Shown here in pieces: positions 1 to 64,000 of a stretch of DNA of 64,000 nt. The notes beneath the pieces are model-generated. The model made no database searches, was not told the origin of the DNA, and saw only the letters and a program-made list of their open reading frames with translations. Source of the stretch: a bacterium (GTDB lineage: Bacteria; Eisenbacteria; RBG-16-71-46; CAIMUX01); NCBI GenBank assembly GCA_030431975.1, contig JAUIHP010000012.1, positions 124,001 through 188,000 on the forward strand. Direction: 5' to 3'. Each line of letters begins with the position of its first letter. Within the stretch, counting starts at the first letter, position 1. Made by a program: the position numbers and the translations under genes.

Positions 1-2075
1 CTGTTGAAATTGTCGATGAGAACCGCTCCCGTCGGCAGAATCCGGGCGGCGGTGTACGAACTCGTCGTCGAGATCTCGCGGAACATCGCGTTCCGCAACG
101 CCTCTTTGCTCAGGAGAGCCATGTCGTAGGCCGTGGAGTAATGGTCGCCGAGATCGCGTCCGACGGCTTCCTGTTCGAACCCGTTGGGATTATTGAACGC
201 CGTGTCGAACATCCCGATCTCGTCGGCTCTCTCGTTCATTCGCTGGACGAAGAGCGGAAGAGACACCTCCGGTCCCAGCGAGCCGTAGAGCAGGTCGGCG
301 ATGGCATGGGCCGCATCGTTGCCGGAAATGAGAAGCGCCATGTGCATCAGGTCTTCCAACGTCACCGTCTCGCCCTCGATCAGGTCGGCCGAGGAGCCTC
401 CGATGTTGTTCGCGACCCAGGCAGGGACGGTGTACGAAGTGTCGAGGTCGACATAGTCGGGGTCGCCCGGCGACAACGACGCTCGCTCGCAGGCGAGCAG
501 CACCGTCATGATCTTCGTCGTACTCGCGATGTAGACCTGTTCAAAAGGCTTCTGCGTGTAGACGAGTTCACCCTGACAGTCCATGACACAGGCGGTCTTG
601 TGAGTTTGGAAGTAGAACTGGCGCCACGGGGCGACGACGTGGACGAGACCTGCGTAGTCGTCCTCTCCCGGAGCCCCGATCACTGCGGTCCCGCGGTTGC
701 TGGAATCGAACTCACCACCAAGACTAAGCCCATAGCCGAGTAGGTCTGCGGTCTCCGGAGTCTCCCCGATCGGAGTTTGCGAGTAGACGTAGTAGCCTTC
801 GTTGCCGATTCCGGAAACGCCTCCGAGAAGGAGATGGCAGATTCCGGCGTCGCTTCCAACGAAGTCGGCGAGAGGAGAGCCGATCATCAGGTCGTCGAAG
901 TTGTCGTCTTCGAAACGCCCCGATGCAAGGAAGAGGCCGAACCGCTCGTCGTCTCCGCTGGGACCGTCGAACATGTCGCGGGTCAGCGCCACGCCGGTGT
1001 CATAGTTGGGACCATCCACCGATCCCATGACCGCCACAACGCGACCGGCTCTCTGAACGCTCCCAAGGTAGCGGTCGGGCTCGCCAATGAAGATCCGGTC
1101 ATAGACACCGACCGAAGTCGTGGCCAGGGACATTCCGAAGTCGGCTTGTGCCGCGCAGTCATCCACCACCTTTGCGGTGAAGCTGAGGGCTGCCCCTTCG
1201 ACCAGCCCCGAGTTGCTGCCCGGCACCATGTAGCAGACCCCGGCGCCGCCCTGTCCGAAGGCATCACGGTGCGGGGCGCCGACGATGAGATCCTTCCGCG
1301 TGTCGCCAATGACGTTCCCTGCGGCGAGCGAGAGCCCGAAGTAGTCGTCGATCTGATACGAGGCGCCCAGATCCTCGGCCGTGAACAGCTGGTCGGCGCC
1401 GAAAGGCCCGTTTGCGGCGCCGTAGCGAACGAAGACGGTTCCCGCCTGTTGGCCCTGGCCCGGACTGCCCACAGCAACATCCGGATAGAGGTCGTTGTTG
1501 AAGTCCGAGATGACGATCGACTGGCCGAAGAAGTCTCCGTACTGCGAGAAGCCGTTCCAGTGTTCCTGAGCGTAGGCCACCCAAGGCTGCAACCCGTTGG
1601 AGCTGCCGTAGTACATGCCGATCCAACCGGCCAAACTCACGCCGTTGTAGGTCGCGGTCGGCATTCCGACGACGAGGTCATCGTAGCCGTCGCGGTTCAG
1701 GTCCCCGACGGCGAGCGTGTTCCCGAATCGCATGTCGGTATGAAGTGACAGACCGAGCTGGCCCGGCTCGAGGAGCGCCGCGGCAACATGCGTCAACCCT
1801 TCTGAACTCCCGTAGTTGATCGCGACCTGTCCAACCCGCGCCGTCGATCCCGCGCCCTCCCACGGAGCCCCCGTGGCCAGGTCATCGAACCCGTCTCCGT
1901 TGAAATCGCCGTAGGTGACGGCGCCTCCGAAGAGGTCTCCGTCTTCTCTGAATCCGGACGACTCCTCTCCCTGACGAATGATGGAAAGGTGGGCCCACGC
2001 CGATGAAGTCAGGAGGACCAGTCCCCCCAACGTAAAGATTCCGAGTCGGATAGAACGATGCATAGTTTCAGGCAT
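1..2075 (-). CDS. Exported FG-GAP beta-propeller fused to D-alanyl-D-alanine carboxypeptidase (S11)-like domain, 3' end outside window
   Basis: The reading frame stays open from the ATG at 2075 to the left edge (about 691 residues visible). A signal peptide (residues 1-28, ending SSAWA) is followed by seven FG-GAP-type blades; recognisable cores include DFNGDGFDDL, DLNRDGYDDL and RFEDDNFDDL. From about residue 490 the sequence becomes a penicillin-binding-protein-like D,D-carboxypeptidase: SxxK is S518-T-T-K521 and SGN is residues 584-586. The third motif (KTG) would lie beyond base 1. The start has a GGAGG-type ribosome site; an in-frame ATG at 2063 is the alternative. Family knowledge says S11 enzymes trim peptidoglycan stem peptides in the periplasm. 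The propeller fusion is unusual and may bind ligand or envelope partners (inference). Confidence 0.88.
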   Translation of the reverse strand, partial: MPETMHRSIRLGIFTLGGLVLLTSSAWAHLSIIRQGEESSGFREDGDLFGGAVTYGDFNGDGFDDLATGAPWEGAGSTARVGQVAINYGSSEGLTHVAAALLEPGQLGLSLHTDMRFGNTLAVGDLNRDGYDDLVVGMPTATYNGVSLAGWIGMYYGSSNGLQPWVAYAQEHWNGFSQYGDFFGQSIVISDFNNDLYPDVAVGSPGQGQQAGTVFVRYGAANGPFGADQLFTAEDLGASYQIDDYFGLSLAAGNVIGDTRKDLIVGAPHRDAFGQGGAGVCYMVPGSNSGLVEGAALSFTAKVVDDCAAQADFGMSLATTSVGVYDRIFIGEPDRYLGSVQRAGRVVAVMGSVDGPNYDTGVALTRDMFDGPSGDDERFGLFLASGRFEDDNFDDLMIGSPLADFVGSDAGICHLLLGGVSGIGNEGYYVYSQTPIGETPETADLLGYGLSLGGEFDSSNRGTAVIGAPGEDDYAGLVHVVAPWRQFYFQTHKTACVMDCQGELVYTQKPFEQVYIASTTKIMTVLLACERASLSPGDPDYVDLDTSYTVPAWVANNIGGSSADLIEGETVTLEDLMHMALLISGNDAAHAIADLLYGSLGPEVSLPLFVQRMNERADEIGMFDTAFNNPNGFEQEAVGRDLGDHYSTAYDMALLSKEALRNAMFREISTTSSYTAARILPTGAVLIDNFN

Positions 2076-2451
2076 GAGGGGCTCCCTCTCCTCCTCCCGC
2101 TTCGGGGAGGGTCCGGTCTGCGGCACTGTGGCCGGCGTCCTGCGCCGGCTCTCAGTCTGGGAACGACGAGGTTGCAGAAATGTGCACAGACAAAGAGGGC
2201 GTTCCGTGACCCCCTTGTCGGCAGCACGCCGAGGTCAGCTGTGCGCCACTAGTAGACCGTCACCGAGACAAGATCCGCGGGCGTTTCGGCCGCGACAGGA
2301 AGTCGGATCGAGGATAGCCTCCGACAGTCTCGGAGGATCGCAGCTCCGGCCCCCGGCCCCCGGCCCCCGGCTCCGGCTCGGGCTCGGGCTCCGGCTCCGA
2401 CAAAAAAACGGGGCGTCCATCGACCTCGTCTGCCGGACGTGGCGTACCGGT
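2076..2451. other. Intergenic region between divergent genes
   Basis: This region separates the propeller/D,D-peptidase gene (leftward) from the DUF2254 gene (rightward). It holds a perfect 7-bp inverted repeat (GCCGGCG, 2131-2137 and 2143-2149) in the leader of the leftward gene. A GC-only tandem repeat follows at about 2340-2399. I see no convincing coding sequence; frames running through it are extensions of neighbouring genes. No clear -35/-10 pair was found. Confidence 0.5.
2340..2399. repeat. GC-rich low-complexity tandem repeat
   Basis: Three copies of a CCCCGGC-type 7-mer are followed by alternating GGCTCC/GGCTCG 6-mers, then a run of seven A residues just downstream (2402-2408). It sits about 50 bp before the DUF2254 start codon. 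Copy number of such a repeat can vary by slippage, which could change promoter spacing (inference). Confidence 0.7.
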
Positions 2452-3792
2452 ATGACGCAAGGCACGAAGACCGACGCACTTGGAGGGCGGTTGAAGACCC
2501 TGCTGAAGAAGACTCTCGATTCGCTGTACGCAAGCTACTGGTTCGTACCCGCCGTCCTTAGTGTCCTCGCCGTCATTGCGGCGACCCTCCTCGTGTGGAT
2601 CGAGCATTCCTTCGGATCAGACCTGGAGTGGATGACCTGGTTGCGCGGAACCACGGCAAGCGGAGCTCAGACGCTTCTCTCTGTGGTCTCGGGTTCCATG
2701 ATCGGAGTCGCCGGAGTCGCGTTTTCGATCACGATCTCCTCAGTGGTCTATGCGTCCGCTCAGTACGGACCCCGACTCCTGACGAACTTCATGGCAGACC
2801 GAGGCAATCAGGTCACTCTGGGGACGTTCGTCGCGACCTTTCTCTACTGCCTGCTCGTCCTGCAAAGTGTGCGGTCCGGTGACGATCCTTTCGTTCCCCA
2901 CCTGGCTGTTCTGGGAGCCCTGATCCTGGCCGTGTCGAGCGTTGGGGTTCTGATCTATTTCATTCATCACATTCCTCAAAGCATTCACGTCGCAAACGTG
3001 ATCGCAAGAGTCGGGAAAGAACTCGAGGAGAAGATCGAGAACCTGTTTCCGGAAGATCTGGGTGACGATCCCGATGAAGAACGGCCTCGCTACGTGGACA
3101 TGAGTGACAAACGGTCCACCTACACGATCTCGTCCAAGAGCACCGGATACGTTCAGGCCGTGGATCCGGACGGTCTATTGGCCGCCGCGTGCCGTGCCGA
3201 CGGTGTCCTTCGCGTCCTCCGCCGACCGGGAGACTTCGCCGCACAAGGCGATCCGCTTGCGGAGCTGGTCGTCGATCACGTCATCGACGATTCCGACACA
3301 CTCGAAGACCTCTCGGGCCTGTTCGTTCTCGGCGACATGAGGACCGCGTTTCAGGACGTGCGTTTCCTCGTTCGGGAGTTGGTGGAGATCGCCGCCCGCG
3401 CCCTTTCCCCCGGAGTGAACGATCCGAGAACGGCTATGGACTGCGTCGATTGGATCGGCGCGACCTTGAAGAAACTTTCGCAACGCAGTTTGCCGGAGTC
3501 GTGGAGGCTGGACGACGAAGGAACACCCCGCGTCGTCGTGGCTGTCGACAGCTACGAGTCGATGGTCCAGGAGTCGATGGGACAGCTTCGCCCCTACGTC
3601 GGCCGGGACGGAAACGCTGCCGACCATGCGATGAAGACTCTGGCCGACATTCTGCAGCGCGTCCGGACAGAGAAGCAGCGGAAGGTCATCCTCGAAGAAG
3701 CGGATCGTCTTCTCGATACATGTGAGGCGCTGCTCTCGACCCCTGCCCAGTTCGCTCGCCTCAAGGAGACCCGGCAAAGATTAGGGTCCTGA
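2452..3792 (+). CDS. DUF2254 family integral membrane protein
   Basis: A 446-residue protein. The N-terminal half carries four hydrophobic segments (about residues 30-50, 71-100, 121-140 and 149-170); the C-terminal half is a soluble domain from about 175 on. The segment ending SSVVYASAQYGPRLL and the later ALSPGVNDPRTAMDC stretch are characteristic of the DUF2254 (predicted membrane protein) family, whose function is unknown. The reading frame extends upstream to 1978, but that part crosses GC repeats and looks non-coding, so I use the ATG at 2452. It has no obvious operon partner. Confidence 0.8.
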   Translation: MTQGTKTDALGGRLKTLLKKTLDSLYASYWFVPAVLSVLAVIAATLLVWIEHSFGSDLEWMTWLRGTTASGAQTLLSVVSGSMIGVAGVAFSITISSVVYASAQYGPRLLTNFMADRGNQVTLGTFVATFLYCLLVLQSVRSGDDPFVPHLAVLGALILAVSSVGVLIYFIHHIPQSIHVANVIARVGKELEEKIENLFPEDLGDDPDEERPRYVDMSDKRSTYTISSKSTGYVQAVDPDGLLAAACRADGVLRVLRRPGDFAAQGDPLAELVVDHVIDDSDTLEDLSGLFVLGDMRTAFQDVRFLVRELVEIAARALSPGVNDPRTAMDCVDWIGATLKKLSQRSLPESWRLDDEGTPRVVVAVDSYESMVQESMGQLRPYVGRDGNAADHAMKTLADILQRVRTEKQRKVILEEADRLLDTCEALLSTPAQFARLKETRQRLGS

Positions 3793-3875
3793 GGCCCCGC
3801 TGGACAAGACGCGACAAAAGTCTGTCGTGCACCGACCGGAAACGACGCCTCCCTGGCAAGGTTGGAGCGCCCCGT

Positions 3876-5174
3876 ATGCGGCGTCCCCAAGAATCATCCA
3901 TGGACCCAAGCCGTCCAATTGCAGAGGAGCCCGTTGTGAAAATCTCGAACGTAGGAAACAAGAATCAGGCAGCGGCCGCAGAGTCCTCTGATAAACCGGC
4001 CGACCCCGCTACGGATAAGACGACTTCGCCCCGCGACGCGAACTCCAAGAACAATGAGCAGGCCATCTCCGACGCTGCGGATCGATTCCTGTTGGCCCGC
4101 AACGGGACGATCGGGCAACTGCTGAATCCGACCTACCGGAGGCGCGCACCTGAAGCCGCAGAGAACCGACACGCTCCAAGCGACACTCCACCTACCGGTC
4201 CGGCCGCAGAAACGCCGAGCGGAGAAAGCGGTCGCGGCGTCGACACGGCCTCATCCGGCGGCAACGCACCCGGGCTGCCCGGTACGGAATCGAGCACAAC
4301 CAGCCCCGCAATCGACTTGGCCTCCGACCTAGGTCCGCTTGTCGACCGGGACAACCTGGGAGGAGGGACCCAAACCGACGGAAGAAATCCAAATGAGGAC
4401 TACAGCGGCGGCGGCGACCCGGGAATGGGCGGTAACCCGTACTCCGGCATGGACCGGAGTGCCGTTGGAAAGGTGCCGGGATCGACCTCGCCCATGGGAG
4501 ATTATTTCGCCGAGAAAGTCGCGACGACGACGGACTCTTACAATCGCGTTCCAACTCACGGTCCGGGGCTCCCAAACCAGTCCGGATTGACCTGGCAGGA
4601 AACTCTCGACTACGAAGCGCCGGATCCGGCCGATGCCGACCTTTCCCCGAACGACTGGCTCAACAAGAAAATGGACGAGGGCGCAGCCGAACCTGCAGAC
4701 GAGAACGCAGGCACCACAGACGGTGGCACAGGCTCCACGGACGGCGGTACCGCGCCGTCCGGCGGAAATGACGGTTCGTCATCCGGCTCGGGTGGATCCG
4801 GCGATGCAACGGGGTCCGGAGACAGCGGGTCGACCGATGGCAACGGTGAGGCCGGGGTCGGCGCGGGATCGGAAGGAAAGGGAACCGGAGGACAACCCGA
4901 GGAAGACCGAGGCGAAGACGACTACTCCGGAGCTCCCGATCACGCGCGAGAGTTCACGGACTCGTTCTTCGAGCAGAAGCACGCCGGCGAACGGGGCGGC
5001 GCGATCGACCCCGGCGATGACGTCAGCGGCGCGACCGTGGAGATGGCGCCGACCGACTCCGACCTCTACACCGCGAACTATGGAGAAGGCCACTCGACTC
5101 CGACCGAAGATGAGATCGAAGCCGCTGAGCAGCGAGCACGTGACAAGGCGCTCAATCCGGAGGAAGAGTTCTAG
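3876..5174 (+). CDS. Hypothetical low-complexity, probably disordered protein
   Basis: Up to 432 residues with no recognised domain. The N-terminal part is rich in Ala, Asp, Pro and Thr; a Gly/Ser/Thr/Asp-rich tract (about residues 270-345, with TDGGTGSTDGGT repeats) precedes an acidic C-terminus. No signal peptide or membrane helix is visible. Three starts are possible: ATG 3876 (GGAG 8 nt upstream), ATG 3900, or GTG 3936 (GAGGAG 7 nt upstream). The gene ends 4 nt inside the convergent serB gene. Codon periodicity and the absence of stops suggest it is real, but the function is unknown. Confidence 0.6.
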   Translation: MRRPQESSMDPSRPIAEEPVVKISNVGNKNQAAAAESSDKPADPATDKTTSPRDANSKNNEQAISDAADRFLLARNGTIGQLLNPTYRRRAPEAAENRHAPSDTPPTGPAAETPSGESGRGVDTASSGGNAPGLPGTESSTTSPAIDLASDLGPLVDRDNLGGGTQTDGRNPNEDYSGGGDPGMGGNPYSGMDRSAVGKVPGSTSPMGDYFAEKVATTTDSYNRVPTHGPGLPNQSGLTWQETLDYEAPDPADADLSPNDWLNKKMDEGAAEPADENAGTTDGGTGSTDGGTAPSGGNDGSSSGSGGSGDATGSGDSGSTDGNGEAGVGAGSEGKGTGGQPEEDRGEDDYSGAPDHAREFTDSFFEQKHAGERGGAIDPGDDVSGATVEMAPTDSDLYTANYGEGHSTPTEDEIEAAEQRARDKALNPEEEF

Positions 5175-6394
5175 CGACTAGTGGTCGACTTTCCCAGGAG
5201 TTCGATGAGGTCCGAGTCGGAGACGCCAAGCAGATAGAGCAGGCCGTGCAGCGAGTTGCGATGAATCGCCGCGTCGGCCTGCTTTCGCGTGACCTCCTTC
5301 GCGCGAAACGCGACGCCCAACCCTGCTGCCTGCAGCATCGGAATGTCGTTCGCGCCGTCTCCTACGGTGACGACCTGCGTCAGTGAAACGTTCTCGTTCT
5401 TTGCGATCTCGCGCACATGGCTCGCCTTCGCCTCGGCATCGACGATCGGCGGAAGTACATTACCCGTCAGCCGTCCGTTCTCGATCTCGAGAACGTTCCC
5501 GATCGCGTAGTCGAGGTCGAGCCGTTCCCGCAGGTGCTCCGTAAAGAAGGTGAACCCTCCGCTGATGACTCCGACTTTGAGGCCAAGTCCGTGCAGGGCT
5601 TTGACCATGTCTTCTGCGCCGGGAGTCAGCGGAATCCGCTCCGCCACTTCCTCCAACTGCTCGACGGTCAAACCGCGAAGGTGGCTGACTCGTTCTCGCA
5701 GCGAGGCTTCAAAGTCCAACTCTCCCTGCATGGCCCGCTCGGTGATCTCGGAGACGACCTGCGCGGCGCCCGCCACTTTGGCCAGTTCATCAATGACTTC
5801 CCCGGCGATAAGAGTGGAATCCCCGTCGAGCACGACGATGCGCCGGTTCTGTCGATAGATGCTGCCGCGGGCCAACGCCACGTCGACACCGACGGATTCC
5901 GCCTCCTGAATCAGTTGGTGACGGAAAGCATCGAGGTTGGGAACTCGACCGGCGTCCAGAATGAACTCCGCGGCCCGAAGTCCGGTCTCGGCCAGTCGAC
6001 GAATACTCACGATGTTGGCCTGGTGTTTCTCGGTCACGGCAGAAACAACTGCAACCTCGGGGGCGATTCTATCCTGTCCGAGAAGGGTCAGGACCCAAAG
6101 GTCGTGTGACTTGAGGTCTCGCAGTTCTTCGCGAGAGACGACCCGCGACTCGACAGCCAGTCCGAGTCGACGCGCGGTCGGGAAGAACTGTTGAACGATG
6201 GTCGACGCCGCGCTCTTGTCCGAAGACAGGTCGACCAAAAAGGACAGAGCCAGAAAGTCCTGAAGCGTCGCCTGCTCGATGTCGATGATCTCGATTCCAC
6301 CGTTGGAGAGCACGCGCGACAGCGCCGCCAGGATGCCGGGCCGGTCGGGTCCGGAGACAGAAAGAATGAGGGGTTCTTTGGCTTCGATGCTCAT
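5171..6394 (-). CDS. serB: Phosphoserine phosphatase with N-terminal ACT domains
   Basis: Catalyses the last step of serine synthesis, O-phosphoserine to serine plus phosphate. Of its 407 residues, about 1-170 resemble two ACT regulatory domains (SVSGPDRPGILAALSRVL is the first). The HAD catalytic domain follows: nucleophile motif DGDST with D190 and D192, motif II serine S278 in GVISGG, motif III lysine K323, and motif IV GDGAND at 345-350. It is the last gene of the moeA-moaC-mobA operon; its ATG overlaps the mobA stop (ATGA). ACT domains suggest feedback control by an amino acid. The length matches ACT-containing SerB proteins. Confidence 0.93.
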   Translation of the reverse strand: MSIEAKEPLILSVSGPDRPGILAALSRVLSNGGIEIIDIEQATLQDFLALSFLVDLSSDKSAASTIVQQFFPTARRLGLAVESRVVSREELRDLKSHDLWVLTLLGQDRIAPEVAVVSAVTEKHQANIVSIRRLAETGLRAAEFILDAGRVPNLDAFRHQLIQEAESVGVDVALARGSIYRQNRRIVVLDGDSTLIAGEVIDELAKVAGAAQVVSEITERAMQGELDFEASLRERVSHLRGLTVEQLEEVAERIPLTPGAEDMVKALHGLGLKVGVISGGFTFFTEHLRERLDLDYAIGNVLEIENGRLTGNVLPPIVDAEAKASHVREIAKNENVSLTQVVTVGDGANDIPMLQAAGLGVAFRAKEVTRKQADAAIHRNSLHGLLYLLGVSDSDLIELLGKSTTSR

Positions 6395-7230
6395 GCTTGG
6401 AGGTCTCTCTTTCTTTCGAACTCTTCACGATCGGACGGAGAATTGAGGTTCCGCAACACTTTCTGTTCTTCGGACGAAGCCTCGAGCATCGCAACATCGC
6501 ATGACTCGAGAACGCTCTGCAGCTTTCGATCCCCACGTGAAAAAGCGTCACGCAACCGTTGGTAGGCCGTAGGCAGCAAAGCAACGGCAGGTCCCTGAAT
6601 CCGGCCCCGATCATCGACAAACGCGGCGCCACACGGCGTGTTGGACGTATCAGGAAGAGCGTAGTCGGCATCGTGCGCTCCTGGAGAGTGCGCGTCCTCG
6701 GAATCAGACGCCTCCGCCGGAAACTGCGCCTCGCCCGCCTCGCCCGACAGAACTTGCTGTAGCTTCCGAAGGACCGTCGTCGTCAACCCGGGCACGTCAC
6801 AGGCGACCACGATCATCCCCCGACTTCCCGCGACCCGGGCAGCCGTTACGAGCCCGCCGACAGGCCCGCTGTCCGGTTCCTCATCGGCAAGCCAGGACAA
6901 CCGGGTCCCTTTGTCGAAGCAAATGGACTCGTCCTGTTCGCTTCGTCCATCCGGTTCGATTCGTCCATTCGGTTCGATTCGCCCGTCCGGTCTGGTATAC
7001 CCATCCGGTCCGGTTCTTCCGACCACCCACAGTTCGTCGACGATTGGAGCCAGTTGCGTCAGCGAGTGACCCAACCAGTCACCACTCCCGGGATCGGCGT
7101 GCGGAAGGCGAGCTTTGTCCTCCCCCATTCGACGGGATCGGCCTCCGGCGAGGACGACGCCGATCCAACCGGGTGTCACTTGAGGAAAGTTCGTGGCCGA
7201 TCTATGCGATCGGTGCGAGTCGTCGCTCAC
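6391..7230 (-). CDS. mobA: Molybdenum cofactor guanylyltransferase-like protein
   Basis: Predicted to transfer GMP from GTP to molybdopterin-Mo. The GT-A nucleotidyltransferase signature VVLAGGRSRRMGEDKA lies near the N-terminus, and a VVACDVPG segment matches the metal-binding region. I place the start at GTG 7230, which overlaps the moaC stop as GTGA, giving 279 residues; the frame continues upstream only inside moaC. It is longer than the classical enzyme (about 195 residues), partly because of a hexapeptide repeat region (RIEPNG/RIEPDG) and an acidic insert. It is translationally coupled to moaC and serB. Confusion with other NTP-transferases is possible, but the Moco neighbours support MobA. 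Confidence 0.82.
   Translation of the reverse strand: MSDDSHRSHRSATNFPQVTPGWIGVVLAGGRSRRMGEDKARLPHADPGSGDWLGHSLTQLAPIVDELWVVGRTGPDGYTRPDGRIEPNGRIEPDGRSEQDESICFDKGTRLSWLADEEPDSGPVGGLVTAARVAGSRGMIVVACDVPGLTTTVLRKLQQVLSGEAGEAQFPAEASDSEDAHSPGAHDADYALPDTSNTPCGAAFVDDRGRIQGPAVALLPTAYQRLRDAFSRGDRKLQSVLESCDVAMLEASSEEQKVLRNLNSPSDREEFERKRDLQA
6947..7018. repeat. Four imperfect 18-bp tandem repeats inside mobA
   Basis: Units begin at 6947, 6965, 6983 and 7001 with consensus CCATCCGGTTCGATTCGT. They encode hexapeptides of the type R-I-E-P-D/N-G, inserted between the N-terminal nucleotide-binding segment and the rest of MobA. An 18-bp unit keeps the frame, so copy-number change would alter length without breaking the protein. 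Confidence 0.8.
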
Positions 7231-7784
7231 GAGTCTGCTCTTCGGGACTTCGAGCGGACGAAGGTGCCAGACTTGCCGCCGGTCTTGGAGACCAACGCCA
7301 GGGGTCCGATTTCGATCGACTTGTCGATCGACTTCAACATGTCGTAGACGGTCAAAGCGGCGACCGACAGCGCCGTCATGGCCTCCATCTCGACCCCCGT
7401 GCGGGCATAGCACGACGCGGTCGTCCGGATCCGAACTTCACGTCCGACGACCCGGCATTCGACCTCGACATGATCGAGAGGAAGCGGATGACAAAGAGGA
7501 ATCAATTCGTGGGTGCGCTTCGCAGCCTGGATGCCGGCGATACGCGCGATCTCGAGCACATTGCCCTTCGCGACCGCGTTCTCACGAACTGCCCGAGCCG
7601 CGCGGGTTCCGACGTGGACGGTTCCGGCCGCTTCCGCCGTGCGTTGGGTGACCTCTTTCGCTCCGACGTCGACCATCCGTGCTTTCCCGTCGGCGCCGAC
7701 GTGGGACGGACGCTCCGAGTTCCTGGATGTTGCCTTCGATTCTCGCCTGGCTCTGACGGTCCCACTCTCGTTCTTGCGCTTCAT
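7227..7784 (-). CDS. moaC: Cyclic pyranopterin monophosphate synthase
   Basis: MoaC converts the MoaA product to cyclic pyranopterin monophosphate in molybdenum cofactor synthesis. Of 185 residues the core starts at MVDVGAKEVTQRTA (from residue 37) and includes AKGN (lysine 73), LCHPLPL (97-103), GVEMEA (130-135) and the active-site segment YDMLKSIDK (147-155). The first roughly 30 residues are a basic extension not typical of the family; a later start is possible. The ATG overlaps the moeA stop (ATGA) and the stop overlaps the mobA GTG. No moaA, moaB, moaD or moaE lies in the window. Confidence 0.93.
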   Translation of the reverse strand: MKRKNESGTVRARRESKATSRNSERPSHVGADGKARMVDVGAKEVTQRTAEAAGTVHVGTRAARAVRENAVAKGNVLEIARIAGIQAAKRTHELIPLCHPLPLDHVEVECRVVGREVRIRTTASCYARTGVEMEAMTALSVAALTVYDMLKSIDKSIEIGPLALVSKTGGKSGTFVRSKSRRADS

Positions 7785-9067
7785 TTCGTCCTTCCTGAGA
7801 TGAGCCGTCGTTGGGACCTGGGTTGTTCCGGTTCCTGTATCCAGTGGACGACTCCGACCCCTCCCGGTTGGACTTCCGGTTCATTTGCTGGAAGAACGAG
7901 CCAGCCGTCGGCATCGGCCAGCGCCGGGTAGTCTCCCGATCCGTGCATTTCGACTTCGGCCGCTTCAGCCGGGAAGTTCCCGGTCGAACCCGTTTGCACC
8001 CGAGCGACTGGAACGAAGTGGGTGAGACCGGGGCGCCTTCTCACACCGTGTGGAAAGACCGCCGATTCAGCGGCAGGACCCGGCTCCTCGGCGCCACTCA
8101 TTCGACGAAGAAACGGTAGGAGGAATTCCCAGGCGGTGACGGCAACCGACACTGGATTCCCCGGCAGACCGAAAACGAAACGCGCTTTCGTGCCCCTTCC
8201 CTTCGACGCAAAGAGCAGTGGCTTTCCCGGCTTGAGCGCCAATCGGTGAAAGTGTGCGCGGAAACCACACTCCTCGAGCACTTCGGGAACATAATCCTTC
8301 TCGCCCATCGACACTCCGCCGGTAAAGACGAGGATGTCAGCCGTGCTGGCCTCGACCCGACGACGCAGGCGGGAACGGACGTCGGGAACCCGTCGTTCGC
8401 GGACCGACTCCGTCCAACCCGAACTCCCAAGTAAGGCGCGTAGGAAGGGACCGTTGCTGTTCCGAATCTGCGCCGGGCCGGGCCGCTCTCCGGCATCGAC
8501 GATCTCGTCTCCGGTCGCCAGCAACTCGACGTGCGGGCGTGCAAAGACCGGGACCGGGGTCGCACCGACGCCCGCGAGGACGGACAGGTCCGAAGGCCGC
8601 AGTTGCGTACCCGCGCCGACGACAACGTCGCCTTTACGCGCATCCTGTCCGCGCGGCGCGATCGCGGGGCGCCGCTCGGCATCGAACGGACCGCTCAGTC
8701 GAACCCGGTCGGGCCCGAGTCGCGTCGAGCGTTCCACCATGATCATGCCGTCCGCATTGCCGGGAACGGGGGCGCCGGTCATGACGGCCGCGGCATCCCC
8801 GGGCCGCAAGGACTTCACGCCACGGTCACCGGCCATGACTCGGTCTACCACTCGAAACTCGTTTCCGTCCTCTGACCAGGGTCCGGCCAGTCGAACAGCG
8901 TATCCGTCAACAGCGGATCGATCGAAAGGAGGAATGTCCCGATCAGCGCGCACGTCTCGGGCAAGAACTCGTCCGCATGCATCGGCCAGACGGACATGCT
9001 CGACTCTGGGTTTCGGAGTGAGTTCCGCCAGAATCCGACGCGCCTCTTCAACTGGAAGCAGACTCAC
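7781..9067 (-). CDS. moeA: Molybdopterin molybdenumtransferase
   Basis: Inserts molybdenum into adenylylated molybdopterin. The 428-residue length is typical. Visible signatures are the N-terminal IPPFDRSAVDGYAVR segment, the central MTGAPVPGNADGMIMVE motif, the gephyrin-type FTGGVSMGEKDYV loop and the GLPGNPVSVAV motif. The gene starts with GTG, overlapping the stop of the upstream decarboxylase gene (GTGA), and its stop overlaps the moaC ATG, so translation is probably coupled through the operon. Confidence 0.95.
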   Translation of the reverse strand: MSLLPVEEARRILAELTPKPRVEHVRLADACGRVLARDVRADRDIPPFDRSAVDGYAVRLAGPWSEDGNEFRVVDRVMAGDRGVKSLRPGDAAAVMTGAPVPGNADGMIMVERSTRLGPDRVRLSGPFDAERRPAIAPRGQDARKGDVVVGAGTQLRPSDLSVLAGVGATPVPVFARPHVELLATGDEIVDAGERPGPAQIRNSNGPFLRALLGSSGWTESVRERRVPDVRSRLRRRVEASTADILVFTGGVSMGEKDYVPEVLEECGFRAHFHRLALKPGKPLLFASKGRGTKARFVFGLPGNPVSVAVTAWEFLLPFLRRMSGAEEPGPAAESAVFPHGVRRRPGLTHFVPVARVQTGSTGNFPAEAAEVEMHGSGDYPALADADGWLVLPANEPEVQPGGVGVVHWIQEPEQPRSQRRLISGRTK

Positions 9068-10587
9068 TTTCCAGACGCCCCCTCGGTTGGGTCAGTACCC
9101 TCGGCGATCTCGGCGGCGATCTCCGTTCGAATTCGTTCGAAGGCCGACCGGACTTCCGACATCCGGATGGAGTCCGTTTGGATGTTTCCGACCGCCACGC
9201 GAATGGCGGTCCGCCCACGTAGTTTCGTCGTCGCGACGAACGCTCTCCCCTCCGCGGTGACCCGTCGGGCCAGCTCTTCGTCCCAAGCAGAGCTTGCTTC
9301 CGGCGACTGATTCCAGACACCGCGGAGACAGACGGTCGAGAATGTGAGGGGAGCCACGACCTCGAAGTCCGGATGCCCCTGGGCCCAGTTTCGGAACTCT
9401 TCGGCCAGACGACAGTGTTCCCGAATCCGCTGCGAAATCCCACTAACACCGAACGTGCGAATAACCCACCACAACTTGATCGCACGAAAGCGGCGTCCCA
9501 GTTGAATGCCGTAGTCCATGAGATTCGTTCCGTCGTCGTCGGAACGCAGGTAGTCCGGCACCAGCTGAAACGCTCGGCGCAAGACATCTGGATGTTTCGT
9601 GTAGAGAACGCTGAGGTCGATCGGAACGAAGAGCCACTTGTGTGGATTGAAGACGTACGAGTCTGCATCTTCACAGCCGGCAAAGTAGGCACGCTTTTCC
9701 GGAAGGAGCGCCGCGGATCCGGCGTACGCCGCATCGACGTGGAGCCAGAGACCGTGACGGCTACAAACGCGAACCAGCTCTGGGATCGGATCTACGCTGG
9801 TCGTCGAGGTCGTTCCTACCGAACCGACGACTGCCATTGGATGCCAACCGTTTCGGCGGTCTTCTTCGATCGCAGCCTCGAGTTCCGCAGGCTGCATTCG
9901 AAACTCCGTGTCCGTGGCGATGTGACGGATCCCTTTGCGGCCGAGCCCCAGGGCCATGACCGCTTTGTCGACCGAGGAGTGAGCCTGCTCCGATGCGTAA
10001 ACCCGAAGCCGCGGAGCGCCCGGCGCTCCCAAGCCCTCTTCGTGCAAATCAAAATCCGCCACCGCTTCCCGGGCCGCCGCCAAAGCCAGGAATGTCGACA
10101 CGGAGGCGGTGTCGACGATGAGACCAAACCAGCTCCGCGGAAGGTGAAACATCTGGAGAAGCCAACTCATCATTCGCAGCTCGACTTCCGTCGTAGCCGG
10201 TGACGTCTTCCAGAGCATTCCGTTCGTGTTGAAGGCGGACGCGACGAGTTCCCCGAGGATGCCGGGGCCGGAGGCGGTCACTCCAAAGTAGGCGAGGAAT
10301 CCGGGATGGTTCCAGTGAGTCAGCCCGGGAACGACGACCTTGTCCAAATCCCGTAGCAGGTTCTCAAAAGGCTCACCCTCTTCTGGGGGGCTGTCGGGCA
10401 GCAGGGCTGCGACATCACCCGGTGCGACGGACGGCACGACCGGAAGCTCTGGGATCCGCGCAAAGTAGTCGGCAACCCAGTCCACCGCGGCCCGCCCGGA
10501 CCGGCGAAACTCTTCCGGACTCCAGTCCCCGAACTCGTCTGTCGGCTCCTGCGCCATCGGGACATGATGGCCGTTTTTTGCGGTCAA
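9064..10587 (-). CDS. Pyridoxal-phosphate-dependent aromatic L-amino acid decarboxylase (group II)
   Basis: A 507-residue (TTG start) or 497-residue (ATG 10557) group II PLP decarboxylase. HVDAAYAGSA carries the Asp (285) that contacts the PLP nitrogen; NPHKW carries the Schiff-base lysine (317, TTG numbering); H203 lies in SEQAHSSVDKA. HPGFLAYF and the NTNGMLWKTSPATTE segment match tryptophan/tyrosine/DOPA decarboxylases, giving aromatic amines and CO2; substrate choice cannot be read from sequence. It is the first gene of the Moco/serB operon. Neither possible start has a clear ribosome site, and a terminator hairpin of the upstream gene ends just before it. Confidence 0.9.
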   Translation of the reverse strand: MTAKNGHHVPMAQEPTDEFGDWSPEEFRRSGRAAVDWVADYFARIPELPVVPSVAPGDVAALLPDSPPEEGEPFENLLRDLDKVVVPGLTHWNHPGFLAYFGVTASGPGILGELVASAFNTNGMLWKTSPATTEVELRMMSWLLQMFHLPRSWFGLIVDTASVSTFLALAAAREAVADFDLHEEGLGAPGAPRLRVYASEQAHSSVDKAVMALGLGRKGIRHIATDTEFRMQPAELEAAIEEDRRNGWHPMAVVGSVGTTSTTSVDPIPELVRVCSRHGLWLHVDAAYAGSAALLPEKRAYFAGCEDADSYVFNPHKWLFVPIDLSVLYTKHPDVLRRAFQLVPDYLRSDDDGTNLMDYGIQLGRRFRAIKLWWVIRTFGVSGISQRIREHCRLAEEFRNWAQGHPDFEVVAPLTFSTVCLRGVWNQSPEASSAWDEELARRVTAEGRAFVATTKLRGRTAIRVAVGNIQTDSIRMSEVRSAFERIRTEIAAEIAEGTDPTEGASGK

Positions 10588-10593
10588 AGCAAA

Positions 10594-10620
10594 GCCGCCG
10601 AGACTGAAAGTCCCGGCGGC
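10594..10620 (-). terminator. Hairpin terminator after the Cys-repeat gene
   Basis: A 12-nt stem with one mismatch (10594-10605 with 10609-10620) and a 3-nt loop. On the minus strand it is followed by a T-rich stretch (TTTGCTTT). It lies 30 nt after the stop of the Cys-repeat gene and just before the decarboxylase operon, so it should separate the two transcripts. Confidence 0.7.
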
Positions 10621-10649
10621 TTCTTCAAAGCGATCTTTGTTACTTCGGC

Positions 10650-11528
10650 TTAGCCCTCGGAAGAGGCAAGACCGGAAGTCATGAGAGCCGTCTGGATGAC
10701 GTCATCACCGGACGGAGCGTTCTGACCACGAACGGAGAGAACGACAAATCCGTTGCCCTTGCTGTGGCTGAACGTGGCGCCGTTCTTCTCGGCGGTGTTG
10801 GAGCAGGACTTGAGGCAGAGGCTGCCAAGCTGTCCGACCTTGTCACCCGTGAAGATGTAGTCCATGCCACCCGGAACCGCAACGCGCGTGTAGCGGATAC
10901 CTTCCGGCATCTTCGAAGCGGTGTAGGAAGCGCCCTTGCTGGAGCAGCTCATGTTCGAAGCCGTCTTGCTGGAGCAGGAAGCACCGTTGGAGATGGTCTG
11001 AACGGCACCCTTGCTGCTGCAAGAAGCGCTGTTCGAGGCCGTCTTGCTGGAGCAGGAAGCGTCGTTGGAGATGGTCTGAACGGCACCCTTGCTGCTGCAA
11101 GCGGCACTGTTCGAAGCCGTCTTGCTGGAGCAGGAGGCGTCGTTGGAAACCTTCTGGACCGCACCCTTGCTGCTGCAAGCGGCACTGTTCGAAGCCGTCT
11201 TGCTGGAGCAGGAAGCGTCGTTGGAAACCTTCTGGACCGCACCCTTGGTCGCACTGCAGCTGCCGGCCGTGTTCGAAGCACTCTTCGAGGAGCAGCTCGT
11301 GTTCGAGACCTGCTGGACAGCACCCTTGGTGGCACTGCAGCTGTTTGCGGTGGAGACCTTCGTTGCAGAGCAGGAGTTCGAAACCTGGACCATCTGTGCC
11401 TTGTCAGCCGGGGTCAGGTTTGCATCGGCCGTCGACTTCTGGCCGTCGCAAGCGATGCTGACGCCGGCGGCAACTGCAAATCCGGCAATAGCCAGGACCG
11501 GAATTGCGAAAGCGAGGTACTTCTTCAT
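10650..11528 (-). CDS. Exported Cys/Ser/Lys-repeat protein of unknown function
   Basis: From the ATG at 11528 (GAAAGGA 12 nt upstream) it encodes 292 residues. A signal peptide (residues 1-26) ends VSIAC; C27 could be a lipobox cysteine but lacks the usual residue at -3. Residues 50-200 hold twelve cysteines in the motif C-S-S/A-(T)-K, most in 26-residue repeats (102-127, 128-153, 154-179) with cysteines alternately 11 and 15 residues apart. The C-terminal 90 residues form a separate, non-repeated domain with two cysteines. The arrangement suggests metal binding or disulfide cross-linking in the envelope (inference). The frame continues upstream of 11528 without a better start. Confidence 0.75.
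   Translation of the reverse strand: MKKYLAFAIPVLAIAGFAVAAGVSIACDGQKSTADANLTPADKAQMVQVSNSCSATKVSTANSCSATKGAVQQVSNTSCSSKSASNTAGSCSATKGAVQKVSNDASCSSKTASNSAACSSKGAVQKVSNDASCSSKTASNSAACSSKGAVQTISNDASCSSKTASNSASCSSKGAVQTISNGASCSSKTASNMSCSSKGASYTASKMPEGIRYTRVAVPGGMDYIFTGDKVGQLGSLCLKSCSNTAEKNGATFSHSKGNGFVVLSVRGQNAPSGDDVIQTALMTSGLASSEG
10926..11306. repeat. Tandem 78-bp coding repeats (about five units)
   Basis: These are the DNA repeats encoding the 26-residue Cys/Ser/Lys units of the exported protein. Three central units are almost identical at nucleotide level and the flanking ones diverged. Such near-identity points to recent duplication or gene conversion and makes repeat number likely to vary between strains. 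Confidence 0.85.
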
Positions 11529-11876
11529 TCTGATGATCGTCCTTTCTCGCACCGTCGGGACGCCGTGAATCGGGGCCCTTTCGATCGGAGATTCGGTTCG
11601 GTTTGTTGGAATGACGGCTCGTCTCCCACCCGCCGTCTGAACATCGCAATATAGCACGAACCGCTCAGGGAGCGGCTCTCGATTGATCTTATGCAGTTTT
11701 CGGCGTTGTGTTCCTCTTTTTCTAGGGGAAAACCGAAATAGAACAATCGATCGGGCGCCCGGGTGGCCGACCCAGATGCCCGGCCCCGACTAGACGAGCT
11801 TTATTTTATTGTATCCCAACAACTTGACTGGACAATTCAATCATCGACCCCGGACCGGGGCCGCCGGACCGCCCAG
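11529..11876. other. Intergenic leader region, unusually A+T-rich in part
   Basis: This lies between the Cys-repeat gene start and the cyclophilin stop. It holds a predicted promoter for the Cys-repeat gene (separate entry), an A+T-rich stretch around 11799-11840 that contrasts with the GC-rich surroundings, a second short palindrome (GCCGCTC/GAGCGGT type, around 11665-11685) and a GC-rich hairpin just after the cyclophilin stop that may terminate it. No coding sequence is evident. Confidence 0.5.
11808..11835 (-). promoter_or_regulatory. Candidate promoter for the Cys-repeat gene
   Basis: On the minus strand, TTGTCC (11830-11835) and TACAAT (11808-11813) are separated by 16 bp and followed by an A-rich run. 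The start of transcription would lie near 11800, leaving a leader of roughly 270 nt before the ATG at 11528. A second weak TATATT box about 120 nt before the gene lacks a good -35. Confidence 0.35.
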
Positions 11877-12521
11877 TTACTTGGATTGACGTACGGACGA
11901 GCCCACTTCGCCCGGATCGACCACCTCGACCGAACGAATGATCACGGCGTCCATCGGCACGTCTTCATAGGATCCGCGATTGGTGGTCGGGACCTGCCGG
12001 ATCTTGTCGACGACGTCCGTTCCCTGGATCACTCGTCCGAAAACGGCGTACCCGTGTCCGTCCGGATTCGGAAAGTCGAGGCGCGGATTGTTGACGACAT
12101 TGATGAAGAACTGGGAGGTCGCACTGTCTGGAACGTTGGTCCGGGCCATGGCCACGGTGTACTTCTGGTTCCTGAGTCCGTTGCGAGACTCGAGCGCGAT
12201 TGGCGGGTAGGCATTGGTCTTCATCCGCATGTCCTCGGTGAAGCCGCCTCCTTGAACCATGAATCCGTCGATGACCCGGTGAAAGATGGTGCCGCTGTAG
12301 TAACCCGAGTTGACGTATCGGAGGAAGTTCTCGACGGTGACAGGCGCTTCCGCCGGCTGGAGTTCGATGACCAGGGTTCCGAGGCTGGTCTCCATCTGCA
12401 CCAAAGGAGGACTCCCCTCGCTCTCGGAAACGGTCGCGACGGCAAAGAGGACCAGGAATCCGAGAAGCTGAAGCACACTCGACATGGAAATTCGGTCCCT
12501 TTCCGCGGGATCGTGGGTCAT
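11877..12521 (-). CDS. Exported cyclophilin-type peptidyl-prolyl cis-trans isomerase
   Basis: A 214-residue cyclophilin that should isomerise X-Pro bonds outside the cytoplasm. A hydrophobic export segment (about residues 14-32) precedes the domain, which starts at METSLGTLVIEL. Core motifs are GTIFHRVIDGFMVQGG, the VAMART segment and SQFFINVVNNPRLDF, followed by GYAVFGRVIQG. In the usual cyclophilin numbering, the HRV arginine, FMVQGG glutamine and QFFIN phenylalanine are all present. ATG 12521 has AAAGGAG 4 nt upstream; ATG 12485 would give a conventional short signal peptide. Cleavage and a soluble periplasmic location are likely but not certain. Confidence 0.92.
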   Translation of the reverse strand: MTHDPAERDRISMSSVLQLLGFLVLFAVATVSESEGSPPLVQMETSLGTLVIELQPAEAPVTVENFLRYVNSGYYSGTIFHRVIDGFMVQGGGFTEDMRMKTNAYPPIALESRNGLRNQKYTVAMARTNVPDSATSQFFINVVNNPRLDFPNPDGHGYAVFGRVIQGTDVVDKIRQVPTTNRGSYEDVPMDAVIIRSVEVVDPGEVGSSVRQSK

Positions 12522-12703
12522 TTCACTCCTTTATCGGACGTCGTCCGCGCGGGATCGAGTCCGAACTCAACCGTCTTCGGTTGACGCTACCAAAGACGGA
12601 ATTCAGGGATCAACCGAATGCCCGGCGACGAGGATAAGCTCTCCCGTCTGTCCTTCCATCTTGCGGCGTGCGGGCGCCAGCTAAACGGTTTCTGCCAAGC
12701 CGA

Positions 12704-12774
12704 ACAGGTCTGGTACCCCCCGCCCGGCCCGAAGGTCCGCGGGAGACGGGTTCTGGGAGCAACACCAGACCTGT
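12704..12774. other. Large hairpin with 11-bp perfect stem, possible structured RNA
   Basis: ACAGGTCTGGT at 12704-12714 pairs perfectly with ACCAGACCTGT at 12764-12774. On the minus strand the 49-nt interior can fold further, with CGGACC-TTCG-GGCCG closing a TTCG loop. It does not match SRP RNA, tmRNA, RNase P or 6S RNA features that I can recognise, and no gene ends nearby that would need so large a terminator. Confidence 0.4.
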
Positions 12775-12863
12775 CGCCGACCGGAGTCCGGCCTGATCCG
12801 GGCCTGTGCCGCATATGAACCCGACCCGACCCCGCGCCACCCCGACTCAGGCAGGCCCGACGA

Positions 12864-12892
12864 TTGCCGGGATCAAATGCTTGTGATAGCTT
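12864..12892 (+). promoter_or_regulatory. Candidate promoter for korAB
   Basis: TTGCCG (12864-12869), 17 bp, then TAGCTT (12887-12892). The -35 hexamer is identical to that of two other predicted promoters in the window. Transcription would start near 12899, which favours a korA start codon at 12961 over the earlier in-frame ATG at 12877. Confidence 0.35.
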
Positions 12893-12960
12893 CCCTCGAT
12901 CGTCCGAGTTACCAGAATGGGGCCCGATCGGGTCGACCTGCCAGGAGCCAAAACATCCCT

Positions 12961-14817
12961 ATGGGCACTGCCGATTCAGGGACTATGAAAGATCCCTCCA
13001 CGAAGACCGAACTCCCGTCTGTCGTCATCCGTCTTGCCGGCGACTCGGGAGACGGAATGCAGCTCACCGGAACACAGTTCACAACGTCCACGGCGCTTTC
13101 CGGACATGACCTCGCGACCCTGCCGGACTTTCCGGCAGAGATTCGCGCCCCCGCCGGGACCATGAATGGAGTCAGCGGCTACCAGATTCAGTTCGCCGGC
13201 ACTGACGTTCATACGCCCGGGGACTCTCCGGACGTTCTCGTCGCCATGAATCCGGCGGCGCTTCGTGCGAACGTGGGGGACCTCGTTCGCAATGCGCTCG
13301 TCCTGGTCAATGTCGATTCATTCAAACCGAAGGATCTGGCCAAGGCCGGCTACGAGAACAACCCGCTCGAAGACGGAAGTCTTTCCGGCTATCGCGTCAT
13401 CGAGGTCGAACTGACCCGACTGACACGTCAGGCCGTCGACGACCTCGGGCTCGACACCCGAAGCGCGGACCGGTGCAAGAACTTCTTCGCACTCGGGATG
13501 ATGTTCTGGTTGTTCGAGCGGCCGATGGAGCCGACCGAGAAGTGGCTCCGGGAGAAGTTTGCGAACCGCGAGCTCATTCTCGAAGCCAACCTCCGGGCTC
13601 TCAAAGCCGGATGGGCTTATTGCGAGGCGACGGAAGTGTTCGCCGAACGCTACGTCGTGCCGCGCGCTGCGGCCGAACCGGGGACCTACCGCAACATCTC
13701 CGGGAATACCGCGACGGCGTTGGGCCTGCTGGCTGCGGCGGAACGGAGCGACCTGCAACTCTTCTATGGGTCCTATCCGATCACGCCGGCTTCGGATGTC
13801 CTCCACGAGGTTGCGAAGTACAAGGAATTCGGCGCCGTCAGCTTCCAGGCCGAGGACGAAATCTCCGCCGTCGCCGCTGCGATCGGCGCCAGCTACGCCG
13901 GTTCGTTGGGGACGACGTGCACCAGCGGTCCGGGGATGGCACTCAAAGCCGAGGCCATGGGACTCGCCACGATGGTCGAGTTGCCACTGGTCGTGTGCAA
14001 CATTCAGCGAGGCGGTCCTTCGACGGGACTGCCGACCAAGACGGAACAGGCGGACCTTCTACAATCGCTGTTTGGACGGCCGTCCGAAACTCCGACACCG
14101 GTCGTCGCTGCGGCAACGCCGTCCGACTGCTTCGCGATGGCCTACGAAGCGGCCCGCATTGCCGTGCGTTCGATGACTCCGGTCATCTTTCTTTCCGACG
14201 GCTACCTGGCCAACGGCGCGGAGCCGTGGCGCATTCCGAACGTCGAGGATCTGCCGGACATTCCGGTCCCGCAACCGAACCCGGAGAACTTCCTCCCCTA
14301 TCTGCGCGAACCTGAAACGTTGGCGCGGCCGTGGGCGCGACCAGGTACGCCGGGGATGGAACACCGGGTCGGCGGTCTCGAGAAAGAGGACGGCACCGGA
14401 AACGTCAGCTACACGGCGGAGAATCACGAGCGCATGGTTCACCTGCGCGCCGAGAAGATTCAAAAGATCGCCGACTATATTCCGGAGCAGTCCGTGGACG
14501 GTCCGGACAGCGGCGAACTCCTCGTGGTCGGATGGGGAAGCACCTACGGGGCCATTACCGGCGCGGTCGAGCATGCCCGCAGGGAAGGCCTCTCTGTTTC
14601 CCACGCACACATTCGTTACCTCAATCCGTTCCCCAAGAATCTGGGAGACGTTCTCTCGTCGTATCGGAAGGTTCTGATTCCGGAAATGAATCTGGGTCAG
14701 CTGGCGCTTCTGTTGCGCGGGATGTACGGCATCGAAACCGAGTCTTTCACCAAGGTTCAAGGTAAGCCGTTCACTGAAGCGGAAGTGTTTACCAAGATCC
14801 GGGAAATGGCGTCATAG
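12961..14817 (+). CDS. korA: 2-oxoacid:ferredoxin oxidoreductase, fused gamma-alpha subunit (KorA type)
   Basis: With KorB it catalyses CoA-dependent oxidative decarboxylation of a 2-oxoacid, probably 2-oxoglutarate, reducing ferredoxin, or the reverse. The 618-residue chain has the gamma domain first (VVIRLAGDSGDGMQLTG near the N-terminus, then FPAEIRAPAGT), then the pyrimidine-binding alpha domain (FYGSYPITPASDVLHEV, AEDEISAV, TSGPGMALKAEAMGLA, QRGGPSTGLPTKTEQADL). This gamma-alpha fusion is typical of the KorA class. ATG 12961 is chosen from the promoter position; 12877 and 12985 are in-frame alternatives. korB follows after 10 bp. Confidence 0.93.
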   Translation: MGTADSGTMKDPSTKTELPSVVIRLAGDSGDGMQLTGTQFTTSTALSGHDLATLPDFPAEIRAPAGTMNGVSGYQIQFAGTDVHTPGDSPDVLVAMNPAALRANVGDLVRNALVLVNVDSFKPKDLAKAGYENNPLEDGSLSGYRVIEVELTRLTRQAVDDLGLDTRSADRCKNFFALGMMFWLFERPMEPTEKWLREKFANRELILEANLRALKAGWAYCEATEVFAERYVVPRAAAEPGTYRNISGNTATALGLLAAAERSDLQLFYGSYPITPASDVLHEVAKYKEFGAVSFQAEDEISAVAAAIGASYAGSLGTTCTSGPGMALKAEAMGLATMVELPLVVCNIQRGGPSTGLPTKTEQADLLQSLFGRPSETPTPVVAAATPSDCFAMAYEAARIAVRSMTPVIFLSDGYLANGAEPWRIPNVEDLPDIPVPQPNPENFLPYLREPETLARPWARPGTPGMEHRVGGLEKEDGTGNVSYTAENHERMVHLRAEKIQKIADYIPEQSVDGPDSGELLVVGWGSTYGAITGAVEHARREGLSVSHAHIRYLNPFPKNLGDVLSSYRKVLIPEMNLGQLALLLRGMYGIETESFTKVQGKPFTEAEVFTKIREMAS

Positions 14818-14827
14818 CGGAGCACTC

Positions 14828-15832
14828 ATGGCCACGACTCTGACCAACAAAGACTTCAAGTCCGACCAGGAAGTTCGCTGGTGTCCCGGTTGCGGCGACT
14901 ACGCGATCCTGAACTCAGTACAGAACGTCTTCCCGAAGCTGGGAATTCCCCGGGAGAAGTTCGTCGTCGTTTCCGGAATCGGTTGCGCCAGCCGTTTCCC
15001 CTACTACATGGACACGTACGGCTTCCACACCATCCATGGCCGGGCGCCGGCCGTCGCCACCGGCGTGAAGATGGCCAATCCGGAACTCAGTGTCTGGGTC
15101 GTTTCCGGTGACGGAGACGCGCTCTCCATCGGGGGAAACCATCTCATTCACGCCATGCGGCGCAACGTTGACATCAAGGTTCTGATGTTCAACAACCGCA
15201 TCTACGGGTTGACCAAGGGGCAGGCCTCACCGGCTTCCGAGTTGGGGAAGAAGACGAAATCGACGCCGATGGGATCTGCCGACGCACCGTTCAATCCCCT
15301 GGCGATCGCGCTGGGTGCGAACGCTCGCTTCGTGGCCCGTTCCGTCGACATCATGGCGGGACATCTTCGCGTTGTTCTGGAGGCCGCCGCCCGCCACAAG
15401 GGCAGCGCGTTCGTCGAGATCTTCCAGAACTGCAATATTTTCAACGACAAAGCGTTCGATGCGTGGACAGAGAAGGACGTTCGTGACGACCGGATGGTCT
15501 CTCTCGATCCAGGCGAGCCGATCGTCTTCGGGAAAGAAAAGAATCGCGGCATCGCACTCGACTGCCTCGAGCCGAAGGTCGTTTCGTTTGACGGCGACGT
15601 CCCTGACGAAGTCCTCCGGTGGGATCCTTCGCGGACGGACCCGACGCTTTCCTTCATGATGGCTCACCTCGACGATCGCCCGAACTTCCCGTTGCCGATC
15701 GGCATCTTCCGCCAGGTGGATGAACCTACTTACGAGCAGCGGGTTCACGAACAGATCGAGACGGCGCAGTCCAAACGAGGGAAGGGTGACCTCCAGGGTC
15801 TTCTCGCATCGGGGAATACCTGGGTCGTTTGA
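14828..15832 (+). CDS. korB: 2-oxoacid:ferredoxin oxidoreductase, beta subunit (KorB type)
   Basis: The 334-residue thiamine-diphosphate-binding partner of KorA. WCPGCGDYAIL at the N-terminus and GIGCASRFPYY supply cysteines typical of the beta subunit [4Fe-4S] site. VVSGDGDALSIGGNHL followed by MFNNRIYGLTKGQ is the TPP/Mg motif. The length and order match KorB. It is cotranscribed with korA. The 3' end overlaps the convergent glycosyltransferase gene by 107 bp. The presence of KorAB suggests anaerobic or microaerobic 2-oxoglutarate metabolism, or a reductive TCA segment; direction cannot be inferred. Confidence 0.94.
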   Translation: MATTLTNKDFKSDQEVRWCPGCGDYAILNSVQNVFPKLGIPREKFVVVSGIGCASRFPYYMDTYGFHTIHGRAPAVATGVKMANPELSVWVVSGDGDALSIGGNHLIHAMRRNVDIKVLMFNNRIYGLTKGQASPASELGKKTKSTPMGSADAPFNPLAIALGANARFVARSVDIMAGHLRVVLEAAARHKGSAFVEIFQNCNIFNDKAFDAWTEKDVRDDRMVSLDPGEPIVFGKEKNRGIALDCLEPKVVSFDGDVPDEVLRWDPSRTDPTLSFMMAHLDDRPNFPLPIGIFRQVDEPTYEQRVHEQIETAQSKRGKGDLQGLLASGNTWVV

Positions 15833-17003
15833 TGCCTGGAGCGCGCACCGGAAACAGTGCGCGCTCGTAGACTCCCTCCAACGAGTCCACCACGTTCGTC
15901 CAGTGGAAAGCCTCGACGTAGCGCTGCCCAGCCCGCCCCATCGTCGGCCACTCCGCGCGTCGGCGGACAAGTCCCTCCAACGCCGCTGACCAGGATTCGG
16001 GTCGTCCCGGTTCTGCCCAGGCCGCTGCTTCGCACCCGTCCATCACAGCGCGGTACGCGCTCGTGGAGGAGGCAAGAATCGGAAGGCCGGCCGCCATCGC
16101 CTCGAGAAGCACGACGCCGAACGACTCCCCATGCGTGGCCGGCGCCAGGAAGAGATCCGCAGCTTCATACTCGTGGCGCAGCGCTTCACGTTCGAGCGCT
16201 CCTGTGAAGTGAACACGGCCCCCGCAAGTAGCGGCGACCTCTTCGAGTCGCGCTCTCAGAGGACCGTCTCCAACGATACGCAGGTGCACTTCCAGTCCTG
16301 GACGTTCCGCCAGGGCGCGTAGTACACACTCGTGTCCCTTCCGTGAATCAAGACGACCTACGAGTAGAAGGCATGGTCGCGAATCGAGAGTCCTGGGGAG
16401 GGAGTTCCCGTTGCCCACCGCTTCCGCTCCGAAAAGTCCAGTGTCGACGCCGTTCGGGATGATCTCGTAGTTCCCAGGAAAGATTTCCGCGACGTGGTCG
16501 CGGGCCGCCGGGCTTACGGCGACTCGTGCCGTCAGTCGATTGGCCAAGGGCGACAGTATCGGTCGAAGTAGCCGGTAGAGCCGACCTCCGGTTCCTGCGG
16601 AATGAAACGTGGCCACTGCCGGGGCGGTGAAGTACTGCAATGCGGCAATCGGAAGAAGCGGCTCGAAAGGCGAGTGCACGTGCAGAACGTCGAAGGCATC
16701 CCGTGGATGCGGGTACAAGCCTTGGGCCAGCCCGGGCTCCAATACCAACGAGACGGTCGCTCCATTGAAAGAGACCTCATGGGTTCGACCGACCCGAACG
16801 AGGTGCCCGCCGTTTGCTCGCCACTCTTCGACTTCCGTGATTTCGGGAACGACCGCGGATCTCGTGGCTCCGGTGACGATCGTCACGTCGTGACCGCGCC
16901 GCAGAAGTTCCATTCCCTGGTGATGGACGTGCTCGCTTACACCTCCACGAACCGGGTAGTAGGACTGGGTGACGATTCCGATTCGAAGCAAGAGCCTAAC
17001 CAT
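15726..17003 (-). CDS. GT4-family glycosyltransferase, PimA-like
   Basis: A 425-residue GT-B glycosyltransferase. The N-terminal motif RIGIVTQSYYPVRGGVSEHV with the GGV loop, the central LLLVGRLDSRKGHE segment and the C-terminal HGESFGVVLLEAMAAGLPI (E-x7-E nucleotide-sugar motif) define group 1/GT4. The opening resembles phosphatidyl-myo-inositol mannosyltransferases. ATG 17003 overlaps the end of the upstream acyltransferase gene by 8 nt, so the two are probably coupled. The C-terminal tail (about 40 residues, Pro/Arg-rich) is encoded inside the korB 3' end on the other strand. It is probably a cytoplasmic, membrane-associated enzyme that glycosylates a lipid or envelope polymer; donor and acceptor are unknown. 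Confidence 0.85.
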   Translation of the reverse strand: MVRLLLRIGIVTQSYYPVRGGVSEHVHHQGMELLRRGHDVTIVTGATRSAVVPEITEVEEWRANGGHLVRVGRTHEVSFNGATVSLVLEPGLAQGLYPHPRDAFDVLHVHSPFEPLLPIAALQYFTAPAVATFHSAGTGGRLYRLLRPILSPLANRLTARVAVSPAARDHVAEIFPGNYEIIPNGVDTGLFGAEAVGNGNSLPRTLDSRPCLLLVGRLDSRKGHECVLRALAERPGLEVHLRIVGDGPLRARLEEVAATCGGRVHFTGALEREALRHEYEAADLFLAPATHGESFGVVLLEAMAAGLPILASSTSAYRAVMDGCEAAAWAEPGRPESWSAALEGLVRRRAEWPTMGRAGQRYVEAFHWTNVVDSLEGVYERALFPVRAPGIKRPRYSPMREDPGGHPSLVWTAPSRSVREPAARK

Positions 17004-17802
17004 TCCCCAGGTGGGACGAACGGAAGACGAGCCAATCCTCGGGAGCTTCGGCAACAGATGCTTTCAGCGCAGAGAAGAACTCCCGCTCCCAATTCTGGAC
17101 CCGAGCCGTCCAGGTCGCAGACCTCGAAGCCTCCGGCTCTGAAATCCGTCGCGAGCAAATCTCGAAGTGATCTCCTCGACGCAGACAATGGGTGAAGTAA
17201 ACGTCCACTTCCCCGCCGGCAGCCAGGACCGCCGCGCTGCGCACCCCGGACGGAACCGCGCGTAGACGCATTCCGCGGACTCCCGGAGGAAACGGATCTC
17301 CGTCCAGATGCAAAAGCACGGACTCTCCATTCCTGATCGCACGTTTCAGAACAGGCAGGGATCCGGCAGTGTGAACGATCACATTGCGGTCGGCCAGCCA
17401 GCCTTCGACGAAGTCCGACCAGGTCGGACGAAACTGGACGCCGGCGACGGTGTGGACCGGCCCCACCTGATCCGTGAGCGCTGCCGCTCCCAACAGCCAG
17501 TTACCCCGATGCGTCGTCACCAGCAACCTTCCCCGTCGATCGGAGGTCAAAGCGTCGGTTGGGGGAACAACGGAGAACTGTCTGCCGCCGAGCCGAGCCA
17601 GAAACTCGAGGACAAGCAGAGCGTGAGATTCGACGGCTTTCCGATTGTGCCAGGGTTCGATCGACCCGGATCCCAGAAGTCGGCGGCAGGCCTCCTTGTG
17701 GCCTCGCTTTCGCCCGGGCAGACAAATCGCCCCGGCCCTGGCCATCCACGGGAGGGCCCCATATGGCAAGCGGCTCATGAACCTCGCCAGCAACGAAACC
17801 AT
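16996..17802 (-). CDS. LpxL/HtrB-family lipid acyltransferase-like protein
   Basis: About 268 residues (ATG 17802; ATG 17859 and 17778 are alternatives). VTTHRGNWLLGAAAL matches the H-x4-D/E block of lysophospholipid acyltransferases, but the acidic residue is replaced by Leu. The later segment LLHLDGDPFPPGVRGMRLR matches the second LpxL-family block. A hydrophobic N-terminal region is present. It precedes and overlaps the GT4 gene, an arrangement like the PatA-PimA pair of actinobacteria, suggesting acylation of a glycolipid. The missing acidic residue leaves activity uncertain. Confidence 0.75.
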   Translation of the reverse strand: MVSLLARFMSRLPYGALPWMARAGAICLPGRKRGHKEACRRLLGSGSIEPWHNRKAVESHALLVLEFLARLGGRQFSVVPPTDALTSDRRGRLLVTTHRGNWLLGAAALTDQVGPVHTVAGVQFRPTWSDFVEGWLADRNVIVHTAGSLPVLKRAIRNGESVLLHLDGDPFPPGVRGMRLRAVPSGVRSAAVLAAGGEVDVYFTHCLRRGDHFEICSRRISEPEASRSATWTARVQNWEREFFSALKASVAEAPEDWLVFRSSHLGNG

Positions 17803-17865
17803 GCTGAGATTAGAACTTCTATGGACTCTATTTGCAAACGGGCATGTCACCGCTACCATGACGTG

Positions 17866-18990
17866 ATGCGCCTGATTCTGAATCCGAATTTCGACGTTGC
17901 CCGGCAGTTCTCTGTTTCTCTGTTCCTTCTCGGGCTGGCCGCCATGGCCGCGTCCGTGGACGCTCAGGTCACCGACGCACCGCCCGATCCGCCGGCTCCG
18001 GCCTCACCGCTTCCGGCGACCATCGTCGAACGAATCCCCGCGACCGGGATTCCGGAGTGGACAGTCGTAGACGAGCGCCGCTTTGTCCGGGAGCCCCGTC
18101 GAACCTGGCATCTCTACCTCGAGGAAACGACTTCCGGACATGCCAAGAGCAAGGGCCGTGAAATCGACATCCGTCAAACACGGATCCGGGTCGCAGAGAA
18201 GAAACCGGGGTCGGATCGGGAGTTGGACCTCGGATACATCCAGCATCTGAGCAACCTCGAGGTTGCGGTTCTTGATCCCGGAGATCCGCGGGTCGATGAA
18301 CCGGCCGTTCGGCACGACGATCCCGACAACCCGTGGCCGAATGTGGCGGGGCTGCACTTCTTCGAGACCCCTCGATCTTTCGACATCGACCGCGACGACC
18401 GGAACGAGTTCGTGGTGCGCTACTACGCCACGGTCGGATCCCCTGAGGCCCGCGGTGTGCTCGTCATTTCCGAAGACGAGTTCGGGATGCTGCGCATCGT
18501 CCCACCGACGGAGTTTGTGGGCACGGTTCGGGCCGAGAACCTGCACCTGGTCGACCTTTCCTGGACGAGCACGGCGGTCCCCGACCCCATCATTCGCGCG
18601 CAGCTGCTTTCCTTGTCCGAGTGTCGCTTTCTCGCACAATTGGGCATTCGCGGGGAGGCCGGAGACTGCAAGGATTGTTGCTCGCTGCCGATCTTTCTGG
18701 AGCGATCCACCGACTCGCAGTTCCATCCCATTTTCGACCGGCAGGTGCAGGGAACGATTCTCGACCGGGTCCGCGGTGACATCGCCCGGATCTCCCAGGG
18801 CCCGGAGGATCAGGATCTCAGTTCTTTGGAACAAGCCGCCCTGTCCCGGATGGCCTCGTTCTTCTACCTGACCGGATCGGCAAGGAGTACGAGAGCGAAT
18901 CTGGAAAAAGCGCTGGGCCCGCGCGCGGAGATGTACAAGACGCGGCTCCTTTTGGAGCGTTTGGAATCCTATTTCCTGCAGCAGGACTGA
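17866..18990 (+). CDS. Exported protein of unknown function
   Basis: A 374-residue protein with a signal peptide (residues 1-34, ending SVDAQ) and a Pro/Ala-rich stretch after it. I recognise no family. The mature part is mostly polar, with a CKDCC cluster around residue 268 and repeated charged segments; the C-terminal 60 residues are helical and may form a small repeat domain. The frame is open from 17308, but that part overlaps the divergent acyltransferase gene; ATG 17866 gives the signal peptide. A weak TTGCAA-N16-TACCAT pair sits immediately upstream, so the mRNA could be almost leaderless. Confidence 0.65.
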   Translation: MRLILNPNFDVARQFSVSLFLLGLAAMAASVDAQVTDAPPDPPAPASPLPATIVERIPATGIPEWTVVDERRFVREPRRTWHLYLEETTSGHAKSKGREIDIRQTRIRVAEKKPGSDRELDLGYIQHLSNLEVAVLDPGDPRVDEPAVRHDDPDNPWPNVAGLHFFETPRSFDIDRDDRNEFVVRYYATVGSPEARGVLVISEDEFGMLRIVPPTEFVGTVRAENLHLVDLSWTSTAVPDPIIRAQLLSLSECRFLAQLGIRGEAGDCKDCCSLPIFLERSTDSQFHPIFDRQVQGTILDRVRGDIARISQGPEDQDLSSLEQAALSRMASFFYLTGSARSTRANLEKALGPRAEMYKTRLLLERLESYFLQQD

Positions 18991-19012
18991 AACACACCGA
19001 GAGGCCTTCGCC

Positions 19013-19041
19013 TTGCCGAATCGTAATGTCGCCGCTACAAT
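19013..19041 (+). promoter_or_regulatory. Promoter for the SNF2 helicase gene
   Basis: TTGCCG (19013-19018) and TACAAT (19036-19041) with the ideal 17-bp spacer. The start of transcription would be around 19048, only about 6 nt before the ATG at 19054, and there is no ribosome-binding site, so a leaderless message is likely. Confidence 0.55.
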
Positions 19042-19053
19042 GGTTTACTTCGC

Positions 19054-22000
19054 ATGATTCGCATCCACGCCACATGGAAGTCCCATTCCGAGCGGTCGGA
19101 GACCGGCCTCTTCTTGTGGGGTGAGTTCCTCGACGAGGAACCGCTTTCAGAAGAAGACCTCGAAGAGATGGGACGTGACCTCCCCCAGGCCGTACCGTCG
19201 CGCGGCCTGCGGTCGCTTCTTCGTGACGTTGCGGACGGTCTGCTCTACGAGTGTTCCGAAGAGGACGAGCTCTGGCTTCTTTGGCCGACGATAAAAGGCG
19301 CGCCGCTGGAATCGAGGGAAGAGACGGCGGCGGACACGGCGCTGGACCGGTGGCGCACGGACGGGCTCCGCATTCCCTCACAGGATACGTCCGCCTTTCT
19401 CTTCGCCCTGATCGAAAATGTTCCCGATGACCTGGAACTGGCTCCCTCTCTACGCTTCTGGCACCAGGCGTCACAGTTTGCTTTCGAGCTGATGGGCCGC
19501 GGACGATTCGTCCCCACACTGCTCGAGGAGACCCGGGAAGGACGACGGTCGCTTCGCGCACACTGGCGACCGGTCCTGGCGGCGGAGGAGGATCGCCGCT
19601 CCCTTTCTTCGTTGGCGTCCGGCCTTCCGCCGGTCTGTACGACCTGGACGTTGGAGGGGGCTCCGGAAGACGAGGGGGTGACCTCGCATGATCCCCGCGG
19701 TCTGGTCTCCGACTTTCTCGAGTCCGTCACCGACGCAACGCTACGCATGCGGCTTGCCGAGGCCGGCTTCCCCGATCGGGGCCGTCGTGCGCAAACCTCT
19801 CTGACCGGTCCTCTCGGTCATTGGCTTCGTTCTCTGGCCTGGATCGACGAGAAGATCGATTCGCCTCCCCAGTCCTTGGAAGACTTCGCCACCGAGGTTC
19901 GACGTTGGAACCAGACTCTGGTCAACCCGGAAGGCGGCACCTACCAGACGCTGCTGAAGCTGCGGCCGCCGGTTGAGACGCTGCCGGCTTCGTCCAGCAA
20001 CGGCGGGCCCGCGCCGTCGGGCGAAACGGCTGCGGCGAGCAACCCAGTTCCAGCGAACAGCACGGGTCCCACCGGCAGCCCGCTCCCGGCAAGCAGCCCC
20101 ATTCCAGAGAAGGGACAGTGGCACGTCGAGATCTGGCTTCAGGCCTGTGACGACCCCAACCTCACCGCACCGGCCGACGCAATCTGGTCGCACGACACGC
20201 TCGCCTTCCCCTGGAAAGGGCGCCAGTTTCCCTACGCGCAGGAACGAACCCTGGCCAACCTGGATACGGCCGCGCGGATCTTTCCGCCCTTCCGTCGCGT
20301 TCAGGAAGAAGCGGCGCCGACCCGCGCCGAAGTTTCCGTCGAAGAGGCGTACGCGTTTCTCATCGAAGCGGTCGAGCCCTTGCGTGAAGCCGGTATCGAA
20401 GTCCAGGTCCCCGATTGGTGGGAAGGCCGGGCTCGTCGGCCCGAACTCCGGCTCTTTCTGCGCCCGGCCAAGGAAGGAGAGAGCGGTGGTCAGACTTCCG
20501 CATCCCTTCTGGAGTACGACTGGGAAGTCGCCCTCGGCGACGCCACCCTCACTCCCGACCAGTTTCACGAGTTGGCCGCAAGCAAACGGCCCCTGGTCAA
20601 AGTCGGCGGTGAGTGGATCGAACTTCGGCCCGAAGACACGGCCGTTCTGGACGACGTCCTGCAGGAACGGAACAATCGGCCTCAGCTGAGCCTTGCCGAA
20701 GCATTGCGGCTGGGGCTTGCCGGTCAGACGTCCAAGGGTCAGATTCCGCCTCCGCAGATTCACGCCGAAGGTTGGGTCGCGCATCTCCTTGATCAGGCGC
20801 AGGGACGAGCCCGTCCTGATGCGGTCGAGATCGGTCCCGAGTTCAAAGGCACCTTACGTCCTTACCAGGAGCGCGGGCTGGGGTGGTTGAACTACCTGGA
20901 GAAGTTCGGACTCGGCGGTTGCCTCGCCGACGACATGGGTCTGGGAAAGACGATTCAGCTGATCGGTTTGCTCCTCTACGAACGGACGCAGGATCCGCAC
21001 GCGGGAACGACGCTGGTTCTCTCCCCCATGTCCGTGGTTGGAAACTGGCAACGGGAGATCGAGCGCTTCGCTCCGTCTTTGAAAGTGCTGGTTCATCACG
21101 GTATCGACCGGACGCGGGATTCCGAGTTCATCCGCGAAGCTATGGAAAACGATGTCGTCGTTTCCACCTACGCTCTGGCACGCCGCGACCGGGAGCACTT
21201 TCTCCAGGTCCGTTGGCATCGCATCGTTCTCGACGAAGCGCAGAACATCAAGAATCCGACGACGCAGCAGTCGCGCGCCGTTCGCTCGCTCGAGGCCGTC
21301 CGCCGGATCGCTTTGACGGGAACGCCGCTGGAGAACCGTCTGGCCGAACTCTGGTCGATCTTCGACTTTCTGAATCCGGGCTACCTGGGCTCGCTTTCGG
21401 AATTCCGTCGGCGCTTTGCGCGTCCGATCGAGAAGGACGGCGATCCCGAGCGTCGTGACCTGTTGGGTCGTCTGACACGGCCCTTCCTCCTGCGACGACT
21501 GAAGACGGATCCGGACGTCATTCGCGACCTTCCGGAAAAGCTGGAGATGCGCGTCTTCTGCAACCTGACCGAGGAGCAGGCTACGCTCTATCAGGCAACG
21601 GTCGAAGAGATGATGAACCGGATCGAGACGTCACAGGGTATGACACGGCGCGGTTTGATTCTGACGACGCTGACCCGGTTGAAACAGATCTGCAACCATC
21701 CGCGCCAGTACCTGCAGGACGGAAGCGAGATCGGAGGCCGTTCGGGCAAGGTCGAGCGTATCTGCGAGATGTTGGAAGAACTTTTGTCGGTCGGCGACCG
21801 CGCACTCTGTTTCACGCAGTTCACGGAGATGGGGAACCTTCTCTCCGAACACATGAAGAAGAGACTCGGTATCGACACGCTCTTCCTTCACGGTGGAACG
21901 CCACAGGCCGAACGCGATCGCATGGTTCAGGAGTTCCAAACGGGCGAGGGCCCACCCGTCTTCATTCTGTCAACAAGGGCAGGCGGTCTAGGGCTCAACC

Positions 22001-22281
22001 TGACCGCAGCAAACCACGTCTTCCACTTTGATCGTTGGTGGAATCCAGCCGTGGAAGACCAGGCGACGGACCGTGCTTTCCGCATCGGACAGACGCGGAA
22101 CGTGCAGGTCCACAAATTCGTCTGTGTCGGAACGCTTGAAGAACGGATTGATCAGATCATCGAAGAGAAGAAAAACCTCGTCGACATGGTGCTGTCGACC
22201 GGCGAAAGCTGGCTCACCGAAATGAGTACGGATCAGCTCCGTGACGTCCTCAAACTGTCGCAGGACGCTGTTTCCGTCTAG
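19054..22281 (+). CDS. SNF2-family helicase/ATPase
   Basis: A 1075-residue SNF2/RapA-type ATPase that translocates on double-stranded DNA. The N-terminal 550 residues are family-specific, including a Ser/Pro/Gly/Ala-rich linker at about 310-350. The ATPase core follows: LRPYQERGLGWL (Q-like motif), DDMGLGKT Walker A (around 626), DEAQ motif II (around 727), the LTGTPLENRL motif III region, and the C-lobe with STRAGGLGLNL and QATDRAFRIGQ (motif VI). It is followed after about 90 bp by a SWIM zinc-finger gene; the same pairing is known for YwqA-YwqB in Bacillus. The biological role is unclear; DNA repair or nucleoprotein remodelling is the usual suggestion. Confidence 0.93.
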   Translation: MIRIHATWKSHSERSETGLFLWGEFLDEEPLSEEDLEEMGRDLPQAVPSRGLRSLLRDVADGLLYECSEEDELWLLWPTIKGAPLESREETAADTALDRWRTDGLRIPSQDTSAFLFALIENVPDDLELAPSLRFWHQASQFAFELMGRGRFVPTLLEETREGRRSLRAHWRPVLAAEEDRRSLSSLASGLPPVCTTWTLEGAPEDEGVTSHDPRGLVSDFLESVTDATLRMRLAEAGFPDRGRRAQTSLTGPLGHWLRSLAWIDEKIDSPPQSLEDFATEVRRWNQTLVNPEGGTYQTLLKLRPPVETLPASSSNGGPAPSGETAAASNPVPANSTGPTGSPLPASSPIPEKGQWHVEIWLQACDDPNLTAPADAIWSHDTLAFPWKGRQFPYAQERTLANLDTAARIFPPFRRVQEEAAPTRAEVSVEEAYAFLIEAVEPLREAGIEVQVPDWWEGRARRPELRLFLRPAKEGESGGQTSASLLEYDWEVALGDATLTPDQFHELAASKRPLVKVGGEWIELRPEDTAVLDDVLQERNNRPQLSLAEALRLGLAGQTSKGQIPPPQIHAEGWVAHLLDQAQGRARPDAVEIGPEFKGTLRPYQERGLGWLNYLEKFGLGGCLADDMGLGKTIQLIGLLLYERTQDPHAGTTLVLSPMSVVGNWQREIERFAPSLKVLVHHGIDRTRDSEFIREAMENDVVVSTYALARRDREHFLQVRWHRIVLDEAQNIKNPTTQQSRAVRSLEAVRRIALTGTPLENRLAELWSIFDFLNPGYLGSLSEFRRRFARPIEKDGDPERRDLLGRLTRPFLLRRLKTDPDVIRDLPEKLEMRVFCNLTEEQATLYQATVEEMMNRIETSQGMTRRGLILTTLTRLKQICNHPRQYLQDGSEIGGRSGKVERICEMLEELLSVGDRALCFTQFTEMGNLLSEHMKKRLGIDTLFLHGGTPQAERDRMVQEFQTGEGPPVFILSTRAGGLGLNLTAANHVFHFDRWWNPAVEDQATDRAFRIGQTRNVQVHKFVCVGTLEERIDQIIEEKKNLVDMVLSTGESWLTEMSTDQLRDVLKLSQDAVSV

Positions 22282-22373
22282 TGATCCAGTGAGAGGCCGC
22301 TGCGCATTCTGACCGTACCCGGTCACGCGTGACCAACGGCTCGAAACCGAGCGGAGAGAGGCAAACGCAAACG

Positions 22374-23306
22374 ATGACCAACGACTCGAGCCGACGCCCG
22401 GCCCGGCCCTCGGTTCGCCGGCGCCGATACGGAAACCGCTATCACTACGAAGCCGCCTCCGGCGACCGGTTGACCACACGCAGTCGTCGCGGAGTCGTCG
22501 GTCGCAACTGGTGGGCTCAGCGGTGGAGCCGGCTGCTCGGGGAGAACAGCTCACCGGAACGCCTGCATCGGGGCCGCGCTCTGGCTCGCGGCGGCAGCGT
22601 CTTTCGTTTCCGCATCGAAGACGGCGAAGCCCGGGGAGAAGTTCGCCACTCCCGAACCGAACTGCACGAAGTGGCCATCCGCCAAACTCCCCTCGGCGAG
22701 GACGAGTGGCGAAGAGCCCTGGACATCCTGGCATCGCGCGCCCTCTACGTCGGTGCACTGTTGGGCGGGCGATTGGAAGAAGAGCTGGAAGAAGCCCTGG
22801 ACGCCGCTGAAGTTCGTCTCTTTCCGGAAGCCCTGGAAGAACTGACCATGAGCTGCAGCTGTCCCGACCCCGGACAACCGTGCAGCCACCTGGCCGCGGT
22901 CTTCTATCTCGTGGCAGAACGGCTCGACCGCGACCCGTTTCTTCTCTTTCGATTTCGCGGGATGCGCCGGGACCAGATCCTCACCGAGTGTCGACAGCGC
23001 CGCTCCGCAACACGTGCCCTGCAGGGCGACGGAGCGTTCCCCCTCGGCGGGTCGGATGATGAGACCGAAGCGATCGCCGAAAGCGTCTCTGAGCACAAGG
23101 CGGGCACCGGGTACTTCGGTGAGGAATCCGTCATCGACGGCATTCGCGTGGAAACTCCGACCGAAGACGGTCGGGACGTACTGGACGAACTTGGACCTCC
23201 GCCAACCGTGGAGGCCGGTTCGGGTTCGGATCGCGCTCTGCGTGAAGCCTACGAGCTGGGACGAAACGTCGCCAGCCCGCCTGAGGAAGAACCGGAGGAA
23301 GCCTGA
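22374..23306 (+). CDS. SWIM zinc-finger protein, partner of the SNF2 helicase
   Basis: From ATG 22374 (GGAGAGAGG about 12 nt upstream) it encodes 310 residues; GTG 22329 has no ribosome site. The SWIM zinc finger is C161-x-C163-x6-C170-x-H172 in the segment MSCSCPDPGQPCSHLAAV. The N-terminus is very basic (RRPARPSVRRRRYGNRYHY), suggesting nucleic-acid contact, and the C-terminus is acidic. A long helical segment (LEEELEEALDAAEV) precedes the finger. SWIM domains bind DNA or proteins; the conserved pairing suggests it works with the SNF2 ATPase. Confidence 0.88.
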   Translation: MTNDSSRRPARPSVRRRRYGNRYHYEAASGDRLTTRSRRGVVGRNWWAQRWSRLLGENSSPERLHRGRALARGGSVFRFRIEDGEARGEVRHSRTELHEVAIRQTPLGEDEWRRALDILASRALYVGALLGGRLEEELEEALDAAEVRLFPEALEELTMSCSCPDPGQPCSHLAAVFYLVAERLDRDPFLLFRFRGMRRDQILTECRQRRSATRALQGDGAFPLGGSDDETEAIAESVSEHKAGTGYFGEESVIDGIRVETPTEDGRDVLDELGPPPTVEAGSGSDRALREAYELGRNVASPPEEEPEEA

Positions 23307-23322
23307 AGGCTCGACGGCCCGG

Positions 23323-23353
23323 GGCGGCGCGACCTCCGCGAGTGCGCGCCGCC
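23323..23353. terminator. Hairpin between convergent genes
   Basis: A perfect 9-bp stem GGCGGCGCG (23323-23331) with CGCGCCGCC (23345-23353) and a 13-nt loop. It lies between the SWIM gene stop (23306) and the convergent CDF gene stop (23359). It has no T-run, so it may be a weak bidirectional terminator. Confidence 0.5.
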
Positions 23354-23358
23354 GCAGG

Positions 23359-24396
23359 TTACCCGTGTCGTGCGGAAGCTCGTCGCTCCGGAGGAAACTG
23401 AGGGTCCGGCCGCACCGCTTCCTCGACCTGAAGCGGATCCCGTTTCTGGAACGCCTGCGCCCTCACCGGACAATCCTCCAAAGGACAGCGCCTGCAGTAG
23501 AGTCGCTCACACGGCTCGATGTGGAACTCGATCTCCCCTTCCGTTCCAAACGTCTTCATGACCTCACGCTCGTAATCTTCGGCACGGTCGTGCGCCTCCA
23601 GGATGTCCCAGAACTCCGGAACAACGACGTGCGCGTCAATGTGATGGAAGCGGCCGGAGCGAATGATGCGCACACTGTGCACGTCGACGATCCCCGAGAA
23701 CAGGTTGTCCTCGAAGGCTTCGACGAGACGTTCCACTGCACCCGGATCTTCTTCGTCGAGCAGCCCGGAGAGGGCCTGGCGAACAAGGCTGGCTCCGCTG
23801 AGTCCGAGATGAACACCGATGACCATGGCACAGATGGGGTCGATCCATACCTTCCCCGTCCAACGAATGAGAACGAGCGCGACCACAACCGTGGCGCTGG
23901 TCCAGAAGTCTGCGAGAACGTGTTTTCCGTCCGCGACCAAAGCCTGGGAGTCCGTCCGACGTCCGGTGTGTATGAGGTAGAAACCGAGGACGGCGTTGCC
24001 GATACCTGCAGCCAGGATGACCCACAAACCGAAGTCGAGATCCCGCACTTCCGGGCCCAGGTAAAGGCTTCGAATGGCCTGATAGAAGATAACGACGGCG
24101 GCAAAACTGATGAGACCGCCTTCAAAGGCTGCGGAGACGAACTCGATCTTGCCGTGCCCATAGGGATGGTTGCGGTCCTTGGGCTTGTGCGCCAATCGGA
24201 TCGATCCGAGCGCAACTCCGGCCGCGAAAACGTTGATAATCCCTTCGAGGGCATCGGAAAGCACGGCGGCCGAACCCGTAAACCAGTAGGCCACGGCCTT
24301 TCCGGCGAGGAGGAGCACGGAAACGACCAAAGAAACGACACCGGCTCGAACGCGGGCGCGCTGGGCCCAGGACTCGGACGATTGTTCGTTCGCCAT
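23359..24396 (-). CDS. Cation diffusion facilitator (CDF) family metal transporter
   Basis: A 345-residue inner-membrane transporter expected to export a divalent metal in exchange for protons. Transmembrane segments lie in the first 210 residues; TM2 carries the SDALEGIINV motif, the following loop HPYGHGKIEF, and TM5 GKHVLADFWTS (H-x3-D metal site). The second acidic residue of the TM2 site found in YiiP is absent, as in some family branches. The cytoplasmic C-terminal domain has DVHSVRIIRSGRFHHIDAHV and a Cys-rich tail, CERLYCRRCPLEDCPVR, that could bind metal or sense it. The gene stands alone; the metal is not predictable. Confidence 0.9.
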   Translation of the reverse strand: MANEQSSESWAQRARVRAGVVSLVVSVLLLAGKAVAYWFTGSAAVLSDALEGIINVFAAGVALGSIRLAHKPKDRNHPYGHGKIEFVSAAFEGGLISFAAVVIFYQAIRSLYLGPEVRDLDFGLWVILAAGIGNAVLGFYLIHTGRRTDSQALVADGKHVLADFWTSATVVVALVLIRWTGKVWIDPICAMVIGVHLGLSGASLVRQALSGLLDEEDPGAVERLVEAFEDNLFSGIVDVHSVRIIRSGRFHHIDAHVVVPEFWDILEAHDRAEDYEREVMKTFGTEGEIEFHIEPCERLYCRRCPLEDCPVRAQAFQKRDPLQVEEAVRPDPQFPPERRASARHG

Positions 24397-24520
24397 TCCT
24401 GGATCTTAGCCTCGAATCCACCCGCCGTTGAGCGGAATCCTCGGCTGTTTCGCCTCCGATAACTCCAGAGGACTCCAGAGGACTCCAGGGGCTCGGCAGG
24501 GATCGACCCTACCGCTTTTC

Positions 24521-24549
24521 TTGAGAGGTGGATGGCGCGATAGTACGAT
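24521..24549 (+). promoter_or_regulatory. Promoter for the CsgG/TssBC operon
   Basis: TTGAGA (24521-24526), 17-bp spacer, TACGAT (24544-24549). Transcription would start near 24556, downstream of the first possible start codon at 24528. The first gene therefore more likely begins at TTG 24588, which has AAGGAGG 11 nt upstream. Confidence 0.5.
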
Positions 24550-24587
24550 GCAGCGGGCATGAGCTCGCGAAGGAGGGACTCTTCGCC

Positions 24588-25790
24588 TTGTTTTCCCACA
24601 TTCACCCGATCCCGGGTTTCCCGCGCGGCGACCGACAACTCGTGACCCTGCTCACTGTCGCAGTCGCCACGCTGACGGTCGCTTCGCTGACCGTCACTTC
24701 GCAGTCGCATGCGCAGGCGGATGCACAGACGGCTTCGCCGGAGCTGCTCTCCGAGTTTCGTGGCGATCCCATGAGCTTCTTCTTCGACCTGCGCGCGGAG
24801 GAAGCGGTTCTCTGCAGCCAGACCCTGCTCACCCGTTCGGATCTTGCAGACGAAGAACGGCGAGACATGCTGACGGCGTTGGCTGCGATCCATCTTGCCG
24901 ATGGCCGGCCTCGACAGGCCCGAGCTGCGTTCATGACTCTCCTGGCGACTGACCCGACCGCCGACCTCCATCGCCCGGAGTCACTGGCTCCCCCAATCAA
25001 GAAGATGTTCTACGGACTTCGGGACAGCATTCTCGTGGCGCGGGACATCGAACTCCCCCCGGACATCCGCACCGTCGCCATCGGACAAATCGACGCGCTT
25101 CCGGTCGTCCCGGGGAAGTACGACCTCGAAGCGTTCGCGCGCGGCCTCACCCACATTCTGACCTCCGACCTCAGCAACGCCACGCCACTCCGAATCGTCG
25201 ACCGCCAACGGCTGGATGTTCTCTTCAAAGAAATCGGGATCAACCAGAACGAAGAGCTGCTCGATCCGAAGAACGCCGTACCCTTCGGCAAACTGACCGG
25301 CGCTCAGTCCTTCCTTTTCGGAAGCCTGCTGCAGGTGGAGGAAGACAAGATTCGTTTCGACCTCCGCTGGGTCAACACGACAACGTCGGAAGTACACGTT
25401 TCCGAAGGCGTCGAGATGAAGGTCAAGTCCGCCGACGATCTCTTCAAGATGGAGAGGAAGGTTCTACTCGAGCTTCTCGTCCCGAAGATGCACGAAGTTC
25501 TGGTTGGCGTTTCCGGCGAGGAAGAGATCCCGAGCCGAAAGGACTTCGAGAAGCGGGCCAAGAAGTACCTGGACGGCAAGAAGAAGCTGAAGATGGCGGA
25601 CAACCGCAACTACCTCGACTTTCTGCTTCGAACGGGTGATGCGCTACTCGCCGAAGAGCGCGGTGACCTGGCCGCAGCACAGGCCGCGTGGAGCGAAGTC
25701 GCCGAGATGAGACCGGACGATCCGAGCCTGGAGTCGCAACGTATGGCCCTGGCCGCTCACATCCAGATCGCGGAAGGTGAAAGCCGATGA
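24588..25790 (+). CDS. CsgG-like envelope protein with C-terminal repeat region
   Basis: About 400 residues from TTG 24588; GTG 24641 is another option. A hydrophobic export segment (VTLLTVAVATLTVASLTVTS, ending SHAQA) is followed by a helical region and then a CsgG-like domain: TVAIGQIDALP, FARGLTHILTSDLSN, LRIVDRQRLDVLFKEI and GAQSFLFGSLLQ. The C-terminal 90 residues look like a TPR pair (LLAEERGDLAAAQAAWSEVAEM). It is a clear paralogue of the gene at 57111. CsgG proteins can form outer-membrane secretion pores; this one lacks an obvious lipobox, so pore formation is uncertain. First gene of an operon ending with tssBC. Confidence 0.78.
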   Translation: MFSHIHPIPGFPRGDRQLVTLLTVAVATLTVASLTVTSQSHAQADAQTASPELLSEFRGDPMSFFFDLRAEEAVLCSQTLLTRSDLADEERRDMLTALAAIHLADGRPRQARAAFMTLLATDPTADLHRPESLAPPIKKMFYGLRDSILVARDIELPPDIRTVAIGQIDALPVVPGKYDLEAFARGLTHILTSDLSNATPLRIVDRQRLDVLFKEIGINQNEELLDPKNAVPFGKLTGAQSFLFGSLLQVEEDKIRFDLRWVNTTTSEVHVSEGVEMKVKSADDLFKMERKVLLELLVPKMHEVLVGVSGEEEIPSRKDFEKRAKKYLDGKKKLKMADNRNYLDFLLRTGDALLAEERGDLAAAQAAWSEVAEMRPDDPSLESQRMALAAHIQIAEGESR

Positions 25791-27394
25791 AGATCACAGC
25801 AGGCGCCGGGATCCTTTCCGCATGTCTTCTGATTCTGGGTTCCGGTTGCGCTTCGACCACACGATCGCCGGCCGACCAGCTGGTCGAGCAGGGAGACTAC
25901 GAGGCTGCGGTCCTGGCCTATGAGGCCGAAGAGGCTCGACTTCCGGACGACCCGTTGATCAAACGAAACCACGGCATTGCCCTCTTCCGAGCCGGTCGGC
26001 GGAACGACGCCATCAGCAAGCTGCAAATCGCGCGCGCCCTCGAGCCGGAGAACCCGCAGACCTTGTACTTCCTGGGACGGGCAGCTGAGGAAACCGGGGA
26101 GACGGAATTGGCACTGGCCTCCTACACGGACTACCTGGCCGCAACCGGTCGCAAGGATGCGGTCGTCCGGGCCAAGGTTCACGACCTGACCTTTCAGCAG
26201 ACGAATCGCGAGATCATGGAAGCGCTCGAGCGGGAACAGTCGATCGATCCGCGATCCGTTCCGGAAAACACCCTGGCCGTTTCCGAGTTCGAGAACTCAC
26301 TCTCCGATCCCGATCTCGAAGCGCTTCGTCACGGGCTGGCGGCGGTGCTGATAACCGATCTCTCTCAGGTCCGCGAACTTCGAGTCCTGGAACGTGAGCG
26401 GTTGGGAGTGCTCCTCGACGAGATCTCCCTGACCATCCCGGCCGTGGATGCGTCAAGCGAGGCGCCGTCCTTCTCGCCGATTGAAACCGTCATTGGAATG
26501 AAGGAGCGTCTCGTCCTCCTGCAGCGTCCGGGCGGTGGAGCGTACTACTCCGGACCGATCGACGCCGAACGCGGCGCGGCATACGTCGACGCGGTCAAGG
26601 CCTTCCAACGCGACCGCGGTTTGGGGGTCGACGGCATTCCCGGACGACAAACCTGGAAGGCGGTCGACGAAGCCTTGGCCGAATCTTCCGCCTACGATCC
26701 GCCACCGGCGACGGAACGCCCTCGCGGTGCGGTGTCTGCCGAGAACGCGCCGCGGGTCGGAAAGCTCTTGGGAGCTCGCCGCTTCGTCCTCGGATCCTTC
26801 GCTCCGCTGGGTGACGAAGAGATCCAACTGGGGGCATCCCTCCTCGAAGTGGCCGAAGGAACACAGCTCCCGGCCGGACCTCCGGTGGTCGGACCATTGC
26901 CTCGCGTCCTGCGTCTGGAGAAGACACTTGTTGCCCAGATCTTCGAAGCCCTCGGCGTCGAGCCGAGTGAAGAAGAACGGCAACGGATCGAACAGGTCCC
27001 GACCGAAAACTTCCTCGCGTTCCTTGCCTACAGTCGAGGGCTCTACCTCGAAGACTCAGGAGACTTTCAGGGTGCGTTGGACGCCTACCGAGAGGCCGTC
27101 AGTCGCGACGGTTCGTTTCAGGCCGCCGTCGATCGCTCGGAGATCCTGTCGGTGACTTCGGACGACGAGTTGGATTTCGATCGGTCCCAACTTCTCGACT
27201 CGATCGGTAGTGTTCCCACGACCGATCCCGGGTTGCTGCTCCTGATCGGCGCGCGAGGTGCCCTTACGCCGCCACCGGGCGCCGAGGGCCCCCCGGGAGG
27301 CGATCCTTACGTCGACAGTCCGAAAGTCGGTGAGTCCGAGGCCGTCATTATCGTCGAAGGGGATCTCCCCGGAGGAAAGGGAGGCCAACCGTGA
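25787..27394 (+). CDS. TPR-CsgG lipoprotein with inserted peptidoglycan-binding domain
   Basis: A 535-residue lipoprotein: the signal peptide ends LILGSGC with lipidated C21. TPR-like repeats occupy about residues 28-150 (EQGDYEAAVLAYEAEEA). A CsgG-like domain starts near 165 (NTLAVSEFENSLSD, LRVLERERLGVLLDEI) and resumes near 320 (GKLLGARRFVLGSFAPLGDEEIQL). Between the two halves sits a PG-binding-1-like module (AYVDAVKAFQRDRGLGVDGI, about 265-298). A further TPR-like unit and a Pro/Gly-rich tail follow. It overlaps the upstream gene by 4 nt (ATGA) and the next gene by 4 nt (GTGA). The architecture suggests an outer-membrane protein gripping the cell wall (inference). Confidence 0.8.
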   Translation: MKITAGAGILSACLLILGSGCASTTRSPADQLVEQGDYEAAVLAYEAEEARLPDDPLIKRNHGIALFRAGRRNDAISKLQIARALEPENPQTLYFLGRAAEETGETELALASYTDYLAATGRKDAVVRAKVHDLTFQQTNREIMEALEREQSIDPRSVPENTLAVSEFENSLSDPDLEALRHGLAAVLITDLSQVRELRVLERERLGVLLDEISLTIPAVDASSEAPSFSPIETVIGMKERLVLLQRPGGGAYYSGPIDAERGAAYVDAVKAFQRDRGLGVDGIPGRQTWKAVDEALAESSAYDPPPATERPRGAVSAENAPRVGKLLGARRFVLGSFAPLGDEEIQLGASLLEVAEGTQLPAGPPVVGPLPRVLRLEKTLVAQIFEALGVEPSEEERQRIEQVPTENFLAFLAYSRGLYLEDSGDFQGALDAYREAVSRDGSFQAAVDRSEILSVTSDDELDFDRSQLLDSIGSVPTTDPGLLLLIGARGALTPPPGAEGPPGGDPYVDSPKVGESEAVIIVEGDLPGGKGGQP

Positions 27395-28584
27395 GGCCAC
27401 GTTCCGTTTCGGCACTCAGTTTCGTAACGAGCTTCCTTCTTGCCTCGGGCGCCCTGCTGTCGCTGGTGTCCACCGTCGCCGAAGCTCGATCGGGGATCCT
27501 CGGGCCAACTCGCATCCCGGCCAGCTTTCGATCCTGGACGTTGGAGGACGCGGCGGGAAACCAGACGACGCTGGAACAGATTCACGTCCCGGTCATGACC
27601 TCCGTTCATCTCGGCCGAAATGCCGATCTCGTCCTGGCCACGGCCTATGGCAGTTCGTCGCTCGATCCCGGTGAGGCCGCCGGCGAGGGGTCCAGTGACC
27701 TGAACGGAAACTCCGACGTCAAAGCACAGGTCTTCTTTCGCACCCTTGGTGATCGTCTTCTTCTTCAGGCCGGACTCTCCGCGCCGACGGGACTCCACGG
27801 ACTGGAACCGGGAGAACTGGAGATCCTGGGAGCCATCGGCAATCCGCTCCTCGGATTCCGAATGAAGCACTACGGAGAGGGATTCAACGTCAGCGCTGGC
27901 GCCGCTGCAGCCTTTCCCCTGGGTGACAGGGCCACTTTCGCTGTCGGCGGCGGATTCGTTCAACGCGGTGGATACGAGTTCGTCAAAGACCAACCGGACT
28001 TCACGCCCGGACGTGAGATCTCTGCTTCCGTCGGGCTTGACGTCGGCGGGTCGACCGGGCTTCCGCTCTTCCGGGTCGATACGTCCTATCGAATGTTCGC
28101 CGAGGACGAGCTCGGGAGTACGCCGATCTTCCAGGAAGGAAATCAGCTGGAACTGCAGGCCTCGTTGCACACTCGCCCTTCCGACTTCCACTTTGACGTG
28201 ACGGGGCGGGCCGTGCTCAAAGAGGACAACGAGACATTGACGGAGGTCGGCGGCTCGGTCGAAGCAGTTGCCGCCGACGCCGGGAAGGCACTGTTCGCGC
28301 GAGCCGAAGCCGGGTTCGATGTCTCCGATCCGATCTACGTGGCACTGGTGGCCGACTGGACCGGCTTCTCCGGAGGCGATGACGCATTGTCGAAAGGAAA
28401 CGTCTTCGGAGTCGGCCCTGCACTGGCGACACGATTGGGTGAGGCCGGAAGCTTCAGACTGGCCGGGCAGTACCTGGTCGGAAGCACAGACGACGATACA
28501 GACGGCAAAGGAAACCGAATCACCGGGCTCGACCTTTCCGGCTTTCACATCGAGGCGTCCTTGACCCTTCGCCCTGATTTTTGA
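27391..28584 (+). CDS. Predicted outer-membrane beta-barrel protein
   Basis: A 397-residue exported protein; the start GTG overlaps the upstream stop. The signal peptide ends near residue 32 (SVTEVAEARS-like region: LVSTVAEARS). The mature sequence alternates polar and hydrophobic residues in short strands with Gly/Asp turns (LFHLGRN-type hairpins) and ends in a strand closing with an aromatic residue (LTLRPDF), the usual BAM recognition end. It resembles the DUF3187/MetA-pathway type barrels without a specific match. Position between CsgG-like genes and a lipoprotein suggests it is part of one envelope assembly. Confidence 0.65.
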   Translation: MRPRSVSALSFVTSFLLASGALLSLVSTVAEARSGILGPTRIPASFRSWTLEDAAGNQTTLEQIHVPVMTSVHLGRNADLVLATAYGSSSLDPGEAAGEGSSDLNGNSDVKAQVFFRTLGDRLLLQAGLSAPTGLHGLEPGELEILGAIGNPLLGFRMKHYGEGFNVSAGAAAAFPLGDRATFAVGGGFVQRGGYEFVKDQPDFTPGREISASVGLDVGGSTGLPLFRVDTSYRMFAEDELGSTPIFQEGNQLELQASLHTRPSDFHFDVTGRAVLKEDNETLTEVGGSVEAVAADAGKALFARAEAGFDVSDPIYVALVADWTGFSGGDDALSKGNVFGVGPALATRLGEAGSFRLAGQYLVGSTDDDTDGKGNRITGLDLSGFHIEASLTLRPDF

Positions 28585-28609
28585 ACACGGACCAGTGGAG
28601 GACCCAGCC

Positions 28610-29329
28610 ATGAACGAGCGACATTCGAAGGGACGAGGCCGGCGTCGCCGAGACTCAGCGGGCATGCACTTGTTCCTGTCGTCCTCATCTTCAGCTGTCT
28701 TCGGACTCTGCCTCCTCGTCGCAGGATGTTCCGATGACGACGACGGCGGCCCTTCGACGCCGACCACCGAGACCTCCTTCGCTCGTTTCGAACTGACGAT
28801 ACCGGACGGCGCAAACCTGGAAGTCGCCACCGGTCGGGCGCAACCTCCGTTCGGCAGCATCGGCGACACAACCGTGGAATGGCCGACGGATGACAACACG
28901 GTCAGCTTTGTCACGCCGGTTCCGGAAGGCTCGACGACGTTTCTTCTCTCACTGGAAGGTACGCTTCGCACTCCGGGCGGCGCCCAAACGGGTCAGGGAA
29001 TCCTCTTTGCCTCCTCCCGCAATGTTGTGGGAGTGGCCGGAGACACGACGACCGTGTCCGAGCGACTGAGCCGCGTCGTTCCGGACACTGAAACCACCGT
29101 CGTCGGAGGAGATGCCGTTCGACTTCAGTGGAATGCCATCGGACGCGCCGAGTCCTATGACGTCCGCTCAGAGAACGCGACCGGAGACGTGGACATCGTT
29201 TCCCGAGCTGTGGCCGACACCACTTTTCCCCTGATCAAGCTCGAAGAAGAGATCACGGTCTCGATTCGGTCCGTGCTCCGGGACGGCCGGGTCTCGGCAT
29301 ACTCGACGCCACACCTCATCGAACCGTAG
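28610..29329 (+). CDS. Lipoprotein with Ig/fibronectin-like C-terminal domain
   Basis: A 239-residue lipoprotein: basic N-terminus, hydrophobic segment and lipobox LVAGC with C40, followed by SDDDDGG. The start is ATG 28610, which has GGAGG 8 nt upstream; an earlier GTG at 28595 has none. The middle is a beta-rich domain (ARFELTIPDGANLEV), and the last 80 residues (VRLQWNAIGRAESYDVRSEN) resemble a fibronectin type III fold. It sits in the CsgG/TssBC operon. No specific function is recognised. Confidence 0.72.
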   Translation: MNERHSKGRGRRRRDSAGMHLFLSSSSSAVFGLCLLVAGCSDDDDGGPSTPTTETSFARFELTIPDGANLEVATGRAQPPFGSIGDTTVEWPTDDNTVSFVTPVPEGSTTFLLSLEGTLRTPGGAQTGQGILFASSRNVVGVAGDTTTVSERLSRVVPDTETTVVGGDAVRLQWNAIGRAESYDVRSENATGDVDIVSRAVADTTFPLIKLEEEITVSIRSVLRDGRVSAYSTPHLIEP

Positions 29330-29374
29330 TCGGGCTCGCCGCCTCGGCCTACATTCCCACGGAAGGGAACCAAG

Positions 29375-30943
29375 ATGTCTGGAATCGACTTCACCATGGG
29401 ATTCGGACCTTCCGGTACGCCGCGGGATCCCGCACAACCGACACGAATCCTCGTCCTCGGGGACTTCTCCGGACGTGCCGGTCGGGAGCCCGCCTCTCCC
29501 CTTGGCGGTCGCAAGCCGCGACGCATCGACCTCGACAACTTTGAGTCCGTCTTCGCGGAACTGAAGCCACGGCTTCTTCTGGACGTCGGCTCCGAACTGA
29601 CCGTCGAGATCACACCGTCGGACCCCGACGAACTCCATCCGGATGAACTCTACGATCGGTTGGAACCGTTCGCGGAACTTCGCGGATTGAGAAAACGTCT
29701 GGCCGACCCGTCGACGTTCGCAGCGGCGGCGGCGGAGCTTCGTGCCGCTGCTGGGTCGGGATCGGGTTCGGACTCGGGTTCCGGGGAAACAGGCTCGACG
29801 AACGATTCTTCGACCACATCTAACGGCGGCAACTCGATCGAACGGGACTCCAGCCAAGATGCGGACGCTTCCGGATCCGAGTCCGGTGGTGACTTCGCGG
29901 CCCTCCTCGGCGGCGCGGTCGGAAAGGGCACGACGAAGGCCAAGAGTAGCGACCGGATCGAAGCCTGGCTCGAGCAGCTGGTCGGCCCGCACATCGTTCC
30001 GGAAGCCGACCCCACCCAGGATCTGTACCTCACCGCAGTCGATGACTCGTTGGGGCAGCTGATGCGCGCCGTCCTCCACCATCCTCAGTTCAAAGCTTTC
30101 GAAGCCGCCTGGATTGGTCTTCGTCACCTGATCATGGAAGTGACCGGCCAGGAAGAGACGTCGGTGTTCATCCTCGATTCCACCCGCCCCGAAGTGGCGG
30201 CAGACCTCGGGGTGGATGCGTCGGATTGGAGCGCGGAAGCGTCTTCGCTTGTGAAGCTACTGGTCCACTCTACAGCCGGAGATGCTTCCTGGAGCTGGGT
30301 GCTCTTCGATCCACCGATCGAGGCAACCACGCAGGACCTGCAAATGGCCGGCCGCCTCGGAACCATTGCGGCCGAGGCTGGAGCTGACCTGGTCGGAACA
30401 GCCGGGGCGTCTCTTTTCGGTCGCTCTCACTACGACGAGTCCGTCGACGACTCCTGGTCCGTCGGACAGACGGACGGTGAGGTCGCCGAACTCTGGAACG
30501 CGCTTCGCAACTCACCGGCCGCCGAATACATCTGCCTGCTCGCGCCGCGGATCGTCGGTCGTCAGCCGTACGGCGCCGGCAGCGATCCCATCGAACGTTT
30601 CCAGTTCGAGGAGATTCCGGCGCCCTATGAACATGGCCGCTATCTGTGGCTCAACCCTGCATACGCGTTCGTCGCACTCGTCCACGGGGCGCTGGTGTCG
30701 AACGAGCTGCCCGTCTCAGGCCCGGTTGGAAACCGCACGCGGCCGCTGGCCGACATCACTTTGGAGAGTCTGCCCGTCCATACCTTCCCCACCGATGACG
30801 GCAAGGCAATGAAGGCGTGCGCGGAAAGCTTCCTGACGGAGAAGGTCGTCGAAGCGTTGTCGGATCAGGGTATCGCGGCGTTGGCAAGCATCCGTAACAC
30901 GGACCGTGCGCGAATCTGGAGAGGTCGTTCCATCAAGATGTGA
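29375..30943 (+). CDS. Fused TssB-TssC T6SS sheath-like protein lacking the TssC C-terminus
   Basis: A 522-residue fusion. Residues about 20-120 match TssB (RILVLGDFSGR, IDLDNFESVFAELKPRL). A Ser/Gly/Asp-rich linker covers about 125-190. Residues 195-522 match TssC: FKAFEAAWIGLRHLIMEV, LLAPRIVGRQPYGAGSDPIE and LPVHTFPTDDG, all with clear counterparts in the tssC product at 39690-41180. It ends where TssC reaches its FMPLVHRKNSDFAAF segment, so about 120 C-terminal residues of TssC are absent. Separate tssB and tssC genes are present, so this is an accessory sheath-like protein. It is last in the CsgG operon and convergent with the T6SS minus-strand operon. The ribosome site is GGAAGGGA. Confidence 0.85.
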   Translation: MSGIDFTMGFGPSGTPRDPAQPTRILVLGDFSGRAGREPASPLGGRKPRRIDLDNFESVFAELKPRLLLDVGSELTVEITPSDPDELHPDELYDRLEPFAELRGLRKRLADPSTFAAAAAELRAAAGSGSGSDSGSGETGSTNDSSTTSNGGNSIERDSSQDADASGSESGGDFAALLGGAVGKGTTKAKSSDRIEAWLEQLVGPHIVPEADPTQDLYLTAVDDSLGQLMRAVLHHPQFKAFEAAWIGLRHLIMEVTGQEETSVFILDSTRPEVAADLGVDASDWSAEASSLVKLLVHSTAGDASWSWVLFDPPIEATTQDLQMAGRLGTIAAEAGADLVGTAGASLFGRSHYDESVDDSWSVGQTDGEVAELWNALRNSPAAEYICLLAPRIVGRQPYGAGSDPIERFQFEEIPAPYEHGRYLWLNPAYAFVALVHGALVSNELPVSGPVGNRTRPLADITLESLPVHTFPTDDGKAMKACAESFLTEKVVEALSDQGIAALASIRNTDRARIWRGRSIKM

Positions 30944-30964
30944 CCATCGTTTTGGGTCACTGCC

Positions 30965-31010
30965 CGGACCACGCACTCCGCGTCACTTCTCGGACCGCGC
31001 ACTCCGCGTC
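30965..31010. repeat. Direct repeat, two 20-bp copies
   Basis: CGGACC-A/G-CGCACTCCGCGTC occurs at 30965-30984 and 30991-31010 with one mismatch. The right copy encodes the C-terminal residues of the esterase and the left copy covers its stop codon and the gap before tssBC. It looks like a small local duplication. Confidence 0.75.
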
Positions 31011-31870
31011 GTCTCGACGATCCACTCAACGCCTTCGCCCAGGACCACTGGCCAGTCCCCTGGAAAGTGATGTCCACCGGGATGGGTGAAGGTCTCCCAG
31101 AGCTGCCCGGAGTCGCCCCAGAGCTTCTGCGCCTTCTCGGCGGTCCCAGCGACCCGGTCTCCCTCCGCGGTTCCGTAGATCAGACGCAAAGGGTGCGTGC
31201 CGCTGAGCGCCGGCGTGGATTCCGGCCAGGTGGCGCCGGCCGGAGAGATGGACAAGACGCCTCCGTAGACGTCGGGGTATTGCATCACCAGAAGAAGTGA
31301 CCGGATTCCCCCCTGCGAGAACCCACCGACGTGAAGCACGGAGAAATCGAAACGGTCGAGATCCTGGGAGTTCCAGTCGAGTTCTGCCTTCATCGCCTCG
31401 AGCTGCGCCTGAATGTGCGTGTGAGCCTCTTCCGCCCCGCCCTGCCAGCTTCGTCGGCCATTCCCCAGGTCGGACATGGCATCGACACTGATCGCCGCCG
31501 CGCCTCGTTCCGCCGTCAAGCGAGCGACATGGTCAAAGTCTTCCTTGTTCGTGCCGTAACCGTGCAGGTAGACGAAGACAGGCCAGCCTCCGTCGGGCGG
31601 CGCACCCGCAGGCACGGCCAGGAGGCAAGTTTCCGTACTCGTCACCGTTACTCGGGAACTGGCGGATGCCCCCGCGTTCACCTCTGTCTCCTGGGAGACG
31701 GCTGAGGCTTCCGCGCTCGCAAACATGTCCGCGCGAGCGGCGAATGCGTCTTCCGCCGCTCCCGATCCAGGTGTGAGCAAACCAGCCGCCAGGATCGCAA
31801 AGACCCCGGCAGCGGCACCGATGCGACTACTCAAAGCTGTACCCGAACTCGCCGTCTTCCACGGTGACAT
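30983..31870 (-). CDS. Exported alpha/beta-hydrolase (esterase/phospholipase-like)
   Basis: About 295 residues from ATG 31870; TTG 31834, overlapping the clpV stop, is an alternative. An export signal (GAAAGVFAILAAGLLTPGSG) precedes an alpha/beta-hydrolase: oxyanion strand VFVYLHGYGTN, nucleophile elbow GFSQGG, and the catalytic histidine probably in HPGGHHFPGDW. This fits the carboxylesterase/phospholipase family. The first codons overlap clpV, so it is the last gene of the T6SS minus-strand operon. It could be a periplasmic enzyme cotranscribed by chance or a T6SS-associated lipase; no immunity gene is visible. Confidence 0.8.
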   Translation of the reverse strand: MSPWKTASSGTALSSRIGAAAGVFAILAAGLLTPGSGAAEDAFAARADMFASAEASAVSQETEVNAGASASSRVTVTSTETCLLAVPAGAPPDGGWPVFVYLHGYGTNKEDFDHVARLTAERGAAAISVDAMSDLGNGRRSWQGGAEEAHTHIQAQLEAMKAELDWNSQDLDRFDFSVLHVGGFSQGGIRSLLLVMQYPDVYGGVLSISPAGATWPESTPALSGTHPLRLIYGTAEGDRVAGTAEKAQKLWGDSGQLWETFTHPGGHHFPGDWPVVLGEGVEWIVETTRSARSEK

Positions 31871-34574
31871 GGACTCTGGCGACGTCTTCTCCGGAAAGCA
31901 TCTTGCCGAGGAACTCGCGACTGACCGCAGGCAGCATCGTGTTCGTAAGAATGGCATCGATCATGCGACCGCCACTCTCGATCTCCGTACAGCGTTCGAT
32001 GATGAGATCGACGACGGCATCGTCGTAGCTGAACGGAACCTTGTGATTGGCCTGAACCCGCCGTTGGATCCGCCCAAGCTGCAGCTTGGCAATCTCACCG
32101 ATCATCTGGTCCGAGAGCGGATAGTACGGAATCGTCACGATACGGCCGAGGAGTGCGGCCGGGAACACCTTGAGCAGCGGCTCCCGCAACGCCTTGGCAA
32201 TCCCCTCGGGGTCGGGCATCAGTTCCGGATCCTTGCACATGCTCATGATGAGATCGGATCCGACGTTCGAGGTCAGTAGGATGAGCGTGTTCTTGAAGTC
32301 GATGAGCCGTCCTTCGCCGTCTTCCATGATCCCCTTGTCGAAGACCTGGAAGAAGATCTCGTGGACATCCGAGTGCGCTTTCTCGACCTCGTCGAGAAGG
32401 ACGACGGAATAGGGACGGCGGCGCACGGCCTCAGTGAGGATTCCGCCCTCTCCGTAGCCGACGTAACCGGGAGGCGCACCTTTCAGCGTCGACACGGTGT
32501 GCGCTTCCTGAAACTCACTCATGTTGATCGTGATGACATTGGACTCGTCGCCGAAGAGCACCTCGGCCAATGCGAGCGCGGTTTCCGTCTTACCGACACC
32601 GGAAGGACCGGCCAGCAGGAAGACCCCGATCGGCTTGTTCGGATTGTCGAGTCCGGCCCGTGACGTCTGAATCCGCTTGGCCACCATCTCGATTCCGTGT
32701 CCCTGACCGATGACGCGCTTGTTGACGATGTCGGCCAGACCGAGGACGGTTTCGATCTCGTCCTTGACCATGCGTCCAACCGGAATGCCGGTCCAATCCG
32801 CAACGACCGAAGCAACGGCCTGCTCGTCGACGGAGGGAAGGATGAGCGGGCTCTCGCCCTGGAGTTCGCCAAGCTGGGTCTGCAACTTTCCGAGCTCACC
32901 GAGCAGGTCATCACGCTGCCCGGGCTCGAGCGGAGCCGGAGGTTCCCCTTCAATGGAAACGTCCTCCGCCGCTTCGTCCGCGGCCTTCTCCAGGTCACTC
33001 TCCGTGCCCTCGACCTTTTCGACCGCACCGCGAAGTTGGCTTCGGATCTCCAGAATCCGGTCGACCAGTTCCTTCTCCGAGTTCCAGCGTTCTTCCAGTC
33101 CAGACAGACGCTCCCGCTCGACCGTCAACAATTCCTGAGCCTGATCTTCGCGGTCTTTGACGTCCACCCCGACCGCCGCTTCGCGGGCGATGATCTCGAG
33201 TTCCGTATCCAGGGCTTCGATCCGCCGGCGACTGTCCTCGACCTCGGCAGGAACGGCGTGCTGCGAAATCGCCACACGCGCCGACGCGGTGTCGAGCAGA
33301 CTGACCGACTTGTCCGGAAGCTGCCGCGCCGGAATGTATCGGTGTGAAAGACGGACGGAAGCTTCCAGAGCCTCATCCAACACCTGAACGCGGTGATGCT
33401 TCTCGAGGCCGGAGGCGATGCCCCGCATCATGAGGATGGCTTTGTCCTCGCTCGGCTCCGGCACCTGCACGACCTGAAAACGACGGGTCAACGCGGGGTC
33501 TTTTTCGATGTGCTTCTTGTACTCGGCCCAGGTTGTGGCCGCGATCGTCCGCAGTTGTCCGCGCGCCAACGCCGGCTTCAGCAGGTTGGCCGCATCTCCG
33601 GTTCCGGCCGCTCCACCGGCGCCGATCAAGGTGTGCGCTTCGTCGACGAAAAGGATGATCGGCTTGGCCGAGGACTGTACTTCCTCGATGACCTGACGCA
33701 GCCGGTTCTCGAACTCGCCCTTCATGCTGGCGCCGGCCTGTAGCAGACCGATGTCCAGGGAAAGCAGACGAACGCCCTGCAGCGGCGGCGGAACATCACC
33801 CTTGGCGATACGCGCGGCAAAACCTTCCACGACCGCGGTCTTTCCGACGCCGGCTTCACCGGTCAGGATCGGATTGTTCTGACGACGCCGCATCAGGATG
33901 TCGACGATCTGACGAATCTCTTCATCACGGCCGACGATGGAGTCGATCTCTCCCTGCCGCGCCTGCTCGGTCATGTCGACGCAGAACTGTTGGAGCGCCT
34001 CTTCCTTGCCCATGGCGGCCGGACCCATGGCGCCGGACGCTTCGCCGGGCGCCGCTCCCCCGCCAACCTGAAACCCATCCTGTGCTCGGAGAGAGTTTTC
34101 CGGTGAGCCTTCCGTGATCTCGTCGAACTTGTCCATGAGCTGTTCGATCTTGATCTTGTCGAACTGGTCGGAGATCCCGATGAAGTTGTTCCGAAGGCCG
34201 CGGTTCTTGAGGATTCCGATGACGAGGTACCCGCTGCGAACCTGCGAGTCGCCGAAGTACAGCGTCGACCACATCCAACCTTCCTTGACCGCTTCCTCGA
34301 CGTGGGAGGAAAGATCGGAGATCGTCGTCGAGCCGCGCGGCAACCGGTCGAGGTTCTCCTGCAGGTCCGCCACTAGCCGGGCCGGATCCACTCCGAAGGC
34401 CTTGACGATCTTGTGCAGGTCCGAATCGGACAATTGCAGGATCTGATGGATCCAGTGCACGAGCTCGACGTAGGGATTGCCCCGCATCTTGCAGAACACG
34501 GTTGCCGCTTCGATCGACTTGTAGCCGACACTGTTCAGCTTGCCGAAGAGTTGCGCGCGGTTGATCTCCGCCAT
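31827..34574 (-). CDS. clpV: T6SS AAA+ ATPase ClpV (sheath recycling)
   Basis: ClpV (TssH) unfolds the contracted TssB/TssC sheath for reuse. The 915-residue chain has the ClpV-type N domain (about 1-165), AAA1 with Walker A GEAGVGKT at 239-246 and Walker [11 protein letters not shown], a middle region with coiled coil (about 430-580) and AAA2 with [11 protein letters not shown] near 650 and [28 protein letters not shown] is characteristic of ClpV rather than ClpB. It starts at ATG 34574 with GGAG 7 nt upstream, 27 bp after tssG. Confidence 0.95.
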
Positions 34575-34601
34575 GATCGATTTCTCCTTTTCGAGCGGCT
34601 T

Positions 34602-35654
34602 CTACCCCGCCATCTGCTCCAGCGGTGTAAAGCAGGCACTGTCGTCGTCATCCGCCAACGGTTGGCTTGCCACCCAACTTGTCCAGCCGAGCCGACCTTC
34701 TTCCCCCAGCTTGAGCGGGGGCACTTCGTCCTTGTCCAGAATGAGATTCACGTCCCAGAGCAACTCGTCACCGACATAGTTCCGAATGAGATCGGTCAAC
34801 CGATCCAGGGCTTCACCTCCGGGAACAAAGCGCTGATAGATCGCATACGGCATCGGACCGATGACGACCCGGAACTTCTGCTGACACTGCCAAACCCGGC
34901 CGCCGACGGTCGTCGAAACTCCGAGCTGTCCAATAGCCTGATTGGGGTCGGGGTGACCAGGTTGGCCAAGACGCCACAATGCATCGTTCGGCAGATGGAT
35001 CCACTCGCCGACCATTTCCAGGATCCGGACCGGTACTTTGAAGAATCCGCGAAGCATCCCCTCCAGTCCGTCCGCGTTCTTCGTGTGCAGTCCGAACCGT
35101 CCCGCAAAGTGGAGTTTGAACGAGTCGGTGACCCGGTCCCGGCCCCGCTGGGAATCCAATCCGTATCCGCAGAGAGCGCCAGCGTATCGCAGGAAGCGAT
35201 CCTCCGAGGGACGGTCGTACGAGACGGCCGGCGTACCGTCGGCCCAGGCGCGGTAGAAAAGCGACATCATCCGGTGATGAAAGAGGTCGGCGAATCGCGC
35301 AAAGGTCGGATCGCTTTCGCTCCGCCACCGCTGCCGCGCAAACTCGGTCAGATGGTGCGGCAGCGGTCCGTTGGGACCGAAAACTCCGAAGAACAGGGAA
35401 TAGAGACGGGGAACCGATCCGCCCTGGGTCCACTCCAGCTTGCGGAGTGTGGACGGCGCGAAGGCCAGGGACGGTTCCTGTGCCAGACGTACGGGATCGT
35501 CGTCCGGGCGTACAGTCCGGCCAAGACGCGGTTTGTCCGGATGCAGGGCTTCGATACGCCGTAGCGCCTCGTAAAAGCCGTACTTCCAGGGCTCCGCCTC
35601 GAGCTCCCGATACCAGTCTAGAGCTGTTGTCGCCGTCCGGTCCTCACCGGCCAC
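34602..35654 (-). CDS. tssG: T6SS baseplate subunit TssG
   Basis: A 350-residue TssG; with TssF, TssE and TssK it forms the baseplate wedge. The family hallmarks are WYRELEAEPWKYGFYEALRRIE near the N-terminus, LYSLFFGVFGPNGPLPHHLTEFARQR, and DLFHHRMMSLFYRAW. The start is GTG 35654, giving a 37-nt overlap with tssF, so the two are translationally linked as is usual. Confidence 0.94.
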   Translation of the reverse strand: MAGEDRTATTALDWYRELEAEPWKYGFYEALRRIEALHPDKPRLGRTVRPDDDPVRLAQEPSLAFAPSTLRKLEWTQGGSVPRLYSLFFGVFGPNGPLPHHLTEFARQRWRSESDPTFARFADLFHHRMMSLFYRAWADGTPAVSYDRPSEDRFLRYAGALCGYGLDSQRGRDRVTDSFKLHFAGRFGLHTKNADGLEGMLRGFFKVPVRILEMVGEWIHLPNDALWRLGQPGHPDPNQAIGQLGVSTTVGGRVWQCQQKFRVVIGPMPYAIYQRFVPGGEALDRLTDLIRNYVGDELLWDVNLILDKDEVPPLKLGEEGRLGWTSWVASQPLADDDDSACFTPLEQMAG

Positions 35655-37492
35655 CGCATGATCTCCCCGCGATCGGTGGTTCTCACCACTGTCTCGGTGA
35701 ACGAGTTGATGGAAACGTACTTGGCAAAGAATTGTTCGAGCACCGCGCCGAGCAGAAAGACGCCGGAGCCCTCGAAGGCGCCCTCATCGCAGGTCAGCTC
35801 GACTTCGAGTCCCCGACCGAACGAAACCGGGCCGCCGTTGGGAATGCGACGGGTCACGGACCGGCTTCCCACACTGCGAACGCCTTCGATCTGTTTCCGT
35901 ACTGCCGGCTCCGCGAGATCGCCGTACAACGCCAGAAGATCCCGCAAAGCTGCCGCGCCTTGACCCTTGGTATCCGTCAAGGTCAGATAGTTCAGCGAAA
36001 GGTGGCTGACGAATCGCCAGACGAGGTCGCCTCCGAATCGGGCCGCACGCGGTTTCGTCGGTCCCGCCAGAGCGCGAACGGCATCGACCGGAGCCCCGGA
36101 TTCCAGGGTGAAGTCCGTTTTGCCCTGCCCGATGGGAATGTGAAGCGGAAGGTCGCGATTCGTGCAGAGAGTGTTCACAGCCAGTTGCTTCAATTCGGTT
36201 TGCAGCGGTGCTTCACGTCCGTCGACCAGGGCGACGAAAGTCTCACTTCCGATGTAGCTCGAGCGCGGGCCCTGTCGTTTTTGCCGGGAAGAGAATCGAC
36301 GCGCACTTCGCGCAACGGTGAAGTAGGCCTGAAGGTCGCCGTACCGGTTCTGATCGGTGTGGGCATAGAACGGAAGGAACTCCGTACGATCTTCGGCCAC
36401 GCTTCCGTGCCCGACCACCGACTCTACCCGGTGGACTTCGAAGTCCAGGGGCCGCGTCCGGTCCGGGACGACGTGGTACTCGTGCGAACGCTTGTCGAGA
36501 TGAATTCGGTCCGCCGTCTTCGGAAACAGGTTGATGACCGGGCCGCAGTGTAGTGCGAAGTCATTCGCATCGATTGCGTTTTCGAGCAACGTGTCGCTCT
36601 TGTCGAACAGGACAAGGACCTCGATCTCGGAACTCGGACAGCGACGGATTCCGCGGGAAAGTCCGCCCACATCCACGAAGAGAAAACGTTCCGGGAAGGC
36701 GAAGAACTCGTGCAGGTAGCGATAGCCACGGAAAGAACGGTCGACGTTCGGTAGAAGTGCCTGATCGTCTTCAAAGCCGACGTGACGCACGTTCTCGCGT
36801 CCGCTGAATTCCGTCCACGTCACGGGCCGCTCGACGGGTCGCACCACGACCCCGACCGAACTTCCGATGAGCTGTTCGTAGAGACGCATCGGGGTCGCGC
36901 CCTTCCCGCGAAGAAAGAGGCGTAGAGTGTTCAGGCTGAGACGGTCAAAGGTCAGGCCGGCCGTCGACCGAAGTTTGAACCGAATCCCCGCTTTGACTTT
37001 GGTGACATCGATACCCGGGACACCGGCCAGGTCCTGAAAGAAGCCCAGATACTCGGCCTCGACCAACTCGATGGGCCAGAGAGTCGTCTCCTGACCGAGC
37101 CGATACTCGCACGCCGTCTGGTCTCCCTTTCCGATGGTGCTACGCAGAGCAGTACCGGCCTTGACCCGGTAACCCTCGGCCAGCGCCCCTTCTCCCAGGT
37201 CCGGCTGCAGTTGCACCACGGCCATCGACGGCGTCGGGCACAGGTAGTGCGGGTAGACCAGCTCCAGGAGATGCTGCGTGAACTTGGGAAACTGTGCGTC
37301 CAGTTTCAGCTGCACGCGCGCCGCGAGAAAAGCGAAGCTCTCCAGCAGCCGCTCTACGTAGGGATCGGAGCACTCGAAGCCGTCGAGCCCGAGTCGGGCC
37401 GCGACCTTGGGAAACTCCTTCGCGAACTCGCCGCCCATCTCGCGGACGAACTGCAGCTCACGGTTGTAGTAGTCGAGAAGTCTTGGATCCAT
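35618..37492 (-). CDS. tssF: T6SS baseplate subunit TssF
   Basis: A 624-residue TssF. The N-terminus MDPRLLDYYNRELQFVREMG and the following DPYVERLLESFAFLAARVQLKLDAQ are strongly characteristic. The typical end RGLEVELTCDE...GSGVFLLGAVLEQFFAKYVSINSF is present. It is the core of the baseplate wedge. Its ATG shares one base with the tssE stop (TGATG) and it overlaps tssG by 37 nt. Confidence 0.95.
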   Translation of the reverse strand: MDPRLLDYYNRELQFVREMGGEFAKEFPKVAARLGLDGFECSDPYVERLLESFAFLAARVQLKLDAQFPKFTQHLLELVYPHYLCPTPSMAVVQLQPDLGEGALAEGYRVKAGTALRSTIGKGDQTACEYRLGQETTLWPIELVEAEYLGFFQDLAGVPGIDVTKVKAGIRFKLRSTAGLTFDRLSLNTLRLFLRGKGATPMRLYEQLIGSSVGVVVRPVERPVTWTEFSGRENVRHVGFEDDQALLPNVDRSFRGYRYLHEFFAFPERFLFVDVGGLSRGIRRCPSSEIEVLVLFDKSDTLLENAIDANDFALHCGPVINLFPKTADRIHLDKRSHEYHVVPDRTRPLDFEVHRVESVVGHGSVAEDRTEFLPFYAHTDQNRYGDLQAYFTVARSARRFSSRQKRQGPRSSYIGSETFVALVDGREAPLQTELKQLAVNTLCTNRDLPLHIPIGQGKTDFTLESGAPVDAVRALAGPTKPRAARFGGDLVWRFVSHLSLNYLTLTDTKGQGAAALRDLLALYGDLAEPAVRKQIEGVRSVGSRSVTRRIPNGGPVSFGRGLEVELTCDEGAFEGSGVFLLGAVLEQFFAKYVSINSFTETVVRTTDRGEIMRWPVRTGRRQQL

Positions 37493-37992
37493 CAGTCCGC
37501 TTCCGAGACCGTGTAGGTGCCGTCCTCGAGGTCGACCTCGGTCTTGAGATAGAGGCGAACCGGAATCGGTTGCGACCAGAGTTCGCCCTCGATTCGAAAC
37601 GTGAGTGCGTTGTGGCTCATTCGATTCCGATCGAGGTGAACCGAGACCTTGAGCGACTCCGGAAGGACCCGCGGTTCGTAGATCCGAATGGATTCCCGGA
37701 TCATCGACTCGACCTCACGAACGTCGACTCCCGATGCGGGAATTCCCGTCAGGTCAGTCATTCCGTAGTTGAGGGTGGAGCTCTTTACTTCAGGATACGC
37801 GTCGAGATCGACGACGGCTTCCAAGTGTCCGGTATTGAGCAGCCACCCGAGATCCCGGATGACGCTCTCACGAAGTTTGTTCAAAGAAAGGACGCGCTTG
37901 TCCCGCGACTCGACTTTGGTGTGCGGCTCTTCGTCCGTCAGCCGGTCGAGCAGAGAGGGCTGTAGCTTTTCCTGCGGTGTCAGTTCCGCCAA
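37492..37992 (-). CDS. tssE: T6SS baseplate subunit TssE (gp25-like)
   Basis: A 166-residue protein, similar to phage T4 gp25, that nucleates the sheath on the baseplate. The gp25 core is LRESVIRDLGWLLNT, with PEVKSSTLNYGMTDLTG and IRESIRIYEPRV, including the E-P-R signature. The start is TTG 37992 (TAGG upstream). It lies between tagJ and tssF. Confidence 0.93.
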   Translation of the reverse strand: MAELTPQEKLQPSLLDRLTDEEPHTKVESRDKRVLSLNKLRESVIRDLGWLLNTGHLEAVVDLDAYPEVKSSTLNYGMTDLTGIPASGVDVREVESMIRESIRIYEPRVLPESLKVSVHLDRNRMSHNALTFRIEGELWSQPIPVRLYLKTEVDLEDGTYTVSEAD

Positions 37993-38137
37993 TCCGACCT
38001 ACTTCCCGCGGTGACATCCCTCGTCACCGTCCTTGCCGTCGGGCCTCAGATAGTTCCGGCGTCCCCGCTGAAAAGAACATGGACGCCTTGCGGTCACAGT
38101 CCGCCGCCGCTTTCCGCAGTCCGCCGACTGTGGATTC

Positions 38138-38977
38138 TCAGTTCGGGTCGCCGCCCGAAGCTCCCTCCGGAGTTTCCTCCGGCTCTTCCATCTCCACGTC
38201 GAGTTCGATCTGCCGAACTTCGAGCAACGGGAACTCGCCTTCGTCCGTGGCCAGCATACGTTGTCCCCGGCCGATGTAGAGTCCGTCGACTTCTTCCCAT
38301 TCCGTTCGACGGGAAAGACGGACATGTCCATCCTCGACGGACTCCGTCCCGGGATAACGCGTCGGGATCATTCCGACGGCGTTTCCACCGTTCGCCCAGG
38401 TGAAGATTGCGGGCGTGAAGACGAGATCACGCAGGTCTTCCGGCGCCTCCATCTCGATCGAGTGAATGCGGTGGAAGGGAACCCAGAAGTAGTTGCCGTT
38501 GAGAACGACTTCCATCATCGGGCCCAGCCGCGGATCCGCATCGGCGATCCAGGAAAACGTCTGGTCCCCGATCTTGCCGGAGGTCGCGGGTGCGGCTTCG
38601 AAGGCGCGATCCCGAATCTCCGCAGCCTTGTCGGCGTTCCCGGAAGCCTCTGCTTCCAACGCCTGGACCATGAGGGCCATCCACTCTTCGGGCTCACCGA
38701 AGAAGAGCGGGGAGCGGCGTCCGCCAAAGACGTCTGCCCGAAAGCGCTCACACTGAACAGCACTGCGGTAGGTCTGAACCATGGGCAGAGTCCCGGAGTC
38801 CATTTCGCCGGCGACATCGAGTTGGTTCAGGGCGCGATCCCACTGCCCCATCACGCAAAGGAGCTGAAAGAGAAAGACGCGGTGTTTGGAACTGGCCGGA
38901 TCCTTGCGGACTTCGTTCTGCAGTTCCGCGAGGGCGTCATCGAGACGTCCTTCGCGAAGCGCCTCTTCGGCAGCCAT
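38138..38977 (-). CDS. tagJ: T6SS accessory protein TagJ (ImpE/SciE family)
   Basis: A 279-residue ImpE-family protein. The N-terminal helical repeats (LREGRLDDALAELQNEVRKDP) and the C-terminal FHRIHSIEMEAPEDLRDLVF and RRTEWEE segments are typical. In characterised systems TagJ binds the sheath and modulates ClpV action; that role is assumed here. The ATG has GGGAGGT 3 nt upstream. A hairpin separates it from hcp. Confidence 0.9.
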   Translation of the reverse strand: MAAEEALREGRLDDALAELQNEVRKDPASSKHRVFLFQLLCVMGQWDRALNQLDVAGEMDSGTLPMVQTYRSAVQCERFRADVFGGRRSPLFFGEPEEWMALMVQALEAEASGNADKAAEIRDRAFEAAPATSGKIGDQTFSWIADADPRLGPMMEVVLNGNYFWVPFHRIHSIEMEAPEDLRDLVFTPAIFTWANGGNAVGMIPTRYPGTESVEDGHVRLSRRTEWEEVDGLYIGRGQRMLATDEGEFPLLEVRQIELDVEMEEPEETPEGASGGDPN

Positions 38978-39016
38978 GGGACCTCCCTCGGAAGGCGTAG
39001 AAGGGAAACAAGGTAC

Positions 39017-39049
39017 GGGCCGCGTGATCCGATCCGGATCCCGCGGCCC
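39017..39049 (-). terminator. Hairpin downstream of hcp
   Basis: GGGCCGCG (39017-39024) pairs with CGCGGCCC (39042-39049), extended by an inner ATCC/GGAT pairing. It lies between hcp and tagJ. No strong T-run follows on the minus strand, so it may act as a partial terminator or 3' stabiliser that keeps hcp mRNA abundant (inference). Confidence 0.5.
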
Positions 39050-39076
39050 TCTTCCATTACATCGAGACGACCGGGA

Positions 39077-39565
39077 CTAGAACTTGGCCTGGTTCCCCGG
39101 AATGTCCCACATCATCGGAATCGCGCCGCCGTCGGCCGAACCGTCCTGCTTCTGCGCGGTGTACTCGAACTTCACCTTGGCAAAGTTGAGCGTGACGTTC
39201 TCGGTGAGACGATCCTCGCCGCCGCTTCCACCGGTGGAGACGGAGGTCACGATCACGTCCTTCATGGTGACGATCATGTACTCGAGCGGATTCTTGCCGG
39301 CCTTGCGCACGGTCAGCTTGGCCTCCGGCATCTGGCTTCCGTCGCAGCACATGCTGGCGAGAACCGGAGAGGCCTTGTCGACCCACTTGGTCACCGACAG
39401 ATCCTGTACGTTGACCTTGCCGGAACCACCGCCGCCACCCACGTGCATGGTGCCTGACTGGGACATACCCCAGGACCAGGCAAGGACATCGATCGACGCG
39501 GCATGCTTCGCATCCTTCGATTCTCCGACGATGTCCCCGATCTTGATAAACATGTCTACAGCCAC
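39077..39565 (-). CDS. hcp: T6SS tube protein Hcp (TssD)
   Basis: A 162-residue Hcp from GTG 39565, which gives the canonical N-terminus AVDMFIKIGDI and has GAAAGGG 8 nt upstream. The IDVLAWSWGMSQ segment, the KVNVQDLSVTKWVDKASP strand pair and the NVTLNFAKVKFEYTAQ end match the family. Hcp hexamers stack into the inner tube. The gene is flanked by GC-rich hairpins on both sides. Confidence 0.95.
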   Translation of the reverse strand: MAVDMFIKIGDIVGESKDAKHAASIDVLAWSWGMSQSGTMHVGGGGGSGKVNVQDLSVTKWVDKASPVLASMCCDGSQMPEAKLTVRKAGKNPLEYMIVTMKDVIVTSVSTGGSGGEDRLTENVTLNFAKVKFEYTAQKQDGSADGGAIPMMWDIPGNQAKF

Positions 39566-39604
39566 GGCTTTTTCCCTTTCTTGGACCAATCAGGTTCGGG
39601 AACT

Positions 39605-39631
39605 CCCGCGGCCGGGCGGTCCGCCCGCGGG
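39605..39631 (-). other. GC-rich hairpin in the hcp leader
   Basis: CCCGCGG (39605-39611) pairs with CCGCGGG (39625-39631), with an inner GCGG-T-CCGC stem. It sits between the tssC stop and hcp start on the minus strand. It may be an RNA-processing site or attenuator separating tssC and hcp messages. Confidence 0.45.
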
Positions 39632-39689
39632 GATGTTTCCTCTTCCGCTCTCCTTATCCGAAAAACACCGATCGGAGTTGCGAGCGAAC

Positions 39690-41180
39690 TTACTCTTTTT
39701 CGGAAGGCAGCTTGGAGACCAGACGGAGCGAAACCGTCAGACCCTCGAGCTGGTAGTGCGGCCGCAAGTGGAAGACAGACCGGTAGTAACCGGGGTTGCC
39801 CTCGACTTCTTCGACCGAAACTTCCGCTGCCGCCAGCGGGCGCTCCGCCTTCGTCTGCTCTGACGAGTGAGCCGGATCCCCGTCCACGTAGTTGAGAATC
39901 CAGTCCTGGAGGAAGCGCTGCATGTCCTCCCGCTCTTTGAACGAACCGATCTTGTCACGGACGATGCACTTCAGATAGTGCGCAAATCGACACGTGGCAA
40001 AAAGGTACGGGAGACGGGCCGCCAGATTGGCGTTGGCCGTGGCGTCCGGATCGTCGTACTCGTCCGGCTTGTTCAGCGATTGCGCCCCGATGAACGCCGC
40101 AAAGTCCGAGTTCTTGCGGTGAACGAGCGGCATGAAGCCGTTTTTGGCCAATTCCGCTTCGCGACGGTCCCCGATGGCGATTTCGGTCGGGCACTTCATG
40201 TCCACGCCGCCGTCATCGGTCGGGAATGTGTGGACCGGAAGGTTCTCGACCGCTCCGCCGGACTCGACACCGCGGATCCGTGAACACCAGCCGTAGAGCT
40301 TGAAGGACCGCGTGATGTTCCGAGCCATGGCATACGCCGAATTGGCCCATGTGTACTTGGAGTGATCCGCGCCCTCGGTCTCTTCCTCGAAGTTGAACTC
40401 CTCGACCGGATCGGTCTTGGCGCCGTAAGGAAGGCGGGCCAGGAATCGTGGCATGGCCAGACCGAGATACTTGGAGTCCTCGGACTCACGCAGGGAACGC
40501 CAGGCGGCGTACTCAGGAGTCGTGAAGATCTTCGTCAGGTCGCGCGGATTGGAAAGCTCCTGCCAGGAGTCCATCTGCATGAGAGCCGGCTCGGCGCCCG
40601 CGATGAACGGAGCGTGGCAGGCGGCCGCGACTCCGGACATTTCCGTGAGAAGCTCGACATCCGGCGGACTGTGATCGAAGTGGTAGTCGCCGACGATGCA
40701 GCCGTAGGGCTGGCCGCCGAACTGGTCGTACTCTTCACCGTAGAGCTTCTTGAAGATCGGGCTCTGGTCCCAAGCCGTGCCCTTGAACTTCTTCAGCGTC
40801 TTGTGAAGGTCCTTCTTCGAGATGTCCATGACCCGGATCTTCAGCATCTCGTCGGTCTCGGTGTTGTTGACGAGGTAGTGAAGTCCGCGCCACGCGCCTT
40901 CCAACTTCTGGAAGTCGTCGTGGTGAAGGATCTGATTGACCTGATCCGTCAGCTTCTCGTCGATCGCGGCAATGATCGCGCTGATCGTCTCGACGACATC
41001 GTCGGAAACGGTCGAAGTGTCTTTGAGGAGTTCGGCGGCCAGGATGTTGACCGCGGACTGAACTTCGTCCTTGGCCCGATCCGACTTCGGCTTGAACTCC
41101 TTCTGAAGGAGAGATGCGAACTCGCCGGCCTCGATGGTCTCAGCTGCCGCTCCCTGGGCCTCCTGTGCTTCTTCTGCCAT
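39690..41180 (-). CDS. tssC: T6SS sheath large subunit TssC
   Basis: A 496-residue TssC. Family signatures are LEGAWRGLHYLV, QPYGCIVGDYHFDHSP, AMPRFLARLPYGAKTDPV and LPVHTFPTDDG. The C-terminal domain that interlocks sheath subunits is complete (FLQDWILNYVDGDPA to the final YQLEGLTVSLRLVSKLP strand). It is the reference for judging the truncated TssC part of the fusion at 29375. It starts 6 nt after the tssB stop. Confidence 0.96.
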   Translation of the reverse strand: MAEEAQEAQGAAAETIEAGEFASLLQKEFKPKSDRAKDEVQSAVNILAAELLKDTSTVSDDVVETISAIIAAIDEKLTDQVNQILHHDDFQKLEGAWRGLHYLVNNTETDEMLKIRVMDISKKDLHKTLKKFKGTAWDQSPIFKKLYGEEYDQFGGQPYGCIVGDYHFDHSPPDVELLTEMSGVAAACHAPFIAGAEPALMQMDSWQELSNPRDLTKIFTTPEYAAWRSLRESEDSKYLGLAMPRFLARLPYGAKTDPVEEFNFEEETEGADHSKYTWANSAYAMARNITRSFKLYGWCSRIRGVESGGAVENLPVHTFPTDDGGVDMKCPTEIAIGDRREAELAKNGFMPLVHRKNSDFAAFIGAQSLNKPDEYDDPDATANANLAARLPYLFATCRFAHYLKCIVRDKIGSFKEREDMQRFLQDWILNYVDGDPAHSSEQTKAERPLAAAEVSVEEVEGNPGYYRSVFHLRPHYQLEGLTVSLRLVSKLPSEKE

Positions 41181-41186
41181 GAGCTC

Positions 41187-41705
41187 TTACTCCCCTTCCG
41201 AGGCGCCTTCGCCCTCGGGATTCGGTGCCGATGCCAGAGACTGCAGCAGAGCCGGATCCTTCATGACCTTGGCCATGAGTTCCTCGGCGCCCGTCTTGCC
41301 GTCCATGTACGTGATCAGGTTGTTGAGCTGCGTCCGCGCCTCGAGAAGCTTGTTCAGCGCGTCGACCTTCCGGGCGACTGCGGCCGGGGAGAAGTCGTCC
41401 ATGCTCTCGAAGGTAAGATCGACATTGAGATTGCCTTCGCCGGTCAGCGTGTTCGGAACGGAGAAAGCCGCGCGCGGCTTCGTCGCCTTCATACGCTCGT
41501 CGAAGTTGTCGACGTCGATCTCGAGGAACTTGCGGTCTGCAACCGGGGCCAACGGATCGGCTGGCTTGCCGGAGAGGTCAGCCATCACTCCCATGACAAA
41601 TGGGAGCTGAACCTTTTTCTCCGCCCCGTACAACTCGACGTCGTATTCGATCTGCACTCGCGGGGCCCGGTTGCGGGCGATGAACTTCTGGCTGCTGTCT
41701 GCCAA
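41187..41705 (-). CDS. tssB: T6SS sheath small subunit TssB
   Basis: A 172-residue TssB from TTG 41705, preceded by AGGAGGT 6 nt upstream and giving the canonical opening ADSSQKFIARNRAPRVQIEY. The frame extends upstream, but without a ribosome site. LPFVMGVMADLSG, FLEIDVDNFDERM and the Ala/Glu-rich C-terminus match the family. It forms the contractile sheath with TssC. Confidence 0.95.
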   Translation of the reverse strand: MADSSQKFIARNRAPRVQIEYDVELYGAEKKVQLPFVMGVMADLSGKPADPLAPVADRKFLEIDVDNFDERMKATKPRAAFSVPNTLTGEGNLNVDLTFESMDDFSPAAVARKVDALNKLLEARTQLNNLITYMDGKTGAEELMAKVMKDPALLQSLASAPNPEGEGASEGE

Positions 41706-41758
41706 GGGAACACCTCCTATGGCTGATTTCAGTTGCGAAGAAGTTGGCCCGCTGAGGA

Positions 41759-41780
41759 CCGAAAACACCGCGGTTTTCGG
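41759..41780. other. Inverted repeat between tssA and tssB
   Basis: CCGAAAAC (41759-41766) and GTTTTCGG (41773-41780) form a perfect 8-bp hairpin with a 6-nt loop, 28 nt after the tssA stop on the minus strand. It could be a weak terminator or a protein-binding palindrome ahead of tssB. Confidence 0.45.
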
Positions 41781-41808
41781 CACTTTTGCGGCAACTACTC
41801 ATTACTCA

Positions 41809-42843
41809 CTAGTAGGACTCGGTGTCAACCCCCCGGATCGCCTCGGCCTCGGTGACACCGCTCGGCGCGAGATCCGCGAGAATTTCCATGAAGCTCTTCG
41901 ATACGAGTCGCTTCGCCCGCGTCATCAGGATCGGCAAGGGACTCGAGGGCTCGTTGCGGTTGTAGTAGTCGATGATCTTGTCGAGAGCGCGCAACACGTC
42001 GTCGGTGTTGCGAATCTCTCCGGACAGACCTTTGACCGCTCCTGCAACCGCGCCTTCACCTTCGGCGCCTTCCGCTCCTTCCTCCTCCTCACCCACCCCA
42101 CGTCGAAGCAACTGGCTGTCGATGACACCCTTCAGAGAGTGAATCACCGCCGGCAGCGCCGACATATCGGGAGCCTGGGACGCACCCAGGGTCTCCGTCA
42201 AAAACTGATCCATGGCCGCAACGGTCTCGGCCGCTGCTGCGAGTGCATCGCCCCGCGCCTGCAACTCTTCGAGATCACACTCGAGAAAGGCCGCTTCGAT
42301 GGTCGGCATCTGCGGCGGGTCGCCTTCCTCCGGCGGAGGGAGTTCGCCCTGAGCGACCTCGATGTCGCGCAGCGAAAACCGTCCCATCATCTGCGACTCG
42401 ACGAGCGGGGCCTCACGAAGAGAACGGATCGTCGAGCCGGAATCGCACAGCGAAGCCACCGTGTTCACGCGCAAGGTCGGGTCATTGTCATCGTCCGGAT
42501 CCAGGGCCGGATGGACGCCTTCCCAGAAAGTCGTCATGAGCCCGTGGACGAGCTTGAGACCGTCGGCGAATCCGGAGAGGCCGTCGGTGTGCACGGCGGC
42601 TCGGGTCAGGAATACGGCTGCACGGAGATCCCGGCTACGTCCCAGGACGCCGAGCGCCTTGGTCTTGACGACCTTCCAATCGGGCTCCTCAGCCGGGACA
42701 AAGGTGTCCCCAAACTGCTGTTCGGCCTTTCCGACCGAAGCCCGCTCCATCTCCTGAAACTCGGTGTCGTACTCCAGATCCTCGCCGCACGGAGATTCCG
42801 GCGACAACTCGCTGAGCAAGGCATCGAGGTCGATCGTGGACAT
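41809..42843 (-). CDS. tssA: T6SS protein TssA (ImpA N-terminal domain)
   Basis: A 344-residue TssA: the ImpA_N domain is seen as SPCGEDLEYDTEFQEME, EEPDWKVVKTKALGVLGRSRDLRAAVFL and TTFWEGVHPALDPDDDNDPTLR. An acidic linker (EEEEGAEGAEGEG, about 260-275) precedes the C-terminal domain with IIDYYNRNEPSSPLPILMTRAKRLV, the short-form TssA end. TssA primes and caps tube-sheath assembly. Confidence 0.94.
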   Translation of the reverse strand: MSTIDLDALLSELSPESPCGEDLEYDTEFQEMERASVGKAEQQFGDTFVPAEEPDWKVVKTKALGVLGRSRDLRAAVFLTRAAVHTDGLSGFADGLKLVHGLMTTFWEGVHPALDPDDDNDPTLRVNTVASLCDSGSTIRSLREAPLVESQMMGRFSLRDIEVAQGELPPPEEGDPPQMPTIEAAFLECDLEELQARGDALAAAAETVAAMDQFLTETLGASQAPDMSALPAVIHSLKGVIDSQLLRRGVGEEEEGAEGAEGEGAVAGAVKGLSGEIRNTDDVLRALDKIIDYYNRNEPSSPLPILMTRAKRLVSKSFMEILADLAPSGVTEAEAIRGVDTESY

Positions 42844-42993
42844 GTCCCTGTCCCTATTCGTTTAAGGTCCGTCCCGCGTCTGTTGACGATCCTATCTATC
42901 GGACGGATTGACCCTTAGCTTCGGCCTGAAGACTCCCGGAGCTGCGACCCTAAGGTGAATGAGGCGGATTCAACCACCGAACCGCCTTCAGAG

Positions 42994-43518
42994 TCAACGC
43001 GTCCCGAACTCCTGCCTGACCCAGCCCGGAACTTCGAACTCCGCGACCCGAAGGGTCATGTTCCCCACGCGGACACGCTCGCCTTCGATGGGAACGAAAG
43101 AGGGCGTATCCCCGCCGCGATAGTTCGCCCCAAGGCAGTATCGGATCCCGTCCGGCCTGACCAAAATCTGTACAGCCGCCTTCCCCAGGTCTTCCCGAAG
43201 TCGTCGAGCCGATGCGGAACCTTCGACGGAAAGCGCGAACGGAGTCGGGTTGTCCCGCAACTCGAGAACGGGAAGCGTCCCGTCGATCTCCTCGTCGCGC
43301 AAATGGCCGCTCTCCACCCAGGCGATACCGCGAAGAATCGGAGCTCCTTTGAAGGGACCGGGATCGGGCCACATCGACGGGCAGACGGGACAGTCTTCGA
43401 CGCCGGGAGGAAGCAGGTGCCCCGACGGACAAAGCTGAAGCGCCCGGGTGTGCTGGCCGCAGCGGGAGCATACGGCCTGCCAGGGCGGGTTTTCTTCGTA
43501 GCAGGCGGCGCACTTCAT
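42994..43518 (-). CDS. T6SS-linked double zinc-ribbon protein
   Basis: A 174-residue protein whose ATG overlaps the stop of the FHA gene (ATGA), so the two are translationally coupled. The first 50 residues carry two zinc-ribbon-like Cys clusters: C3-x2-C6 with C17-x2-C20, and C30 with C43-x2-C46. The remaining 120 residues are beta-rich (ERVRVGNMTLRVAEFEVPGW) and could form an FHA-like or ubiquitin-like fold, but I cannot assign it. The kinase-like protein across the divergent promoter is also Cys-rich. No function is known to me. Confidence 0.7.
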   Translation of the reverse strand: MKCAACYEENPPWQAVCSRCGQHTRALQLCPSGHLLPPGVEDCPVCPSMWPDPGPFKGAPILRGIAWVESGHLRDEEIDGTLPVLELRDNPTPFALSVEGSASARRLREDLGKAAVQILVRPDGIRYCLGANYRGGDTPSFVPIEGERVRVGNMTLRVAEFEVPGWVRQEFGTR

Positions 43519-44213
43519 TGCAGTGTCTCCGCCGCGGAAGCCAAACCGCCTCCCAACAAGGGAACGATCTGAACGAGACATCGCTGTGCCCGGTCCAGCG
43601 CGCGTCGATCGCTGGACTGCCGGGTCAAATCGATTCCCAGGACCATGACGTCGCGACCCTCGAATTCATCGATCTGCGGACGTGATTGGGCCGGCCTGCG
43701 AAAGTGCCGGTTGGTCTCCTGCAGGAAGTATCCGTTGGTGGAGTAGTCGTAGACGCGAAAACGACCTTCGTCGAGCATTTCGATCGCCAGGTGTTCGCGG
43801 GAGACGTACTCGAACTCCTCCCCGAACGTGACGAGATGGGCATGCGTGATGGGAAGACTTTCGCCTCCCTCGAGCGGGAGGTCGGCGGGCGCCGGCGCCT
43901 TGCCGAGAAAGAGCGTCTCTCCCTCGCGAAGCGGGTAGACCACGCCGAGTTCGGTGCCGGGACTGCGCGGATCCCCAGCCGTCGCCGAATAAATGGAAAC
44001 GACTCCAAAAACGGTCTTCTCGAGGACAGGCTTGGCGGGAGTCGGTTCGGGCGCGGAAGGCTGGGTCAGATCCTGACCGGGCATTGTCGTCGCCTCGGGA
44101 TCCTGGAATGACCCGGGAAGCATGGTCTGCTCCGTCGGATCGTGGGGAACCTGGGGATCATGGAGATCGTCGCCCGCGTCACGTCGCGGCGTCGTGTTTT
44201 CACCGTCGCTCAA
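43515..44213 (-). CDS. FHA-domain protein of the T6SS (Fha-like)
   Basis: A 232-residue protein (TTG start, GGAGGT 3-4 nt upstream), first gene of the minus-strand T6SS operon. The FHA domain spans about residues 68-200: SREH at 138-141 and DYSTNG at 156-161 are the phosphothreonine-contact motifs. The N-terminal tail holds two similar peptides, DPTEQTMLPG (26-35) and DPEATTMPGQ (38-47), that look like threonine-phosphorylation sites. Fha proteins bind phosphothreonine generated by PpkA and switch the T6SS on; that role is inferred from the family and the ppkA gene nearby. Confidence 0.88.
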   Translation of the reverse strand: MSDGENTTPRRDAGDDLHDPQVPHDPTEQTMLPGSFQDPEATTMPGQDLTQPSAPEPTPAKPVLEKTVFGVVSIYSATAGDPRSPGTELGVVYPLREGETLFLGKAPAPADLPLEGGESLPITHAHLVTFGEEFEYVSREHLAIEMLDEGRFRVYDYSTNGYFLQETNRHFRRPAQSRPQIDEFEGRDVMVLGIDLTRQSSDRRALDRAQRCLVQIVPLLGGGLASAAETLQ

Positions 44214-44263
44214 GACACCTCCGAGGGCCGCCCCTTCCGTGGGAGGCCGACGCGCTTTCGCGC

Positions 44264-44292
44264 AGTGTAGGGTCGCCCGTCACCTTCGGCAA
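44264..44292 (-). promoter_or_regulatory. Leftward T6SS promoter (fha-tssABC-hcp operon)
   Basis: On the minus strand TTGCCG (44287-44292) and TACACT (44264-44269) have a 17-bp spacer. Just downstream the predicted start of transcription coincides with a CGCG-AAAG-CGCG palindrome (about 44251-44262) that could be an operator or initial hairpin. Confidence 0.5.
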
Positions 44293-44347
44293 CCGACTGC
44301 GCAGCCCTTTCTCTAGCTTCGGCGCGATTGTGTCCTTCTTTCCATCC

Positions 44348-44376
44348 TTGACGGCTCTCAGGGTTCGTGATGCAAT
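44348..44376 (+). promoter_or_regulatory. Rightward T6SS promoter
   Basis: TTGACG (44348-44353), 17-bp spacer, TGCAAT (44371-44376). Transcription would start near 44383, giving a leader of about 110 nt before the ATG at 44495. The -35 box is back-to-back with the leftward promoter, 55 bp away. Confidence 0.5.
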
Positions 44377-44494
44377 CCGGCCGCAAATCCGGTGCGGAGT
44401 GAACTCGCGGGTTTTTTGGCACTTACGTCGATTCTCGACACTCACGCACGACCGTCAGTAAACAACGACCCCCAAACCTCCGATCGTCGGACCT

Positions 44495-46729
44495 ATGCAG
44501 CTCCCTTTGGAGAAACCACCGCAGCGGCGGCTTCCCCGCATCGGAATCGGTGGAACCGACGTCCGTATCCGGCTCACTCGTGCCGACGAAGCCGGTGAAC
44601 CCTCGCGTCCGAAAGGATCTGATCCTTTCGTTGAGGTGTCCCCGCCGGAGTCCCCTCACAGGAACTACTTAGCCGAGTTGCGGCTTGGCGATTCAGATGC
44701 GGCCCGGGCCCTCATCCTGACCTTGGAGCACAACGAGAACCCGGCGTCGATCGTCAACTCACCGCTGTGGAATCGGACGCGACTGGAAGCGGCGTGGAAC
44801 CGAGGGTTCGAGGCCATGGCGGCAGCCCAGGGCGCGGGAATGGCCCGGTTGGACGGCGCCGGCGGCTACGAGAACCTGGCTTCCCATGCTCCCATCGCCT
44901 ACTGCCCCCACGGTGACACCTACGCCGTCCCGGTCTGCCCGATGTGCCTGGGACCGGTCGAGAACTGCAGGGACGAAGATGTCCTGCGGGAGGCCGGTCT
45001 TCCGGCCTACGAGTCGGGCGGCGAGCGCTTCCTCTACTGCCCAAGCTGCTATCACGATCAGACCCGTCCGCGAGTCTTCTATACCTATCGAAAGAAAACG
45101 ACCGGCACTCCGGCCGCAGGCGTGGAAGTTCGATCGCGGAACGATCTCTACGCAGATCTCGCGCCCCGGATCCAGTGCGACGATCCGAATTGGCAGACCA
45201 GCAGCTGTTTCGTCTGCAAGGCTCACGTGGCCTCTCTTCCCGACGGAGAAACGCTCCCAGCGGGAAGCTGCGATGCGACGACCGTCTTTCCGCTCGCCTA
45301 CTACGAGTTCCTTTACCTGGTGCGGGAAGCCTTGCCCGTTTCGTTCGAAGAGACATCCGCGCTCCTTGGCGGTGCGGACTTCCCGGCGTTGGTCGAACAA
45401 CGCGCGGGCCGACGGGGCTTCGCTTCGACACAAGAAGGGCAAAACGTCGTGGACCGGCTCGGGCCGGACGCTCCGCAGTTCTTCTTCCGCGGAGATCGCG
45501 GCGGTCTTTTCGCCCTGGAAGCGCTCTATCTGAAACTCAATGCGTTCGCCGATCTGCTGCGCGGACTGCTCGGAGTCTATGACTCGCAGGGACGCCCGCA
45601 CCTGGGTATCGCGCCGTCCCGCACGCGAGGTGTGCTCCGCGCTCGGGAAACGCAACTCCCCGCCCGTTGGGGACTGTCTCTCGCCTTCACCGACTTGATT
45701 TCTTCCGCGCCGCTCGAAGAACTGGGCGATCACAAGATCACGACGGCGTCCCAGGTCTGGCTGGTCCCGGAACCGCGGGCCGAAGCGTTTCTTCCGACGG
45801 AAATGACCCGGGCGCAGTCGACGCGTTTTCAGATGCGGCTGGACGTTCAAAGCGTCGAGCTTCACGGGGGCGCCGCCGAAGCGCGCGCTCACATGGTCGG
45901 AACTCTGACCAGTGAAGTCTTCCTGGATCGCGATCACGGCCGGCACGATCAGATTCTGGTCACGGTGAGTGGGCCGGCCAGCGGGCACCGCATTCGTTTC
46001 GTCGGCCGCCAGACTTCTGCCAAACCCGGGAGCTTCGTCTTCGACGGTGTCTCCGGTCCTCTTCTGCCTGAAGATGGTGAGTCGTTGCGTACGCCGCAAA
46101 CCCTCAGCGGGTCCGCGGCCGACGTCACGATCGTTCACCGCTTCGCCGGACCGAGTGATCTCTACTCTCTGGGGCTCCTGTTTTTCCGGCTGCTCTTCTG
46201 GAACGACCGGCAGGACACGACGCGGCTCGACCGGGACAAGCTCCTTCGTTTGGCCACACGTTTGACCGGCCGGGACCGAAACCCCGATCAGGGTCGTTCG
46301 ACCTACGAATGGGATGAGATCGCTCCCGTTCTCGAAGAAGAGCGCGCACAGCTACCGTCCAACTCCGTGCTTTACCGGTCCGAGGATCGGGAAAGCGGAG
46401 GCAACATTCCTCCGTCGCTTTGGGCCGAGACGTGGCTTCTCGGTCTGCGCATGGTGTCCCATCTCGAAGGATGGAGTTTTGCCGGTTCGATCGACGGATT
46501 TGACACCGAGAAACCGGGCGCCGTCATTCGGGACGCTCTGGCCGCAACACAGTCACTCATCGATCAGACGCGTTCCTCGCTCATCGGCTCGAGTGGACGC
46601 AACCGGTTCGTACTCGAAGTTTGCCAGGACTTCCTCGAAGATCTGGCCGAGGCCAAGTCGGCGCCGGAGCCGCCGGAAGAAGGCTCCGCCGAGATGACCA
46701 TGATCATGGACCGGGGAACGAACTCCTGA
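44495..46729 (+). CDS. T6SS-linked zinc-ribbon protein with degenerate kinase-like domain
   Basis: A 744-residue protein, first in the rightward operon. Cys clusters C137, C148-x2-C151, C158, C182-x2-C185 and C228, C238-x2-C241, C259 suggest two or three zinc sites. The C-terminal half carries segments resembling a protein kinase fold: FADLLRGLLGVYDSQGRPHLGIAPSR (catalytic-loop region, with HLGIAP at 369-374 where HRDLKP would be) and SDLYSLGLLFFRLL (554-567, alpha-F region). The catalytic Asp, a DFG and a glycine loop are not seen, so it is probably a pseudokinase (inference). It ends with AEMTMIMDRG, a possible phosphothreonine site. The start lacks a clear ribosome site. Confidence 0.65.
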   Translation: MQLPLEKPPQRRLPRIGIGGTDVRIRLTRADEAGEPSRPKGSDPFVEVSPPESPHRNYLAELRLGDSDAARALILTLEHNENPASIVNSPLWNRTRLEAAWNRGFEAMAAAQGAGMARLDGAGGYENLASHAPIAYCPHGDTYAVPVCPMCLGPVENCRDEDVLREAGLPAYESGGERFLYCPSCYHDQTRPRVFYTYRKKTTGTPAAGVEVRSRNDLYADLAPRIQCDDPNWQTSSCFVCKAHVASLPDGETLPAGSCDATTVFPLAYYEFLYLVREALPVSFEETSALLGGADFPALVEQRAGRRGFASTQEGQNVVDRLGPDAPQFFFRGDRGGLFALEALYLKLNAFADLLRGLLGVYDSQGRPHLGIAPSRTRGVLRARETQLPARWGLSLAFTDLISSAPLEELGDHKITTASQVWLVPEPRAEAFLPTEMTRAQSTRFQMRLDVQSVELHGGAAEARAHMVGTLTSEVFLDRDHGRHDQILVTVSGPASGHRIRFVGRQTSAKPGSFVFDGVSGPLLPEDGESLRTPQTLSGSAADVTIVHRFAGPSDLYSLGLLFFRLLFWNDRQDTTRLDRDKLLRLATRLTGRDRNPDQGRSTYEWDEIAPVLEEERAQLPSNSVLYRSEDRESGGNIPPSLWAETWLLGLRMVSHLEGWSFAGSIDGFDTEKPGAVIRDALAATQSLIDQTRSSLIGSSGRNRFVLEVCQDFLEDLAEAKSAPEPPEEGSAEMTMIMDRGTNS

Positions 46730-46760
46730 TGAATCCGAATCCGCTTCAGAGGACGAGCAC

Positions 46761-47657
46761 GTGAAGCTTGCGGAAAAAGAACGCGACCTGGGTCCGGTCA
46801 TCGAAGAGCTTCGGAACATCCTCGCTTCCGACGAATTCGAAGACGAACGACACCGCAAAGCGGCGATTCGTCGTGCACTCCACGAGTCCGCCGCGGGGCT
46901 CGACAGCGACGACATTCAGGCCTACCTGGAACGACTCAAGGCCCGGTTTCCGGATCGCACCCACGAGTCATTGACCCTGGCGCGGGAACTCGAACTTCAG
47001 AACGCGGAACTCCAGCGTGAGGTCGATCTTCTGCGGCAGGAAAAGGAAGACATGGAAGCCCGACTGGGCGGCATCGAGACTCTTCTCGACACGCTGTGGG
47101 CCACCATGGTTCGCGCCGGCCAGCCCGCCGGAGGTGTCGGTATTGCCGGCGGATCCTCTGCAGCCGCTCCCCGCTCGCCGGAGGCAATGAAAGCGGCTTT
47201 CGAGGCCATGGAAGACTGCATCACCTTCGTCGCCAAACTGGAAACGATCGCAGCTTCCATCGACCCGGGAACGGGAAACCGAACCGGTGGCGGTATTTTC
47301 GGTGCGCCCAGTTTGGGTGAGACCTGGCGGAACCTCGCCCGGTCGGAAGGCAACGACGAGGCACAGCTGGCGCGGCTTCGCGAGAAACTGAATGCCCTAG
47401 GACTACTGCCGGCCGCCGTCGTGGCAGGCGCCAACCAATCCTGGCGTGGCGGAACTCGCGCCATGCTCGAAAGCCTGGATCCGAAGTCGGCAGAAGCATC
47501 GATTCCGACGAAGTTGCCGGGACTTCGCGAAGCCGCCGTGCTCAAGGAAGTCCGGCAACGTTTCCAGCAGTTCTGGAGCCAGTTCGACGACAATGTCGCC
47601 CATTACTATCGCGGCACCTTCGACCAGGTCTACGCCGAAAAGATGGAGGAGCGTTGA
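46761..47657 (+). CDS. T6SS-linked coiled-coil protein of unknown function
   Basis: A 298-residue cytoplasmic-looking protein starting at GTG 46761 (GAGGAC upstream). The N-terminal third is charged and helical with a coiled coil at about 70-110 (ARELELQNAELQREVDLLRQ). A Gly/Ala-rich hinge (about 122-138) leads to a helical C-terminal domain (EAMEDCITFVAKLETIAASI; VRQRFQQFWSQFDD). No family is recognised. It lies between the kinase-like gene and tssJ and its stop overlaps the tssJ start, so a T6SS role is likely. Confidence 0.72.
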   Translation: MKLAEKERDLGPVIEELRNILASDEFEDERHRKAAIRRALHESAAGLDSDDIQAYLERLKARFPDRTHESLTLARELELQNAELQREVDLLRQEKEDMEARLGGIETLLDTLWATMVRAGQPAGGVGIAGGSSAAAPRSPEAMKAAFEAMEDCITFVAKLETIAASIDPGTGNRTGGGIFGAPSLGETWRNLARSEGNDEAQLARLREKLNALGLLPAAVVAGANQSWRGGTRAMLESLDPKSAEASIPTKLPGLREAAVLKEVRQRFQQFWSQFDDNVAHYYRGTFDQVYAEKMEER

Positions 47658-48115
47658 TGACACGCCACGCAGGAAGCGGACGTTTCAACCGGGCCCGCTG
47701 GGGCCTTTCGCAAATGATACTGGGAGCCGTTCTCGCATTGGTCACCGCGTCCTGTGGTGGCGGAACGTTCATCAATGTGGCTCTGGTTCGGGATGTAAGC
47801 GAAGACAAGCCGGCCTACGTCGGCGTCTACTACCTGAGCGAAGAGTCGGCCATCGATGCGGAGCCAATCCCGGATCTCATCGATTCGCCGGAGTCGTTTA
47901 CCGACGGCGTCGTTTCCAGTGAAGTCTTTCCCGTCTATCCCGGAGAGAACAAAGTCATTCCGCTTCCGAACTACGACCCCAGCATCACCTGGATCGCCGT
48001 CGTCGCCGACTTTGCGGAAGCCGGACCCTGCACTCGCATCAAGCAGCCGGTCGAACCGGGCTCCAAAGTACAGTGGACCATTCTCGTCGAGGACGAGTGC
48101 CTGAAACTTCAGTAG
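47657..48115 (+). CDS. tssJ: T6SS outer-membrane lipoprotein TssJ-like
   Basis: A 152-residue lipoprotein from ATG 47657 (GGAGG 7 nt upstream; shares one base with the upstream stop). The signal peptide ends LVTASC with lipidated C33. The mature domain is a small beta-sandwich (TFINVALVRDVSEDKPAYVGVYY; VFPVYPGENKVIPL) as in TssJ, which docks the TssL-TssM complex to the outer membrane. Sequence similarity is modest; assignment leans on position before tssK-tssL-tssM. Confidence 0.8.
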   Translation: MTRHAGSGRFNRARWGLSQMILGAVLALVTASCGGGTFINVALVRDVSEDKPAYVGVYYLSEESAIDAEPIPDLIDSPESFTDGVVSSEVFPVYPGENKVIPLPNYDPSITWIAVVADFAEAGPCTRIKQPVEPGSKVQWTILVEDECLKLQ

Positions 48116-48151
48116 TCCCACCGGGGCAAGGCATGACGGGAAGGAGATTCA

Positions 48152-49522
48152 ATGCCGCAGTACCACCGCGTCCTCTGGAGTGAAGGCCTCTTCATCACTC
48201 CGCAGCATTTTCAACAGTGGGACCTGTTCCACGAAGCGCAACTCGCGGAACGGATCGCCACCCAGTCCCCGTTTCCGTGGGGTGTCTTTTCGCTCGACAT
48301 CGACGCGGAGAACCTGGCCCGGGGAACGTTTCATCTCGTCTCCCTGCGCGGCGTTTTTGCCGGAGGCGCCGTCGTCCAAGTTCCGGAGTTCGACTCGCCG
48401 CCCGAAAGCGTTGAGTTCGCCGAATCGTTCAACCTCAAAGCCGATCACCTCGACGTCTTTCTCGCTCTGCCTGCGCTTCGTAGCGGCTGGCCCAACACAA
48501 AGCTCAGCGAAGACGCCACCGGCGGAGAGGAACTTCGCTTCGTCAGCCGTTCCGTCAGCGTCCCCGACCAGAACACGGGACGGGACGAACGAGCCTTGCA
48601 ACGCGCAGAGCAAAACCTACAGATCCTTCTGGGCACCCAGATGCGGGACAACTACGAGTGCCTGCACATTGCGCGAGTGCAGCGCAGCTCGACGGGCGAG
48701 TACCAGCTCGATCCCAACTTCGTGCCCCCGCTGCTTGCGATCTCCGGCTCTGAGTACCTGATGAAGATCTGTCGGGGGCTTCTCGAGAGGTTGTCCTCTC
48801 GGTCCAGTGAACTCGGCAGCCGCTTCACGGACGCGGGAGTGAACGCCAGGGACATCACGCCGGCCAACCTCCGCGCCTTTTTGCAGTTCTCGGCCATCAA
48901 CACGGTCCTGCCGCAACTGGCCCATCTCCGCGAGGTCGGAACCATCCATCCCGAGACCTTCTACCGGATGTTTGCCGGACTGGTCGGGCAACTCTGCACG
49001 TTCAACCCGAAGCAGTTTCATCCTCGGGACGTTCCCGCCTACAACCACGTCGAACTGGGCGCGGTCTTCGGACAGCTTCAGTCGATGCTGGTCGAGCTTC
49101 TGGACATCAAGGAAGTGGCACAAGGCTACGACGTCATCCCGCTGACTCCGGGCGCCGACGGTCGCTACACCGGTCAGCTCGCCAAGGAAGCCTACTTCCA
49201 GCCGAGCACCGCTCTGATTCTCAGCCTGGCCGGTGACGCGGTTGCCGAAGAGCAGGTTCTCCCGGCCATCACCCGGGTGATCTGCACCAGCCAGGACCGC
49301 ATCGACCAGAAGATGGCGATGAGTCTTCCCGGGCTGCCGCTCCGTCACATGGCGGTTCCGCCACCGGCGATTCCGCGCAGCCAACTGACCTACTATTTCC
49401 AGCTGGAGATGGCCGGCGCCGACTGGGAAGCGATTCGTGAGTCGCGTAGTCTTGCCCTGCAGGTCCCGCCGGATCTTCGGGGCCTCAAGGTCGAGCTTCT
49501 CGGACTCGTCGGACTAGGCTAA
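48152..49522 (+). CDS. tssK: T6SS baseplate-membrane connector TssK
   Basis: A 456-residue TssK linking the baseplate to the TssL-TssM complex. The N-terminus YHRVLWSEGLFITPQHFQQWD, the LPALRSG segment, EYLMKICRGLLERLSSR and the C-terminal end LTYYFQLEMAGADWEAIRES are characteristic. ATG 48152 has GGAG 6 nt upstream. Confidence 0.95.
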   Translation: MPQYHRVLWSEGLFITPQHFQQWDLFHEAQLAERIATQSPFPWGVFSLDIDAENLARGTFHLVSLRGVFAGGAVVQVPEFDSPPESVEFAESFNLKADHLDVFLALPALRSGWPNTKLSEDATGGEELRFVSRSVSVPDQNTGRDERALQRAEQNLQILLGTQMRDNYECLHIARVQRSSTGEYQLDPNFVPPLLAISGSEYLMKICRGLLERLSSRSSELGSRFTDAGVNARDITPANLRAFLQFSAINTVLPQLAHLREVGTIHPETFYRMFAGLVGQLCTFNPKQFHPRDVPAYNHVELGAVFGQLQSMLVELLDIKEVAQGYDVIPLTPGADGRYTGQLAKEAYFQPSTALILSLAGDAVAEEQVLPAITRVICTSQDRIDQKMAMSLPGLPLRHMAVPPPAIPRSQLTYYFQLEMAGADWEAIRESRSLALQVPPDLRGLKVELLGLVGLG

Positions 49523-49538
49523 GGAGGGCCGCACCCGC

Positions 49539-50285
49539 ATGAACGATCAAGCAGAGACGATGATCGGCGCACCGCCGATCAAGGGACCGGGGCATGGCGG
49601 ACCGGGAGGCCCCGGCTCGGGTGGCGCATCCGGAAGAGTGGGGCACCTGACCTCCGCGGCTGGACCGATTCTTTCGATGCTCTTCGTCCTCCGAAAGACC
49701 CGGGACCTCGACGCGCTTCGGGATCTCCCCAACACCGTTCTGCAACAGGTGGAAGGTTTCCGGCGGGCTGCTCGTGATCTGGGCGCCAGTCCGGGCGACG
49801 TCGATGACGCCACCTACGCCGTCGCAGCCACGTTCGACGAAGCGATGCTGACCCGGGACTGGCAGGGCAAATCGGTTTGGCAGGCGCAGTCTCTGGCGCA
49901 GCGTTACTGCAACAACGAGTTCGTCGGGTTGGGCTTCTACGACAAGCTGGCCCAGATCCGCCGGTCCGTCCCGGCCCGTCCGGACGTCGTCGAGATTTAC
50001 TACTACTGCATGGCCAGCGGTTTCAAAGGCAAGCTCATCGACAATCCGAAGGAACACGCGGATCTCATCGACGAGCTTTCGCGTGAGATCGCGCCGCCGG
50101 CCGCAGAACTGGCTCCGGCGGCCTACGCAGAAAAGGCTCGTCTGGCTCCCTTGCGGCGCTTCCCCTGGATCGCCGTCATCCTCACTTGCATTGCACTTCC
50201 CTTCCTTGTCTGGCTGGTCTCCTGGGAAGTGTTGGACGGCCGCGCGGAAAGCATCGTGCAGGCGCTTCGCTCCTACAAGTTCTAA
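49539..50285 (+). CDS. tssL: T6SS inner-membrane protein TssL (DotU family)
   Basis: A 248-residue tail-anchored DotU protein. The cytoplasmic domain has FDEAMLTRDW, YCNNEFVGLGFYDKL and IYYYCMASGFKGKL; the single transmembrane helix lies at about 206-228 (WIAVILTCIALPFLVWLV), followed by a very short periplasmic tail without an OmpA domain. The N-terminus begins MNDQAETMIGAPPIKGPG, a flexible Gly/Pro tail with Thr7 in an E-T-M-I context. In Agrobacterium, PpkA phosphorylates TssL on an N-terminal threonine that Fha binds. GGAGG lies before the start. Confidence 0.94.
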   Translation: MNDQAETMIGAPPIKGPGHGGPGGPGSGGASGRVGHLTSAAGPILSMLFVLRKTRDLDALRDLPNTVLQQVEGFRRAARDLGASPGDVDDATYAVAATFDEAMLTRDWQGKSVWQAQSLAQRYCNNEFVGLGFYDKLAQIRRSVPARPDVVEIYYYCMASGFKGKLIDNPKEHADLIDELSREIAPPAAELAPAAYAEKARLAPLRRFPWIAVILTCIALPFLVWLVSWEVLDGRAESIVQALRSYKF

Positions 50286-50296
50286 GGGGGTCTTGA

Positions 50297-53200
50297 ATGT
50301 TCCTGCAAATCTTCCTACGCACGCTTCTTCCGTTTGGCCTGCCCATCGCGATGGTCTTTGTCATCATCTACCTGGCCAGGTCCCGTTTTGCGTGGCTTCA
50401 GTCCGTTCCGCTTTGGGCCTGGTTCCTTCTGCTCTTCCTGCTCATCGCGGCGTGGGGCGTCGTCATCTTTCTGCGTTGGCGCAAAGAGAAGAAAGATGCC
50501 GCAGCCATCGAAGCAGGAATTCTGGCGGCCTCTCCTGCCGCTCAGGCCGACATGGCTCCGGCCCGCCGCGCCGAGCTGGAGCAGATCCAGACCAACATGA
50601 GCGAAGCGATCGCCCAGTTGAAGGCCGGACCGCAGGGAAAGAAAGCCCTCTACAACATTCCCTGGTACATGATTATCGGTCCGCCCGCGATCGGTAAGAC
50701 GACCGCCATTCTCAACTCCGGTCTCAACTTTCCGAACATGAGCACGGCCAAGCGCCTGCAGGGTCAGGGTGGAACCCGGAACTGCGACTGGTGGTTCTCG
50801 AGCGACGCCATCCTGCTCGACACGGCGGGGCGCTATGCACAAAGCGCGGATCGCACGGAAACCGAAGGAGAGTGGCTCGGCTTCCTCGACCTTCTGAAGA
50901 AGCATCGCGGAAAGAACCCACTGAACGGACTCATCCTCGGCTACTCGTTCGAAACGCTGATCGATGCCGACGACGACAAGGTCATTCACGACGCACGCGA
51001 GCTGCGCAAACGTATCGACGAGACGATCGAGAAGATCGGGTTCACCTTTCCGGTCTACCTACTCTTCACGAAGTGCGATCTGGTCGCAGGCTTTGCCGAT
51101 TTCTTCGCTTCTTTGACCCCGGCCGAACGCACGCAGGTTTGGGGAATGTCCTTCCCCGTTCCGATGCCTCACGGAGAGACGCCGGCCACGGCGTTTCCCG
51201 GTCAGTTCGATCGCCTGCTCGAGCGTCTGAGGAATTTCCGCACCCGGAGGCTCGCCCGCATCAGCGGGACCGAAGACTGGGGTCGGGTCTTCATGTTCCC
51301 GGAGGAGCTGACCGCGCTTCGCTCGAAGCTCATGCTCTTCATGGAGACGCTGACCGAGAAGAACCCTTTCAGCAAAGAGGACCCGATCTTCCGCGGCGCC
51401 TACTTCTCGAGCGGACGGCAGATGGGAACTCCGCTCGACATGGTCGTTCGGCAGATCCAATCCATTCTCGGTTCGACCGGAGACCGCCTCGAAGAAGCGC
51501 AGCCGGAGAAGGAAGACTCCTACTTCGTCCGCGACCTCTTTTCGAAACTGATCCGCGCCGATCAGGACCTGTCCCAACAATCGCAGGCGGGATCGAAGCA
51601 GTGGTTCCGAGCCCAACTCGTGCTCTCCGCCGTCGCCGGCGTTCTCGCCATCGTGGCCTCGGTCTACGTCATGACTTCGTTCTCACGGCTGAACGGACGG
51701 ATGAACGACACGAAGACCGCGGTGGCCAAATTCGAGGAACGCCCGGGACACCTCGCTCCCGACATCGACACGATCAAAGACTTGGACGGACTTCGCGCCC
51801 GTGTGTCTGATTCGTGGCACGCCTGGCCCCTGAGCGTAGCCAGTTCCGTGCGACAGGCCGGATTCGATCTCTACGTCGAGTCATTCCGCAAAGCGGTCCT
51901 ACGTCCCGTGGAATCCGACGTTGCCGACGATCTCGAGAATCCGGCCAGCCTCGACGCGGACAAGATCCGCCGTCTGCTCCAGGCGGACCTGCTCATGGTC
52001 TATCCCGACCAACGGGGAAGGATCGGGGACGAAAAGGACATGGGGCCGACGCTCTACGACTACGGGATCGAAGACTCGGAAGAGTTTCCCGAACTCGAGG
52101 ACACCTTCACGGGAATGTGCGGGGACTTCCTGGACGCGAAGGAACCACTCCACGATGCAGAGTTCCGAAGCGAAGCTCTATCCCGCGGTGCACGTGCCCT
52201 GCGGCGTACGCACACGACCGAGGCGTTCTTCGAGGGAATCGTGGCCGGCGCAAGCTTTGCTGTCGCCGACGGTGATCTCGACATGCGAACGCTGACCGGC
52301 GACCAGCGCATCCTGCAAACCGACGAGGTCATCCGGGCTGCCTTCACGAAGACGGGGTGGAACGACTACGTCGAAGACCGGATCAAGGATGTGCGCAAGG
52401 TCATCGAAAAGGACAACGAACTGATCGTCCTGGCGGGTGAAACGCCCGCTCAGGACGCACCGGATCGCGATGCCCTCTTCACTTTGTACGCCGAAAGCTA
52501 TCCGGTCGAGTGGGCCGAGTTCCTGGGCTCGATCGACATGGAAAACTACGACAGCTGCAAGGACGCGGAGAAGGACTACGACGACCTGAAGAAGTCGAAG
52601 AGTTCTCCCATTCTCAAGATTGCAAAGCGCCTGGCCGACGAAGCGGACTTCGGAAAAACCGCCACCGGCGACATCAAGAAGATCGAAACCGCGCTGAATC
52701 CTGTCCGTCTGTTCTCGCAAAGCCCGAACGACGAAGATCCCGCTCCCGTCGATGGCTATCGCAAGAGCCTCGACGATGCCCACGACCTTCTGGACGACTG
52801 TGTCAGCAAGGACGACTTCAAGTTCGACAACGATGACCTTCGGGACGCCGTGGATGACATCGAAGAGTTCCTCGACGGCTTCCCCGGGGACGACCTTCCC
52901 GATGCCTTTGGTGAGCTTCTGAAGATGCCGTTTGAAATCGCCGACGGCATCCTCACCGGCAAGAAGGAACGGACTGAATCCGGCGAAGCCAACTCGAAGT
53001 GGAAAGACCGCGTCTTCTCCGACTATGCGTCCGGCGTTCGTGGCCGCTATCCCTTCGGCAGCGGAGGCCCCGCTTCACCGGGCGCGATCGCTTCCGTCCT
53101 CGGGACCGGCGGCGGACTCGACAGCTACGGCGAATTCCTGGACGAGAGCAAGATTCGCGTCAACGAATCCGTACGAAGCGCCGTCCGGTCCGCCGGCCGC

Positions 53201-53674
53201 ATCCGCAGCTTCATGCGAATCGGCGGCGGCGAGGTCGCGACGTCCTTCAAGGTGGAACTCTTCGAGCCCAGGGCGATGAACGACAGCGGCAAGGAAACCC
53301 TTCGGTCCCTGGACCTCGTGCGCCTGACCATCAACGGCAAGGAACTAAGGCGCAGAAGCGCGGGATCCAACCGCGACATGAACGTCAACTGGAGCACCTC
53401 GACCGAGTCGACCGAGTGCTCGATCAAGCTCGAGCACACCAGCGCCAGCCAGACCCTCGGACAAATGGAAGAGGACGGCACCATCTGGAGCTGGTTCAAG
53501 CTGGTCGATCGCGGAAATGCGGCCAAGCGCGGCTCGGGACATCTCGTCACCTGGGAGTTCCCGGACATCGGAGTTGCCGTCGACGCCAAGATCACGATGT
53601 TGGAAGGCGGGGACTGCCCCTTCGTTCCCGGTTCGACCTTCCGCAGCTTCCGTCTGCCCGAGGCCGTCCGCTGA
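50297..53674 (+). CDS. tssM: T6SS inner-membrane protein TssM (IcmF family)
   Basis: A 1125-residue IcmF. Two N-terminal transmembrane helices (about 9-27 and 40-60) are followed by a cytoplasmic NTPase domain with Walker A GPPAIGKT at 128-135 and ILLDTAGRYA. A third helix (about 440-458, VLSAVAGVLAIVASVYVM) leads to a large periplasmic region. It forms the transenvelope complex with TssL and TssJ. The C-terminus, including the TssJ-binding part, is intact; its stop overlaps the tagF ATG (TGATG). Confidence 0.95.
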   Translation: MFLQIFLRTLLPFGLPIAMVFVIIYLARSRFAWLQSVPLWAWFLLLFLLIAAWGVVIFLRWRKEKKDAAAIEAGILAASPAAQADMAPARRAELEQIQTNMSEAIAQLKAGPQGKKALYNIPWYMIIGPPAIGKTTAILNSGLNFPNMSTAKRLQGQGGTRNCDWWFSSDAILLDTAGRYAQSADRTETEGEWLGFLDLLKKHRGKNPLNGLILGYSFETLIDADDDKVIHDARELRKRIDETIEKIGFTFPVYLLFTKCDLVAGFADFFASLTPAERTQVWGMSFPVPMPHGETPATAFPGQFDRLLERLRNFRTRRLARISGTEDWGRVFMFPEELTALRSKLMLFMETLTEKNPFSKEDPIFRGAYFSSGRQMGTPLDMVVRQIQSILGSTGDRLEEAQPEKEDSYFVRDLFSKLIRADQDLSQQSQAGSKQWFRAQLVLSAVAGVLAIVASVYVMTSFSRLNGRMNDTKTAVAKFEERPGHLAPDIDTIKDLDGLRARVSDSWHAWPLSVASSVRQAGFDLYVESFRKAVLRPVESDVADDLENPASLDADKIRRLLQADLLMVYPDQRGRIGDEKDMGPTLYDYGIEDSEEFPELEDTFTGMCGDFLDAKEPLHDAEFRSEALSRGARALRRTHTTEAFFEGIVAGASFAVADGDLDMRTLTGDQRILQTDEVIRAAFTKTGWNDYVEDRIKDVRKVIEKDNELIVLAGETPAQDAPDRDALFTLYAESYPVEWAEFLGSIDMENYDSCKDAEKDYDDLKKSKSSPILKIAKRLADEADFGKTATGDIKKIETALNPVRLFSQSPNDEDPAPVDGYRKSLDDAHDLLDDCVSKDDFKFDNDDLRDAVDDIEEFLDGFPGDDLPDAFGELLKMPFEIADGILTGKKERTESGEANSKWKDRVFSDYASGVRGRYPFGSGGPASPGAIASVLGTGGGLDSYGEFLDESKIRVNESVRSAVRSAGRIRSFMRIGGGEVATSFKVELFEPRAMNDSGKETLRSLDLVRLTINGKELRRRSAGSNRDMNVNWSTSTESTECSIKLEHTSASQTLGQMEEDGTIWSWFKLVDRGNAAKRGSGHLVTWEFPDIGVAVDAKITMLEGGDCPFVPGSTFRSFRLPEAVR

Positions 53675-54654
53675 TGCGAATCCCGGGGGAAGCCTTCGGG
53701 TGCTTCGGCAAGCTGCCCGTCAGCCGCGAGTTTCTGGTCACCGAAGCCGCAGTTCTCTCCGAGTCCGGTTTCGACAACTGGATCGGTGAGGGACTGGGCC
53801 TGGCCAAGATCAACCTCGGCTCCGATCGGTTTCGGGATCGTGTCGGCGCCTTCCGTCCGCAGCGCTTCGTCTGGTCTCCGCCCGGTGGAACCCGGGCCGC
53901 CGTCGGTGTCATGGTCCCGAGCGAGGACGGAGCCGGACGACTCCATCCCTTTGCGGTCTACGCCTGGGTCGAGCGGGCCGAAAGTGCTGCGGATGATCCG
54001 GCACATGCTCTGCGCATGCTGGCCCTCCATGGACGCCTCGACGAACTCGTCACCGAATGTCGGCAGGCCACGGACGCCTCGTCGCTGCTGCGACACGTTC
54101 GGGCCGTCACATTCGAAGGATCGACGACGTCCGCCACCGAGGACTACGCGACCTATCTGGGAGCCCAATCGGTCGGCGCCTTCTTTTCCGCGGTTTCTGC
54201 GGGAGGAACCTTCGCGGCACCAAAACTAGGCCACCAGGTCCTGCAGGCGCTGATCGAATCTGTGGAGTTTCTTCGGGGACGCTCCCCCATCGACATCCGA
54301 CTGGGACTTCGGTGTCCCCTCGCCCCCGGTCCCGCCTCGACCGCACAGGTCGCCGTTTGGATCGAATGGATTCGAAGCCTCTTTCAGGCCGCCATCGCCG
54401 CCCCCTGCTACTTCTGGACCCATCCCGGATCCGTGCAGGAAGGCGAAGGCTCGCATCTGCACTTTTTCTTCTCCCGACCCTCCGCGGCCCAGTGGACTTC
54501 GCTCGTCGACCCTGAGGCCGACTTGGAGACGGTCAGCGCCCTCGAACGCCCCTACGGAGGCGACCCGGCCGAGCGAATGTCAGCGACGCTCCGGGAGGCT
54601 CTGGATTCTCCCGACACCCCGCTTTCGGTGCTTCGCAACCGACTCGGCGGGTGA
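53674..54654 (+). CDS. tagF: T6SS regulatory protein TagF
   Basis: A 326-residue TagF starting at ATG 53674. The N-terminal TagF domain shows FGCFGKLPVSREFL, FDNWIGEGL and the VGVMVPSEDGAGRLHPFAVYAW block. The last 100 residues resemble a second helical part (CYFWTHPGSVQEGEGSHLHFFF). TagF represses T6SS activity post-translationally, in some systems through Fha sequestration. Its location between tssM and ppkA is consistent. Confidence 0.9.
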   Translation: MRIPGEAFGCFGKLPVSREFLVTEAAVLSESGFDNWIGEGLGLAKINLGSDRFRDRVGAFRPQRFVWSPPGGTRAAVGVMVPSEDGAGRLHPFAVYAWVERAESAADDPAHALRMLALHGRLDELVTECRQATDASSLLRHVRAVTFEGSTTSATEDYATYLGAQSVGAFFSAVSAGGTFAAPKLGHQVLQALIESVEFLRGRSPIDIRLGLRCPLAPGPASTAQVAVWIEWIRSLFQAAIAAPCYFWTHPGSVQEGEGSHLHFFFSRPSAAQWTSLVDPEADLETVSALERPYGGDPAERMSATLREALDSPDTPLSVLRNRLGG

Positions 54655-54674
54655 TCGGCGCCCTGGATCGTCGT

Positions 54675-54693
54675 CACCATCGTGAAGATGGTG
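54675..54693. other. Hairpin after tagF
   Basis: CACCATC (54675-54681) and GATGGTG (54687-54693) form a perfect 7-bp stem with a 5-nt loop. It has no T-run, so it is either a weak terminator or a palindromic site ahead of ppkA. The 180-bp gap up to ppkA shows nothing else convincing. Confidence 0.4.
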
Positions 54694-54838
54694 CGGCAAA
54701 CGAGGCCCGGCCCGTCGCCCCCAAAGTGCGCGGTGGAGCTCCCTTCAGGGATTGTCCGACTCCGTCCGGTCGAGATCAGGTCGCCATTGACACCCGGCTT
54801 CCGAAGTCCGATCGTGCCTTCGTGAAGAAGGAATGCGC

Positions 54839-57064
54839 ATGAAACTGCCTACCCGCCTCGGCGGCTTCGAACTGACCGAGAAGCTCGGCGCCGGAGCCAT
54901 GGGAACGGTCTACCGGGCCACCCAGACGTCTCTCCACCGGCAGGTCGTGATCAAGACGCTCCATCCTCATCTGATGGAAGCGCCCGACCTCATCGCCCGT
55001 TTCGAGCGCGAGGCTCGGCACGCCGCCGGTCTCATGCATCCGAATACGGTGCAGGTCATCGAGTTCGGTTTCGACCAGGACCACCACTACATCGCAATGG
55101 AATACGTTGACGGAATGGATCTGAAAGAGGTCCTCCGTCTGCTCGGCCCCTTCACTCCCGATGTCTTCGTCCTCGTCATGCGGGACATCTGCCGAGGAAT
55201 GGAAGCCGCGCATTCCCGCGATCTGATTCACCGGGACCTCAAGCCGGCGAACCTCATGATTCGCCGCGACGGCGTCGTCAAGGTCATGGACTTCGGACTG
55301 GCGCGGGAGACGGCCGAAAGCAGCACGATCACGCAGCACGGCTCTGTCATGGGATCGGCCGCCTACATGAGCCCCGAGCAGGCCCAGGGTTTGTCCATCG
55401 ATCACCGCAGTGACGTCTTCTCACTCGGGCTCGTCGGCTACGAACTGGCCAGCAACATTCGCGCATTTCCCGGTGACACCTACGCAGCCGTCCTTCGCGC
55501 CGTCGTCTTCGACGAGATCATTCCTCTCTCGGAAGTACGCACGGGCCTTCCCGACGAGATCTACGACCTCATCTCGTCGATGACCGTCAAGGAACTCGAA
55601 GGCCGCTGTCCCTCGATGGCCGAAGCCCGGGACCGGCTCGAAACACTGGCGCAGCAGATGGGACTTCGCAGCGGTGATCGGAACCTTGCCGAGTTCGTCC
55701 GCCGGGCCGACGAATTGAAGGCCGGACGGCAACCACCGGCCATCTCGACGACCGTTTCGCTTGCCGAGACACAGGCCGAACCGCCGGCCTCCCGACCTAC
55801 CACGGCCGGAGACCAGGCCGATAGCGGCGAGACGGTCGGGATCGGGGGAACCGGCGCCTCTCCCGCAGACGGCACCACTCCCGTTCCGATGGGATCTGGC
55901 CGCGACGCGACGCCGGACGCCGGAACGGAGGCAGGAGCGGACAAGACCTCGATTGCGCCCGGCGGCGATGGACAGAATTCCGGCTCCCCCGGCACCGCGC
56001 CAGAAAATGTCCAGGCTCGGGACGCGGGCACAGACCCTGCAACGGAAAGCGGAAAACGATCCGAACATTCAGAGCCGAGTCGCCCGGATGCGGCCACATC
56101 CGGGTCCGGCCCAGTCGGGTCCGGTTCATCGGGGTCCGGCCCACCCGGGTCTGGCTCGTCGGCGCACGATCCCGGAAGCCCTGGGAGCAGAGACAGTTAC
56201 CCGACCGGGCCCAATCGAAAACCCCTTTGGGCGGCCCTCGCCCTCATCGCGATCCTCGCCGGCGCTTTCGGCATCTGGCTAGCAACTCAGGGCGATTCTC
56301 CTCCGATACCTGTAATGGGAGCCTGCTGCCACGAAGACGGCAGCTGCACGGTCGTCGTCGAAACCCGATGTCTGGCCGCAGACGGTGTCTGGACAGAAGG
56401 AGAGTGCGAACCGAATCCATGCCCGCAGCCCGAGGGAGCCTGTTGTCTCTCCGACGGGGACTGCGTCCAAAGAACCGAAGCCGAGTGCGCGGACGAAGGC
56501 GGCACCTTCGAAGGCGCCGGCGTCACCTGCACCGAAGCGGAGTGTCCGGAACCGTCCGGCGCCTGCTGTCTGAGTGACGGAAACTGTCTGGAGTCGACTG
56601 CAGAGGAGTGCGCCGACAACGGCGGCCGCTACCAGGGCGACGGAACCGACTGCGCATCGTCGGATTGCCCACGACCGCAAACCACGGGCGCCTGTTGCGC
56701 AACCAACGGAACGTGCACGGTGGTGGTGGAAGCTGACTGCACCGGATCGAGACGGTTTCTCGGCGTCGGAAAGAGTTGTGAACCGAACCCGTGCCCGCGC
56801 CCGGAACCGGTCAAACCGTTCAAGAAGGAATACACGGTCTCGACGATCGAGGTCTTCGCAGAAGTCCGGGTCGACGATGAGACCATCAATCGGAACACGT
56901 TGGGCAACTTCGCAATCACATTGTCCGAGGGGACGCATCGGTTTCATCTCTACAACAAGGACGCCGGAGTGGATCGCGTGGTCACGTACACCGTCCGCCG
57001 AGGGGACCCGAACACCAAACTGATCCTCAACCCGAGAACGGGGCAAGTCGTTCCAAGACCTTGA
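54839..57064 (+). CDS. ppkA: Membrane Ser/Thr protein kinase (PpkA) with Cys-rich extracytoplasmic repeats
   Basis: A 741-residue kinase from ATG 54839 (AAGGA 6 nt upstream). The N-terminal kinase domain is complete: GAGAMGTVY (17-25), VVIK with K39, HRDLKPAN (131-138), DFG (151-153), SPE (178-180). A long Pro/Gly/Ser/Asp-rich linker (about 300-458) leads to one transmembrane helix (about 461-481). The outside part has four Cys-rich repeats of the type GACC-x-D-G-x-C (about 490-655) and a small C-terminal beta domain (KEYTVSTIEVFAEVRV). In known systems PpkA phosphorylates Fha or TssL to activate secretion. The ectodomain suggests it senses an envelope or external cue (inference). Confidence 0.93.
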   Translation: MKLPTRLGGFELTEKLGAGAMGTVYRATQTSLHRQVVIKTLHPHLMEAPDLIARFEREARHAAGLMHPNTVQVIEFGFDQDHHYIAMEYVDGMDLKEVLRLLGPFTPDVFVLVMRDICRGMEAAHSRDLIHRDLKPANLMIRRDGVVKVMDFGLARETAESSTITQHGSVMGSAAYMSPEQAQGLSIDHRSDVFSLGLVGYELASNIRAFPGDTYAAVLRAVVFDEIIPLSEVRTGLPDEIYDLISSMTVKELEGRCPSMAEARDRLETLAQQMGLRSGDRNLAEFVRRADELKAGRQPPAISTTVSLAETQAEPPASRPTTAGDQADSGETVGIGGTGASPADGTTPVPMGSGRDATPDAGTEAGADKTSIAPGGDGQNSGSPGTAPENVQARDAGTDPATESGKRSEHSEPSRPDAATSGSGPVGSGSSGSGPPGSGSSAHDPGSPGSRDSYPTGPNRKPLWAALALIAILAGAFGIWLATQGDSPPIPVMGACCHEDGSCTVVVETRCLAADGVWTEGECEPNPCPQPEGACCLSDGDCVQRTEAECADEGGTFEGAGVTCTEAECPEPSGACCLSDGNCLESTAEECADNGGRYQGDGTDCASSDCPRPQTTGACCATNGTCTVVVEADCTGSRRFLGVGKSCEPNPCPRPEPVKPFKKEYTVSTIEVFAEVRVDDETINRNTLGNFAITLSEGTHRFHLYNKDAGVDRVVTYTVRRGDPNTKLILNPRTGQVVPRP

Positions 57065-57110
57065 CCAACCCTTCGGTGGTACTCACCGAGACGCAAACGG
57101 AGGCAGATAC

Positions 57111-58232
57111 ATGAATCCGAGACCTCAAAGCGCAGGACGAACGCACGGTTCGATCGGCTTCGCCCGCATCGGAGTCGCTGCAACCGTTGCCGGCGCTCTT
57201 TTCACAGGGATCGCAACTCCAACGGCCAAAGCAGACGAAACGAAGGGCAACGCCGACACGGTTTGCGAAGCCTACTTCTATCAGGAGTACGATCGGGCGA
57301 TCGACCTGGCGCGGCAGATCGTCCAGTCCGACTCGCCCACGATGGAGAAGTTGGATGCCTATCGCTGCAAGACCTGCAGCTATGTCGCGCTCTCGGAGGT
57401 CAAGCCGGCGAAGAGAACGATCGCCGAAATGCTCGAAGTCGACCAGACGGCCCGCTTCTCGCCGGACCTCAGCTACCCACCGGTTGTTATCGATCTCTAC
57501 AACGCCGTTCGGGACTCCCTGTACCCCGGAACGATGGACATCAACACCATTGCTGTCGGCGACTTCGAGGACAACTCGATCTACAAGGGTAAGTTCGGCG
57601 ACTACGACTTCTCGATGTTCAAAGACGCCCTCATCCACACCATCAACGCCGACCTTGCCGAAGCGACTCCGCTGAAGCTGGTCGACCGTCAGCGCATCGA
57701 CAAGATCACGGCGGAACTCGCGCTCAACCAAAACGCGATGATGGATCCGGAGCATGCGGTCCAGGCTGGACGGCTTCTCGGCGCGCACAGCTTCATCTTC
57801 GGGCAGTACATGATTCTCTCGAAGGACACCGTTCGTATCGACGCTCGCGTCGTCCACACCGCGACCGGAGAGATCGTGTTGACCAAGCAGGTCACCGGCA
57901 AGTTCGACGGCGATGCGCTGAAGTTCCTCGAACTGGAGAAGGAACTCGTGACCTCCCTCGCTTCCGGGATCGACAAGATTCGGGCGACCGAAGTCCAGTC
58001 GAGCGATATGAAGCAGAAGGCCGAAGCCTACTTCGAGGAGAAGGAAGGCGCGGTCGATTCGAAGATGAAGTACGTCGAAAGCAAGTTTCTCGCGGCTCAG
58101 GCTCTGGAACTCGAGGACCAGGGCAAGTTCAACGACGCCCAGGACGTCTGGCGTCAGGTCCTGGACGCCGATCCCCGCAATGAAATCGCGGAGTCGCGAA
58201 TTCGCATTCTGGACACGATGATTCGCGGTTAG
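57111..58232 (+). CDS. CsgG-like exported protein with TPR end
   Basis: A 373-residue paralogue of the protein at 24588. An export segment (GVAATVAGALFTGIATP) is followed by a helical region, a CsgG-like domain (TIAVGDFEDNSIY, FKDALIHTINADLAEATPL, LVDRQRIDKI, GAHSFIFGQYMIL) and a TPR-like tail (FNDAQDVWRQVLDADPRNE). Three cysteines lie near residues 52-90. The start has GGAGG 7 nt upstream. It is the last gene of the T6SS plus-strand set, 46 bp after ppkA and 9 bp before selD. Its role next to T6SS is unknown. Confidence 0.78.
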   Translation: MNPRPQSAGRTHGSIGFARIGVAATVAGALFTGIATPTAKADETKGNADTVCEAYFYQEYDRAIDLARQIVQSDSPTMEKLDAYRCKTCSYVALSEVKPAKRTIAEMLEVDQTARFSPDLSYPPVVIDLYNAVRDSLYPGTMDINTIAVGDFEDNSIYKGKFGDYDFSMFKDALIHTINADLAEATPLKLVDRQRIDKITAELALNQNAMMDPEHAVQAGRLLGAHSFIFGQYMILSKDTVRIDARVVHTATGEIVLTKQVTGKFDGDALKFLELEKELVTSLASGIDKIRATEVQSSDMKQKAEAYFEEKEGAVDSKMKYVESKFLAAQALELEDQGKFNDAQDVWRQVLDADPRNEIAESRIRILDTMIRG

Positions 58233-58241
58233 AATGCAGGC

Positions 58242-59291
58242 ATGACGAGAGAGCAAATCGAACAGCGTCTCACGCAGATGGTGACCTGCGCCGGCTGAGC
58301 CTCCAAGCTCGCTCCGGAGGATCTGGAGCAGGTTCTGTCCAAGGTGCCGAAAACGCCTCACCCTGACGTTCTGGTCGGACTCGACAAGCCCGACGACGCC
58401 GGAGTGATTCGGCTTGCCGACGATCTGGCTCTCATCCAAACCGTGGACTACTTCACGCCCATCGTGGACGACCCTTTCGACTATGGAGCCATCGCTGCCG
58501 CCAACAGCCTCAGCGACGTCTACTCCATGGGCGGTGTTCCCATTTCCGTGCTCAACATCGTGGGATTCCCCCGGTCAGAGCTCGACCTCTCGGTTCTGAC
58601 CGACATGCTGCGCGGCGGCCAGGAAGTCATCGCCGAGTCCGGCGCCGCACTCGTCGGCGGACACTCCGTGAAGTCACCAGAGCTCTTCTACGGACTCTCG
58701 GTCAGCGGAAAGATCCACCCCGACAAGATCGTGACAAACTCCGGCGCTCAACCGGAAGACGTCCTCATCCTGACCAAGCCGCTGGGAACCGGAGTGCTGA
58801 CGACCGCGCTCAAGAAGGGCAAGCTCTCGAACGCGCGCCTGCAGGCCGTGACCGAGCAGATGCGCCGACTGAACCGGAACGCCGCCGAAGCCATGGTCGC
58901 CTGCGGCGCCAACGCCTGCACCGACGTCACCGGGTTCGGGTTTGCGGGACATCTCTTCGAAATGGCCCACAACAGCGGGGTCGACGCCTACGTCTACGTC
59001 GAAAGCGTGCCGTTGATCGACGGCGCTCTCGATCACGCCAAGGACGGCGACAAGCCGGGCGGACTGGGATCCAACCGGTCCTACCTCGCGTCGCGGACAA
59101 GCATCTCCGAACACTGCGACGCCGACCGGGTGGATCTTCTCTTCGATCCACAGACTTCGGGCGGGTTGCTGATCTCGGTACCCAAGGCGAACTCGGAAGA
59201 GCTGCGGGAGCGTCTCGAGGATGCCGGCGAGACCTCGGCGGTGGTCGGAGAGATCCGGCCCGGGGATGGGATCGTCCAGATCCTCCCGTAG
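58242..59291 (+). CDS. selD: Selenophosphate synthetase, selenocysteine-containing
   Basis: Makes selenophosphate from selenide and ATP. The frame from ATG 58242 contains an in-frame UGA at 58296-58298, codon 19, in the context C-A-G-U-A-S-K. In E. coli SelD the same place is Cys17 followed by Lys20 two residues on, so UGA replaces the catalytic cysteine. After the UGA the sequence is unmistakable SelD: GLDKPDDAGVIRL, QTVDYFTPIVDDPFDYGAIAAANSLSDVYSMGG, GHSVKSPELFYGLSV, CTDVTGFGFAGHL. Read through, the product has 349 residues. Standard gene calling would start at 58344 and lose the active site. It implies SelA/SelB/tRNA-Sec elsewhere in the genome. Confidence 0.94.
58311..58329 (+). promoter_or_regulatory. 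Bacterial SECIS-like hairpin of selD
   Basis: GCTCC (58311-58315) pairs with GGAGC (58325-58329) around a 9-nt loop beginning GG, starting 12 nt after the UGA. Position and a G at the loop start match the consensus for bacterial SECIS elements that recruit SelB. The hairpin lies within the coding sequence. Confidence 0.65.
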
Positions 59292-59429
59292 ACCGCCGCA
59301 GTTTTTCTGCAACCCCCTCCCCTCCCTTCCGTACAAGCCAAACGAGGAGGGGATGCTCCCGAAGACCCGGCCCCCCGTAGGCCGGAACTCCCCTCAGCCG
59401 GTACAGCCTCGCAAATCAGGAGGATCTCG

Positions 59430-60674
59430 ATGGTCGCTCGCCTTTCGGGCGCTAGGATTCGTCTGCCCTTCGCTCTCGCCCTGCTTCTCGTATTCGGCGT
59501 CGCCTGCCAAAAGGGCACGGCCTCGGACGACGATTCGTCCAACGGCGCCGCAGCATCGGACAGCTCGGACGTCGTAGCGGCCGACGCAGACAGCAGCGCA
59601 ACCTCCGAATCATCCTGGAAAGACCGTCTCTTCGGCGGCGGCAATGACGAAGGGGATGAAGACGAAAAGAAGGAGCCGGCCATCCCGGTCGAAACCGCAG
59701 AAGTGGCGCGGCGCGACATCCCGGCCTTCCTCGCCTCGACAGCGACCCTCGAGCCTGAGAAGCAGGCCACGATTCTCTCCAAGCAGTCCGGTCAGGTCCT
59801 AAAGCTGCGGGCCGAAGAGGGTGACTGGGTCAAGAAGGGCCAGATCATCGCTGAGCTCGACGGAGCCGAAGAGCGGGTCCGTCTGGAAGAGGCCGCAGCA
59901 CGGGCCACAGGACTCAAACTCGAATACGAACGTGTCCAGTCTCTCCACGAACGCGAGATGGCGAGCGACAAGCAACTTCACGATGCGGAAGCTTCTTTCG
60001 CCGAGTCCGAAGCCAATCGCAAAGCCATGGAACTCCAGGTCGCTCAGAACCTCGTTCGGGCTCCGTTCGCGGGACAGCTCACCGAACGGCACGTCGATGT
60101 CGGGCAGAACGTGGAAGTGGGCGCCGAGATCTTTTCCATCGTCGATCGGACTCCCCTACTCGCACGTATTCATCTCGCCGAAAAGGAAGTCCGCGAACTC
60201 GAGGTCGGACAGAGTATCTGGATTTCTCGCGACGAGAGCGACGCGTCCGAGCATCAGGGAAGTGTTCTGCGCATCTCGCCGATCGTCGACACCCGCACGG
60301 GTACGGTCAAAGTCACCTGTCAGCTCGAGAACGCCTCCGCAGAAATGCGCCCGGGATCGTTTGTCCGAGTCAAGGTTCAGACCGGCATTCACCAGGACGT
60401 CCTCGCCATTCCAAAGAGGGCTTTGGTCGCAGAGGGCGCAGACACCTATGTCTACCGGGCCGAAGCCGACTCCGTGGTCAAAGTCATGGTCGAGACCGGC
60501 TTCACGGACTCCGACTTCGTCGAGGTCGTGGAAGGCCTCGAATCCGGCGCCCGCATCGTCACGGTCGGTCACGGCGGCCTCAAGCAGGGCTCCCGCATCG
60601 ATGACATGACCGCCGAGATCGAGGGCCGCTACGGCGAGTCGGATCTGACGGACACGGCGTCGCGCGAACCGTAA
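59430..60674 (+). CDS. RND efflux periplasmic adaptor (membrane fusion protein) lipoprotein
   Basis: A 414-residue membrane fusion protein connecting an RND pump to an outer-membrane channel. AGGAGG precedes the ATG. The signal peptide ends VFGVAC with lipidated C26, then a Ser/Asp/Ala-rich spacer (about 27-90). The lipoyl and hairpin domains are seen as SKQSGQVLKLRAEEGDWVKKGQIIAELD and the VAQNLVRAPFAGQLTERHVDVGQNVEVG block. The beta-barrel and membrane-proximal parts follow (VKVTCQLENASAEMRPGSFVRVKV). It precedes the RND pump. Confidence 0.9.
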   Translation: MVARLSGARIRLPFALALLLVFGVACQKGTASDDDSSNGAAASDSSDVVAADADSSATSESSWKDRLFGGGNDEGDEDEKKEPAIPVETAEVARRDIPAFLASTATLEPEKQATILSKQSGQVLKLRAEEGDWVKKGQIIAELDGAEERVRLEEAAARATGLKLEYERVQSLHEREMASDKQLHDAEASFAESEANRKAMELQVAQNLVRAPFAGQLTERHVDVGQNVEVGAEIFSIVDRTPLLARIHLAEKEVRELEVGQSIWISRDESDASEHQGSVLRISPIVDTRTGTVKVTCQLENASAEMRPGSFVRVKVQTGIHQDVLAIPKRALVAEGADTYVYRAEADSVVKVMVETGFTDSDFVEVVEGLESGARIVTVGHGGLKQGSRIDDMTAEIEGRYGESDLTDTASREP

Positions 60675-60701
60675 ACCCGCGTCGACGACATGAGCGCGCG
60701 G

Positions 60702-60770
60702 TAGCTCAAAGGCAGCCGGACCACTACTCGAAGGCTGCCGGTTCGAACTGAGTCTTTCGTATCTCCGCCA
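60702..60770 (+). other. tRNA-like remnant with strong hairpin, not a functional tRNA
   Basis: The 141-bp gap between adaptor and pump contains TAGCTCAAAGG (D-arm-like, 60702-60712), GGTTCGAAC (T-loop-like, around 60740) and GCCA (60767-60770) in tRNA order. Acceptor and T-stem pairings fail and the spacing is off, so it is not a working tRNA. GGCAGCC (60711-60717) pairs perfectly with GGCTGCC (60733-60739) around 15 nt. A second short hairpin lies near 60780-60798. Confidence 0.35.
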
Positions 60771-60815
60771 CCTCAGCCGCGAAGCGTTTGACTTCGCACG
60801 GTTAGGAGTCCGTCC

Positions 60816-63800
60816 ATGAGCCTGATCTCCGGCTCCATGTCCCGTCCCGTCTCGGTCATCATGTTCACGGCGGCGGCCGCCGTCTTCGGCCTGGTCGCCC
60901 TGGGACGCCTCCCGCTCAATCTACTGCCGGACATTTCCTATCCGACCGTCACGGTCCGAACCGAGTATCCGGACGCCGCCCCCGCAGAGGTCGAAAAGCT
61001 CGTCACGGAACCTTTGGAAGAAGCCGTTTCCGTCGTCCGCGGCCTGCGGACCCTGCGCTCGAGCTCCCGCCCCGGAGTCAGCGAGATCGTTCTCGAGTTC
61101 GGTTGGAAGACCGAGATGGACTACGCGGCTCTCGATGTCCGCGAAAAGATCGACACCGTGCGCCTGCCGGACGACTCCGCCGCACCGGTTCTGCTTCGCT
61201 ACGACCCAACCCTCGATCCGGTCCTGCGACTGGGGCTGGTCGGCGACAAGGACCCCGTCTCCCTTCGCGAACTCGCGATCAAAGTCATCAAGAAGGACGT
61301 GGAGTCTCTGCTCGGCGTGGCCTCGGTCCGGGTCCACGGCGGGATGGAGGAGGAGATTCAGGTCGAGGTCGACGAGGGCAAGCTCGCGGCCTTGGACATT
61401 CCGATTTCCACGGTCGGTCAATTCCTGGCCGAGCAGAACTTGAATGCGGCCGGTGGACGTCTTCGAGATCGCGAGTCCGAGTTCCTCGTCCGCACCCTCA
61501 ACGAGTTCCAAAGCGTGGACGACCTTGCGGAGACCGTGCTCTTCGAGGAAGAAGGCCGCCGAATCCAACTCGGAGATGTCGCGGACATTCAACGCGGTTT
61601 CAAAGAGCGGGACGTCATCACGCGGGTCGGAAATCGTGAATCGGTGGAACTGGCCGTCTTCAAGGAAGGTGACGCCAACACCGTTCAGGTGGCCAAAGCG
61701 ATTCGCTCCCGACTTGCCGACCTGGAAGAACTACTACCGGAAGGCGTCGATCTTCAGATTCTTTCCGACCAATCCGTCTTCATCGAGCAGTCCGTGAACG
61801 AAGTGCGATCGAATGCGATCATCGGCGGACTGTTGGCCGTGCTCGTTCTGTTTCTCTTCCTTCGTCAGCGGAAGGCAACGGCCGTCATCGGGATGACGAT
61901 TCCCATCTCCATTCTCGCCACCTTCTTCGTCATGCAGCAGCTTGGCGTGTCGCTCAACATCATGTCGCTGGGAGGGCTGGCCCTGGGCGTCGGCATGCTC
62001 GTCGACAACGCCATCGTCGTCCTCGAAGCGATCTCGCGACACCGTAGTCTGGGCAAAGGAGTCTGGGATGCCACCCGGGACGGAGCGTCCGAAGTTTCCC
62101 GCGCGGTCGTCGCATCGACACTGACCACCGTGGCCGTCTTCCTTCCGATCATCTTCGTCGAGGGTATCGCCGGGCAGATCTTCCGCGACCAAGCCCTCAC
62201 CGTGACGGCATCCCTCGTCGTCTCACTGATCGTCGCGCTCACCTTGATCCCAATGCTTTCCGCCTTCGGGAATCGTCCCAAGGAAGAGGTGACCACAAAT
62301 GCCGTCGAGGACTCTTTGGCTCTGGGTAGATCTGCGGCTCCAGAGGGTTCGGATGTCGACACGTCCCCCGACGCGGCTCACAGCATTGAGCCCAGCCACG
62401 ACTCGGACTCTGCCAACGCGACTTCGACTGCGGACTCTCCCGCCGGACGCCGTTCCAAGTTCCGGGCGGTCATGGCCCGAATCGGGGCGGTTCTCTGGTT
62501 CCCGCCGAAGTGGATCCTTCGAATCGTCTTCGTGCTCGTCCCGGGAGCCCTCGTGTGGGTCTTTCGTCACATCTTCCGCGCCCTCGACCGCGCAGCCACG
62601 TGGGTGGGCCGTCCTATCGGGCGCCTTTTCGACCGAGGGTGGGATTCCGTGGAATCGGCCTATCCCGCGCTTCTCGGAAAGGCTCTGGAGCGACGCGGAC
62701 TGACGCTGGCACTGACCTTGATCCCCATCCTGGGCGCGGCTCTCGTCGCACCGCGCCTCGGCGTCGACCTGGTCCCGCAGTTCGTCCAGGGACGATTTAG
62801 TTTCGACCTGGAGCTTCCTCCGGGGACCCCGCTATGGAAGACGGAGGCCGCCGTTCGCAAACTGGAAGACTCCTTCGCCCGGGACCCGCGCATCGGCATC
62901 CTCTCCACGACCATCGGTGAAAGTCCGGAATTCGGTTCCGTCGTCGCCGAGCGCCGCGAGAACATCGCCCGACTCGATGTCGAGGTTCGGAATCCGGAAG
63001 ACCCGAAACTGGAAGCGAACACGATCGAAGCCATCCGCGACTATCTCGACGAGTCGACGGAGTTCCGGCACACCTTCCGCCGGCCCAGCTACTTCAGCTT
63101 CCAAACCCCGATCGAGTTGCACGTCTTCGGATATGACCTCGACGAGCTGCGTCGTTACGGAGAACACCTGGCGGGCGAGTTCGCACAGATCGACGGTTTC
63201 GAGGACGTCCGCACGAGTATCGAGGAGGGCAATCCCGAGGTGCAGATTCACTTCCACCGGGACCGGATGGCCAACTTCGATCTCGACCTGGAGACCGTTT
63301 CCCGAACGCTTCGCAACAAGATCCGCGGCGACGTGGCCACGCGCTACAAAGAGCAGGACCGCCAACTCGACATCCTCGTCCGCACCGCAGACGCCCGCAA
63401 TCTCGACATGTCGCAGGTGGGAACGTTGGTCGTAAGCCAGGTCGACGGTGTGCCCATTCCACTTTCCAGCGTCGCCGAAGTCTCGGTCGGAACCGGACCA
63501 TCCGAGATCACGCGCATCGATCAGCAGAGAGCGGCCATCGTCCGGGCCAACCTCTCCGGGATGGATTTGGGCACGGCGACGCGCCGCATCGAAACTGTCC
63601 TCGAGCGCAACCCGGCCCCGCCGGCCCTGGCCGTCGCTCTGGGTGGACAGAACGAGGAAGTACGACGCTCGTACCGAAGCCTGGCCATGGCCGTGGCCCT
63701 CGCCGTCTTCATGGTCTACATGGTCATGGCCAGTCAGTTCGAGTCGTTCCTGCACCCCTTCGTCATTCTCATGACGGTGCCGCTCGGAATGGTCGGCGTC

Positions 63801-64000
63801 GTCTACGCGTTGGGACTGACCGGAACGTCCGTCTCCATCGTCGTTCTCATCGGTGCGGTCATGCTGACCGGGATCGTCGTCAACAACGCCATCGTTCTCA
63901 TTGACTTCATCAATCAGCGACGACGAGCCGGGATGGCCAAGATCGCGGCCATTCTGGAAGCGGCCCGCGCGCGACTTCGCCCGATTCTCATGACGACCTC
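60816..64000 (+). CDS. RND-family efflux pump inner-membrane transporter, 3' end outside window
   Basis: Frame open from ATG 60816 (TAGGAG 7 nt upstream) to the right edge, about 1061 residues visible. It matches HAE1-type RND pumps: MSRPVSVIMFTAAAAVFGLVALGRLPLNLLPDI at the start, the TM4 motif GGLALGVGMLVDNAIVVLE with conserved D, and the TM10-11 segment MLTGIVVNNAIVLIDFINQRRR. Between TM6 and TM7 there is an unusually long cytoplasmic stretch (about residues 485-625) with an acidic Ser/Asp-rich part and an extra hydrophobic helix (WILRIVFVLVPGALVWVF). It should export a hydrophobic compound or drug; substrate unknown. Confidence 0.92.
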   Translation, partial: MSLISGSMSRPVSVIMFTAAAAVFGLVALGRLPLNLLPDISYPTVTVRTEYPDAAPAEVEKLVTEPLEEAVSVVRGLRTLRSSSRPGVSEIVLEFGWKTEMDYAALDVREKIDTVRLPDDSAAPVLLRYDPTLDPVLRLGLVGDKDPVSLRELAIKVIKKDVESLLGVASVRVHGGMEEEIQVEVDEGKLAALDIPISTVGQFLAEQNLNAAGGRLRDRESEFLVRTLNEFQSVDDLAETVLFEEEGRRIQLGDVADIQRGFKERDVITRVGNRESVELAVFKEGDANTVQVAKAIRSRLADLEELLPEGVDLQILSDQSVFIEQSVNEVRSNAIIGGLLAVLVLFLFLRQRKATAVIGMTIPISILATFFVMQQLGVSLNIMSLGGLALGVGMLVDNAIVVLEAISRHRSLGKGVWDATRDGASEVSRAVVASTLTTVAVFLPIIFVEGIAGQIFRDQALTVTASLVVSLIVALTLIPMLSAFGNRPKEEVTTNAVEDSLALGRSAAPEGSDVDTSPDAAHSIEPSHDSDSANATSTADSPAGRRSKFRAVMARIGAVLWFPPKWILRIVFVLVPGALVWVFRHIFRALDRAATWVGRPIGRLFDRGWDSVESAYPALLGKALERRGLTLALTLIPILGAALVAPRLGVDLVPQFVQGRFSFDLELPPGTPLWKTEAAVRKLEDSFARDPRIGILSTTIGESPEFGSVVAERRENIARLDVEVRNPEDPKLEANTIEAIRDYLDESTEFRHTFRRPSYFSFQTPIELHVFGYDLDELRRYGEHLAGEFAQIDGFEDVRTSIEEGNPEVQIHFHRDRMANFDLDLETVSRTLRNKIRGDVATRYKEQDRQLDILVRTADARNLDMSQVGTLVVSQVDGVPIPLSSVAEVSVGTGPSEITRIDQQRAAIVRANLSGMDLGTATRRIETVLERNPAPPALAVALGGQNEEVRRSYRSLAMAVALAVFMVYMVMASQFESFLHPFVILMTVPLGMVGVVYALGLTGTSVSIVVLIGAVMLTGIVVNNAIVLIDFINQRRRAGMAKIAAILEAARARLRPILMTT

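What the first reader, a model, noticed from the sequence alone, without database searches (positions are those of the whole stretch)
29375..30943. TssB-TssC fusion missing the TssC C-terminal interlocking region, next to an intact tssB/tssC pair
One protein joins a TssB-like half, a Ser/Gly/Asp linker and a TssC-like half. It keeps the core segments (e.g. LPVHTFPTDDG) but stops about 120 residues before the TssC end, where strands that hook neighbouring sheath subunits are known to lie. Complete TssB and TssC are encoded at 39690-41705. A sheath-like unit that can dock but not extend the chain could act as a sheath end cap, initiator or anchor. It shares an operon with CsgG-like envelope proteins.
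Basis: partly seen in the sequence, partly recalled or inferred. Interest (0 to 1): 0.78.

Follow-up and report, generated by a model that had tools for sequence, protein, structure and literature searches.

The report
Truncated sheath-protein fusion in type-VI secretion
Some bacteria that fire a contractile "type VI" injection needle also make a one-piece version of the sheath's two-part building block that lacks the part which locks blocks together, so it probably caps or controls the sheath rather than building it; the window holds one member of this scattered, barely described family.

Summary
ORF 29375-30943 (522 aa) joins a TssB-like half (PF05591) and the TssC N-terminal domain (PF05943) and lacks the last ~127 residues of TssC (PF18945, sheath domain 1), while intact H1-type tssB and tssC lie 10 kb away.

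The truncation is conserved. Full-length relatives in Eisenbacteria, Planctomycetota, Burkholderiales and roseobacter plasmids all lack domain 1. Both halves form one clade (100/100), so the fusion arose once. Roseobacter members match "TssCL", described in 2022 as confined to Alphaproteobacteria, function unknown (PMC9515649); the window protein is a compact variant outside that group.

The family keeps a TssB beta1-like donor strand, the TssB/TssC core and the H1-type TssC N-terminal motif. It lacks the handshake acceptor strands, the TssC donor strand and the TagJ-binding segment. Sheath subunits donate strands towards the baseplate and accept from the next ring, so such a unit could dock on the last ring but accept nothing: a distal cap fits, an initiator does not. 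Localisation is untested. Frequent vgrG/PAAR linkage keeps a spike or baseplate role open. CsgG linkage is not general for the family.

The parts
29375..30943 (+). TssB-TssC fusion lacking TssC domain 1 (522 aa)
   Evidence: Pfam PF05591 + PF05943, no PF18945; model mean pLDDT 75.8, pTM 0.78; Foldseek top hit TssC1 5n8n_B, E 3.6e-17
29384..29407 (+). beta1-like N-terminal strand (aa 4-11 IDFTMGFG), aligned with the TssB donor strand VQIEYDVE
   Evidence: alignment A4; similar Phi-x-F-x-[FYM]-x-[FL] stretch in nearly all members
29438..29716 (+). TssB-like half, aa 22-114
   Evidence: PF05591 E 1.5e-10; model pLDDT mostly above 80
29762..29950 (+). Ser/Gly/Asp-rich low-confidence linker, aa 130-192
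   Evidence: pLDDT below 50
29888..29908 (+). GDFAALL, counterpart of the H1-type TssC N-terminal motif [GS][DE]FxxLL
   Evidence: aligned with GEFASLL of the window's TssC; motif in H1-type TssCs and, degenerate, in the fusions
30029..30931 (+). TssC N-terminal domain (sheath domains 2/3 part), aa 219-519
   Evidence: PF05943 E 2e-43
24528..25790 (+). CsgG-domain protein, upstream in the same-strand run
   Evidence: PF03783 E 5.4e-9
25787..27394 (+). TPR + peptidoglycan-binding protein
   Evidence: Pfam
27391..28584 (+). hypothetical protein of the same run
   Evidence: ORF, no Pfam hit
28595..29329 (+). predicted lipoprotein 46 bp upstream of the fusion
   Evidence: ORF with lipobox-like start, no Pfam hit
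31827..34574 (-). TssH/ClpV
34602..35654 (-). TssG
   Evidence: PF06996
35618..37492 (-). TssF
   Evidence: phmmer to annotated TssF E 1.6e-173
37492..37992 (-). TssE (gp25-like)
   Evidence: PF04965
38138..38977 (-). TagJ/ImpE, marker of H1-type T6SS
   Evidence: PF07024
39077..39589 (-). Hcp
39690..41180 (-). intact TssC with domain 1
   Evidence: PF05943 + PF18945; P. aeruginosa TssC1 5n8n_B E 1e-262
41187..41783 (-). intact TssB (probable start at 41705)
   Evidence: PF05591 E 4e-59; SSQKFIARNRAPR
41809..42843 (-). TssA, the only ImpA_N protein of the genome
47654..48115 (+). TssJ
   Evidence: PF12790
48152..49522 (+). TssK
49539..50285 (+). TssL
50297..53674 (+). TssM

Best explanation
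The protein is an accessory, non-polymerising sheath subunit of an H1-type (TagJ-containing) T6SS. Shown by sequence: it is one TssB-TssC protomer in a single chain; it keeps the outer and middle sheath layers, a TssB-type N-terminal donor strand and the H1-type TssC N-terminal motif; it lacks domain 1 (handshake acceptor strands and inner tube-facing layer), the TssC C-terminal donor strand and the TssB segment to which TagJ binds. Inferred: its donor strand and core dock onto the acceptor domains of the last TssBC ring, far from the baseplate. With no acceptor of its own it stops further ring addition, and with no TagJ site it is less readily recycled by ClpV. In short, it is a distal sheath terminator or stabiliser in systems without TagA.
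For: All 12 other full-length members lack domain 1 and end at the same boundary; Pfam finds no VipB_2 in any of the 9 full-length members scanned, and a TssC-tail HMM and hhalign find none. Single origin: TssC halves one clade 100/100, TssB halves one clade 100/100. A beta1-like strand is kept in almost all members. In solved TssB1C1, TssC beta11/12 accept TssB beta1 and TssC beta13 (PMC5807055); linkers point to the ring nearer the baseplate and TssE accepts the first ring (PMC5813253). TssB residues 8-30 (QKFIARNRAPR...) bind TagJ (PMC4239648) and that stretch is missing from the fusions. G000, G011, G022 and G396 each hold a single ImpA_N protein, hence no TagA beside TssA. The fusions sit on far longer branches than their TssCs, as expected for a protein outside the lattice.
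Against: No localisation, binding or complex model. The beta1 counterpart is weak in the model (2 residues as strand, low pLDDT) and a short amphipathic strand could be convergent. Genes most often lie beside vgrG/PAAR, hinting at a spike or baseplate role. H1-type systems of most other bacteria work without this protein (4 of 294 Burkholderiaceae genomes have it). The missing TssC donor strand would weaken docking.
Confidence: 0.4

Rival explanations
1. Regulator or decoy of sheath turnover: the free fusion mimics the exposed outer part of the sheath protomer and binds ClpV, free TssB/TssC or TssA, tuning assembly and disassembly without joining the sheath.
For: It keeps the outer layers and the H1-type TssC N-terminal motif. 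Roseobacter members carry long acidic arrays of DLDDLL-type repeats and a conserved terminal D[AP][DE]LxxLL, which could be multivalent ligands.
Against: The TagJ-binding TssB segment is lost (PMC4239648). The arrays are absent from the window and Burkholderiales members. The beta1-like strand would not need to be kept.
Confidence: 0.25
2. Spike or baseplate adaptor: a sheath-derived scaffold that docks on the gp25-like TssE or in the baseplate cavity and helps load VgrG/PAAR cargo.
For: Direct or near neighbour of vgrG/PAAR in Rugamonas, G495, Eisenbacteria G011 and five roseobacter plasmids, in the first three with a TPR-methyltransferase gene. TssE carries the same kind of acceptor fold.
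Against: In the window's genome the only VgrG found is on another contig; in G388 the gene adjoins tssA-tssB-tssC. Occupying TssE would compete with the first sheath ring.
Confidence: 0.2
3. Alternative sheath subunit that co-assembles with TssB/TssC along the sheath or builds a second sheath.
For: Same fold as TssC; the TssCL paper raises the question whether it forms a functional sheath with TssB/TssC (PMC9515649).
Against: No acceptor strands, no TssC donor strand and no tube-facing domain in any full-length member; far faster evolution than lattice subunits.
Confidence: 0.07
4. Decaying gene without function.
For: Long branch; the window member has lost the C-terminal LxGxW tail kept by the other 12 full-length members.
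Against: Open frame, coding GC3 pattern, 33-38% identity over the full length to members in other phyla, single ancient clade with conserved architecture.
Confidence: 0.05

Closest known systems
TssCL of roseobacters (PMC9515649, 2022)
   Same: TssB-like plus TssC N-domain in one ORF, beside separate tssB and tssC, in an H1-like T6SS with ImpE/TagJ, FHA and PAAR genes; roseobacter plasmid members of this type are in one clade with the window protein.
   Different: Described TssCL is about 1,684 aa with two VipA domains and reported only in Alphaproteobacteria. The window protein is 522 aa with one VipA domain, no acidic repeat array, in Candidatus Eisenbacteria. The paper passages read do not discuss the missing domain 1.
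TssB/TssC (VipA/VipB) sheath heterodimer, H1-type (5N8N)
   Same: Domains 2 and 3 of the protomer, beta1-like strand, TssC N-terminal motif.
   Different: Single chain; lacks domain 1, the TssC C-terminal donor strand and the TagJ-binding TssB segment.
TagA (ImpA_N family) distal-end cap
   Same: Proposed job: stop sheath growth at the distal end.
   Different: Unrelated family; in four fusion-bearing genomes the single TssA is the only ImpA_N protein.
TssE/gp25 sheath initiator
   Same: Interacts with the first ring by the same handshake.
   Different: TssE is an acceptor domain; the fusion lacks exactly that domain.

Membership tests
TssCL | VipA and VipB domains in one ORF | tested here: met
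TssCL | co-occurs with separate tssB and tssC | tested here: met
TssCL | one clade with roseobacter fusions | tested here: met
   100/100 for both halves; the published ANG-M7 sequence itself was not compared
TssCL | two VipA domains, about 1,684 aa | tested here: not met
   one VipA domain, 522 aa; also one VipA domain in Qingshengfaniella
TssCL | restricted to Alphaproteobacteria | tested here: not met
   members in Eisenbacteria, Planctomycetota, Burkholderiales
TssC (TIGR03355 sheath large subunit) | score above curated cut-off over the full model | tested here: not met
   141.8 bits against 271.5; model positions 49-346 of 473
TssC (TIGR03355 sheath large subunit) | C-terminal VipB_2 / domain 1 | tested here: not met
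TssB (TIGR03358 sheath small subunit) | score above curated cut-off | tested here: not met
   42.1 bits against 97.25
distal sheath cap | localises to the distal sheath end | not testable with these tools
   needs microscopy
distal sheath cap | can donate to but not accept from neighbouring rings | tested here: inconclusive
   acceptor absent; donor strand supported by alignment only

The most novel reading that the evidence does not exclude
A family spread over several phyla of 'chain-terminating' sheath subunits, made from a fused TssB-TssC protomer whose handshake acceptor was lost once, sets sheath length in H1-type T6SSs that lack TagA: a sheath capped by a cut-down copy of its own subunit.
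Probability: 0.3. Interest if true: 0.75.

Novelty: new variant of a known kind. Interest (0 to 1): 0.55.

Why it matters
How sheath growth ends in H1-type T6SSs, which lack TagA, is unsettled; PMC6745524 asks whether other proteins of H1-T6SS help sheath assembly. A conserved sheath-derived protein that lacks exactly the chain-extending domain is a direct, testable candidate. It also shows that a protein reported as roseobacter-specific has relatives in Eisenbacteria, Planctomycetota and Betaproteobacteria, and that plasmid records label it simply as the TssC large sheath subunit.

Tried and rejected
AlphaFold2 with 5 rows gave pLDDT 49.5, so it was replaced by a 16-row alignment with TssB and TssC rows. 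The viral contig scan for TssC found nothing. Pseudomonas and Aquabacterium hits of the genome scan (L041-L046) are ordinary adjacent tssB-tssC pairs, not fusions, and were excluded; so was a Salmonella plasmid hit. A frameshift hiding the missing domain was rejected: no domain-1-like sequence was seen in the three frames just past the stop and all relatives end there. 'Homologues only where tssBC is missing' was rejected: the hosts with good assemblies have both; the Planctomycetota bin has no other PF05943 protein and no TssF but does have TssK, which fits an incomplete bin. 'Initiator' is disfavoured on geometry. Searches for TssB-TssC/TssBC fusion phrases missed the TssCL paper, which surfaced later (read); only one paper in the held library uses that name.

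Full report
What is there. ORF 29375-30943 (+) encodes 522 aa with a TssB-like half (PF05591, aa 22-114, E 1.5e-10) and the TssC N-terminal domain (PF05943, aa 219-519, E 2e-43), without PF18945. It fails the curated NCBIfam cut-offs for both TssB and TssC. The window also holds a T6SS core of the TagJ-containing (H1) type: TssA, B, C, Hcp, TagJ, TssE, F, G, ClpV on the minus strand and TssJ, K, L, M on the plus strand. Its TssC is a close relative of P. aeruginosa TssC1 (5n8n_B, E 1e-262). The genome has only these two PF05943 proteins; the only VgrG match found is on another contig.

Structure. With a 16-row alignment AlphaFold2 gave mean pLDDT 75.8 and pTM 0.78, core mostly above 80, linker 130-192 below 50. 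Foldseek's top nine hits are T6SS large sheath subunits (TssC/VipB/IglB), best 5n8n_B (E 3.6e-17). The profile of the family aligns with 5n8n_B only to residue 338 of 461: the rest corresponds to domain 1.

A family, not an accident. Genome searches found full-length relatives in Candidatus Eisenbacteria SS_bin_28 (G011 = L025/L039) and an N-terminal piece at a contig edge in G022, in Rugamonas apoptosis and R. fusca and a Planctomycetota MAG, in three other genomes of the Rugamonas family (G388, G495, G396), and on roseobacter plasmids (Qingshengfaniella, Leisingera, Parasedimentitalea, Phaeobacter). All 13 full-length proteins stop the TssC fold at the same boundary: 2-14 aa follow in the short forms, 91-114 aa of mostly acidic low-complexity tail in the roseobacter and Planctomycetota forms, against 122-131 aa in 34 TssCs. 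A TssC-tail HMM and hhalign find no domain 1 in them. Maximum-likelihood trees of the TssC half and of the TssB half each give the fusions as one clade with 100/100 support. One fusion and one domain loss explain them all, followed by fast evolution, while the hosts' main TssCs form a tight H1-type clade. Long branches were flagged by the tree program, so relations inside the clade are less sure than the clade itself.

What was kept and lost. In solved TssB1C1, TssC beta11/beta12 (domain 1) accept a TssB beta1 strand and a TssC beta13 strand from neighbours (PMC5807055). Each subunit sends both linkers to the ring nearer the baseplate, and TssE is thought to accept those of the first ring (PMC5813253). 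The fusions keep a beta1-like strand (IDFTMGFG here; LIFEFQL, MEFAFRF, MEFSFQF, PEFAYGT elsewhere) at the place of TssB VQIEYDVE, and the H1-type TssC N-terminal motif [GS][DE]FxxLL, degenerate in some. They lose beta11-13 and the TssB segment QKFIARNRAPR that binds TagJ (residues 8-30 of HsiB1, PMC4239648). Twelve of 13 full-length members end in, or continue after, an LxGxW motif; the window member has lost it.

Context. The gene lies beside or near vgrG/PAAR in Rugamonas, G495, Eisenbacteria G011 and five roseobacter plasmids, three lineages. A TPR-methyltransferase gene is next to it in G011 and G495, and follows after a DUF4337 gene in Rugamonas. In G388 it adjoins tssA-tssB-tssC. In the window it ends a same-strand run with CsgG and TPR/peptidoglycan-binding proteins, which was not seen with other fusions. 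Of eight fusion-bearing genomes tested, four (G000, G011, G022, G396) have a single ImpA_N protein, their TssA, so no TagA.

Mechanism (inferred). A unit with a donor strand and the TssBC core but no acceptor can be added to the last ring and accept nothing, so distal termination or stabilisation is the reading I prefer (0.4). Initiation is disfavoured because an initiator must offer an acceptor. Turnover regulator (0.25) and spike/baseplate adaptor (0.2) remain open; ordinary sheath subunit (0.07) and decaying gene (0.05) are unlikely. Nothing here shows where the protein sits.

Comparison with the known. A 2022 paper (PMC9515649) described TssCL in roseobacters: a fusion of TssB and TssC domains beside intact tssB/tssC, two VipA domains, 1,684 aa, not detected outside Alphaproteobacteria, function unknown. 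The roseobacter proteins used here come from the same kind of locus and are probably TssCL; the published sequence itself was not compared. The window protein is therefore a compact variant of that kind. What this work adds is its spread to Eisenbacteria, Planctomycetota and Burkholderiales, its single origin, the constant loss of domain 1 with retention of a donor-like strand, and the loss of the TagJ site. The library searched holds open-access papers only, so an unseen description is possible.

Noticed in passing
L029:8768-12024, L027:5051-8308, L031:9450-10874, L033:6608-11164, L132:9274-10716, L133:2873-4387, L128:10335-12026, L130:9673-11574: A second, separate clade (99/99) of accessory TssC-like proteins that keep a domain-1-like C-terminus, some fused to a TssB-like half, some in tandem pairs, in T6SSs not of H1 type; six Eisenbacteria genomes without an H1-type TssC hit have one.
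   Followed up: partly
L083:18459-21650, L135:10414-13662, L137:10225-13728: Roseobacter fusions carry several hundred residues of acidic DLDDLLGDL-type repeats before the TssB half and again after the TssC half, ending in MDADLAALLDDL or close variants.
   Followed up: partly
L031:418-5081: In the related genome G001, homologues of the window's CsgG, TPR/PG-binding and 27391-28584 genes lie about 4 kb upstream of a full-length accessory TssC-like gene, so this envelope gene set may travel with accessory sheath paralogues.
   Followed up: partly
L025:478-1878, L037:12147-13505, L118:11562-12911: A TPR-methyltransferase gene is next to, or one gene away from, the fusion in Eisenbacteria and Burkholderiales; role unknown.
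   Followed up: no
window 11089-11568: ORF whose translation repeats LLLQAALFEAVLLEQEASLETFWTAP in tandem, probably a DNA tandem repeat.
   Followed up: no
window 19054-23306: SNF2-family helicase (DUF3670, 1075 aa) followed by an ORF with a SWIM zinc finger.
   Followed up: no
L040:8023-9792: The Planctomycetota bin with a fusion has TssK but no TssF and no other PF05943 protein: an incomplete bin or a reduced system.
   Followed up: partly
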